Source: Coptis chinensis (lineage: Eukaryota > Streptophyta > Magnoliopsida > Ranunculales > Ranunculaceae). From it: a DNA stretch of 64,000 nucleotides. Where the stretch lies: NCBI GenBank assembly GCA_015680905.1, contig CM027378.1, forward strand, positions 89,681,501 to 89,745,500, written 5' to 3'. A program made the translations under genes and the position numbers. Positions 1-64,000 of the stretch are shown piece after piece. A model generated the notes under the pieces. It was given only the letters and a program-made list of their open reading frames with translations, was not told where the DNA came from and made no database searches. Within the stretch, counting starts at the first letter, position 1; each line of letters begins with the position of its first letter.

Positions 1-104
1 GAGTGAATTTTGTTTAATTTTTTTTTAATTCAACTCTAGTTTTTCAATTTGTGATTTCTATTGTTGAATAATAAATATGGTTGTTATTGTTGAATAATTT
101 GTGG
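1..104. repeat. 104-bp direct repeat, left copy (partner 519-622)
   Basis: This stretch matches 519-622 at an offset of 518 bp with few mismatches, and the match ends at GTGG in both. The partner lies at the start of the first intron of the PMD gene, inside the MULE, while this copy lies outside the MULE's putative target-site duplication. It may be the edge of another copy of the same element family, or a local duplication. Positions 105-275 hold nothing I recognise. Confidence 0.75.
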
Positions 105-275
105 TCATGATATGATTCTTAAAGTTTTCTTGTGCCTAGCTACTTTTAAAGGGCCAATAGCCTTACTGTTTGTCCCAATCTCACCTCGAAGTGAGAATAA
201 CATAATGCATGAGTTCATTATTTAACTAACACTTCACATGCAGTCTCACTAAGCAAAATATTCCACTGCTGATAT

Positions 276-284
276 TTAAGAATT
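276..284. repeat. 9-bp target-site duplication, left (TTAAGAATT)
   Basis: TTAAGAATT here is repeated exactly at 13830-13838, directly outside the two inverted ends of the MULE. Nine bases is the usual target duplication length of Mutator-superfamily elements. Confidence 0.7.
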
Positions 285-325
285 AGTCCTATATTGGGCA
301 CCACACAAATTGGATTGGACAGCCT
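285..325. repeat. MULE terminal inverted repeat, left
   Basis: It pairs with the reverse complement of about 13794-13829. The inner 21 positions match at 17, and the outer part is degenerate with a short gap. Its first bases (AGTCCTAT) resemble the tip of the smaller element at 60977 (AGATTCCTAT). Confidence 0.6.
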
Positions 326-516
326 CCAGCCCAATACACCCCACCTAAATCGCGAAAACCGGAAAAACATTTTCAACCGGTATCAAAAACCAACTCAAAC
401 CAAAACTCGCGTACCAAACCAAAACTCAACCAAAAATCCAAAAACAAACCAAAAATTTGTGTAAGGATAGTTTCGTTGGTGCAAACAAAGATTTCTTCAG
501 TTTTGAATATCAATTG

Positions 517-1835
517 GTGAGTGCATTTTGTTTAATTTTTTTTAATTCAACTCTAGTTTCTCAATTTGTGGTTTCTATTGTTGAATAATAAGTATGGTTG
601 TTATTGTTGAATAATTTGTGGTTTCTATTGTTGATTTTTACCCAATGCAAGTTGTTTGGACTGTTGGTTTCGTATTGTTTGAGAAAACTTGAAATGACCC
701 GATGAGGTCGTTTTGAAGAAGCACCAAACGACCCAGTGAGGTCGTTTGAATGTTTGTTTGTTTGTTTTTTTTTTTTTTTTTTTTTTTAATATTCTAGAAT
801 ATTCTTTGTATTCTTGATTGTGGAAATGGCCCAAACGACCCAGTGAGGTTGTTTGATTATAATGCTGGAGAGGTTGTTATTGGTCTTGGAAAATTTGTTT
901 TGGTGGAATGGGATAGGCTTTTTAGCCATGCGTGTCTTGAGGATGGGTACTCTATTGTATTGAGAGAATAACAAAGTTATTGCCACACCATTTGATTGAC
1001 ATATTGCACCCATCTGAAGGTATTCTTTAGCTCTTATCCATGGGTTATGGTTTTTGGCCGAAGTTAGCTTCTGACGAATTGCCTAGCCTCTTTGTCGTAA
1101 GTGTATATCTGCTTATATCAAAATAAGTTTTACTTACCAAAAGATAAGAAAAATTTGCTTACGATTCACGATTCTTTCACACTATCCATTGGTTATCCTT
1201 AAAACTTCTTTAACCATATATGAGTTTACCTTTTGTCAATGATAGTTGCGCATCTCATAGTTAGTCCTCATTGATTGTGTCTAATATTTTCATTTCCTAT
1301 CTTGTATTGGGTAAACATAGAATCTACAGAGTCTCATTTATGCTTAGTTAAATGTGAAAAGCTAGTCTGGAAGTATTTTGGTTTGATAATTAACCTAGTC
1401 TAGAGCTAAGTTTTCTTTGATTATGTTAGCTTGGTTTATTTATGGTTGTACATCTATCTATTATGTATTAATTGTTGTTTCTATCTATTATATGAAAAAC
1501 AATTTTAGTTCTCATAGTGATTATTGCTTAAATGAGATATTTCCTGTCTTGAGGATTTTATTTGTTTTATAGGTTTCATGTCTTTCATCTTATTATTATT
1601 GACAAATATTTTTTTTCATGATTGATTTTTTACATGTTATTTTTGGCTTACTCCCTTATTGAATTAAGGAGCCAATTAAAAACAGGTTATCATTCAAAGG
1701 TAGTTCTCCTAGTGCTTGATGTACAAACATACATAGTGAGGGATACACCTCAATTCCTCCATCTTGTTGTTCTCATAGTGCATAAATTCATCCATTATTT
1801 ATAGTTACTAATACTTGTTTTATTTTTTTTTGTAG
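517..1835 (+). other. Putative first intron of the PMD gene
   Basis: A transcript leader would end at 516, followed by a GTGAGT donor at 517. A T-rich tract ending in TTTGTAG at 1835 gives the acceptor. The interval is AT-rich and non-coding. It holds the right member of the 104-bp direct repeat and the palindrome pair at 691-856. Confidence 0.4.
691..856. repeat. CAAACGAC inverted repeats, left sub-terminal group
   Basis: Three imperfect palindromes of the form (C)AAACGACCC-n-GAGGTCGTTTG lie at 691-713, 724-749 and 829-856. A poly-T run (about 763-787) separates the second and third. The same core recurs in the other arrays of this element. Confidence 0.7.
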
Positions 1836-3311
1836 CAATGGTTGGGTCCTCGATCAAAGAATGTGAAGAATGTAGCGAAAACTACATTCAAGGGTGTGAA
1901 GAAGTTGTTAGGCGGCGGTTCCTCTTGTGATGACGCAGTTGGAAGAAAAAGATAAAAGGCAGAGGGCTTAACGGCATCAGCGCGTAGAGGGGACCACAAA
2001 GAAAAAGAGGTTCCTGAAGTTCATTCATCGAGTGAAGATAGTATATATAGTGTAGATAGTGATAACAATGTAGGTTTAGATATAAATATGGACAAAGGGA
2101 AGAGTATAGTGGAAGAGGCGAGTGAGGAGAGTGAGGAAGGGGAAGAGGAGGGTGATGAGGGGGAAGAGGAGGAGGAGCAGGATGATGATGTGGAAGAAAA
2201 TGTGGTAGAAGTCGTACCATAAGTGGAAGAAACACCTCTGGTATTGGATTTTGTGAGAAAATCCAATGATGATTTGGAGTTTAAAAGAGGTGAGTATGGG
2301 GGTGGCCCGTATGAGTCAGAGTTGATAACCATGTGGTGCATGTCGCTCGCGATGTTTGGGAGAGAAAAGTAATATTTTGATTTTCTGTAGTACTTTGATT
2401 TTCTTTTACAAAATCTTTTGTTTCTGCTCATATATATCTAATGCGTGTTTGGTTGTTTCAGGAGAATCGCGGAGCGTTGAAGTGTGTTTCGCACTTAGCG
2501 AAGTTCTGCTAATGGGATTTCATGAATGAATTTAGAAGGTCTCCGAGATTTGCCCACGAGCTAAGAAAGACTGGGTTGTATAATCTCGTGTTAAGTTATC
2601 ACGAGCATATGGATTCACCATTGGTTTATGCGTTTATGGAAAGATGGCATCCGGAGACCAACACCTTCCATATGCCATTTGGGGAGATGACTGTGACTTT
2701 GGACGATGTTGTGCAAATTTGTGGAGTCACAATTAGAGGAAGAGCGATGCAAAGGGACAATGAGTTGAACTTACAACAGTCGATAAATCTCCTACACCGT
2801 GCTCTGGGTTTCCCCATTGCTTTGATTAAGGCAGAGATGGAAGCTAACAAGTTCACTTCAAAAGTAAGGCTAGAATTTCTTCAAAAGCATTTTGCTAACA
2901 AGGTTCATGATAACCCCATATGTGATGATAACCCCATTGAAGGTAGGAAGGAGAAGGCCTCGAAGTTCGCAGGAAGTCCAACGGGATGTGCTGTTTTTTC
3001 TTCGTCAGCTTTTATCCTATTTTTCTTTGGATGTGCTTTTGTTTTATCGACAAGTCCGGGAGATTATTTTTTTAATGAGTGTCTCTATGTTATCCGAGGC
3101 GTTGTTAAAATTTAGTGAGATAGGAGAGTGGTGCATGGGGTGCAACAGTTTTGGCATTTTTGTATAGAGGTCTTGGGGCCTCTATGCCACATGTCGCTGT
3201 TAAAATTTAGTGAAACCGGCTATATGACTCTTCTACGTAAAACTTTAGTATTTTAGAGATTATTTTTTTTTAATGTTAATTTTATTACTCTCAATCAATA
3301 TGTTAACTATT

Positions 3312-3355
<44 letters not shown>

Positions 3356-4260
3356 CGGGATCTATGAGCACTTCCCCGTATTTAGACCAATCCCAAACAT
3401 GGACTATAGCTTGTCTCTCAAAGCCATAGACACCACAATAAGTCGCTTTCTACACTATGACGATACAACGCATGCATTGCAGTATTATCGAGCGATACTT
3501 GATGATATGAATTGTTTCAATGTAAGTATTTAAGTTTGTTTATATTATTATTTTTTAGTAATTGATCATTAGAGTTGTTAATGACATTTTGATTTTGTTT
3601 AAGGTTGATTGGCATCCCTACAATAATGTCAGAGCTACAAGCCCGATCGATGACATTGTATTTTTTTTAAGGATTGTGATGTTTTTTTAACATTTTCGAG
3701 CTTTACGCTGTCACAAGGGTTGTGCATCAGTTGGGTCACATGCAGCTTATACCCGTAGATCCTCCAACACCAAATTGGAGGACAAGAACTATAGCAGGAC
3801 TCGGGTATGAGGTGAAATGGACCAATATTGGGCCAACTTATTGGGAGTTATGGTAGAATCACGTAATCCAACCCTGCAATCGATGACCTATCTCGTCTTA
3901 TCCATGAGAGTGTCATCCAAACTACATGACTTGGTATGAGAGGAATTCTCACATTTGATTGGTGAACCCTGAGCGTCTTCCTATTCATTTCTTCCTGGAG
4001 ACACTTCCTAACTGTTCACCGATTGTGAGTATTGTGATTTTTAATTGAGTTTCTCTAATTGTGATTTTTTGCATTCGATTAGTAACTTATCTTGATTTCC
4101 TTTTTTTCGACAGAACAACGTCATCAATGAAACTAGTCGCAAGCTAGAGAGAGGTCTGCAATTGGCTGGAAATAATATTCCAGAGGAAGCAATATTTTCC
4201 TTCGAACAGGCGTACAACTTGACTAAGTGCAAGTACAGTGGTGGGAGTTATAATGAATGA
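1836..4260 (+). pseudogene. Plant mobile domain (PMD, MAIN-like) gene of the MULE, degenerate
   Basis: Known: PMD proteins (Arabidopsis MAIN/MAIL type) occur as host genes and inside plant transposons. Seen: an acidic Glu/Asp-rich exon (1836-2368) ends in a GGPYESEL motif followed by HVVHVARDVWERK, as at a PMD start. After an intron (2369-2461), a second exon opens with ENRGALKC and runs into ERWHPETNTFHMPFGE and MTVTLDDVVQICG, the hallmark PMD segments. Later exons give YEHFPVFRPIPN (about 3363), VDWHPYNN (from 3604) and FELYAVTRVVHQLGHMQLIP (about 3697). The last exon (4114-4260) ends in FEQAYNLTKCKYSGGSYNE. Decay: in-frame stops in the acidic exon and after AKFC, plus frameshifts near 2330, in the middle exons and near 3680. 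A (TA)n tract at about 3316-3353 lies just before one exon. A homologous last exon lies at 61930-62064. Start codon not determined. Confidence 0.75.
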
Positions 4261-4494
4261 ATTTGTAATTTGTAAGGAATATATGGATGGATGTTTGATT
4301 TTGAATGATGTTTGATTTTGGAATTAATGATGTTTGGAATTTGTTGTTATTGGATTTTGAATGAATGATGGATGTTTGTGTTTGTTGTTAAGTGGAATTT
4401 GTTGTTATTTGATGTTAAGTGGAATTTGATGTTTGTGTGGTTGTATGGATATAAAAGTGTTGTAAAAACAAAATAAAATTCTAAATTTTGTTTG

Positions 4495-4830
4495 TCCAAA
4501 CGACCCAACCACATCGTTTAGTATAAAGGCCAAACGACCTAACCACATCGTTTGGTATAAAGATCAAACGACCACTTCAGATCGTTTGGCTAAAAAAACA
4601 AACAACTTTTCTCAAATGACCAGCTTAGACCGTTTGGCTCAAAGCTCAAACGATCCAGCCACATCGTTTGGTATAAAGGTCAAACGACCAGCTCAGATCG
4701 CTTGGCTAAAAAAACAGACAACTTTTTTCAAACGACCAGCTCAGACTGTTTGGCTTAAAGATAAAATGACCAACCCACATCATTTGGTTCAAAGGTAAAA
4801 CGACTTGACCATGTCGTTTGGGGTAAAATC
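4495..4830. repeat. Array of about nine CAAACGACC / CGTTTGG inverted repeats
   Basis: About nine consecutive imperfect palindromes, each near 26 bp, have left arm CAAACGACC and right arm ATCGTTTGG. They are spaced every 30-45 bp, with AT-rich linkers such as TATAAAG and CTAAAAAAACA. They lie between the convergent 3' ends of the PMD gene and the transposase-OTU gene. Arms degenerate to CAAATGACC or AAAATGACC toward the right. Any open frame through the array only translates the repeat. Confidence 0.85.
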
Positions 4831-5227
4831 AAGTAAAATCAAATCAAATTACACTTATTCCAAATTACATCAAAATATCATATTGACAATATACGAACAT
4901 TATTTCCAAATCACTCGATTGCCGTCCGAATCAACTTAGTCGATCACTCTGTTTCCAAATCAAATCAAATAAAAGCCTTAACATTATTTCCAAATAACAT
5001 AAAAATCAAATAAAATTACAATTGTTCCAAATTACACCAAAATAACATGTCAAAATGAATTTACAAATTACATCAAAATATCATATCAACAACATACGAA
5101 CAACATAGTTGATAAGATGTACTGTTGGGTCTTCAACAGGCTCGTCTTCCCATATTAGATTGGAAATGTTCAATGCCACAAATTGCAATTGCCTTGTTGT
5201 GAATGTCAAATTCTAACTTCCAGCAAT
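4831..5227. other. AT-rich spacer between array and OTU 3' end
   Basis: Short fragments such as AAATCAAAT, ATTTCCAAAT and TTACATCAAAATATCATAT are repeated here. I see no gene. The segment is absent from the second copy, whose homology starts at 5228. Confidence 0.5.
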
Positions 5228-5245
5228 ATCATATCGAGCTCTAAG

Positions 5246-5701
5246 TTATTGGCTCATTACTAGAGGAACCAGACAATCTTCAACAAGTTCAACATTGGCA
5301 AAATGATTTCCACCAACATGTGTGTTACCGAATACTTTTTTCACTCTCTCAGGATTTGCTTGAGTTCTCAGTGGCATAATAAAAAAGCACTGACGAGCTC
5401 CTAAATGCAGGAGGACAACATTAAATCTTGAAACAAATAGGTATCCAACAAAGGGCATGCTCATCCACTTATTTAAAGGTGCGTAACCTTCTTCATGTAG
5501 GATTATTTTCATCACATAAACAACCTCATTTTGAGTGTACAAAGTACAATAAAGGGGGAAGTGGTTAATAAGCCCTTGGTACAAGTCTTTTCTTATCTGT
5601 GGCAAGTCTTCTTGACTTCTTCCTAATGTAATGCACAAAGCTCTATAACCGCAGTTGCCATCGCCAACAGGGTCATCAACTCTAACAATGTATTTGTGCA
5701 T
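5246..5701 (-). CDS. OTU-type cysteine protease domain of the MULE, copy 1
   Basis: An open stretch of about 150 residues has the OTU signature: GDGNCGYRAL around residues 13-22 with the Asp and nucleophile Cys, and GGNHFANVEL near residue 130 with the catalytic His. Known: OTU domains are deubiquitinating cysteine proteases, and plant MULE transposases are often fused to or accompanied by OTU or Ulp1 proteases. The frame opens upstream toward the transposase linker, so this is probably the 3' part of a fusion rather than a free gene. It is the best preserved part of the element: both copies keep the catalytic residues, and copy 2 has changes just before the GNCGYRA motif. Confidence 0.8.
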   Translation of the reverse strand: MHKYIVRVDDPVGDGNCGYRALCITLGRSQEDLPQIRKDLYQGLINHFPLYCTLYTQNEVVYVMKIILHEEGYAPLNKWMSMPFVGYLFVSRFNVVLLHLGARQCFFIMPLRTQANPERVKKVFGNTHVGGNHFANVELVEDCLVPLVMSQ

Positions 5702-8082
5702 TTTTCAGGAATATCTAACCCGTAATCGTTAGGACCACTCGTATTTCCAAAGTCTAACCCATCTTTCACATTTTGTGGTGTGGCTGTTTTAGGAGAAGCC
5801 TTATTTCTTGGTGTGGTTGTTTTTTGAGAAAACTTCTTTCTTAGTGTGATGTGGGTGTTTTGGGTTTGTATTTTTGGAGAAGGTTTCTTTCTTGGTGTGG
5901 TGTGGATGTTTTGGGTGGGCGTACTGTTTGGTTGTGATGATATCCACTCCTCATGGTCACGTTGAGAATATTTAAAATGAGATGAATCTCGCTTTGAAGA
6001 GTTCTCATCTCAAGTTGGAAGCTTTCTCCTGCAGCTACTTTTCAGTCGACCTTTGGTTTTTGCTTCCTCACGAGGCGGTACTAGCCATGTACTTTATGGT
6101 ACGGCAATCTCCATAAACTTCCTAATCATAACCCTCTGCTCTTCTTCAGAAACAATTGCAAACCTTTTCATGAACAAGTCGATCGAAGGTGTAACATCGG
6201 GACCAACACCCACTGACACATTGGGAGAAGCAAACAATATTTTCCAAAAGGGGTCGATAGCAGTCAAAGGAATGGACCACTCTTACTCTTCAAACTCAAT
6301 TAATTCATGAACACATGACAATCCATGGCTCGTGCACAAATAACACCAACACCTGATCTCTCCATTTTAACACGCTTTACGTAGGTATCTATTTCTTCAT
6401 ATAGTAAGTCCAAACACTTGCGTGAGACAAGACCTCTGAGTTCATGAAACAAAAGAATCTGGTGGTGGTGATGAGTTACAATCATACTCCTCTCGAAGGT
6501 AGCTCTAATCTCAGACATCTGGATCTCTAAAATCGGGTGGATTAAGCTAAACATACTCAAAAAATCATGACAGTTTGCATTTTCTAATACACACTTCACC
6601 TGAGCATGAGACCCTTCAACTCTATTGGTCGTTGTACTCCCAAAGTGAATGTGTTGGTTAGTCCAACAACATATGAATCGATCCCTGTGAGAAAACCAAG
6701 TCTCTCGCAAATAACTAACACAATTGGAGTACTCAATCCTGTAATATTTTTCCAAAGCATCTCATCTATGCTGGAAAATAATCTCTGTATTCGATTTGAC
6801 TACAGTGTTCCATGAGAACTGGGCCTTGTCTACACGTTCTGTGGTTGGAAAAATATCGTAACATTTTGAAAGGACGCACGTAGCGATATGCCATCTACAT
6901 AGATGTTTGTGTGCGTTAGGAAAATCTTTGTCAGCGGCACTCATCAGGGCCAAGTTCCTGTCAGACACGATCACGGATGGACTTATGTTACCAAGCAAGC
7001 CACTAAACTGATGTAGGGCCCACTCATAGTCGACTATTGTTTCAGACTAAAGCAGCACCTGACACACGGTGAAAGACTTCCACGTTGAACTCACCCTAAC
7101 ACATTGTACGAAAAGCCACCGATACCTGTTAGTTTTGTAGGTATCGTCTAACATGAAAATTGTTGGAAAAGTCCGAGCCAACTTAACACCTTATGGATGG
7201 GCCTATAACAACCCCGTTATCTCCCTCGTATTTTCATCCTCTCAACTCCTCAAAATAATGTTCTTTTGCTAACAACTCACGCGATCTCAGTAATTGTGTG
7301 AGACCTTATATCCAAATCTCACCTTCGCCGCGCTTACAGTGTAGACTTGGGATATACTATATATGTTTTCATGATACCTATTCTTGATGGAATCCAGAAT
7401 TTGTTTAGGCTTTATTCCACACTTACTCATCTATGACAAGTACTCGAACTCTAGAATGGTCAGACGAGTAGCAAATGCATGTCCTTCAAGGGTCTTCACC
7501 AATATATGGTTGTGAATATCATTTCTAACTTTTATTTTCCAACTATCGACAATGCCGCGTTGGAAAACATCTTTTAATTTAAATGGACATCTCAATTTCT
7601 TGGTTCCCGCCCTTCTCTTATTAGCCCTCCCTTCGTCTTCCTTCTTATGTGACCGATACACACCCGAGCACTCGCAAGCCAAATTCAATCTTGCTACTCG
7701 GTTTCCCTTAGCATACTCCGACTTTTCAATAACCACAACCACATTAACTTGTTTTTCTCTAGCGGTTGCCCAACCAATTGCCTCGCTACGTGTATAAAAG
7801 ACCTAAACACATAAAAAATAACAACTATTATTAATACATTAATAAAATTACATTTAGAAAAAAAAAAATGAAATCAATGCCTACTCCATCATACCTCTTC
7901 TTTATTATATCACTTAAAATCGATTGACAATCCACGTTATTCGAGTTTGCAGAGGATCGGTTCTCGGATAGCGACAAAGGATTCTACATATAGAATAAAA
8001 CAAGAGTCTAAAACAATTTGTGTAATGAGGGATTTCAAAATCACAAAAAAAAATGAACTTCTCACTAAATTTAGTCCAAACT

Positions 8083-8290
8083 ACCCAGTCATGTAGTTCC
8101 ATAAAGGGTCCAAACGACCCAACTATGTAGTTCCATAGTGGGTCCAAACGACCCATCCATGTAGTTCCAACCTAGCCATATATGTAGTTCCATAGAGGGT
8201 CCAAACGACCCAGCCATGTAGTTCCATAGTGTCCCCAAACGACCCAGCCATGTAGTTTTGTAGTGTCCCCAAACGACCCAGGTTGTTTGG
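8083..8290. repeat. Tandem array with CAAACGACCCA core, copy 1
   Basis: Five to six units of about 36-39 bp contain GGTCCAAACGACCCA and CATGTAGTTCCATAG. Copy 2 is at 41721-41938. The minus strand is partly open through it, so it may have lain in an intron or coding linker of the transposase gene. Confidence 0.8.
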
Positions 8291-8479
8291 GCTTGGGTTT
8301 TGAATTCATTCCATCAATCAAGTGATTTGCATTCATTCTAATCAATGCTCTCTTGTAGATTCATTCATTCAATCAATCAAGTGTTTTGTATTCATTCTAA
8401 TCAAGTGTTACCTCATTATTTAGGTTTACTTGTCTTAGCTTTGTCGTTGACGATTTCTCGGCATCTCATTTGCTCGACT

Positions 8480-8484
8480 AGTCG
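8480..8484. repeat. 5-bp target duplication AGTCG (left)
   Basis: AGTCG here is repeated at 12258-12262, on either side of the insertion 8485-12257. The uninterrupted site in copy 2 reads CTAGTCGCATC (about 42126-42136). Confidence 0.65.
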
Positions 8485-11400
8485 TGTCACACCCCGAATT
8501 TCGACAGAATTCGGAAAAACATTATTTGTCCCCGACTCTTCGATCTCCGAGGTGTGACGCACTCTCCACTTCCAAAAACCCATAAACAGTTTAAAATATG
8601 CGGATAATTAAAAACCAATAAAAATTTCCATTATACAAAAGTCTTCTTCATTACAAAAATTCCCAATTAAGGTTAGGTTACAAATCTCTTTTCAATAACT
8701 CTTTAATTAAAATATACAAATGAGAATACAAAAACATTGTCTAGATTGAAAAAGCTATATCACCTCGAGGAAAAACAAAACGTGTCCGGAGAAGTAACGC
8801 TTAATGCAAACCACAAGCGTGCACCACTCTTCTTCAACACTAAACCTGGCTAAAACTTATCAACTATGTTCATTGAATGAACACACCCGGATAAACAAAC
8901 ATGCAAATCGGTTGACATTATAAAATGCTTTGGTGTGAGTAGCTCTAAAAACAACATATACTTATACAAATATATACATACTCCATACGGTAGTTAGTTC
9001 CTCCACCGAAAAACTTTAACTTTCAAATCCACTAATACAACATCTTTAAGATAATAATCTAGGCAGTAGTTCCTCCAATCGAGGCCTTTAACTTCCCACT
9101 AACCACAAAACAAACTATAATGCATCATAAATAAGGCATTTAGTTCCTCCACGAGGCTTTTAGGTTATAACTAAACTACTAACCGACCAAACATATACAA
9201 TCATCTATCTAGAGATATATTATTTACTAACATATTACCATAATTATATTAGTTTAGACTTTCTTTGTGTGTCCCTAAAATCACGTCGTATCTATGTCTT
9301 TACCTAGTTTCCGCTACCACAATCGCAAACCCAACGCAACATGTACATCCACATGCCTCCCTTTACATAATGAGCCACTCAGTGCGCGTAACCACCACCG
9401 GGAAATGGATGCCGCGACACCGTAAATCCTCACACGAAGCCAAATCTATGTAAGACCGCCACTATTCGCATAAAATATTATGCATCATCGTTCTATTTTC
9501 ATGAACGGAATAATCAAGCCACTTATTCGGCTACGCCAGAGGGAGGGTTTACCGAAGGCCATTCGGATTAACTCAAACGCCGGGAAGGGCCAATCACATG
9601 AGTTGTTGTAGTCGGGTTCTGTGGATTTTCGTTATGTAATTTATTCGGTGTCATAAATGCGTTAATGACTCATAAACATTCCACTATATCACGCGCGCGG
9701 TCAATTACCTTATTGCACTAAGCCATAATATTTAGAAACATCTCAATTATATCTCATAACCAAATTTCATTCTTTCACGTACAATATATTATTGCACTAC
9801 ACCACACTCCCCGGTGGGCAAATATTCATCAATACTATCTTACCTCATAGTAGCATCTCACATATAAAATAATGGAGTGTATATACATTTCTCCAAGATA
9901 TTGTCTTAATATAAATATCCCAACATATGATATCATGTCATAATGCTTCAACGTGATCGCGATACATTTTTATTATAACGATTAGGAATATAATATCTCC
10001 TAACATCTCAATATCGCCACGGTGTCAAAATACACAACATCAATGTCAAATCTTTCTTAGATAATGACAACCAAATATATATACTAGCTTCCACAAGATT
10101 TTATTACTATATGTGTCCATATAATATACACATAAAACGTAGCCAATTAAGGCGGTCAAAGTCCACAATCAAAGTCCAATATATATATACTTTACACCTA
10201 CTCACGCCAAATCTAAATTAGATAATGACTAACCAAGTTATACCATATCGACAATATTTTATTACTATATTTGTCCATATAAACAAATATGTGAAAAAGC
10301 TGAAAAGTCAACATTCACAAATAATCGGTCAAAAGTCAAACGTCATTAAATGTCAAAGTTAACGGTCGACGGTCAAAGTCAAAGTCAACACATCATGGTC
10401 AAAGTCAACGCATCATGGTCAAAATCAAAGTCAACCCATCATGGTCAAAGTCAACACATCATGGTCAAAGTCAAAGTCAACCGATCATGGTCAAAGTCAA
10501 CACATCATGGTCAAAGTCAAAGTCAACCCATCATGGTCAAAGTAAACACATCATGGTCAACGTCAAAATCAACACGTCATTGTCAAAATCAAACTCAACA
10601 TGTCATGGTCAAAGTCAAAGTCAACCCATCATGGTCAAAGTCAACATATCATGGTCAAAGTCAAAATCAACCCATCATGGTCAAAGTCAATTCATCATTG
10701 CCAAGGTCAAACTGTCGTTTCCGTGTTCGACAGGTCCAGGGTCATAGCCATGGTTCATGGCTAAGGTCAAAGGTGCATGGCTCATGGGCTCATGACCAAG
10801 GTAATGGTTCGGACCTAACTGCCTAAAACCTTAAACCTTAACCCGAAGTCTAAACACATAAAGACCAGAAAGATCTATTTTAAGTCCAATGGATTTGGTC
10901 CAAGCATATTAGAAATCGCCCAAAACAGGTTAAGGATCGCCCAAAAGGAAAACTAATTAAACCGGTCCAACACACAAATGGTTCGACCCATCAATCTAAC
11001 CGAATCGGGTCCACAAATTAAAACAAAACCGGCCCAAATAGCTAATAGAATTTGGCCCAAACAACTAAAACAAACCGGCCCAAAAAACTTAAACATTTCG
11101 CCTGCTACAAATGAAAATAGATCGCCCAAAAACTGAAACCGACCCAGCCCAGCCCAAGCCGATCCACGCTTCTTCTTCCTCACCCATTCTCTCCCTCCAC
11201 CACCACCAAAATCGACCACCCCAAATCGGCCACCACCCCTCACTTCATCAAACCGATTTTTACCCAAATCCAAAACCAAACAACATTAATTAAAGCAAAA
11301 CCCCAACTCATACAATCCAAACCTTACCAAACTAGATCTAAAAGTTTTATCACCGCCATTAATGGCTTCCCCAAGCTCCCCGCCCCTCACTTTCGGCACA

Positions 11401-12257
11401 GCCCTCACACACTACACCACCCCATTACAACCAATCGCCCATCAACCAACGAAATCAACCAACTAACGGTTCAACCCATTTTTACGAGTTGTTTGGGCGA
11501 TAATTAACGCCATTTGGGAGCTTCGACCGCACCATTCCAACCTCAAACACACCGATTTCAACCAACAAATACCCCAACACTTCAACCCCATCATCCATAA
11601 TAAAAAAAAAAGAAAACAATAATAGCTTGTATAAATAAAGCATCGACGATTTTAAACCGAAATGATTTTACTTGGGCCTCCATCAACAAATTTTGTCCAA
11701 GCTTCCACTAGCTTCATGCCGACCTCCTGAGTTCGAAAGCACCCAACAGTTCAACGAGCTTTTCCATTTATAAGAAAAATAACAACACGAAAAACAGAAC
11801 TAAACCAATGAAATCTAACAGAATAAAACTTTGACAAGAAAGGATTCATAATGTGGCATTTCGAAGTTTCGGGGAAAAGAAAATCTAACTACACACAATA
11901 TCCGGTTTATATAGACAAGAATTGGAAATTCTAAACGGATAAAAAATCATAGTTCTAGTAGTGGTGAGAGTTAACTCTACTCACTTGTATTAAAACCCGA
12001 CGAATCCCTCGTCGTCCGAATCGTCATAGGCCCACCTCTCCAAAGAAACCGAACCTCTCTCTTCCCATTTTTAATATATTATTTTTCTCTCAACCCTATT
12101 TTCTAGAAAAATGTGTTTATATACTTGGGTCCCAAACCCAAGCCCAACACGCACTCGGCCCAAAACCAGGCCCACGTGATCCCCGATCCAATCCGGCGAA
12201 TTTTGAAAATAAATAATTTAATTAATTAATAAATAGAAAATTTGATTTAAAAATCTA
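8485..12257. mobile_element. 3.77-kb LTR-like insertion, probably a solo LTR, copy 1 only
   Basis: It starts TGTCACACCCCGAATTTCG, a start common to long plant LTRs, and ends ...AAAATCTA. It is flanked by AGTCG on both sides and is absent at the matching place in copy 2. I find no gag or pol. The interior has a GTGTGAC near 8555 that can pair with the start, a GTCAA-rich minisatellite (10330-10720), and near the end an AT-rich region with (AATT)n. The end is not the canonical CA, and copy 1 has 11 extra bases right of the duplication, so the right boundary is slightly uncertain. Alternatives: a large retrotransposon derivative or other non-coding insertion. Confidence 0.6.
10330..10720. repeat. 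Minisatellite of GGTCAAAGTCAAC and CATCATGG blocks
   Basis: About fifteen irregular repeats join GGTCAAAGTCAA to CNCATCAT. Two overlapping open frames here (10350-10826 and 10415-10747) translate only this repeat (QSQHIMVKVN-like) and are not genes. Confidence 0.85.
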
Positions 12258-12262
12258 AGTCG
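12258..12262. repeat. 5-bp target duplication AGTCG (right)
   Basis: Partner of 8480-8484. Confidence 0.6.
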
Positions 12263-12585
12263 CAATAAATAAGCATCTTCTATTTCTTCAACTTCTTCAC
12301 CTTCACCTTCAACATTTTGTGCCACTTCTTTACTTTCAATATTTCTTCTATTTTCTCCTTCTCTAATTTGTTGTTGCACCTCAAACATTACCTCAAATGC
12401 TTCTTCTTCATCTTCGTGTTCCATTTAGAATTTTGATTGGGTATTCTATGTAGAGAAACTTTAGTATTTTATGTAAAGAGTAAGGATTTTGATAAAAAAA
12501 AAGTAAGGAGTAAATGAGAAACGTAAGTATTATATGTAGAGATATTTGAAATTTTAATATATTTCGAATAATTGAGTGAAATATG

Positions 12586-13090
12586 TTTGTAAACTCTAAA
12601 CCCTAAACCCCCAAACTAGTTTATTATTCACACTTGAAAAAAAAAATGGAAAATAACAAGTTTAGATATAAAACAAATTATTATTTTAGATTTGGATAAT
12701 TGAGTGAAATATGTTTGAAATTAAATGTTTTTTATGTCGATACGAAATTTGTAAACCCTAAATCCTAAACCTTAAACCCCAAACCCCAAACTAGTTTATG
12801 AATCACAATTTGAAAAAGAAAATGGAAAATAACAAGTTTAGAGATAAAACAAATTATTATTTCGAATAATTAAGTGAAATATATTGGTACGAAATTTGTA
12901 AACCATAAATCCCGAACCCTAAACCTTAAACCCCAAACCCCAAACCGTGTATGATTCACAATTTGAAAATAAAAATAAAAATAACAAGTTTAGATATAAA
13001 ACAAATTATTGTTTTGAATAATTAAGTGAAATATGTTGGTATGAAATTTGTAAACTCTAAACCCTAAACCCCAAACCCCAAACTAGTTTA
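12586..13090. repeat. Telomere-like (CCCTAAA) tandem repeat upstream of the transposase, copy 1
   Basis: Four units of about 147-162 bp start at 12586, 12748, 12895 and 13047. Each has TTTGTAAAC followed by CCTAAACCCTAAACCCC-like blocks, then CTAGTTTATGATTCACAATT, an A-rich stretch and AACAAGTTTAGATATAAAACAAATTATT. The blocks contain AAACCCTAA, identical to the plant telo-box promoter motif. They lie 160-670 bp upstream of the transposase start at 12424 (-). Copy 2 is at 42451-42960. Confidence 0.85.
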
Positions 13091-13500
13091 TGATTCACAA
13101 TTGAAAAAAAAAATAATAACAAGTTTAGATATAAAAGAAATTATTATTTTAGATTTTGGCATGTTTGATTACATGTTTTAACTTTGTTATATAGATACTA
13201 TGTCATAACAGATAAAGAGTGTTGAGTGCATGTAATTGTGTTGGTGCAACTAATTGTGTTGTTCCTAACCCAATTTTTTAAATCGTATCTCAATTTTGCT
13301 AATTCAATTGGGATGTGTTGATAATTGATTATTACTATTTCAATTTTGCAGATCATTGTTTAAATAAATTATTGTACAATTATGATCGATTAATGATTTT
13401 GTATTATAAGAAAAGTGTTCGGTGTTTATGTATAAGAAAAGTGTAATTAGTGTTTATGTAATCAATTTTTATTAGTTAATCGGACTAATTAATTATTTTA

Positions 13501-13700
13501 GTCCAAACGACTCACACAAGTTACCCCATAGTAGCCCCAAACGACCGAGTCATACCGCTTGCATGTGATACTAAACGATATAATGGTATCGTTATAGTGT
13601 ATACGCAAACAACATTGAGGTATCGTTTGATTGTATACCCAAACGACATGACACTATCGTTTGAGTGTATACTCAAAAGACATGATGAGGTCGTTATGGT
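13501..13700. repeat. CAAACGAC inverted repeats, right sub-terminal group, copy 1
   Basis: It contains GTCCAAACGACTC, CCCAAACGACCGAG, CTAAACGATATAATGGTATCGTT, CAAACAACATTGAGGTATCGTT and CAAACGACATGACACTATCGTT. These are imperfect palindromes of about 22-26 bp spaced by TGTATAC. They end about 130 bp from the right tip of the MULE, mirroring the left group at 691-856. Copy 2 is at 43371-43570. Confidence 0.8.
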
Positions 13701-13829
13701 GAGACCGGTTGAATTAGTTGTTAGGCCCGGACTTTGATGGCAAATTTGTATAATATGGCAAATTTGTAATTTTTTTTTTTTTTTTTTTTTGGGTTGCCCA
13801 GTCCAATTTGAGTACCCAATTAAACTACC

Positions 13830-13838
13830 TTAAGAATT
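13830..13838. repeat. 9-bp target-site duplication, right (TTAAGAATT)
   Basis: Partner of 276-284. It lies about 525 bp upstream of the FtsH start codon. The same sequence is kept in copy 2 at 43694-43702. Confidence 0.7.
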
Positions 13839-14363
13839 TGAAGATCTTAAGACACTAATGCTGTCCATTTGGGTGTTATGGATCCGTTTTTTTTCGTTAG
13901 TGAGGCCTGTCATGGATTGACTCTTTTGTTAGTTGTTACCACTTACCACAACAGTAGCCCAATAAAGCTCATTTCTTACTGCAACCACATATATCGAAGG
14001 TCACCCAATCCAAGCCCAACGACACAAGACACGAAGTAAAGTCCCGAAATGTGGCTAAACGTAAACCATGTAACCACTGAAAGCAAGATGAGTGTTGGAA
14101 TATTTGATATGCCGATAAATTAGCCATTGAGGATAGGACACGTACACGAACTGCAAACCACATCCACTCCCTCTAAATTCATTAATTTATTTTTCCCTCC
14201 TCACTTTTGTTTACCATTTTTCATTCAAGGTACGTTAGTCATTCTTTTTCCTATTTTCTAATCCATATTATTCAGTTGTTAGTTATTTTGATTTCCTATT
14301 CGTTGTTTGAATTGATGAATTATTAAAACTAGTTGTTAATTTTCTTGTGTTTTTAGAGGATAG
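13839..14363 (+). promoter_or_regulatory. FtsH upstream region and 5' leader, copy 1
   Basis: This is the host side of the MULE insertion. A likely leader intron runs from the donor in CAAG|GTACGT (14230) to TTTTTAG (14356), just before GGATAGATGG. No other gene is seen. Confidence 0.45.
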
Positions 14364-17748
<3,385 letters not shown>

Positions 17749-19334
17749 ATTATAGAGGTCAAATTGAGAATGTCTTTAGAGCCATTCATACACTATAAAT
17801 TGTTTTAAATAGATCCATTGTTCATACGTGAGATGCGTGGATTTACTGTATAATATGTATTATCTTTTTGCCAGTTTAGGTCAGATGTAAGTGCATACCA
17901 CTAATTTAAATGCAAATGCTGCTTCGTTTATTGAATCGTCGCTATTGCTTCAACATTTTGATAATGCAGAAATACTGATAGAGGTAGTAGTTAGTTCTTA
18001 TTTTTATTAGCTAGAGTTTCAAAGATCTAATGAAAATTGATGTGGAAAAGGAATATGAAGTTTAGAACTTCGAGATTATGCTTTTTCGAAGTATTTAAAA
18101 TTTTATTTTATTTTATTTTGAACGTTGTGTATTTTAGATTGAGGGTTGAGGAAGATCCTAATCTGTAAAGATGAATCAAGATCTTGAAGGAGGAACACTA
18201 ATCAGAGGAAGTTCTGAGGAATTGAAAGAACCAAAATATAGACTCTGTAAACCCTATTACTGCTTCCTATAAATTTTTTTTTTTTTTGATTGGCAATGCA
18301 AATTTTTTTTGGCTTGGCAATTGTATTTCAGAATTCAGATTACATTCATAAATTTAATATTAAAATTCTATAAAGTACCAAGTGTATACGTAACATGTGT
18401 CTTTGTTTTTATAAAACTGAAAATATCTTGCAAGTTGCAACAGACATTTGGCTGATTTGTTGGCCCTATCACAATAGGAGTTGCTTACTTTTCTATAAAC
18501 GGTGGTCGCACCTAAAAAGAACAAACACAATTGTTTCAGATGACAGGAACAAACACAATTGTTTCAGATGACAGTGACTAGTATTTGATTAGGAGGGAGG
18601 CACTGGTGCAGCCGTGCAGTGCTCTTAGATACAAAACTTACATTGCTTGGTAGCATCTCCGTTGTGCCAATATGTAGTTATATAGGATAAAAATGAGTTG
18701 CTTACTCGATCAAGCATTCACCTCATAGAATAAAAATGAATGGAGAAAGTGTTGACCCTAAAGACTAGGTATGGATGTAGTCCCATTTATGTCTCCCAAG
18801 ACTCATAATATATTAATAGAATTGTCTCTTCACATAAATTCGAATTTATAGAGAAATTGACAATTTAACATAATATAATTGAAAATGTCTCGTCTTTCAT
18901 CCTGTGTATTTTCAACATGTGACCCCAAAGACTAGGTGTAACTGTGGTTCCACTTATGTCTCCCAAAACTCTTATAATATATTAATAGAATTGACCATTC
19001 ACATAAGTTTACATAAATTTGGCCCTAAAGAGAAATTAATAATTTAACAAAATAAACCTTAATTATACATATTATGCTAATTCTCAGACTTTTAATTTTA
19101 AGTTTCAACTCTCTGCAGCAAGCATTTTTTATTCCAAATGTTATAACTAGAGCAAACAACTTTATAGGACAACTACAAAAGGCAGACCATTGCACATATA
19201 TAACAAATGAACATTCTACGAGTAGCAAGTGTGGTCTCAAAATTACCGCCCCTAGCAATGGAAGAAATAACCAACAAGATCATGCCCCAGGTTAACTTGA
19301 ACCAACAAAATATACGCAGTCAAAACCACAAGCT
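17749..19334. other. Intergenic region between convergent genes, copy 1
   Basis: 3' flanks of FtsH (+) and the Myb-like gene (-). It holds a short duplication at 18513-18567 (AACAAACACAATTGTTTCAG twice) and an imperfect direct repeat of about 130 bp (about 18747-18873 and 18916-19056) sharing CCCAAAGACTAGGT and ATATATTAATAGAATTG blocks. No gene seen. Confidence 0.6.
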
Positions 19335-22300
19335 TTAGTCAACAGGAGTTCTTTCCTCATAAGCAGTTCTTGCTTCAAGCACATCCACACAATAGCGTTT
19401 CGAGAGAACATCCACTTGGTCTGCAAATGATTTGTTCCTATGCTCACCCAAATGGTTAACCATTCTACACCAACGTTTCCTACACATATCTCCAGGCCTG
19501 AGGGAAACATAACCAAAAGTCAAAATAAATAAAACAAAGTGCACAACATCCAAAAGTCAAAATAAAATAAAACAAAGTGCACAACATCTACTCATAAATA
19601 GGACTAAATTTTTTAATAGACTTGTGAATAGTATTAAGAATTTGAAATGAAATAGCAAACCAACTATGGAACTTTCCTTGCTAATAAATTGGCAATTCAT
19701 TCATGCTATATATGGGTATTTGTCATATTACTGAATAGGCCTTCTACACTTCCGAATGGTTTAATGATTCGGAAAAAATTGTGGTTTTTTTAGGCCAAAA
19801 GTTCAAACGAAGATCTCCTTATAGAGAAAAGAAGGGATGGAAAAGACCCATGGAGAAAAGGAAAACTGAAATCTCTTTGTTTGCATGAAATCACAAACGG
19901 TGATTGCAGGATCTGAGACTACAACGTGAAAAGAAGATTAACAAACCTGGAACCACGGTTGTAGATTTGTGATCTTGTTGATAGACGATAAACACAAAGA
20001 CGCGTTTAGAATGTGACTCGAGCTTTTTCTCGAGACCCCTTGCAATTTGGGCTAAAACAAAAGCTTTGGACGATGAGTAAAATGTATATAATGAATTAGG
20101 TCAATTTTAGAGGCAAATATTTAAAAGTGATCCGCATTATCCAACATGGAGAAAACGTTTTGTGAGAGGTCAAGACTGAAAAGAACACACAAGAGCTTCT
20201 AGCTCAATTGGTTGTGTACCCCTCTCCTCATGGGAGAGGTTGCAAGTTCGAATCCCACCAAGTGTTGGTTGGGATTTATTTCTTATGTAATTATGTGATG
20301 GGCCTTTGGATCAAGTGAGCCTTCGGGCTAGGTTCCCTTCGGGGTTGATAAGCCTTCGGGCAATGTAAGCGTTCAATGTAACCGGTGTGGGTTTGCCTTA
20401 ACCTTCTAAATATTTCAAAAAAAAAAAAAAAAAACTGAAAAAGAGAAAAAGAAAAACACGCTTCTTTCATCTATCTATTAAAGATTATAACTGAGAATTT
20501 ATAACAAACATAACGTAATAAGTATCAGCTTTATTAAAATTTACCTATGGTCAAGAAGACTGTCCCAGTCCACCTCTTCTAGTGAACTAAAATCCTTTGT
20601 AAGAAGTCTGCAGTAGCAGTACATGGAATTATTTCACAATGAAGAGCAAAGAAAAAGTTATAGAAAAGGATGCAAATTGATACTAAAGTATGCAGTTTTA
20701 AAATAAAAATAATCTTCACGGGAATCACGGGATTTGTAAATTGTAATGATTTGGTGGTGGAAACACCCACCAAGTCCTTGACTCATATCCCCTTTTCAAA
20801 TTAACTGGAAAAATTTCCAAACTTGCGGGGATAACCACGCCTTATTTATGTAAATTAGAAATTCGCGAGTTGTCATTATTTAGAGAATTGAGAATCGAGT
20901 TGTTTCATATCGGCATTTCTGTTTGAATCAAACTATATCAAAATTCACTAAAGAAACTTTTATGCTTTCAACATGCATATTTGGGTGCAGTCTTGACTAG
21001 CAAAGTCGGTAAAACCTTGGGTGATAATACTAGAGGTCCAGGGCTCGAACCCGCCAACATCAAAGAAGATTCTTGATCTCATTTAAAACAGGCTACCAAT
21101 CAAAAAATAAATAAATAAATAAATAAAAACATGCATATTGGGTCAAAAGTCATGATGGAAAAACTAGGCTGTCTAGTCTTTCTTCGAACCCAAATGATCT
21201 CCTTCGTCCAAGCCATGAGTACCGTATCTGATGTAGAACATGAAGTCGTTGTTGTGAAGTTAAGGGTGTGCGCCCTTGTTTTCAATTGATATTAAGGGCG
21301 TGCGCCACTTGTTTCAATCCAAGCCCACAAGTTGCTTATGTGGCCCTTTTATGTTTTCTTTTAGTTGGTTGTGACACGTGTTGTGTTACTATTGGTTTAT
21401 GATTTCTAGGTTTAGTATAAATATAAAGGCTTGTAATTAGGGTTCGTTAGTGTTGAAGTTTATGAGTTGTGAGATTCAATAAAAGAGTTGTCTTTTGTTT
21501 GATTAATTCAAGTGTAGATTGTTAAACTGAAGCTTCCGCCAGTAAAATCTACATCAGTATCCATGCATCATCATGTGCAAAAATGGCACCTCCCCCCCCC
21601 CCTCACACACTACGTGTACACACAGCTTAAGAAAAATGAGGAGGCAGAAAAAGGAGGAAATCGAGTAGCAATATACTCCTTTTGTCAAAAAAGGATTAAA
21701 AACAGGAGAAAAGGGAAGAGCCTTACTCATCCAGCAAACCGTATGTCATCTGAACTAGCCCATTTATCTTCCCTTACCAACCGTGACTCCAGTTGTTCAT
21801 ACCTGAAAAGTATAAGAAAGCATCCAGATAACAATCATAAACTACAATCAAAATTCTACAGGACCTTTACCAAACAAAATACCAATCTTTATGAAAATAA
21901 ACGGCTTGAATTTCAAACAAATTGTACCACAAGGATTCATTAGCAAAGCGGACTTGTTTTTTAAGTTAGGAAATCAAAGGATCAAATATAGATGGAATCA
22001 AAGAGAATGTTTCTTGAAGGGATGCTTGTGTTTTAGTATCTACCTTCTATTGGATGTTGTATACAAAAAACTTTTTTTAGCCTTCATACTAGTATTGCCT
22101 CATATATATAAAACACATCTTAAAATTGCAGAATGCTTCAGCAATTACTTAATGTCGTCGATTGCTTGCTCCCATATTCTTTGAATTTAACTGAATTGAG
22201 TTACTCTTGAAATGACCATCTTGGTCACTAAAAGACCACAATTTGCACAAGAAGAAAAAGAGAGTTGAAAGGCTTCAATCTATGGCTTTGTGTTTGATAG

Positions 22301-25300
22301 GGAATTCATAGTGTTAAGGTGACTAGTTATGCACCCTGTGAACTGTGCTGATACACTTTCCTCTATTTTCTTTATTTTTCTCATTTTATCGGACAATTGT
22401 AGGCCCATTTACTTTCTATTTACATGGCTCCACTCTTAGTATATTTTTTTTCCCTATACAAAGAGTGTGTTGTGGGAAAGGAGGGGGGGGGGGGGGGGTT
22501 TGTTCTGTGATAGCTATGGGTACATGCTATGCCATGGACAATTGAATTGCCCACCAAATGCATCTTATTCAAGGATATTCTTACAAACCTACAAAAAGAT
22601 AAAACGATACGAAAAGCAATACGGGAATTAAGAACATGCATAAACTCCAAGATGAAGAAGAACTTATATACCATTTCCTGCAGCAAGCCGCAAATGATCG
22701 AGTGGACAATTTGGAACTAATTGCTCCCCAAGCAATATTATCTCGTAACTGTCCAGTGAGATTTAAGACAAAATTAGAATATTACAATGAATAGCACACA
22801 AGAGATAAGTAGTAATATATACAAATCAATGGTGGGCAGCACACCATACAAGACCCTCTCACCAAACCCGCTAAACACAGATCAGAACGTGCATCCTCTC
22901 AAGAACTACCACTCTGGTACCATGTTAACTACCACTTCACCCAAGAACCGGGTGCCCAAGGCAAATATAGCAAGGAAGTGGTCTTCAGTATAAGACAGGG
23001 TAGGCAAACACCTAATAACAAGCTAACAACCCATACGGTGGGAATACTCCAACAAAAAATATAATACCTAAAATTATTACAGAAGAGGAGAGCCGCAATC
23101 CCAAATCAAAGTACGTACACAGAAGAATATACTCACCATGCCATGCTTGGATTTCTTTTCCTCAGAAATTTTCATCCGCAAATCCATATTTACCAAATCA
23201 AATAACTGTTGGTACTCATCCTGAGACCAGCGCCCTAGATCAGGAGAGATGCAAGTGAAATACACCATTTAGACAAGAAAATACAACTTAATTTTTTTCT
23301 TTTAAAAATGAACTATCACTAATTGTAAGTTTGGATGCCATCCATGTCCAAGGAAATCCTAGCAAATGTGTTAATTTAGATGTAATAGACAAAACGAACC
23401 CAAAGGGAGTTACGTAAATCTAAACAAAGAAAAGAAAAAGGATCCGAAATTGAAACCCTGGTTTACTATACAATAGATAAATTTTTGAGTTGGGTAAGTA
23501 TGTATGTCAAGTTTATCAAATATAGTCTCTTCATTACCCATCCAAGCAAATCACGGCAAAAGAATGTTTTGCAAACAATGTCCACTTTCTCTTTGTGACT
23601 CCCTCTATCACACATTTTTTCAAAAAAAAGGAAAAAAAAATCTTCAATCTGAGTGGAGCAAAAGAACCCGTATATATAATCAGAAATCACCCAATTGAGG
23701 TAAACTCAGAAATGTTCTGAGTAGTCCACTTCTAGAACTATTTGATGGCCTCCTCCCTTAAATATACATGGCAATCATATTTAAAACTCGAACACTAGTA
23801 GAATACCTTTTTTCACGTTGGGTAGGCACATCCTGCGCCATGCATCCTTCACATGAATCCTATACTTGCCAAGTTCATCAGCCAGTATTCTCAATCTGGT
23901 CCATTCTTTGCATGGGACCTAAAGTTTACAGAACCCCAAATACTCAGAAATATGCACATAACTAATTGAATTCCTGTATCTTACAAATAGATGTAGCTAC
24001 TTACCTATGTTGGGTAGGGATGGGCAGATGGCAATGGGGTTTTACATTTGTACATATCAGGTCGAAGTCAATTGAAAATTTTGCCAAATGGTAAACCCAA
24101 ACCCATCCCATTGTCATCCCCCTAAAATGGGGAGGCAATATACTTGCAAGGAGTTTGGTTTCAATTTTCAACGAATACGCAATCCAGAAACTACATTGGT
24201 CGACCAAAGTCAAGTAGGAACCAGTCATGTTTATGGCATATCAGCAATGAGAGGCAGGCTGTGTTTGGCTAAGCTGAAACTATAAAATGCAATATGGATA
24301 AACCACCTTACATTAATTTGTGCTACTTAAGAGGTCAGGCTTATGTAACTTTCCGTCCTTGTAAGCTATAGCAGAAACAGTCCCCGAAAGCCAAAAGCAG
24401 TTCCCAAAGTTATGTCTCTAAACTTAGTGATAAAACTAATATGCTATAGTGTCTACAAGGAAAGTAATAATTTCAGCTCCAGTCTGGCCTGACCTTGGGC
24501 TAACAGGCTCGACATCCTAAAATTTGAGTTATATACAGCGACAAGACAACTAAAGTATTGCAAAGGTAATAGACACAATTTCGGCCTGACTTTGTCTAGG
24601 CACACCTCATTATAAAACTGGATGAAGATACTGGGTCATGATACCAAGTGATATAGGGTCCAAACTCTAGAAACCCTTTTCCTAGTAACTCTACTCTAGA
24701 TACCCAATTAAAATTAATTGAAAAAGCAACATCTAATAGTTAAAATTCAGTAGCAAAGAACAAACTTTTTGATAGTTTCTAACTCTTCAGGAGTCCATTT
24801 ACGTTTCCCATCGGCTTTTGAACAGAAGATGTGCTTTCGGTTATATATGCTCTCTTTAGTTCTCCAAGGCATGGAAGTACCTGCAATAGAAGCAACATAC
24901 AATTAGAACATATGCAATTTTGTAATATGAGTATCCACATCATGCTTTTGCAAAACAGGTTCTCATAAAAAAAAATTAAAAAATTAAAAATAAATAGAAA
25001 AAAAAAGACTCCGGAAAATCAATTGGCAATAATCCTTAAATATGAGCATTTGCCCATGAAAACCTCTCCAACCATTTCGTACACATTAAGATTCACTTCG
25101 GCTGCAAATTATTTTCAAATGCAGTGAAATGTTGAATAAAGATAATACCAGTGGAGAACTGCACAAGCATATTGAGCCAACTACACTGTTCGGGTGTCAG
25201 GCATTGCATACTCTCAAATATGTAGTAGAATTGTTGGATATGATAGAAGGCAGTCTGAAAACATACTCATGGCATACAATAAAACAGGGAAGACAGAATT

Positions 25301-27064
25301 CATTTGCAGATATGGATGCTTACTTATCTCCACCCAACAGTTTCTGGTTTCTGGATAATTCTTACAAGCAGAACCATTTCTATCCCATCATCACCCAAAT
25401 CATGTTCCTAAAGACACAATACAGTGAACCAATTTCAGGGAATGCTAGAACTTAACTAGAAATTAATGGAGGGTAACAAATGTAAGCATTTACAATAAAG
25501 AAATAAATGGAAAAAAGTAGTGACACGTTACCTCACAAAAATCTAATCAGTTTCAACATATGCAAATTAATGTATACAATTGGTCCACAAAGCATGGCAG
25601 ACTACAGCTTAATTAAGACAAGATAATTAAGTTCCTGTATGGGGTTTCATCAATTCATCTTTAAAACAAATTATTCAACACATCCAAATGGCAAAGTTTT
25701 TCTAGATTAAAAAAAAAATGAGAGAAACCATTACCCCACCCCATGGGTGTGTGTAAGGAGGGGTCAGGGGTGTCGGAAGGGATTAATTTGTGACCATTCA
25801 CGAAAAACATAGTGCATATTTGTAAATCTAGATTGTCTTAAAACCATATTCTAAATTTTCACAGAACCATTTACCTTTATAAACTTAAAAACAGCATCTT
25901 TTATGATCCGTCTTCTTCTAGTGAGAACTTACCATGCACCGCGCAAGCCCTTTTCCTTATTTTTCCTTCTCAATATCGGTGACATCAAGTAAAGGGAAAA
26001 CTTCTACTTTCTCTGAAAAATTTCACCCTCTTAGATGATTTTCTAGTTTCTGTATTTTCAGCACCATCAGCACTTCCAGTCTTTTTCTTTCTTCTGGTTT
26101 CTCCTTTATTAATATTTTTTCCCGGAAGCGCTTCCTTCTCCCGACTCCTCTTCCTCTTCCTCTTAGCAACTGAACCAGAATGACCTTCATTGGAATTGGG
26201 ATCATTATCACAAAGTGGGGTTTTTTCTATATCCGATGAATTTTCAAGGATTTCTCTTGGAAAGTTCTTTTCTTCTTCTTTTTCTTTTCTTTTTCTCCGT
26301 GTCTAAAGTATTCCCCTCCTCAACCTCCACATCAACAGATCTATGGTCCTTTTTCATTGCTTTCCTTGGCAGAGATTGTTAGAATTGTTCATCATAAGAG
26401 GTTCAATATCCTTCGCCCTTCTTCTTTTTCTTCTTCTTGTCCTTTCCCTTTCTCTCCTCAAAAAGCGAAGTATATCCCTTATCAGAAGAATTACCTTCCT
26501 CTCTATTGCTCTCAGTAACTAAATTGTTTTCCTTCTCTTCATCGTTTAGTATTTCTTCCGAAGACAAAGTCATACTCCCGTCTTTACTTTTGTCTCTTTT
26601 CTCCTTCTTCCTCTTCTTGTCCTTTTTAACTTCAACTCAACATCATGATCTGATTCCCTCTCATCCTTGCTCAAACCCAAACTCTCCTTGTCCTTATGAC
26701 TCTTTTTTTGCGTGGACTCCATCATTACTTTTTTTGCTCCGTTTCTTCTTCTTCTTCTTCTTTTCCCTTCCCCTCAAGCGTCTACAGAATTATTTTCCTC
26801 CTCTTTACTTTTGTTCCTCTTCTTCTCCTTTTTGTACCTCTTTACCATCACAACCTTTCTTCTCTTCCGTTGACTACCTCCTTAGATTTATGTTTCCTCT
26901 TTTTCTCCTCTTTTTAGTCCAACAGCATCGTTCTTGCTTACTAACATCTCTCCCTTATTTTTTTCTTATCTTCCTTCTTCGACTTCACTTCAACTTGTCC
27001 AGCATTTTCATTCTTACTCTTTTCTCCCTCGTTTTCCTTTTCTGCCAAGCCGTCGTCACAAAAC
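19335..27064 (-). CDS. Myb/SANT RNA polymerase I termination factor-like gene, copy 1, with frameshifts
   Basis: Probable DNA-binding factor of the TTF1/Reb1 type, known for binding rDNA terminators in the nucleolus. Exons read leftward: 27064-25875, 25407-25324, 24880-24766, 23918-23807, 23234-23137, 22748-22672, 21802-21727, 20607-20545, 19497-19335. The first is a long Lys/Glu-rich exon with KKKKKKK runs, as in nucleolar proteins, ending VRGKRFSLEED. The rest form three Myb-like repeats: KWTPEELETIKK...WRRM, GRWSQDEYQQLFDLVNMDLR...CCRKWY, and KWASSDDIRLLDE...VDWDSLLDHR...CRKRW. It ends EERTPVD. Exon phases all join correctly once copies are compared. Copy 1 has frameshifts in the Lys-rich exon, the second exon (-1), the fourth (-1) and the seventh (+1). 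The start codon is not resolved; a leader exon ending at a donor near 30402 (-) is possible. About 656 residues from these exons. Confidence 0.75.
20175..20184. repeat. SINE-A target duplication, left (ACTGAAAAGA)
   Basis: Matches ACTGAAAAAGA at 20434-20444 after the SINE poly-A tail; one A is missing here. Confidence 0.65.
20185..20433 (+). mobile_element. tRNA-derived SINE (SINE-A), copy 1, in an intron of the Myb-like gene
   Basis: The head has a Pol III box A-like TAGCTCAATTGG and box B GTTCGAATCC spaced as in a tRNA. A unique body with repeated CCTTCGGG motifs follows, then an A18 tail. An 11-bp target duplication flanks it. It lies antisense to the host gene, in the intron upstream of the 20545-20607 exon's splice donor side. 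Confidence 0.85.
20987..21128 (+). mobile_element. tRNA-derived SINE (SINE-B), copy 1
   Basis: Short element with GACTAGCAAAGTCGGTAAAA (box A region) and GGGCTCGAACCC (box B), ending in (AAAT)n. Target duplication ACATGCATATTGGGT lies at 20971-20986 (one extra T) and 21129-21143. Confidence 0.85.
21229..21556. mobile_element. 328-bp solo LTR, copy 1
   Basis: It begins TGATGTAGA and ends TCTACATCA, a perfect 9-bp inverted end with TG...CA. GTATC flanks both sides (21224-21228 and 21557-21561). Inside are TATAAATATAAAGG and AATAAAAG, fitting an LTR promoter and polyadenylation signal. Identical length in copy 2. Confidence 0.88.
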
Positions 27065-30000
27065 CTGTAAATAGTCAATAAAATTCAAAGAGTTTGAAGT
27101 AGAAATTTATTGAAAACATCTATCTAGCGTGATGTATATGTTAGAGATGAACTAATAAGAAAAACTTATGAATTGAAATTGAAAATTTACTAGTTGGGAA
27201 ATCTATTAATTTATTACGATCTTTTTAATATTTTCCCCAAGTACAACCACCTCCTCCACTCTCATCGTTTCAAGCTTCCCTACTATTTTTTCTTTTTTCT
27301 TTTTTCTATTTCACTGTCAAATTACGTAAATATCTTTATATATCTTTAATATATAAAAAACTAGCCTCATGCACGTACTTTCTCGCGCGTTGTATTAAAC
27401 AGACAGAGATACTACCAAACAAAATAGGGACCAACAAAATAAGATCCCAAATAATGGGAATTGGATCATTACCATTTTTCTTCCTCAAAGATAGCGAAGG
27501 GGCCTAGCAAATTTTATGTACCGTTTCTTCTAAAATTCTAGCATAATTCTTTGGCCATTGCATCAATCAAGCTCACACTCAACCCATTATTAATAATCAA
27601 ACTTTCAAAAGATTTTTTTTTATAATAATGCATCCCTTGCTTCGTCTTTTCTTACTAAATTTGGTGCCAATGCTTATGCTTGAATCATGCAAGCATATCT
27701 TTGCTTTATAGAAAAATATAGAAGTCGGTGAACAGTAATGATTAACATACGTCACAGTGGGTATGCTTGAATCAACATGAAGCATATTTGATATATAGCA
27801 ATCATGTGTCATGGAGTTAGTATGAGATAACGGCTAGAATGTTCATCCATACACTATAATGATGTGAATGCTATTGTTGACAAACTTCAAGGTTTTACTT
27901 GTTGATAAAATTAACTAATTGGAGGAGTTTATAATCATCTCAATGAGTTGCATAGATTTCACCTGAGTAAAAACAACACTTTCATCAAGAGAGATTCCAA
28001 TAAATTACCTAGTATTTGAATTTCAAGACAAAAAGTGTCATTTACTTTAGGTATGTATCTCACAATGTGGGTTGTCAAGTTTTCTAGGACGCTTGTCAAC
28101 AAAAGTTTAAGCAAGACTAAGATTTCTAACTTAACTATATGCTTAGGAAGAAGCTCATTAATTTCTTGCACCTATTAACCATGCAACCCTTATTTTCTAA
28201 CTGAATTTTTAATGGTGGCTGGGAATTCAGGTACTATACATAACGACAAAAAGAAAAAGAAAAAATAAATATAATAACAATTGAACATTTGAAACATAGC
28301 AATAAATATAAGAACCAAAAAGCCTTGTGTGGGCAAGTTTAACTGCAAGAATGGTACAATTAGGAATCCCCGTTAAACTAAACTAGCAATAAGTTCAAGT
28401 CAACTAAAGTCTAAAACAACTTATTAGAAGCGATGGATGACAATGATGAAATCATTTAAATCTATTAACGAAGAGCACCCCAAATATACTTTAGACAACC
28501 AGGATGTACTTTGAAATATATCAATTATTTGCTTGCAAAAAATTATCTAGGACTTTTAGTTATATTTGTTTTAACTATCAAATCTTAAAGAGAACTTATA
28601 CAAACCCCAAAAGCTTCTCCAATTCGAGCAAGATTTATTCCACCCTTGCTCGTTGAATTTCACATATCTCTGGTGGTTCAAGATAAGTATATAAAAACAA
28701 ATGGAAGATAAGCATATCTCAATACCGGAAAAGCCTTTGCAACAAATCTTATTCCTATGTATAATTACAAAATGGTAAAGTTTTGGGTCGTAGGAGTTAC
28801 TCACTCAGGGCATAACACTTTGCACCTTTACTACAATAACACACTAAAACAGAATTTACAATAAAATAAATAACAAACAATGGAATGCAGATCGAATAAT
28901 ATCCTTACGCCAAAATAGGTTGGTGACTCAAAAACATATATAACTCTACTACGTAGATCTAATGCACAACTCAGTATGTTAAAATATTAAATTAGCTAAC
29001 TGGCTTAAGGTCCGCTGAGTTAGATATCTGGATACCACAAAATGTTGTCAAGTTGCATACTTTAGGCTCTTTTGGGATAAACTATTTAGCGGGAAGGGCC
29101 AAAATTCAATATCATATATTCATAAAAGTCCCATTAAGGATATGCGCATAGGGAAAGCACATATAGGCTAATCTAGTTCTCCCATGACAATTCATACGTG
29201 CTAGGACAAATTTCGGTGAACTGTACTTCTCCCACCTTATCTTTAACATGAAACCAAAGTTGCAGCTTTTAATTACAACAATCATTGACTTTTTTGCATA
29301 CAAACAATATAAAGGAAATTCTAAATTGAAGAAGTGCATCTAACCGATAGTTACCGTTTCACGCCCCGAAATTGGAATGCTAAGACAATATGGTTCTTTC
29401 TATCTCGAAATGATTCGCAATCAAAGACACCTAGAACCAACCCAAAAAAAACATTATTAGCTTATCAATGATCACATATGCTAAAAACTTTTGGATCCTA
29501 AATTGAAAAGTTGTAAAAGAAGCTTATGTTCAAGTAGAAATAAGTATACCGCTGGCACATGAATCCAAGTAAAAATGTTGAAATGCAAACTAATTCGCTC
29601 GTAAAAACAAATAGAATAAATGCAAAGCTGAACTTGAAATGCAAGCCAATTCACTCGCCCCCATTAACGGCAGTTCTTACTTCTTAGTATGACGGGGGCT
29701 GATTACCCATTCCAATTGATTAACCAAAAACTTTGATTGCCTAGTAGGTCACATGCATGTTAGTATGGGGATGGAGAAAAATGACCTTGCATGACTTGTG
29801 GATTCAATGGTGTGCAAAAAGAATTCAGCAAAGCGGTATCATTTGGTTCTGCTAGTAAATCTCCTACTCATAGGGCAAAATGAAAAAATCAGTCAAGCTA
29901 TTCCATGTTTTGTCAACACCCTTATGCAATTTTATTATTGTTTTATTTTTCATTGTTCTATAATTTATAGATCACAAAGATTCTACACAGATATCTATAC

Positions 30001-30747
30001 CAAACTAATACCATAAAAGTAGATGAACTGCCAATTCTTTTAATAAGCACATACATAATAATATGAAAACTGAATTAAATAGAACTTCATTGCTGCAATT
30101 GCCTGAAAATATCCTCCATGACAAACTACAAACAACAAAAACTGAGTAATTGAACCATACATACTACAGGTTTCCACTTTGTTGCTCCTAGCCCCATCCA
30201 ACGGGGTAACATAGCATATTACAACTATTTCATAGAAAGAGGATTGCCAGAGTTCCTGAAAACACCAATTCAAGATTAACCATTGAACATACTTGGGTTC
30301 CTAAGGAAGAAGAAGTGAAATATAAATGGAAAAGAACATAAGAAATTCGTATTTTTTACCCAATTACTTTCAGCGAATATATGGAGAAGGAAAAATGGTT
30401 ACCTGATGATTCAAGATCGAGCTTGGCAATGTGTCAGAGAATTTTGTCTCGCCCAATGCTTATTTGAATTGGCGTTACACTAATAATAGCAAAAATAGAA
30501 ACATCTTGGAAGCTGGGTAATTATGAAAAGAACTATAGAGTCGATCGAAGAAAGAAAAAATACAAATGGCTATTAGAGCAGATTGATAGAGATGGCGAGA
30601 AAAAATTTGAAAGCTTTAGAGAGAGGGAGACGAAGAGAGACTGAATAACAGTGTTTTGAGATTGTACGTCCTAGGGTAATTTGGTAATTTTCATATTTTT
30701 GTTTTTAAAGAGTAAAATAGTAACTTAACGTTTATAATTTTTTTTAC
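27065..30747 (-). other. Long 5' intron / upstream region of the Myb-like gene, copy 1
   Basis: AT-rich sequence with no convincing coding stretch. On -, the CAG|GTAACC at 30403/30402 could be the donor of a leader exon transcribed from about 30650, and TTTTCAG near 30258 could be an acceptor. The terminal part is the right edge of the duplication. Confidence 0.35.
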
Positions 30748-33700
30748 ATTGTTAGATGCTTTTGAAACCAAACGAAATCGTGGATTCGACATCGAATCAT
30801 CGGGATTAATAAAAAACACACCCGAAGTCCGGATCCAAACTTGTTATGTGAACCGTCAGGTAGACTATCGGGCGCCGAAGACGGGTAATAGATGTGGATG
30901 ATACCGCTGTTCCCCAATTGTTGCCTTCATCAACGGATGGGCTTTCGCCTTGATTATTTTCGGGGACCATATCATCAATTGGAAAATCCGACATCAAAGA
31001 TGCAAGAACATGACCTTTTTCCGGCGCGCGGTTCGAAGTAATGCTATATGCACTCAAGTAACTTTCCCATTCAGCCGGTCTACTTTCGACTCTTTGCGTT
31101 ATGGAGCACTTTGCGAAATAGGGTTTCGGCTGTATACCTTGACCAATCGCCCTTGAAAGTACGGCTTGGGCGCCTTGCAGAGTGAACTAAAGCGAGAGCA
31201 ATTTTCAATTCTTGAATATCTAGTTTCGCCCGTTAGAGTTTTGCTAATGAAAAAAATTGGCCCATCTTCGCCATCAACAAATAAAACGGCACTTTACGCC
31301 GGTTGCGTGGCAGTAAGTAAATTCCTACAAAGGTTCCCCTTCAGAATCGGACTAGCCAAAATGGGAGGTGAAACCAGATATTTTTAATTGATCGAAGGCA
31401 TTTTCACACTCATCATTCCATCGGCCGAAGTCTTTTAACATCTGAAAGAAAGGACGACATTTATCGGAATATTTGGAGATGAAACGATTTATTGCCGCCA
31501 GCGCCCGTGAGTTGTTGTATCTCCTTCTTTTGTTTGGTGATGGCATATCGAGGATTGCTTTCGATTTGTTCAGTGGTTTGTTTCAATGCCTCTGCGAGTC
31601 ATCAAGTAACCCAAGAACTTTCCCGAGATCAAGCAAAAGAGCATTTTGACGGATTGAGCCGCGATATTAAACTTTTTCCACTCTTGTGAATATTTTTGTA
31701 AATCCATCGATGATCACTAATGATTTTGATTTAACAACCATGTCGCCAATGTATGCTTCCATAATCTTGCCTAGCATGTCTCCAAATATAGTATTGATCA
31801 TTTGCTGGTAAAGTGGCCAAAGATTCTTCAACCCGAAAAGGCATCACTTGATAGCAAAAATACCTTGATCAGTTATGAATGATGTTAATTCCTCGATCTT
31901 CATCGCACAACGGGATCGATAGTAACCTCGCTAAAGCCCATAAATGATAAGCGTGGAAATCCAGATGTGGCATCAACAAGTTCGATATCCGGAAGAGGGA
32001 ATGGGTGTATAGGGCATGCTTTGTTAAGATTGGTGAAGTCGATGCATACTCATCTTGCCATTCTTCTTCGACCTTGCTACCACGTTGGACAACCATCTAG
32101 GTATGAAATCGGGCTTAATAAAATTGACAGAGAGTAAACGATCAATCTCTTCTTTAACCTTTAGCTTTCTATCGGAGCCATACGCCCGGGCTTTTTGTCG
32201 TATTGGGCTTAACACTTGTATCAATGTCAAGCTTGTGACAGCAACCTTTGGGTGTATACGGCATTTGCTCCAAAGACCAAGCAAAAATGCTCTTGTTCTT
32301 TTCGAGTAGAGTAACCATATCCCTTTGTTCATTTTCCGATAGCTTCGGCTGATATGAAGGTTGTTTCTTTGCTAGATTCTCCAATTTGAACTTCTAAGAG
32401 GCGGTCTATAGTCGGTGGTCCTTCACTTGCTGATATGGTGGGAACGCTTTTATTTGTGGTCTTGGATTGTGCTTGAATGACTTCTTGTGAATTGCTTAAA
32501 ATTGTGTTTCCATGCATATCAGTTGACGATAATCATCTAATATTCTTTCGTGACAAACGCTAGAAGCCATCCGATCTCCTCAGATTTTGCAAATTTTGTC
32601 TAGAGATGGAAATTTCACTACTTGGTGGAGAGTAGAGACAACAGCACCCATCCATACAAGGAGCCAATCCCTACCTAAAATTGCATTGTAGGAAGATTTG
32701 CAGTTCATTAAAAGAAAATCAATGTTGATCGCCTTTTATCCATGAGTTTGACCGGTAAAGAAACTCTTCCGACCGGAGTTCTTCTTTGTTCCATCAAAAC
32801 CGATTATCGGGTTGTTATCCAGGACAATCAAATTTTCTAAGAGTTTCATGTCATTATAACAACCTCGCAAAAATTACACTAGCGTAACTTCCGGTGTCTA
32901 TCATGACACTTATTTGTACTTCGCCATAGACCAATGTAATTCGTGGATAACGACCGCATCGTGAATGAGGGTGATGAATGCCAATTAGGTCTCCGTCGAT
33001 TAAAACATAGTGGGCTTGGTTCGATGGTTTCTATCGAAGTTCCTTCAATAAAATCGGCTATTTATGTGATATAACTCACGTAAAATCCCAACTTTTCTCT
33101 TTGCTCACATTTTTTTTTGTGCGTGACACGCCGTTGATTTCGGTGTGACCCGGCTTTGATGACGGTGTAACTTGAGATTGACAAATTTCGGTTGGCTTTT
33201 AGTGCTTAAGAATTCCTCAATCCCCTTCTACTAGCTTTTTTGTATCTTTCCTCGTAAGGATCTGATTGTTCAGTTTCGTGACCAAAGTCATTGTGGAAAA
33301 GACACCATAGATTTTATCACGCCAGACTTTGTTCCTTCGGTAAAAGGCATTGGAGGGAAAAGCAGATGCGCGACTTTTAATCTTCTCATAGATTGAGGCA
33401 TATTTGGCATTGATGGAGTGAGCTTCATCTCTTCTCGAAAATTGTTTGTCTTTTTTAAGATCCCGCTTCGGTTTGTTGAGTTTCCATCAGGCTTTGTTTT
33501 ACGCTTTGCTTTTGATATCCGTAGAGATTTTCCTCTAAAATCTTTGTCCTGAAGCTCGCCGCCGCAGATCTATTTCAAACATTGATGAACCCAGTGGCGT
33601 TAGTGTGAACAAGTCAGATTTCGGGGGGGAGGATCTCTTACCCGATGAGTTATATATTCCATTAGTATCAAAACGGAGAGCTTCTTTGAATGCATGAATG

Positions 33701-35821
33701 ATCATCATTGTCCGCACATCCGCGGACTTCGCTTGATTTTGGCTAAACGGACAACGAATTTTGCAAGTGTTTCATCTTTCTCGTTGTTTTGTGTTTAGCA
33801 AGATATTGACATCTTTGGGCCGAGTCCAATTATGTTGAAATCGATCCGCGGAACTGATCCGCTAACTCTGGAAAGATTCGATAGATCTAGCCGAACTTCC
33901 AGATAGCCATCGCAAGAAAGCTTCCCCTTTAGGGTTGGGGGGAAAAAGTTTGCATAAGAGAGCGCCATCCTTACGCCAAAGAACTAGCCTGCTTTTGAAC
34001 TCCATAACATGGTTGTTTGATCGCCTTCGTTTCATCGCACTTAGGCAATGCGCCGCTTTGAAAACCTTCCCGATGTTCTCGCATTTTGTATACGCCAGAA
34101 AAACGCCCAACGATGTCTTCATTTACCGCTAAGTCTTTCCAATGTTTTTCTTTTAGATCGGTATTATTCATTGCCTTTTAACGATGTCTTTAATCCGCTT
34201 TCAAGATATGTTATTCCTTCATTTTGTTTGGCTAACGGACGACTTTGTGGTTGAACTTCTTGACTTTGTGTCATATCGTCTTCCGGTTGTTGCCCATATC
34301 CGAAACCTGGGGTGCTCCGGACTTTGCGAGACCTATGGCGGAAGTTTGAAATGTCTCCGATTGCACCGGAGAGTAATCTATATGATGAGTGTTATCTCTA
34401 TGTCGTTCTTCCGGTTGTCTTCTACACGATTCCTTCGTTCAAGTCGAAGTCTTAGGTCGCGATTCAGATCTTTGCCCGAGGTCATAGCTTTCAATGCCCC
34501 AAGCGTGAGTTCTAATGTGGGTGGTATCCTCCGTCCGCCGTGTAATGTCGGTGCTGCTATCCGGCTTACGAGGTTTGTATTACCCCCGGTAGTATGGTCG
34601 GTGGCTTGTTCGGTGTGAATCGATTCACTTGGGGAGATGCGACGACTAGTATGTGACTGTGATGTTGTCTATCATCACCGCTATTAGGACCGTTGACATC
34701 GGGAGTCCTCAACGCCTTTTAATAAATTGGTTGAAATATGTCGTGGCTTTGGATTGATTTGGGACGATTTTTGGGGACATCATCGATTGGTTGAAATCTT
34801 TCGCTATTGCTTTGCAATCGGTGGAATACTCGCTGTTTTCTCCCGATCTTGGGATTCTTGATGGAATAGATGAAGCAAATTATCATTGTTGTCTATCATA
34901 CTTGCTTCCCTTCATCTATTTGTTTCGCAAGTCCGCATTATGCTCCTTTTCCTTCTAAGTTTGTTCTGTGAGCTTTCGAGTCATTTCTTCATCACCGCGG
35001 TATGTCGTTATCATTTTGGATCTGCAACCATATTTTCATCTCAGATCCGGATCCGGATCTCGGATGCGCATCCTGGCGAATTAGTATCATTAGAGGAGAA
35101 GATATCGGAGCCCTGTGACCTTGGAAATTTAGATCCGCTTACCGCCTTTGGCACCGAAGCAACAAAGGTGGAGCTTGTTGGTTTGATGCAACTTGATCGA
35201 CACGAACTTGACATTTTGTTGATTGTTTCCCCTCGATGGTTGTGCTTTTGCCTCGCTTGTTTGCTAGAGATCTTGTTATAGTAGCCATTAACAAAGATCG
35301 AGAGAGAGATCGTGGAAGAGAACGCGTTAACAAGAACCATGAGACGGGCGCCCAATTATGTTTGGGTAAGAATTCACCCGCACACACCATATGAATCTGC
35401 AAGGGGAGATGTTGTATAAAGAATGAAGGCGTGCCTTAATGGCTGCCTATTATCCGGAATATGTATCCGTAATCAAGTCTCTAAAAACGTAGTTCTTTGT
35501 TAAGTGGAGAGTCCTATTTATAGAGAAAATAAGAGTCCCCGACAAAGACAAGGACTCTTTACTAGATAGGACGGGTTAACTGAACATGTGACCGCTCAAG
35601 TGTGGGATGGGCCGTCCGATGTCTACTTCTTCATGCGAGCCGCCCAAGTAGCTAACTAAAGCGTGAGCCGTCCGGTGGCTAAGTGGACATATGAGCCATC
35701 CAAGTGGCTAAGTGGACATGTGAGCCGTCCAGGTAGCCGAGGATCGGTCACTTAGACTTACTATAAAGACTAAGTCCCTAATGAGTTCGTTAGCCAGGGT
35801 ACGAATGTGGACGTACGTACA
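30748..35821 (-). mobile_element. Truncated Ty3/gypsy LTR retrotransposon
   Basis: Reading leftward: 5' LTR (35821-35359), a GGGCGCCC primer-binding-like site, a gag start near 35280, gag with FPPNPKGEAFLRWL (about 33980-33910), an aspartic protease motif VMIDTGSYASVIF (about 32908-32868), reverse transcriptase entry RLLSVNFIKPDFIPRWLSNV (about 32140-32080), connection segment ALAAINRFISKYSDKCRPFF (about 31500-31445), and an RNase H edge (about 31057-30806). The element stops at the duplication junction, so integrase and the 3' LTR are missing. The frame is broken by many stops and indels. Order and motifs fit Ty3/gypsy; the lineage was not determined. Confidence 0.82.
35359..35821 (-). repeat. 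5' LTR of the gypsy element
   Basis: On - it begins TGTACGTACGTCC and ends ACCCAAACA, two bases before the primer-binding-like region. It holds short internal repeats around GTGAGCCGTCC and GGCTAAGTGGACAT. Its first base abuts the start of duplication copy 2 exactly. Confidence 0.65.
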
Positions 35822-37655
35822 ATCATATCGAGCTCTAAGTTATTGGCTCATTACTAGAGGAACCAGACAATCTTCAACAAGTTCAACATTGGCAAAATGA
35901 TTTCCACCAACATGTGTGTTACCCAATACTTTTTTCACTCTCTCAGGATTTGCTTGAGTTCTCAGTGGCATAATAAGAAAGCACTGACGAGCTCCTAAAT
36001 GCAGGAGGACAATATTAAATCTTGAAACAAATAGGTATCCAACAAAGGGCATGCTCATCCACTTATTTAAAGGTGCGTAACCTTCTTCATGTAGGATTAT
36101 TTTCATCACATAAACAACCTCATTTTGAGTGTACAAAGTACAATAAAGGGGGAGGTGGTTAATAAGCCCTTGGTACAAGTCCTTTCTTATCTGTGGCAAG
36201 TCTTCTTGACTTCTTCCTAATGTAATGCACAAAGCTCTATAACCGCAGTTTTGCCATCGCATGCGGGGGTCATCGACTCTAACAATGTATTTGTGCATTT
36301 TTCAGGAATATCTAACCCGTAATCGTTGGGACCCCTCGTCTTTCCAAAGTCTAACCCATCTTTCACATTTTGTGGTGTGGCTGTTTTAGGAGAAGCCTTA
36401 TTTCTTGGTGTGGTTGTTTTTTTAGAAAACTTCTTTCTTAGTGTGATGTGGGTGTTTTGGGTTTGTATTTTTGGAGAAGGTTTCTTTCTTGGTGTGGTGT
36501 GGATGTTTTGGGTGGGCGTAGTGTTTGGTTGTGATGATATCCACTCCTCATGGTCACGTTGAGAATATTTAAAATGAGATGAATCTCGCTTTGAAGAGTT
36601 CTCATCTCAAGTTGGAAGCTTTCTCCTGCAGCTACTTTTCAGTCGACCTTTGGTTTTTGCTTCCTCACGAGGCGGTACTAGCCATGTACTTTATGGTACG
36701 GCAATCTCCATAAACTTCCTAATCATAACCGTCGCTTCTTCGTAAACAATTGCAAACCTTTTCATGAACAAGTCGATCGAAGGTGTAACATCGGGACCAA
36801 CACCCACCGACACATTGGGAGAAGCAAACAATATTTTCCAAAGGGGGGTCGGCGGTAGTACCAAAGGAATGGACCACTCTTACTCTTCAAACTCAATTAA
36901 TTCATGAACACATGACAATCCATGGCTCGCTCGTAACAAATAACACCAACACCGATCTCTCCATCTTTAACACGCTTTTACGAGGTATCTATTTCTTCAT
37001 ATAGTAAGTCCAAACACTTGCGTGAGACAAGACCTCTCGAAGTTCATGAAACAAAAGAATCTCGGTGGTGGTGAAGTTACAATCATACTCCTCTCTCGAG
37101 GTAGCTCTAATCTCGGACACATCGGATCTCTAAAATCGGGTGGATTAAGCTAAACATACTCAAAAAAATCATGGCAGTTTGCATTTTCTAGTACACACTT
37201 CACCGAAAGCATGAGACCCTTCAACTCTATTGGTCGTTGTACTCCCCCAAAGTGAATGTGTTGGTTAGTCCAACAACATATGAATCGATCCCCCGTGAGA
37301 AAACCAAGTCTCTCGCGAAATAACTAACACAATCGAGTACTCAATCCTCGTAATATTTTTCCAAAGCATCTCATCTATGCTGGAAAATAATCTCTGTATT
37401 CGATTTGACTACAGTGTTCCATGAGAACTGGGCCTTGTCTACACGTTCTGTGGTTGGAAAAATATCGTAACATTTGAAAGGACGCACGTAGCGATATGCC
37501 ATCTACATAGATGTTTGTGTGCATTAGGAAAATCTTTGTCAGCGGCACTCATCAGGGCCAAGTTCCTGTCAGACACGATCACGGATGGACTTATGTTACC
37601 AAGCAAGCCACTAAACTGATGTAGGGCCCACTCATAGTCGACTATTGTTTCAGAC

Positions 37656-37658
37656 TAA
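37656..37658. repeat. Harbinger target duplication TAA (left)
   Basis: TAA here and at 40689-40691 flanks the element. The empty site is intact in copy 1 at 7048-7050 (CAGACTAAAGCA). Confidence 0.9.
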
Positions 37659-40600
37659 GGGGCCATTTGTTTTTGCCTCTTATAAGACATTGATGTCTTA
37701 TAACCTCTTATAAGAGGGCATGATGATTTTGGCATTTTTTGTTTTGTTTTTGCCTCTTATAAGAGGCATTCTACTAGAAATGTCTTATAAGAGGCATGAT
37801 TTCTGTAAGTACCAAAATTGGATCTACTACAATTTTGTAAGTCTTGTAAGCTGGAAAAAGACACAAACGCCCCAAACACACTACCCTTTGCCCTCGTTCT
37901 CTCTTCTGCCTTCTCTAAAAACTCATTTCTTCCCAACCCAAACCGCCACACCCATTGCCTCCATTTCTATTGTTTTTCGCTCCCGCGTATGCGTGGCTGT
38001 CTTCGCCATTTGCCTCCATTATCGGTGAGATATTTCAAGCATCATAATTTTTTAGTATTATATTTAGTAGTTCAGCACACTATATTATAAGAAGCAACAA
38101 GCTGATGGTTCTCGCTATTTTTTTCTGGAAAAATGTTAGAATTTCCCTATTTATTTGATTGATCTGATACTTACCGAACCCCTCAACAGATTTTCTTACT
38201 ATTTTAAGAGATAGATTGATTGAATATTTTAGTATTTTCTGTTTTTGTCCTTGATTTGCTTTCTTATAACTCAGATACAAGTAAGGGGCTTTTCATTCCA
38301 GAACAACAAGATTTTAAGCGGGGCCTTTTGTGATAGCAAACAAACTAGGTCGATTCGCCACGTGTATGTAATAACAAAGTCCGGATAAGAATATCTTCTC
38401 GTACTATAATTAAAATTTACCCGAGTGTGGAAAACAGAATCAAGACATATCGCACACAATAGTAGTGTATATACTGACTTCTATTTTCACTTGCTTGTGT
38501 AGATTACACACTAATGGAAAGTCTAATGGAAGGTGTCAGGAATAATAAATCCTTAGTGGAGATGAATGTAAAATTGAAATCAGTATCCTTCACTTGTAGC
38601 TTTACTAATGGAGAATCAGAGAGTTGAACACTTTGGACTTTTTCTTCCATTGTATTTAATGAACCTCCGATCTTAATTATGCTAAAAGGAAACTATTTCC
38701 ATGGTAAATCCCCACCAACTGTTATCCTTTTGGTCCCTTTTAGCTACTGGGATGTCAATCGTATTTTATAGAAATTGGTGTAGTTTGTATGTCACCCATT
38801 TTCTGGAAATGATTAGATTAGTAATTGATGTTAAGGAATTATTAGATTAGAAATTGGTGGAAAAGTATAATGTTAAGGAATTGACTTGTATAGTTTTATG
38901 TGATGGATACATTGAAATGGTTATTCTTTTTATATGTAGGTCTATATGGATTCTTTTAAGTTATCATTGTTGGTGAGTCTTATAGCATTAATAATATTGC
39001 TCAAACGTGCAAGAAGAAATACACTCCCAAGGAGAGTCCGTCAAAAGATGTGCATTTCCAAACGTAGTGGAGAAGATTTAGTTAGGGAGACTTTGAATGG
39101 TCCATCAAAACAAATTTTCCAATCATTTAGGATGGAAAAAGAATCTTTTCAAGCATTGTGTAGTCATTTTCGAGAGAGAGGGTACTTGGCCAATAGTAAA
39201 CACCTACTTTTGGAAGAGAAGATGATGATGTTCTTGTTAACACTTAGTCATAACACTCGTATGACACATGTAAGTTGGTTATTCCAACATTCTGGAGAAA
39301 CAATTCACAAGTACTTTCATGAAGTGTTGAAAGCTATGATTTTGTTTTCCAAAGAGATGATTGTACCACCATCTTGGGATGCCCCAGTTGGAGAACTTAG
39401 AAGTTATAAGGAACTTAGAGAAGGAGCATTCAAAGGGGCTGTTGGAGCATTAGATGGCACTCTCATTCATGCGCTTATTCCTCCTAGCAAACAAAGACCC
39501 TTACAGGAGGAAGAGGTGGAAAAGATTGTTGGCAAAATGTGTTGGCAATTTGTGACTTTGACATGAAATTCATATATCTTTGGGTTGGATGGGAGGGACT
39601 GCCCATGATGCTAGGGTGTTAACTACTTCAAAGTCGCGGAATCCACTTTGGGTTTCCATTACCTCCTCGAGGTAAATGTGTAGTCTTTGTTTTATTGTAA
39701 TGTTATCTACAAAGTTATTACTTGTATATGTGTACTAAATTGTCATCTATTTCTATTGTATAGATACGTATTATCTATGTGACGCGGCTTACACGCATAC
39801 CAGGGGCTTTATGGCTCCATATCGTGGTGTACGATATTGGCTTGTCGACTACGCGTCACGCCCCGGGAGTCTTTTAGGACAAAGGAGGAGAAGTTTAACC
39901 ATAGCCATTCAAAACTAAGGAATGTGATTGAGAGGAGCTTTGGAGTTTTGAAAGCTAGGTTCCCTATTTTGAGCAAGATGTCAGGGTATAAGTTTCCAAT
40001 TCAGAGGAACATAGTCATTGCTTGTATGGCTCTTCATAACTTCCTTCGTAGAGTTGCCCTCAACGATGTGTTATTCCAAGCATATGGTAATGAGGAACTT
40101 CTTGTGAATAATCATATTCCTGTAGACCCAGAAACAAATGATGGTGTTGAGCAAGTTTTCAGGCCACAAGATCAAGCTTATATGGTTAATTTACGATCTC
40201 AAGTTGCAGATATCCTTATGGCTAGGCCTAATAATCCCGAGTGATGTTTTTGTTAGTTGTGTTTTATGATGTTTAACTTCTTGTAAACTCTTGTTTGATT
40301 TGTTATATTTATGACTTGTAAACTTTATTTTTCTGACATATCATTGATATGAGAATGTTTAGACTTTTTTGCTTGGCGTTTGAGTTTATTATATTGTGAC
40401 ATGTAAACAGGTTGATTAACATGAGATATATAGGCGCGAAAGAAGATCATTTTGTTGAATAATGATTGGAAGTACAAGTTATGTAATGGTATGTAAAACA
40501 GGGTTATATTTGTCAAATAACCATCTATAAGATGTTGTGTGTTTGTTTTTTCTTTTTTTATAAGTCCTTATAAGAGGAACTTAAAATGAAAAACAAACCA

Positions 40601-40688
40601 GTTTATAAGACCCACTTATAAGACCCTCTTATAAGACCATGTCTTATAAGACCCTCTTATAACTTAAACCAAAAAAACAAATAGGCCC
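37659..40688 (+). mobile_element. PIF/Harbinger DNA transposon, 3,030 bp
   Basis: Ends GGGGCCATTTGTTTTT (left) and, on -, GGGCCTATTTGTTTTTTT (right) form the inverted repeat. The target duplication is TAA, as PIF/Harbinger requires (TWA). Copy 1 provides the empty site. Both sub-terminal regions are packed with the palindrome TCTTATAAGA or its half CTTATAAG: about five in the first 140 bp and about six in the last 130 bp. One transposase gene is present; the Myb-like second protein typical of many members is not seen. Confidence 0.93.
38946..40244 (+). pseudogene. PIF/Harbinger (HARBI1-like) transposase, frameshifted
   Basis: DDE nuclease that cuts and reinserts the element. Open from the ATG at 38946 through a hydrophobic start, FQALCSHFRERGYL and GAFKGAVGALDGT with the first catalytic Asp (about 39450). 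A shift near 39533 puts ICDFDMKFIYLWVGWEGTAHDARVL (second Asp near 39610) in another frame. An intron of about 90 bp (after PPRG near 39672, to about 39764) precedes YYLCDAAY and GFMAPYRGVRY. A further shift near 39850 precedes NVIERSFGVLKARFPIL, with the Glu near 39930, and ALHNFLR. The stop is at 40242-40244. All three DDE residues are visible, but at least two frame breaks separate them. Confidence 0.9.
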
Positions 40689-40691
40689 TAA
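40689..40691. repeat. Harbinger target duplication TAA (right)
   Basis: Partner of 37656-37658. Confidence 0.9.
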
Positions 40692-41720
40692 AGCAACACC
40701 TGACACACGGTGAAAGACTTCCACGTTGAACTCACCCTAACACATTGTACGAAAAGCCACCGATACCTGTTAGTTTTGTAGGTATCGTCTAACATGAAAA
40801 TTGTTGGAAAAGTCCGAGCCAACTTAACACCTTATGGATGGGCCTATAACAACCCCGTTATCTTCTCGGTATTTTCATCCTCTCTCAACTCCTCAAAATA
40901 ATGTTCTTTTGCTAACAACTCACGCAATCTCTGTAATTGTGTGAGACTATTTATATCCAATCTCCTCACCTTCTGCCTTACAGTGTAGACTTAGGATATA
41001 CTATATATGTTTTCATGATACCTATTCTTGATGGAATCCAGAATTTGTTTAGGCTTTATTCCACACTTACTCATCTCTGACAAGTACTCGAACTCTAGAA
41101 TGGTCAGACGAGTAGCAAATGCATGTCCTTCAAGGGTCTTCGCCAATATATGGTTGTGAATATCATTTCTAACTTCTATTTTCCAACTATCGACAATGCC
41201 GCGTTCGAAAACATCTTTTAATTTAAATGGACATCTCAATTTCTTGGTTCCCGCCCTTCTCTTATTAGCCCTCCCTTCGTCTTCCTTCTTGTGTGACCGA
41301 TACACACCCGAGCACTCGCAAGCCAAATTCAATCTTGCTACTCGGTTTCCCTTAGCATACTCCGACTTTTCAATAACCACAACCACATTAACTTGTTTTT
41401 CTCTAGCGGTTGCCCAACCAATTGCCTCGCTACGTGTATGAAAGACCTAAACACATAAAAAATAACAACTATTATTAATACATTAATAAAATTACATTTA
41501 GAAAATAAAAAAAATGAAATCAATGCCTACTCCATCATACCTCTTCTTTATTATATCACTTAAAATCGATTGACAATCCACGTTATTCGAGTTTGCAGAG
41601 GATTGGTTCTCGGATAGCGACAAAGGATTCTACATATAGAATAAAACAAGAGTCTAAAACAATTTGTGTAATGAGGGATTTCAAAATCACAAAATAAAAA
41701 TGAACTTCTCACTAAATTTA

Positions 41721-41938
41721 GTCAAAACTACCCAGTCATGTAGTTCCATAAAGGGTCCAAACGACCCAACTATGTAGTTCCATAGTGGGTCCAAACGACC
41801 CATCCATGTAGTTCCAACCCAGCCATATATGTAGTTCCATAGAGGGTCCAAACGATCCAGCCATGTAGTTCCATAGTGTCCCCAAACGACCCAGCCATGT
41901 AGTTTTGTAGTGTCCCCAAACGACCCAGGTTGTTTGGG
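41721..41938. repeat. Tandem array with CAAACGACCCA core, copy 2
   Basis: Counterpart of 8083-8290, with few substitutions. Confidence 0.8.
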
Positions 41939-42450
41939 CTTGGGTTTTGAATTCATTCAATCAATCAAGTGATTTGCATTCATTATAATCAATGCTCTCT
42001 TGTAGATTCATTCATTCAATCAATCAAGTGTTTTGTATTCATTCTAATCAAGTGTTACCTCATTATTTAGGTTTACTTGTCTTAGCTTTGTCGTTGACGA
42101 TTTCTCGGCATCTCATTTGCTCGACTAGTCGCATCTTCTATTTCTTCAACTTCTTCACCTTCACCTTCACCTTCAACATTTTGTGCCACTTCTTTACTTT
42201 CAATATTTCTTCTATTTTCTCCTTCTCTAATTTGTTGTTGCACCTCAAGCATTACCTCAAATGCTTCTTCTTCATCTTCGTGTTACATTTAGGATTTTGA
42301 TTGGGTATTCTATGTAGAGAAACTTGAGTATTTTATGTAAAGAGTAAGGATTTTGATAAAAAAAAGAGTAAGAAGTAAATGAGAAACTTAAGTATTATAT
42401 GTAGAGATATTTGAAATTTTAATATATTTCGAATAATTGAGTGAAATATG

Positions 42451-42960
42451 TTTGTAAACTCTAAACCCTAAACCCCCAAACTAGTTTATTATTCACAATT
42501 GAAAAAAAAAATGGAAAATAACAAGTTTAGATATAAAACAAATTATTGTTTTAGATTTAGATAATTGAGTGAAATATGTTTGAAATTAAATGTTTTTTAT
42601 GTCGATACGAAATTTGTAAACCCTAAATCCTAAACCTTAAACCCCAAACCCCAAACTAGTTTATGAATCACAATTTGAAAAAGAAAATGAAAAATAACAA
42701 GTTTAGAGATAAAACAAATTATTATTTCGAATAATTAAGTGAAATATATTGGTACGAAATTTGTAAACCATAAATCCTGAACCCTAAACCTTAAACCCCA
42801 AACCCCAAACTGGTGTATGATTCACAATTTGAAAATAAAAATAAAAAATAACAAGTTTAGATATAAAACAAATTATTGTTTTGAATAATTAAGTGAAATA
42901 TGTTGGTATGAAATTTGTAAACCCTAAACCCTAAACCCCAAACCCCAAACTAGTTTATGA
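42451..42960. repeat. Telomere-like (CCCTAAA) tandem repeat, copy 2
   Basis: Counterpart of 12586-13090, with four units and the same AAACCCTAA motifs. Confidence 0.85.
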
Positions 42961-43370
42961 TTCACAATTGAAAAAAAATAAATAAATAACAAGTTTAGAT
43001 ATAAAAGAAATTATTATTTTAGATTTTGGCATGTTTGATTACATGTTTTAACTTTGTTATATAGATACTATGTCATAACAGATAAAGAGTGTTGAGTGCA
43101 TGTAATTGTGTTGGTGCAACTAATTGTGTTGTTCCTAACCCAATTTTTTAAATCGTATCTCAATTTTGCTAATTCAATTGGGATGTGTTGATCATTGATT
43201 ATTACTAATTCAATTTTGCAGATCATTGTTTAAATAAATTATTATACAATTATGATCGATTAATGATTTTGTATTATAAGAAAAGTGTTCGGTGTTTATG
43301 TATAAGAAAAATGTAATTAGTGTTTATGTAATCAATTTTTATTAGTTAATCGGACTAATTAATTATTTTA

Positions 43371-43570
43371 GTCCAAACGACTCACACAAGTTACCCCATA
43401 GTAGCCCCAAACGACCGAGTCATACCGCTTGCATGTGATACTAAACGATATAATGGTATCGTTATAGTGTATACGCAAACAACATTGAGGTATCGTTTGA
43501 TTGTATACCCAAACGACATGACACTATCGTTTGAGTGTATACTCAAAAGACATGATGAGGTCGTTATGGT
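43371..43570. repeat. CAAACGAC inverted repeats, right sub-terminal group, copy 2
   Basis: Nearly identical to 13501-13700. Confidence 0.8.
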
Positions 43571-43693
43571 GAGACCGGTTGAATTAGTTGTTAGGCCCGG
43601 ACTTTGATGGCAAATTTGTATAATATGGCAAATTTGTAATTTTTTTTTTTTTTTGGGTTGCCCAGTCCAATTTGAGTACCCAATTAAACTACC

Positions 43694-44228
43694 TTAAGAA
43701 TTTGAAGATCTTAAGACACTAATGCTGTCCATTTGGGTGTTATGGATCCGTTTTTTTTCGTTAGTGAGGCCTGTCATGGATTGACTCTTTTGTTAGTTGT
43801 TACCACTTACCACAACAGTAGCCCAATAAAGCTCATTTCTTACTGCAACCACATATATCGAAGGTCACCCAATCCAAGCCCAACGACACAAGACACGAAG
43901 TAAAGTCCCGAAATGTGGCTAAACGTAAACCATGTAACCACTGAAAGCAAGATGAGTGTTGGAATATTTGATATGCCGATAAATTAGCCATTGAGGATAG
44001 GACACGTACACGAACTGCAAACCACATCCACTCCCTCTAAATTCATTAATTTATTTTTTCCCTCCTCACTTTTGTTTACCATTTTTCATTCAAGGTACGT
44101 TAGTCATTCTTTTTCCTATTTTCTAATCAATATTATTCAGTTGTTAGTTATTTTGATTTCCTATTCGTTGTTTGAATTGATGAATTATTAAAACTAGTTG
44201 TTAATTTTCTTGTGTTTTTAGAGGATAG
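43694..44228 (+). promoter_or_regulatory. FtsH upstream region and 5' leader, copy 2
   Basis: It starts with the retained TTAAGAATT (43694-43702) and includes the same leader intron (GTACGT donor near 44096, TTTTTAG acceptor near 44221). Confidence 0.45.
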
Positions 44229-47618
<3,390 letters not shown>

Positions 47619-49226
47619 ATTATAGAGGTCAAATTGAGAATGTCTTTAGAGCCATTCATACACTATAAATTGTTTTAAATAGATCCATTGTTCATACGTG
47701 AGATGCGTGGATTTACTGTATAATATGTATTATCTTTTTGCCAGTTTAGGTCAGATGTAAGTGCATACCACTAATTTAAATGCAAATGCTGCTTCGTTTA
47801 TTGAATCGTCGCTATTGCTTCAACATTTTGATAATGCAGAAATACTGATAGAGGTAGTAGTTAGTTCTTATTTTTATTAGCTAGAGTTTCAAAGATCTAA
47901 TGAAAATTGATGTGGAAAAGGAATATGAAGTTTAGAACTTCGAGATTATGCTTTTTCGAAGTATTTAAAATTTTATTTTATTTTATTTTGAACGTTGTGT
48001 ATTTTAGATTGAGGGTTGAGGAAGATCCTAATCTGTAAAGATGAATCAAGATCTTGAAGGAGGAACACTAATCAGAGGAAGTTCTGAGGAATTGAAAGAA
48101 CCAAAATATAGACTCTGTAAACCCTATTACTGCTTCCTATAAATTTTTTTTTTTTTTATTGGCAATGCAAATTTTTTTTGGCTTGGCAGTGCAAATTTAC
48201 CAAGTAGTTGGTATTGTATTTCAGAATTCAGATTACATTCATAAATTTAATATTAAAATTCTATAAAGTACCAAGTGTATACGTAACATGTGTCTTTGTT
48301 TTTATAAAACTGAAAATATCTTGCAAGTTGCAACAGACATTTGGCTGATTTGTTGGCCCTATCACAATAGGAGTTGCTTACTTTTCCATAAACGGTGGTC
48401 GCACCTAAAAAGAACAAACACAATTGTTTCAGATGACAGGAACAAACACAATTGTTTCAGATGACAGTGACTAGTATTTGATTAGGAGGGAGGCACTGGT
48501 GCAGCCGTGCAGTGCTCTTAGATACAAAACTTACATTGCTTGGTAGCATCTCCGTTGTGCCAATATGTAGTTATATAGGATAAAAATGAGTTGCTTACTC
48601 GATCAAGCATTCACCTCATAGAATAAAAATGAATGGAGAAAGTGTTGACCCTAAAGACTAGGTATGGATGTAGTCCCATTTATGTCTCCCAAAACTCATA
48701 ATATATTAATAGAATTGTCTCTTCACATAAATTCAAATTTATAGAAAAATTGACAATTTAACATAATATAATTGAAAATGTCTCGTCTTTCATCCTGTGT
48801 ATTTTCAACATGTGACCCCAAAGACTAGGTGTAACTGTGGTTCCACTTATGTCTCCCAAAACTCTTATAATATATTAATAGAATTGACCATTCACATAAG
48901 TTTACATAAATTTGGGCCTAAAGAGAAATTAATAATTTAACAAAATAAACCTTAATTATACATATTATGCTAATTCTCAGACTTTTAATTTTAAGTTTCA
49001 ACTCTCTGCAGCAAGCATTTTTTATTCCAAATGTTATAACTAGAGCAAACAACTTTATAGGACAACTACAAAAGGCAGACCATTGCACATATATAACAAA
49101 TGAACATTCTACGAGTAGCAAGTGTGGTCTCAAAATTACCGCCCCTAGCAATGGAAGAAATAACCAACAAGATCAGCCCCAGGTTAACTTGAACCAACAA
49201 AATATACGCAGTCAAAACCACAAGCT
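47619..49226. other. Intergenic region between convergent genes, copy 2
   Basis: Same content as 17749-19334, including both direct repeats. Near 48187 it has about 27 bp more than copy 1. No gene seen. Confidence 0.6.
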
Positions 49227-52200
49227 TTAGTCAACAGGAGTTCTTTCCTCATAAGCAGTTCTTGCTTCAAGCACATCCACACAATAGCGTTTCGAGAGAA
49301 CATCCACTTGGTCTGCAAATGATTTGTTCCTATGCTCACCCAAATGGTTAACCATTCTACACCAACGTTTCCTACACATATCTCCAGGCCTGAGGGAAAC
49401 ATAACCAAAAGTCAAAATAAATAAAACAAAGTGCACAACATCCAAAAGTCAAAATAAAATAAAACAAAGTGCACAACATCTACTCATAAATAGGACTAAA
49501 TTTTTTAATAGACTTGTGAATAGTATTAAGAATTTGAAATGAAATAGCAAACCAACTATGGAACTTTCCTTGCTAATAAATTGGCAATTCATTCATGCTA
49601 TATATGGGTATTTGTCATATTACTGAATAGGCCTTCTACACTTCCGAATGGTTTAATGATTCGGAAAAAATTGTGGTTTTTTTAGGCCAAAAGTTCAAAC
49701 GAAGATCTCCTTATAGAGAAAGAAGGGATGGAAAAGACCCATGGAGAAAAGGAAAAACTGAAATCTCTTTGTTTGCATGAAATCACAAACGGTGATTGCA
49801 GATCTGAGACTACAACGTGAAAAGAAGATTAACAAACTGGAACCACAGTTGTAGATTTGTGATCTTGTTGATAGACGATAAACACAAAGACGCGTTTAGA
49901 ATGTGACTCGAGCTTTTTCTGAGACCCCCTTGCAATTTGGGCTAAAACAAAAGCTTTGGACGATGAGTAAAATGTATATAATGAATTAGGTCAATTTTAG
50001 AGGCAAATATTTAAAAGTGATCTGGCATTATCCAACATGGAGAAAACGTTTTGTGAGAGGTCAAGACTGAAAAAGAACACACAAGAGCTTCTAGCTCAAT
50101 TGGTTGTGTACCCCTCTCCTCATGGGAGAGGTTGCAAGTTCGAATCCCACCAAGTGTTGGTTGGGATTTATTTCTTATGTAATTATGTGATGGGGAGAGG
50201 TTGCAAGTTCGAATCCCACCAAGTGTTGGTTGGGATTTATTTCTTATGTAATTATGTGATGGGCCTTTGGATCAAGTGAGCCTTCGGGCTAGGTTCCCTT
50301 CGGGGTTGATAACCCTTCGGGCAATGTAAGCGTTCAATGTAACCGGTGTGGGTTTGCCTTAACCTTCTAAATATTTCAAAAAAAAAAACTGAAAAAGAGA
50401 AAAAGAAAAACACGCTTCTTTCATCTATCTATTAAAGATTATAACTGAGAATTTATAACAAACATAACGTAATAAGTATCAGCTTTATTAAAATTTACCT
50501 ATGGTCAAGAAGATCGTCTCCGATCCACCTCTTCTAGTGAACTAAAATCCTTTGTAAGAAGTCTGCAGTAGCAGTACATGGAATTATTTCACAATGAAGA
50601 GCAAAGAAAAAGTTATAGAAAAGGATGCAAATTGATACTAAAGTATGCAGTTTTAAAATAAAAATAATCTTCACGGGAATCACGGGATTTGTAAATTGTA
50701 ATGATTTGGTGGTGGAAACACCCACCAAGTCCTTGACTCATATCCCCTTTTCAAATTAACTGGAAAAATTTCCAAACTTGCAGGGATAACACAGCTTATT
50801 TATGTAAATTAGAAATTGCGAGTTGTCATTATTTAGAGAATTGAGAATCAGAGTTGTTTCATATCGGCATTTCCTATTTCGAATCAAACTATATCAAAAT
50901 TCACTAAAGAAACAGCTTTTATGCTTTCAACATGCATATTGGGTGCAGGTGCCGACTAGCAAAGTCGGTAAAACCTTTGGGTGATAATACTAGAGGTCTG
51001 GGGCTCGAACCCCGCCAACATCAAAGAGTTACTGATCTCATTTAAAACAGGCTACCAATCAAAAAATAAATAAATAAATAAATAAAAACATGCATATTGG
51101 GTCAAAAGTCATGATGGAAAAACTAGGCTGTCTAGTCTTTCTTCGAACCCAAATGATCTCCTTCGTCCAAGCCATGAGTACCGTATCTGATGTAGAACAT
51201 GAAGTCGTTGTTGTGAAGTTAAGGGTGTGCGCCCTTGTTTTCAATTGATATTAAGGGCGTGCGCCACTTGTTTCAATCCAAGCCCACAAGTTGCTTATGT
51301 GGCCCTTTTATGTTTTCTTTTAGTTGGTTGTGACACGTGTTGTGTTACTATTGGTTTATGATTTCTAGGTTTAGTATAAATATAAAGGCTTGTAATTAGG
51401 GTTCGTCAGTGTTGAAGTTTATGAGTTGTGAGATTCAATAAAAGAGTTGTCTTTTGTTTGATTAATTCAAGTGTAGATTGTTAAACTGAAGCTTCCGCCA
51501 GTAAAATCTACATCAGTATCCATGCATCATCATGTGCAAAAATGGCACCTCCCCCCCCTCACACACTACGTGTACACACAGCTTAAGAAAAATGAGGAGG
51601 CAGAAAAAGGAGGAAATCGAGTAGCAGTATACTCCTTTTGTCAAAAAAGGATTAAAAACAGGAGAAAAGGGAAGAGCCTTACTCATCCAGCAACCGTATG
51701 TCATCTGAACTAGCCCATTTATCTTCCCTTACCAACCGTGACTCCAGTTGTTCATACCTGAAAAGTATAAGAAAGCATCCAGATAACAATCATAAACTAC
51801 AATCAAAATTCTACAGGACCTTTACCAAACAAAATACCAATCTTTATGAAAATAAACGCTTGAATTTCAACCAAATTGTACCACAAGGATTCATTAGCAA
51901 GCGTGACTTGTTTTTAAGTTAGGAAATCAAAGGATCAAATATAGATGGAATCAAAGAGAATGTTTCTTGAAGGGGATGCTGTGTTTAGTATCTACCTTCT
52001 ATTGGATGTTGTATACAAAAAACTTTTTTTAGCCTTCATACTAGTATTGCCTCATATATATAAAACACATCTTAAAATTGCAGAATGCTTCAGCAATTAC
52101 TTAATGTCGTCGATTGCTTGCTCCCATATTCTTTGAATTTAACTGAATTGAGTTACTCTTGAAATGACCATCTAGGTCACTAAAAGACCACAATTTGCAC

Positions 52201-55200
52201 AAGAAGAAAAAGAGAGTTGAAAGGCTTCAATCTATGGCTTTGTGTTTGATAGGGAATTCATAGTGTTAAGGTGACTAGTTATGCACCCTGTGAACTGTGC
52301 TGATACACTTTCCTCTATTTTCTTTATTTTTCTCATTTTATCGGACAATTGTAGGCCCATTTACTTTCTATTTACATGGCTCCACTCTTAGTATATTTTT
52401 TTTCCCTATACAAAGAGTGTGTTGTGGGAAAGGAGGGGGTTTGTTCTGTGATAGCTATGGGTACATGCTATGCCATGGACAATTGAATTGCCCACCAAAT
52501 GCATCTTATTCAAGGATATTCTTACAAACCTACAAAAAGATAAAACGATACGAAAAGCAATACGGGAATTAAGAAGATGCATAAACTCCAAGATGAAGAA
52601 GAACTTATATACCATTTCCTGCAGCAAGCCATAAAATGATCGAGTGGACAATTTGGAACTAATTGCTCCCCAAGCAATATTATCTCGTAACTGTCCAGTG
52701 AGATTTAAGACAAAATTAGAATATTACAATGAATAGCACACAAGAGATAAGTAGTAATATATACAAATCAATGGTGGGCAGCACACCATACAAGACCCTC
52801 TCACCAAACCCGCTAAACACAGATCAGAACGTGCATCCTCTCAAGAACTACCACTCTGGTACCATGTTAACTACCACTTCACTCCAAGAACCCGAGGTGC
52901 CCAAGGCAAATATAGCAAGGAAGTGGTCTTCAGTATAAGACAGGGTAGGCAAACACCTAATAACAAGCTAACAACCCATACGGTGGGAATACTCCAACAA
53001 AAAATATAATACCTAAAATTATTACAGAAGAGGAGAGCCGCAATCCCAAATCAAAGTACGTACACAGAAGAATATACTCACCATGCCATGCTTGGATTTC
53101 TTTTCCTCAGAAATTTTCATCCGCAAATCCATATTTACCAAATCAAATAACTGTTGGTACTCATCCTGAGACCAGCGCCCTAGATCAGAGAGAGATGCAA
53201 GTGAAATACACCATTTAGACAAGAAAATACAACTTAATTTTTTTCTTTTAAAAATGAACTATCACTAATTGTAAGTTTGGATGCCATCCATGTCCAAGGA
53301 AATCCTAGCAAATGTGTTAATTTCGATGTAATAGACAAAACGAACCAAAGGGAGTTACGTAACCTAAACAAAAGAAAAAGAAAAAAGGATCCGAAATTGA
53401 AACCCTGGTTACTATACAATAGATAAATTTTTGAGTTGGGTAAGTATGTATGTCAAGTTTATCAAATATAGTCTCTTCATTACCCATCCAAGCAAATCAC
53501 AAACAAAGTCCACTTTCTCTTTGTGACTCCCTCTATCACACATTTTTTCAAAAAAAAGGAAAAAAAAATCTTCAATCTGAGTGGAGCAAAAGAACCCGTA
53601 TATATAATCAGAAATCACCCAATTGAGGTAAACTCAGAAATGTTCTGAGTAGTCCACTTCTAGAACTATTTGATGGCCTCCTCCCTTAAATATACATGGC
53701 AATCATATTTAAAACTCGAACACTAGTAGAATACCTTTTTTCACGTTGGGTAGGCACATCCTGCGCCATGCATCCTTCACATGAATCCTATACTTGCCAA
53801 GTTCATCAGCCAGTATTCTCCAATCTGGTCCATTCTTTGCATGGGACCTAAAGTTTACAGAACCCCAAATACTCAGAAATATGCACATAACTAATTGAAT
53901 TCCTGTATCTTACAAATAGATGTAGCTACTTACCTATGTTGGGTAGGGATGGGCAGATGGCAATGGGGGTTTTACATTTGTACATATCAGGTCGAGTCAA
54001 TTGAAAATTTGCCAAATGGTAAACCCAAACCCATCCCATTGTCATCCCTAAAATGGGGAGGCAATATACTTGCAAGGAGTTTGGTTTCAATTTTCAACGA
54101 ATACACAATCCAGAAACTACATTGGTCGACCAAAGTCAAGTAGGAACCAGTCATGTTTATGGCATATCAGCAATGAGAGGCAGGCTGTGTTTGGCTAAGC
54201 TGAAACTATAAAATGCAATATGGATAAACCACCTTACATTAATTTGTGCTACTTAAGAGGTCAGGCTTATGTAACTTTCCGTCCTTGTAAGCTATAGCAG
54301 AAACAGTCCCCGAAAGCCAAAAGCAGTTCCCAAAGTTATGTCTCTAAACTCAGTGATAAAACTAATATGCTATAGTGTCTACAAGGGAAGTAATAATTTC
54401 AGCTCCAGTCTGGCCTGACCTTGGGCTAACAGGCTCGACATCCTAAAATTTGAGTTATATACAGCGACAAGACAACTAAAGTATTGCAAAGGTAATAGAC
54501 ACAATTTCGGCCTGACTTTGTCTAGGCACACCTCATTATAAAACTGGATGAAGATACTGGGTCATGATACCAAGTGATATAGGGTCCAAACTCTAGAAAC
54601 CCTTTTCCTAGTAACTCTACTCTAGATACCCAATTAAGAATTAATTGAAAAAGCAACATCTAATAGTTAAAATTCAGTAGCAAAGAACAAACTTTTTGAT
54701 AGTTTCTAACTCTTCAGGAGTCCATTTACGTTTCCCATCGCTTTCGAACAGAAGATGTGCTCGGTTATATATGCTCTCTTTCGTTCTCCAAGGCATGGAA
54801 GTACCTGCAATAGAAGCAACATACAATTAGAACATATGCAATTTTGTAATATGAGTATCCACATCATGCTTTTGCAAAACAGGTTCTCATAAAAAAAAAT
54901 TAAAAAATTAAAAATAAATAGAAAAAAAGGACTCCGGAAAATCAATTGGCAATAATCCTTAAATATGAGCATTTGCCCATGAAAACCTCTCCAACCATTT
55001 CGTACACATTAAGATTCACTTCGGCTGCAAATTATTTTCAAATGCAGTGAAATGTTGAATAAAGATAATACCAGTGGAGAACTGCACAAGCATACTGAGC
55101 CAACTACACTGTTCGGGTGTCAGGCATTGCATACTCTCATATATGTAGTAGAATTGTTGGATATGATAGAAGGCAGTCTGAAAACATACTCATGGCATAC

Positions 55201-56979
55201 AATAAAACAGGGAAGACAGAATTCATTTGCAGATATGGATGCTTACTTATCTCCACCCAACAGTTTCTGGTTTCTGGATAATTCTTACAGCGCAGAACCA
55301 TTTCTATCCCATCATCACCCAAATCATGTTCCTAAAGACACAATACAGTGAACCAATTTCAGGGAATGCTAGAACTTAACTAGAAATTAATGGAGGGTAA
55401 CAAATGTAAGCATTTACAATAAAGAAATAAATGGAAAAAGTAGTGACACGTTACCTCACAAAATCTAATCAGTTTCAACATATGCAAATTAATGTATACA
55501 ATTGGTCCACAAAGCATGGCAGACTACAGCTTAATTAAGACAAGATAATTCGTTCCTGTATGGGGGTTCATCAATTCATCTTTAAAACAAATTATTCAAC
55601 ACATCCAAATGGCAAAGTTTTTTCTAGATTAAAAAAAAAATGAGAGCAAACCATTACCCCACCCCATGGGTGTGTGTAAGGAGGGGTCAGGGGGTGTCGA
55701 AGGGGATTAATTTGTGACCATTGCGAAAAACATAGTGCATATTTGTAAATCTAGATTGTCTTAAAACCATATTCTAAATTTTCACAGAACCATTTACCTT
55801 TATAAACTTAAAAACAGCATCTTTTATGATCACGTCTTCTTCTAGTGAGAACCGCTTACCGCGCACCAAACCCTTTTCCTTATTTTCCTTCTCAATATCG
55901 GTGACATCAAGTAAAGGGAAAACTTCTACTTTCTCTGAAAATTTCACCCTCTTAGATGATTTTCTAGTTTCTGTATTTTCAGCACCATCAGCACTTCCAG
56001 TCTTTTTCTTTCTTCTGGTTTCTCCTTTATTAATATTTTTTCCCGGAAGCGCTTCCTTCTCCCGACTCCTCTTCCTCTTCCTCTTAGCAACTGAACCAGA
56101 ATGACCTTCATTGGAATTGGGATCATTATCACAAAGTGGGGTTTTTTCTATATCCGATGAATTTTCAAGGATTTCTCTTGGAAAGTTCTTTTTCTTCTTC
56201 TTTTTCTTTTTCTTTTTCTCCGTGTCTAAAGTATTCCCCTCCTCAACCTCCACATCAACAGATCTATCGTCCTTTTCATTGCTTTCCTTGGCAGAGAGAT
56301 TGTTAGAATTGTTCATCATAAGAGGTTCAATATCGCCGCCCTTCTTCTTTTTCTTCTTCTTGTCCTTTCCCTTTCTCTCCTCAAGCGAAGTATATCCCTT
56401 ATCAGAAGAATTACCTTCCTCTCTATTGCTCTCAGTAACTAAATTGTTTTCCTTCTCTTCATCGTTTAGTATTTCTTCCGAAGACAAAGTCATACTCCCG
56501 TCTTTACTTTTGTCTCTTTTCTCCTTCTTCCTCTTCTTGTCCTTTTTAACTTCCAACTCAACATCATGATCTGATTCCCTCTCATCCTTGCTCAAACCCA
56601 AACTCTCCTTGTCCTTATGACTCTTTTTGCCGTGGACTCCATCATTACTTTTGCTCCGTTTCTTCTTCTTCTTCTTCTTTTCCTTCCCCTCAACGTCTAC
56701 AGAATTATTTTCCTCCTCTTTACTTTTGTTCCTCTTCTTCTCCTTTTGTACCTCTTTACCATCACAACCTTTCTTCTCTTCCCCGTTGACTACCTCCTTA
56801 GATTTATGTTTCCTCTTTTTCTCCTCTTTTCGTCCAACAGCATCGTTCTTGCTTACTAACATCTCTCCCTTATTTTTCTTATCTTCCTTCTTCGACTTCA
56901 CTTCAACTTGTCCAGCATTTTCATTCTTACTCTTTTTCTCCCTCGTCTTCCTTTTCTGCCAAGCCCGTCGTCACAAAAC
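49227..56979 (-). CDS. Myb/SANT RNA polymerase I termination factor-like gene, copy 2, with frameshifts
   Basis: Exons read leftward: 56979-55798, 55331-55247, 54804-54693, 53847-53735, 53179-53082, 52690-52613, 51757-51683, 50562-50499, 49389-49227. The Lys-rich exon is open for at least 375 residues here (55774-56901), unlike copy 1, and the third exon reads YNRAHLLFES before GKRKWTPEEL, which fits the family better than copy 1. Frame breaks remain at the beginning of the first exon, in the sixth (+1; copy 1 reads CCRKWY correctly) and in the eighth (+1; copy 1 reads VDWDSLLDHR). Taking each exon from the better copy, all phases join. Start codon not resolved. Confidence 0.78.
50077..50387 (+). 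mobile_element. tRNA-derived SINE (SINE-A), copy 2, with internal 69-bp duplication
   Basis: Same insertion as 20185-20433, flanked by ACTGAAAAAGA at 50066-50076 and 50388-50398 (the first A is shared with the tail). A 69-bp segment containing box B GTTCGAATCC is present twice in tandem (about 50124-50261). The A tail is shorter than in copy 1. Confidence 0.88.
50945..51087 (+). mobile_element. tRNA-derived SINE (SINE-B), copy 2
   Basis: Here the box B region is a clean GGGGCTCGAACCCC. The 15-bp target duplication ACATGCATATTGGGT at 50930-50944 and 51088-51102 is perfect. Confidence 0.88.
51188..51515. mobile_element. 328-bp solo LTR, copy 2
   Basis: TGATGTAGA...TCTACATCA with GTATC at 51183-51187 and 51516-51520. 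Same length as copy 1. Confidence 0.88.
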
Positions 56980-59900
56980 CTGTAAATAGTCAATAAAATT
57001 CAAAGAGTTTGAAGTAGAAATTTATTGAAACATCTATCTAACGTGATGTATATGTTAGAGATGAACTAATAAGAAAAACTTATGAATTGAAATTGAAAAT
57101 TTACTAGTTGGGAAATCTGTTAATTTATTACGCCGTCTTTTAATATTTTCCCCAAGTACAACCACCTCCACTCTCATCGTTTCAAGCTTCCCTACTATTT
57201 TTCTTTTTTCTTTTTCTATTTCACTGTCAAATTACGTAAATGTCTTTATATATCTTTAATATATAGAAAAACTAGCCTCATGCACGTACTCGCGCACGTT
57301 GTATTAAACAGACAGAGATACTACCAAACAAAATAGGGACCCAACAAAATAAGATCCAAATAATGGGAATTGGATCATTACTGCATTTCTTCCTCAAGAT
57401 AGCGAAGGAGGCCTAGCAAATTTTATGTACCGTTTCTTCTAAAATTCTAGCATAATTCTTTGGCCATTGCACGCAATCACGCTCACACTCAACTTCGTAT
57501 TAATAATCAAACTTTCAAAAGATTTTATTTATAATGCATCCCTTGCTTCGTCTTTTCTTACTAAATTTGGTGCCAATGCTTATGCTTGAATCATGTAAGC
57601 ATATCTTTACTTTATAGAAAAATATAGGAGTCGGTGAACAGTAGATTAACATACGTCACAGTGGGTATGCTTGAATCACGCAAGCATATTTGATACATAG
57701 CAATCATGTGTCATGGAGTTAGTATGAGATAACGGCTAGAATGTTCATCCATACACTATAATGATGTGAATGCTATTGTTGACAAACTTCAAGGTTTTAC
57801 TTGTTGATAAATTAACTAATTGGAGGAGTGCTATCCGCCATCTCAATGAGTTGCATAGATTTCACCTGAGTAAAAACAACACTTTTCATCAAGAGATTCC
57901 AATAAATTACCTAGTATTTCGAATTTCAAGACAAAAAGTGTCATTTACTTTAGGTATGTATCTCACAATGTGGGTTGTCCAAGTTTTCTAGGACGCTTGT
58001 CAACAAAAAGTTTAAGCAAGACTAAGATTTCTAACTTAACTATATACTTAGGAAGAAGCTCATTAATTTCTTGCACCTATTAACACGTACAACCCTTATT
58101 TTCTAACTGAATTTTTAATGGTGGCTGGGAATTCAGTACTATACACATAACGACAAAAAGAAAAAGAAAAATAAATATAATAACAATTGAACATTTGAAA
58201 CATAGCAATAAATATAAGAACCAAAAAGCCTTATTGTGGGCAAGTTTAACTGCAAGAATGGTACAATTAGGAATCCCCGTTAAACTAAGGTAGCAATAAG
58301 TTCAAGTCAACTAAAGTCTAAAACAACTTATTAGAAGCGATGGATGACAATGATGAAATCATTTAAATCTATTAACGAAGGCACCCCAAATATACTTTAG
58401 ACAACCAGGATGTACTTTGAAATATATCAATTATTTGCTTGCAAAAAATTATCTAGGACTTTTAGTTATATTTGTTTTAACTATCAAATCTTAAAGAGAA
58501 CTTATACAAACCCCAAAAGCTTCTCCAATTCGAGCAAGATTTATTCCACGCCCTTGCTCCTTGAATTTTACATATCTCTGGTGGTTCAAGATAAGTATAT
58601 AAAAACAAATGGAAGATAAGCATATCTCAGTACCGGAAAAGCCTTTGCAACAAATCTTATTCCTATGTATACGTAAAATGGTAAAGTTTTCGGGTCGTAG
58701 GAGTTACTCACTCCAGGGCATCACACTTTGCACCTTTACTACAATAACACACTAAAACAGAATTTACAATAAAATAAATAACAAACAATGGAATGCAGAT
58801 CGAATAATATCCTTACGCCACAAAATAGGTTGGTGACTCAAGAAACATATATAACTCTACTTCGTAAGATCTAATGCACAACTCGGTATGTTAAAATATT
58901 AAATTAGCTAACTGGCTTAGGTCCGCTGAGTTAGATATACGGATACCCACAAATGTTGTCAAGTTGCATACTTTAGGCTCTTTTGGGATAAACTATTTAG
59001 CGGAAAGGGCCAAAATTCAATATCATATATTCATAAAAGTCCATTAAGGATATGCATATAGGCTAATCTAGTTCTCCCATGACAATTCATACGTGCTAGG
59101 ACAATTCTAGTGAACTGTACTTCTCCAACTTATCTTTAACATGAAACCAAAGTTGCAACTTAATTACAACAATCATTGACTTTTTTGCATACAAACAATA
59201 TAAGGAAATTCTAAATTGAAGAAGTGCATCTAACCGATAGTTACCGTTCACGCCTTTGAAATTGGAATGCTAAGACAATATGGTTCTTTCTATCTTGGAA
59301 ATGATTCGCAATCAAAGACACCTAGAACCAACCCAAAAAAAAAAAAAAACATTATTAGCTTATCAATGATCACATATGCTAAAAAAAAACTTTGGATCCT
59401 AAATTGAAAAGGTGTAAAAGCTTATGTTCAAGTAAGTAAGTACCCCGCTGGCACATGAATCCAAGTAAAAAAATGTTGAAATGCAAACTAATTCACTCGT
59501 AAAAAACAAATAGATAAATGCAAGCTGAACTTGAAATGCAAGCCAATTCACTCGCCCTAATTAACAGTTCTTACTTCTTAGTATGACGGGGCTGATTGAC
59601 TACCCATTCCAATTGATTAACCAAAAACTTTGATTGCTAGTAGGTCACATGCATGTTAGTATGGGGATGGAGAAAAAATGACCTTGCATGACTTGTGGAT
59701 TCAATGGTGTGCAAAAAAGAATTCAGCAAAGCGGTATCATTTGGTTCTGCTAGTAAATCTCCTACTCATAAGACAAAATGAAAAAAATCAGTCAAGCTAT
59801 TCCATGTTTGTCAACACCCTTATGCAATTTTATTATTGTTTATTTTCATTGTTCTATAATTTATAGATCACAAAGATTCTACACATAGATATCTAGACCA

Positions 59901-60610
59901 AACTAATACCATAAAAAGTAGATGAACTGCCAATTCTTTTAATAACTGAATTAAATAGAACTTCATTGCTGCAATTGCCTAGAAAATATCACTCCATGAC
60001 ATAACTACAAACAACAAAAACTGAGTAATTGAACCATACATACTACAGGTTTCACTTTGTTGCTCTAGCCCTATCCAACGGGGTAACATAGCATATTACA
60101 ACTATTTCATAGAAAGAGGATTGCTAGAGTTCCTGAAAACACCAAATCAGATTAACCATTGAAATATACTTGGGTTCCTAAGGAAGAAGAAGTGAAATAT
60201 AAATGGAAAGAACATAAGAAATTCGTATTTTTACCCAATTACTTTCAGCGAATATATGGAGAAGGAAAAAAAATGGTACCTGATGTTTCAAGATCGAGCT
60301 TGGCAATGTGTCAATTTTGTCTCGCCCAATGCTTATTTGAATTGGCGTTACTAATAATAGCAAAAATAGAAACATCTTGGAAGCTAGGTAGTGAAGAACT
60401 ATAGAGTCGATCGAAGAAAAAAATACAAATGGCTATTAGAGCAGATTGATAGAGATGGCGAGGAAAATTTGAAGCTTTAGAGAGAGGGGAGACGAAGAGA
60501 GACTGAATAACAGTGTTTTGGTGTACGTCCTAGGGGTAATTTGGTAATTTTCATATTTTTTGTTTTTTTAGGAGTAAAATAGTAACTTAACGTTTATAAT
60601 TTTTTTTTAA
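56980..60610 (-). other. Long 5' intron / upstream region of the Myb-like gene, copy 2
   Basis: Counterpart of 27065-30747, somewhat shorter through many small indels. A possible leader-exon donor on - lies at CATCAG|GTACC (60280/60279). No coding stretch recognised. Confidence 0.35.
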
Positions 60611-60976
60611 ACTCAGTGGAGCCCACGTGGGTACCACATTCGTCTTTTATAATATATCAATTTCAATTAAAGAATTTGCACTAAATAAGTTAGTGGATAT
60701 AGTTAATTGACTGTGAGATAGTTAAATTAGTCAAAATTAATTTGTTGTTAAGTTATTAGAGACAAACTATATGTTGAAATTAGTAAATTTGTTGAGATTA
60801 TAGAACATGATGTTAAGCAATACAAAATTGTTTAAAGTGATTAACTCAGTGGGATGATAGAAAGCTTTAAGATATTTTGAAGTTTTGAGGATAAAAAGGT
60901 TTCATATTTGTTATCGTTTGAAATATATGTTATGTGGATCATTCGAGATTTCGTATAATTATAACATTTTTTTTTT
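60611..60976. other. AT-rich flank right of the duplication
   Basis: Unique AT-rich sequence ending in a run of ten T at 60967-60976 next to the small element. Nothing recognised. Confidence 0.5.
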
Positions 60977-61929
60977 AGATTCCTATTACGGCCAGACCCC
61001 ATATTGTGTTGGGCAGACCCCGAGTCGAGCGGGGGTCTGCCCATTGTGTTGGGCGCAACTTCGAATTATACACCCCCCAACCAAATACCCAAGAAACCGA
61101 AAACCATTTACCACCCTTCGTCCTTCAAACCCTCGATTTCTACTCGACCTAAAACCCACAAAATCAAACTCTCGATCTCGATTCTTTGTTTCAATTCTTT
61201 GTTTCCATCAAACTCTCGATTCTTTATCTCGATCTCGATCAAACCCACCCAATTACTACTCGATCTCGATTCTAATTCATCGATCAACTAAACAGTGTTT
61301 TACTAAAACCACCATTAGTAAGTTCGGTGAGTATCTGAAACCACCTCAAGCTCTTCTATTTGGTTCCTCACATGTAAACACGCTTCAACACCAATTTCAA
61401 AGTGAGTTTTTTGCTTTCAAAGTGAGTTTTTTTATGCATTGTAGTTTGTAAAATGTTAAGTTTGTATGAAGTGTATGTAAATTGTATTAAGTTTGTATAA
61501 AGTGTTGTGATCTTTGTGCGACATTGTTGCTTGTAATTTGCTAGACTAATTTGACGTTATAGATTGTGTTTCTATTAATATCTTTGTGCGGCATTATTGG
61601 GCGTTAATTGAATTGAGTTAATATTTGTATCGGGTTAATCATTAATTGATGATATATTAGGTGGAAGTTTTTCTTGTGGTTTCCCATTGACATTAATTGA
61701 ATGTGCATTATTAAGTCCTAGATTATGTGTAATGCTTCCATTTAAGAGTTGAGTTTGAATTTTGAATAGTGCGGCATTGTTGGCTTATTTTGGTATATAT
61801 GTTGAGAAATGACCTTGTACTAATTTTGAGAGCTAAGTTGAGTTATTGTTATTTTATCTCGAGACGTTATACTAAGTTCTTTATCTCGAGATGTTATACT
61901 AATGTAGTTTTTCGTTTTAATTTTGATAG

Positions 61930-62064
61930 CACCCCATGGTCGATGAAATTTCTCGCTTGCTCAATCAAGGCATGCAATTGGGTGGGACTGTGATTCCAGA
62001 CGATGCACAGAACGAGTTCATGGAGGCATACAATTTGACCCGGTGCAAGTTCATTGGTGGATGA
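61930..62064 (+). pseudogene. Last exon of a PMD gene (remnant)
   Basis: After a TTTTGATAG acceptor, the exon reads HPMVDEISRLLNQGMQLGG, then VIPDDAQNEFMEAYNLTRCK, and stops after FIGG. It aligns with the last exon of the first PMD gene (4114-4260): both share ETSR/EISR, QLxG, IP(E/D)(E/D)A and AYNLTxCK. The core PMD exons are absent, so no functional protein is possible. Confidence 0.8.
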
Positions 62065-62417
62065 TATCGTGAAGGAGCATAAGTGAATAAGCAGCTTGAG
62101 CATTGATCTCAACTTTGGAGTTCTAGTAGTATAGGGCTGTTTAGATTGCTTTTGTTGTAAATAGTGATGTTGTGATATCTGTACCCAAATACTTGATTTT
62201 GTCGTATGTTATTTCAAAATATTATTTGATGTTATGTGAATTTGGTTTTGATGTTATGCGATTCTATTTTATGTGTTTGCGATTCCATTTTATTTCAAAA
62301 TACTTGAATTTGATGTTGCGATTCCATTTTATGTGTTTGGTTTTGAATTTGGAAGTGTTAGAATTGTTGGAAGTTGAATATGAAAGTTAAGAAAAAAAAA
62401 TCGAGGTTCGGCAAATT

Positions 62418-63000
62418 TCAGTCCCAAACGACATGGCCACACCGGTCAAGAGGCAAAAAAACAGAAGTTTGGGATTTTTCAAAGTTCAAATCCCAAACGA
62501 CATGGCCACACTGTTGGGGACTTAGTCCAAACGGTGTGGCCATGTCGTTTGGCCTAAGTCCCAAACGGTGTGGCCATGTCATTTGGGATTTGAACTTTGA
62601 AAAATCCCAAACTTTTGTTTTTTGCCTCTTGACTGGTGTGGCCACACCGTTTGGCCTAAGTCCCAAACGACACTGTTTGGGACTTAGTCCAAATAGTGTG
62701 GCCAAGTCGTTTGGGATTTGAACTTGGAACAACATAGAGTTATGTTTTTTTGCCTCTTGATCGGTGTGGCCACACCGTTTGGACAAAGTTCCAAACGACA
62801 TGGCCACGCCACACCGTTTGGACAAAGTTCCAAACGACATGGCCACGCCACACCGTTTGGACTAAGTTCCAAACGACATGGCCTTACACCGTTTAGGCCC
62901 AAACGGTGTGGCCATGTCGTTTGGAACTTAGTCCAAACAGTGTGGCGTGGCCATGTCGTTTGGAACTTAGTCCAAACGGTGTGGCCAAGTCGTTTGGGAT
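62418..63000. repeat. Array of CAAACGACATGGCCACACCGTTTGG palindromes (small element)
   Basis: About fifteen or more half- and full-site palindromes with arms CAAACGAC and GTCGTTTG or CAAACGGTGTGG, joined by AAGTCC or AAGTTC. The array is also arranged as a large inverted repeat: sequences around 62418-62520 return in reverse at 62560-62640, with AAAAATCCCAAAC on both sides. Same outer core as the arrays in the large MULE, different spacer. Frames through it encode only the repeat. Confidence 0.85.
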
Positions 63001-63003
63001 TTG

Positions 63004-63160
63004 AACTTGTTCTACATTTTCTTCTTGAATGGGATCACTTGGAACTTGTTCTACATTTTTTTCTTAAATGGGATCACTTGTAACTTGTTCTACATTTTCT
63101 TCTTGAATGGGGTCACTTGGAACTTGTTCTACATTTTCTTCTTGAATGGGGTCATAATGT
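63004..63160 (-). repeat. Four 39-bp repeats (13-codon) in the acidic N-terminus
   Basis: GAACTTGTTCTACATTTTC is repeated every 39 bp. On - each unit reads QEENVEQVPSDPI. The unit at about 63040-63080 has CAA changed to TAA. Confidence 0.85.
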
Positions 63161-63213
63161 ATTACATTTTCTTCTTCATCTTCATGTTCTAAAATGGGGT
63201 TGGGCTCTTCCAT
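63064..63213 (-). pseudogene. Acidic N-terminus of the small element's transposase gene
   Basis: An ATG at 63213 reads MEEPNPILEHEDEEENV, then two and a half copies of the 13-residue repeat, up to a TAA at 63066-63064. EHEDEEE also starts the acidic exon of the large MULE (MEHEDEEEAF at 12424), and the position next to the palindrome array matches. No transposase domain follows in the window, only the array. Confidence 0.6.
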
Positions 63214-63250
63214 TAGTGTTTAGTGTTAATGTTAGGATATAGTTTTCTTG

Positions 63251-63287
63251 AGGGTTTAAGGGTTTAAGGGTTTAAGGGTTTAAGGTT
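63251..63287. repeat. Telomere-like GGGTTTAA repeats upstream of the acidic exon
   Basis: Four GGGTTTAA units, about 40 bp upstream of the ATG at 63213 (-). Their place matches the CCCTAAA repeats upstream of the large MULE's transposase. Confidence 0.75.
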
Positions 63288-63475
63288 CTTTATTGTGGAA
63301 GAGAAGAGATCGAATAGAAGAGAAGGGTTGAAAAGGTTGCAACAAGTCAAATTCACTTTGGTTTGGGAGGCTCCCAACATAAAACAACTTTTGGGGCCAA
63401 TGACACATTTGTAATAATTGTTTTTATTTTTGGGGTCTGCCCAACACAATATGGGGTCCGGCAGTAACAAACACC

Positions 63476-64000
63476 TTTTTTTAATGGAGTAATCTAAATT
63501 GGTTGAACTTGTGTAGTATTAACGAAACAATGCTGGATAGACATTTTTTTTTAATATTTTTTTAATAGAGGTTACACAATGTTGGATGTATAGTTAGATG
63601 AACCTGTTGTTAGGAGTACATCAATTCTCTTGGAAGATGTGGATCTTGTCCATGGCTGAATGCATGTTTGTAAGTCTGGGACAACGTATTGGGCTTACTG
63701 TATTTGGGAGTTTTTCTTTGTCATAAAGGTATCCAAAGGAAAACAAAAATTGAAAGTCCCATTCGAGTTGAAAAGGCAACAACAATGTTGAAAAAACAAT
63801 AAAATTATATTCCTCTATTTTTTGGAAAAAAACGAAACAAAAATGTATAGCTTGGTAGATTTTGCATAAGATCTATTGAAATTCAGTGCCGGTGCTGATG
63901 TAGTGAGGCTATATGGAGTAAAAATCAATTCAATAACCGGGTTGCTTACCATTTATGACCGTTAATGTAAAGGTCAGTATGTAACAGCTTTAATTGAATG
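63476..64000. other. Right edge of the window, nothing recognised
   Basis: AT-rich sequence without a credible gene or repeat. Confidence 0.5.

Follow-up and report, generated by a model that had tools for sequence, protein, structure and literature searches.

A decayed Mutator-like element of Coptis chinensis with convergent PMD and transposase genes and arrays of a 24-bp dyad

A two-gene element with degenerate ends

The window that we analysed (64,000 bp of Coptis chinensis contig CM027378.1) contains a decayed member of a Mutator-like element (MULE) family that has a high copy number in this 936-Mb plant assembly. The element has a PMD gene on the plus strand (1838..4260) and transposase sequences on the minus strand, which follow one another in the order zinc-finger-like region (7431..7802), MULE catalytic region (6300..7200) and putative OTU-like domain (5246..5704). 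The N-terminal coding part of the transposase gene, which is acidic (MEHEDEEE...), lies at 12273..12424 on the minus strand. We infer from their order that the zinc-finger-like, MULE and OTU-like parts form one gene; order is the basis here because the MULE and OTU-like parts are in different frames in one relative, L066. The convergent orientation of the two genes, proposed in a first-pass annotation, is confirmed. The same annotation gave the element a size of 9.8 kb within a 13.5-kb span, and this also holds: the difference is due to a nested LTR-like insert of 3.8 kb (8485..12272), which starts with TGTCACACCCC and has a 5-bp duplication, AGTCG. Subtracting it leaves 9,758 bp. The insert is absent at 42131 in a second copy in the window, and from three long relatives elsewhere.

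The element most likely extends from 284 to 13829, between 8-bp target-site duplications TTAAGAAT at 276..283 and 13830..13837. Its terminal inverted repeats, a hallmark of MULEs, are degenerate and about 30 bp long. The common form of the left end is GAGTCCTGTATTGGGCGCC (284..334, plus strand), and that of the right end, obtained by comparison with other copies, is GATGAGTGCCCAATTAAACTACC (13770..13829, plus strand). The first-pass annotation had described an exact 9-bp repeat abutting degenerate ends. That repeat, TTAAGAATT, is indeed present at 276 and 13830, but we reject a 9-bp duplication because 8 bp fits both the other copies and an upstream tandem copy of the left end. We retrieved 28 other loci with the left end. 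In 23 of them the alignment comes within 8 bases of our element's terminus; 17 of these 23 have G directly before the AGTCC position, as does the upstream tandem duplicate, whereas our element has T (base 284). On this evidence the element starts at 284, and the match at the ninth base probably reflects a change that came later.

The upstream copy belongs to an old 520-bp tandem duplication consisting of flank and left end. The start of the window (1-105, similar to 519-622), which we had considered as a candidate for another element, is part of this duplication.

Because TTAAGAATT is so frequent (7 occurrences in the window and about 21,000 in the genome), the repeat by itself says little. 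We ranked the 7,601 pairs of identical 9-mers located 2-20 kb apart by the inverted similarity of their adjoining 45 bases. Three pairs scored above the element's pair and three tied with it, and all six lie in a Harbinger insert or in the element's own arrays. This ranking, together with the duplications found at other copies, excludes a chance origin of the repeat. An empty site joining position 275 to 13839, which the first-pass annotation suggested should be sought, was not found: in the assembly the right flank occurs in two places only, and a right end of this element's type adjoins both.

Domain content of the two genes

The PMD gene is broken. It comprises an acidic part at about 1838-2330, a PMD core at 2513-2989, and later exons, with limits placed by eye, at about 3356-3524, 3604-4022 and 4114-4260. 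The match to Pfam profile PF10536 scores 65.6 bits (6e-18), above the gathering score of 34.9. In a relative, L067, the match covers positions 10-185 of the 347 in the profile at 126.5 bits and positions 238-346 at 27.5 bits, the second piece being below the cut-off on its own.

The transposase region contains an in-frame stop and frameshifts. Its MULE domain nevertheless matches PF10551 at 36.7 bits (5.8e-9; cut-off 27.6), and in L066 the match extends over positions 1-97 of 99 (1e-14). The zinc-finger-like region scores just above the cut-off of the AFT profile (23.0 bits, and 22.8 in the second copy, against 21.6; L066 reaches 18.2) and below that of FAR1 (16.2-21.1 bits against 28.1). Because both of its genes are broken, this copy is unlikely to act today.

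OTU proteases have the catalytic motifs D-x-N-C and H. The first-pass annotation spoke of a transposase-OTU gene, and at the level of motifs the label has support: DGNC and GNH motifs are present, and among six aligned copies N, C and NHF are invariant and DGNC is intact in four. Profile and structure searches gave no confirmation. No OTU-type Pfam profile matched above its cut-off, and only Otubain (C65) appeared over the DGNC stretch, at 0.2 and 0.041. A phmmer search of PDB returned only 5jze_A (E = 1.1, over the DGNC stretch) and a second search returned nothing; the 5jze_A record is named RNA-dependent RNA polymerase, and we take it to be a viral OTU domain. AlphaFold models of the domain from a single sequence and from a 6-row alignment had pLDDT values of 36 and 43, and no OTU entry was among the 50 Foldseek matches listed of 460; the input model was too poor for a verdict on the fold.

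Other copies in the genome

The first-pass annotation proposed a genome search for other copies of the ends flanked by 8-11 bp duplications, and other copies with these ends are numerous. We scored 40 of 365 and 40 of 794 candidate matches to the ends, and examined nine end pairs including that of our element, leaving out a further candidate at C1:56.97M. Seven pairs have exact duplications–six of 8 bp and one of 9 bp–and an eighth, at C7:91.05M, has the 8-bp duplication TTAAAAAA, so eight of the nine carry exact duplications of 8-9 bp, within the size range of MULEs. The left end of the ninth pair was sought but not located.

The two genes also occur together far beyond this locus. We scored 150 of 1,417 candidate matches to the OTU-like C-terminus of the transposase and 150 of 2,717 candidate matches to the PMD gene; some of the scored PMD matches have long open frames. 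Counted on these scored lists, and including the element's own pair, 63 of the 150 OTU-like matches have a scored PMD match within 12 kb; 62 of these 63 pairs are convergent, and in 55 the distance is 2.2-3.4 kb. Random placement gave a mean of 1.0 pairs and a maximum of 4 across 500 trials (with contig 9 set to 90 Mb, its true length being 85.2 Mb, and small contigs set to 100 kb). The other 87 OTU-like matches lack a scored PMD match nearby, which does not amount to absence because only 150 of the 2,717 PMD candidates were scored.

Three long relatives that we read (L063, L064 and L065) are collinear with the element, if L064 is counted in spite of its deleted transposase core and L065 in spite of its altered extreme left end. 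No copy read end to end is fully intact. Copies whose ends fail to enclose both genes in full, which the first-pass annotation would have counted against its proposal, do exist: in L022 the left end is joined to the 5' part of the transposase, L028 has a PMD gene without its front, and L064 lacks the transposase core. These copies look like deletion derivatives. Shared ends, collinear copies and the 62 convergent pairs strongly support the proposal that one Mutator-type element carries both the PMD and the transposase gene, and we regard this architecture and family assignment as practically certain.

Two relatives lie in the window itself. The second copy (35822..43693, plus strand) is inside a large segmental duplication and comprises the right part of the element, without its left half; it has received a PIF/Harbinger-type insert at about 37659-40687. 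The other (60975..63475, plus strand; E2) is diverged and internally deleted, with its own inverted ends (34 of 36 bases identical). It retains remnants of a PMD last-exon peptide (about 61930-62070) and of the acidic transposase start (about 63000-63215, minus strand).

One segment of the element, 857..1798, is specific to a subfamily. Among the loci fetched for comparison it is complete only in L004 and L005 (94-95%) and partly present in L006; in L063 its slot holds an mTERF-like fragment (E = 4.6e-5, 22.9 bits, against a cut-off of 23.1).

A 24-bp dyad arrayed in noncoding DNA

Each of the five elements that we examined for it (our element, L063, L064, L065 and E2; counts were also made in the partial second copy) has arrays of a 24-bp dyad, CAAACG-N12-CGTTTG, in its noncoding DNA. 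The spacing is exact: a gap of 12 yields 49 dyads in the five elements, against 0-5 for any other length between 2 and 30. The 40,087 bp of the window outside the elements contain none. Genome-wide there are 3,908 exact matches to CAAACGAC-N10-CGTTTG (both strands summed, so that perfect palindromes count twice), 90 with one extra gap base, and none with the arms reversed. A search of IMG/VR contigs gave no matches.

Three noncoding segments of the element contain dyad arrays: the left subterminal region (706..857, with dyads at 725 and 832), the stretch that separates the convergent genes at their 3' ends (4496..4822) and the right subterminal region (13504..13664). A further array upstream of the zinc-finger exon (8074..8281) consists mostly of single CAAACGACC arms with a 34-bp period. 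E2, despite its diverged ends, keeps the same dyad (62420-63000) along with its remnants of both genes.

Comparison with known elements

Within the open-access literature that we searched, the dyad arrays are new; a PMD frame antisense to a MULE transposase, and the idea that it counters silencing, have been published. Table 1 of Dupeyron et al. 2019 (PMC6446971) lists antisense PMDs mostly in MUDR, often in MUDRAVI2, sometimes in MDR, and in MULE-Solanaceae_1. By the table's description our family resembles these groups in its opposite-strand PMD frame, and differs from them, as described there, in having dyad arrays; the main text of that paper makes no mention of OTU. The Jittery-type MULEs (its group 36) share the 8-bp duplication. 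They have a FAR1-type N-terminus, whose profile our element matches below the Pfam cut-off, and no PMD is listed for them. In grasses and Amborella, MULEs carry PMDs fused to the transposase (Ikeda et al. 2017, PMC5418596), whereas in our family the PMD gene is separate and convergent; the idea that MULE-borne PMDs counter host control, raised also in the first-pass annotation, is put forward in that paper as speculation.

The closest parallel to the arrays may be VANDAL elements, which have degenerate inverted ends, and whose VANC proteins bind short, tandemly arrayed motifs in the noncoding DNA of the element (PMC5735166, PMC10398659). Our family likewise combines degenerate ends, an accessory gene and arrays of a short motif in noncoding DNA. 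The VANC motifs described are single sites of 8-9 bases (YAGTATTAY; AGTTGTCC) rather than a spaced 24-bp dyad. Half of the VANDAL-group members are listed with "PMD and/or DUF" (PMC6446971), so the two kinds of accessory gene are perhaps not independent. Muta1 of Aedes (PMC5225508) is also a MULE with 8-9 bp duplications and short subterminal repeats, but these are tandem 12-mers inside long inverted repeats, and its description includes no second gene.

What the dyads might do

Taken as a whole, the locus is likely to be explained as a two-gene Mutator-like element, now dead, whose family encoded a protein that reads the dyad. The dyad is probably bound by a protein which the element itself encodes and which would bind as a dimer to arms 18 bp apart centre to centre; candidates are the zinc-finger end of the transposase and the PMD protein. 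Binding would serve end recognition. It might also keep silencing marks off the element's noncoding DNA, in the manner of VANC in VANDAL elements, and the PMD protein may compete with host silencing of the MAIN/MAIL1 type; we hold this anti-silencing role, which draws on the analogy, only tentatively, at somewhat less than even chances. A fuller version, in which the family has a sequence-specific anti-silencing system distinct from VANC, with the dyad and its CpGs read by the PMD protein (a MAIN/MAIL1 relative) or the transposase and the OTU-like domain stripping ubiquitin from a host silencing factor, seems improbable.

The dyad arrays and the two facing genes may show how such elements escape host silencing. 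Whether transposon-borne PMD proteins act against it is an open suggestion in print, to which the dyad offers a handle. The sites are 24 bp long and exactly spaced, their arrays recur at the same places, and a single genome has thousands of matches, which makes them ready material for binding and methylation tests. Such tests would also reveal whether self-protection of the VANC kind has more than one form.

A role in end recognition alone is a serious competitor, although we lean against it. The dyads would then be subterminal repeats bound by the transposase, the arrays in mid-element a spill-over of repeat expansion, and the PMD protein unrelated. Short tandem repeats in subterminal positions have been described in MULEs (Muta1 and relatives, PMC5225508), dyads lie near both ends in all four copies of our element's type, and the largest array of L064, with 6 of 12 sites, is the one at its right end. 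In the other three copies the largest array is the one between the gene 3' ends (8 of 13, 5 of 10 and 6 of 10 sites). It lies some 3-5 kb away from both termini, too far for end recognition alone, and in our element a further set of arms precedes the zinc-finger exon.

Recognition by a protein is also challenged by the idea that the arrays act as inverted repeats, with hairpin transcripts feeding small RNAs through which the host silences the family. The dyad itself has inverted arms, repeats in tandem may serve as sources of siRNAs and targets of RdDM (PMC10398659), and phasiRNAs arise from PMD genes in tea (PMC10673657). We think this unlikely: short arms with a fixed gap resemble a protein site, and the exact 12-bp gap counts against RNA pairing, which needs no exact gap.

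Less likely again is that the PMD gene is passive host cargo, as in Pack-MULEs. MULEs do capture gene pieces, and L063 seems to hold one in its mTERF-like fragment, but that slot varies between copies, in contrast to the PMD gene, whose end is kept even in E2; the nearly uniform orientation and distance of the gene pairs, and the long open frames among the PMD matches, also speak against cargo. Finally, a chimera of two neighbouring units–a host or retrotransposon PMD gene beside an unrelated MULE–can be dismissed, even though PMDs are known in host genes and Gypsy elements too (PMC5418596), since it is contradicted by the common ends, the target duplications, the convergent pairing and the three collinear copies elsewhere in the genome.

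A multicopy element with degenerate ends

The two-gene Mutator-like element E1 extends from 284 to 13829, and its termini are degenerate inverted repeats, as they are in VANDAL elements (PMC5735166, PMC10398659). E1 belongs to a family with many copies in the genome. In the 936-Mb assembly (116 contigs, with the window at C2:89681501-89745500), its left 616 bp has at least 91 matches (40 of 365 candidates scored) and its right 330 bp at least 82 (40 of 794 scored). Excluding E1 and its tandem duplicate, the alignments of 23 of 28 left-end loci reach to 8 bases or fewer from the terminus; in 17 of these 23 a G precedes the AGTCC position. At the other end, 18 of 30 loci, a set that includes E1 and its second copy, terminate in AAACTACC.

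Other copies of these ends flanked by duplications, which the first-pass annotation had proposed to look for, do occur: exact target duplications are present in seven of nine paired ends, E1 among them (8 bp in six, 9 bp in one), an eighth pair also has a target duplication, and no left end could be placed for the ninth. The 9-bp direct repeat originally described at the ends of E1 is indeed a target duplication, but most likely the 8-bp TTAAGAAT; the ninth letter is probably a G to T change at position 284, because the upstream tandem duplicate has G there. That tandem duplication (520 bp, 91.7%) pairs L001:5570-6001 with window positions 1-622, and takes in host flank, the target duplication and 338 bases from the left end of E1.

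E1 is interrupted by a 3.8-kb LTR-like insert (8485-12272, with duplication AGTCG) that is absent from the second copy and from the related loci L063, L064 and L065; in all three of these loci the bases matching 8484 and 12273 adjoin directly. Without the insert E1 is 9,758 bp long, in agreement with the 9.8 kb first assigned to it, and L063 is 9,742 bp. A 46-bp minisatellite lies within the insert (10352-10711), and another, rich in AAACCC, in the right part of E1 (12590-13150).

Convergent PMD and transposase genes

The PMD gene of E1 matches PF10536 (6e-18), and no reading frame of 80 codons or more is open over its exon at 3604-4022, where the relative L067 has one of 160. The L067 match is in two pieces (10-185 and 238-346 of 347 PF10536 positions), the second of which alone is below cut-off. 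The transposase matches PF10551 (5.8e-9 in E1, 1e-14 in the relative L066), preceded by an AFT/FAR1-type region in which AFT is barely over cut-off in E1 and the second copy and FAR1 is under it. Its N-terminal coding part, starting at 12424, is acidic, and its frame is broken in both E1 and the second copy. Of the OTU protease initially read in this element, what stands is a C-terminal domain of the transposase with DGNC and GNH motifs like those of OTU proteases, but its OTU identity gained no support from Pfam, a PDB sequence search or a poor fold model.

The architecture of PMD plus transposase recurs in the family. We scored 150 OTU-like hits (of 1,417 candidates) and 150 PMD hits (of 2,717 candidates), and 63 of the former have one of the scored PMD hits within 12 kb, compared with a mean of 1.0 (maximum 4) in 500 trials of random placement. 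These pairs bear out the convergent arrangement first proposed for E1: 62 of the 63 are convergent and 55 are spaced by 2.2-3.4 kb. PMC6446971 names several MULE groups in which a PMD lies antisense to the transposase, and gives a PMD and/or DUF for half of VANDAL-group members. Within the literature searched, the pairing of an OTU-like C-terminus with a PMD gene appears to be new.

A diverged, internally deleted element, E2, is also present in the window (about 60975-63475). The alignment of its ends with those of E1 beats all of 500 shuffles, and inside it are a PMD last-exon peptide, dyads (described below) and the acidic start of a transposase. No clear target duplication can be made out for E2, amid poly-T.

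A dyad with conserved spacing

In each of the four E1-type copies examined, the dyad CAAACG-N12-CGTTTG is present close to either terminus and in the stretch that separates the 3' ends of the two genes. A further array in E1, upstream of the zinc-finger exon, consists mostly of single arms. In five elements there are 49 sites with gap 12 (11 or 12 of 12 arm bases matched), against 0 to 5 for each other gap from 2 to 30. E1 noncoding DNA has 13 dyads (0.01 in shuffles) and E2 has 4 (0.005 in shuffles), with none in the 40,087 bp of the window outside elements. Genome-wide, CAAACGAC-N10-CGTTTG has 1,907 + 2,001 exact matches and the reversed pattern 0, while a gap one base longer gives 42 + 48 (reversed control 1 + 4). 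Because gap-12 counts are far above those for other gaps and reversed controls, we conclude that the spacing itself is conserved, as it would be at a site recognized by a dimer. Such a dyad system, with this exact spacing and scale, is new as far as our literature searches go.

The VANDAL accessory protein VANC recognizes arrays of short motifs in the element's noncoding DNA and removes methylation (PMC5735166, PMC10398659). MAIN and MAIL1 are host PMD proteins that silence transposons, and the authors of PMC5418596 suggested an anti-silencing role for MULE-borne PMDs. By analogy, we infer that an element-encoded protein, with the PMD protein and the transposase as candidates, may read the dyad and so hold the element open. 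That the dyads serve transposase binding only is about as probable as the anti-silencing part of this proposal. The four E1-type copies have 66 sites that depart from the dyad by no more than two mismatches, and these sites hold 66 mismatches in all. The four CG positions account for 30 of them, and 26 of these 30 are C-to-T or G-to-A changes. These changes would fit methylated sites in silenced copies, but they are only a hint, because the last dyad position alone holds 15 mismatches.

Neighboring sequences

MULEs often insert in front of genes. E1 ends 534 bp (13830-14363) before the start codon of an FtsH gene at 14364, whose N-terminus is chloroplast-type as judged by eye; together with the PMD gene, it identifies the window as plant DNA. 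The FtsH gene is included in a segmental duplication (5228-30745 and 35822-60607, 96-98.6% identical), and by eye each copy has one apparent frame break, the two not corresponding in position (about 15287 and about 44800). The FtsH breaks may be sequence errors, and some of those in E1 could be errors too. A PIF/Harbinger-type element (37659-40687; DDE_Tnp_4 2.5e-10, TAA duplication) lies within the transposase gene of the second copy, and sequence resembling an LTR end by eye (about 35300-35821) adjoins the breakpoint of that copy's missing left half. In L063, an mTERF-like fragment (8552-9202, minus strand; E = 4.6e-5, just below the Pfam cut-off) fills the slot held by 857-1798 in E1, and looks like a gene capture.
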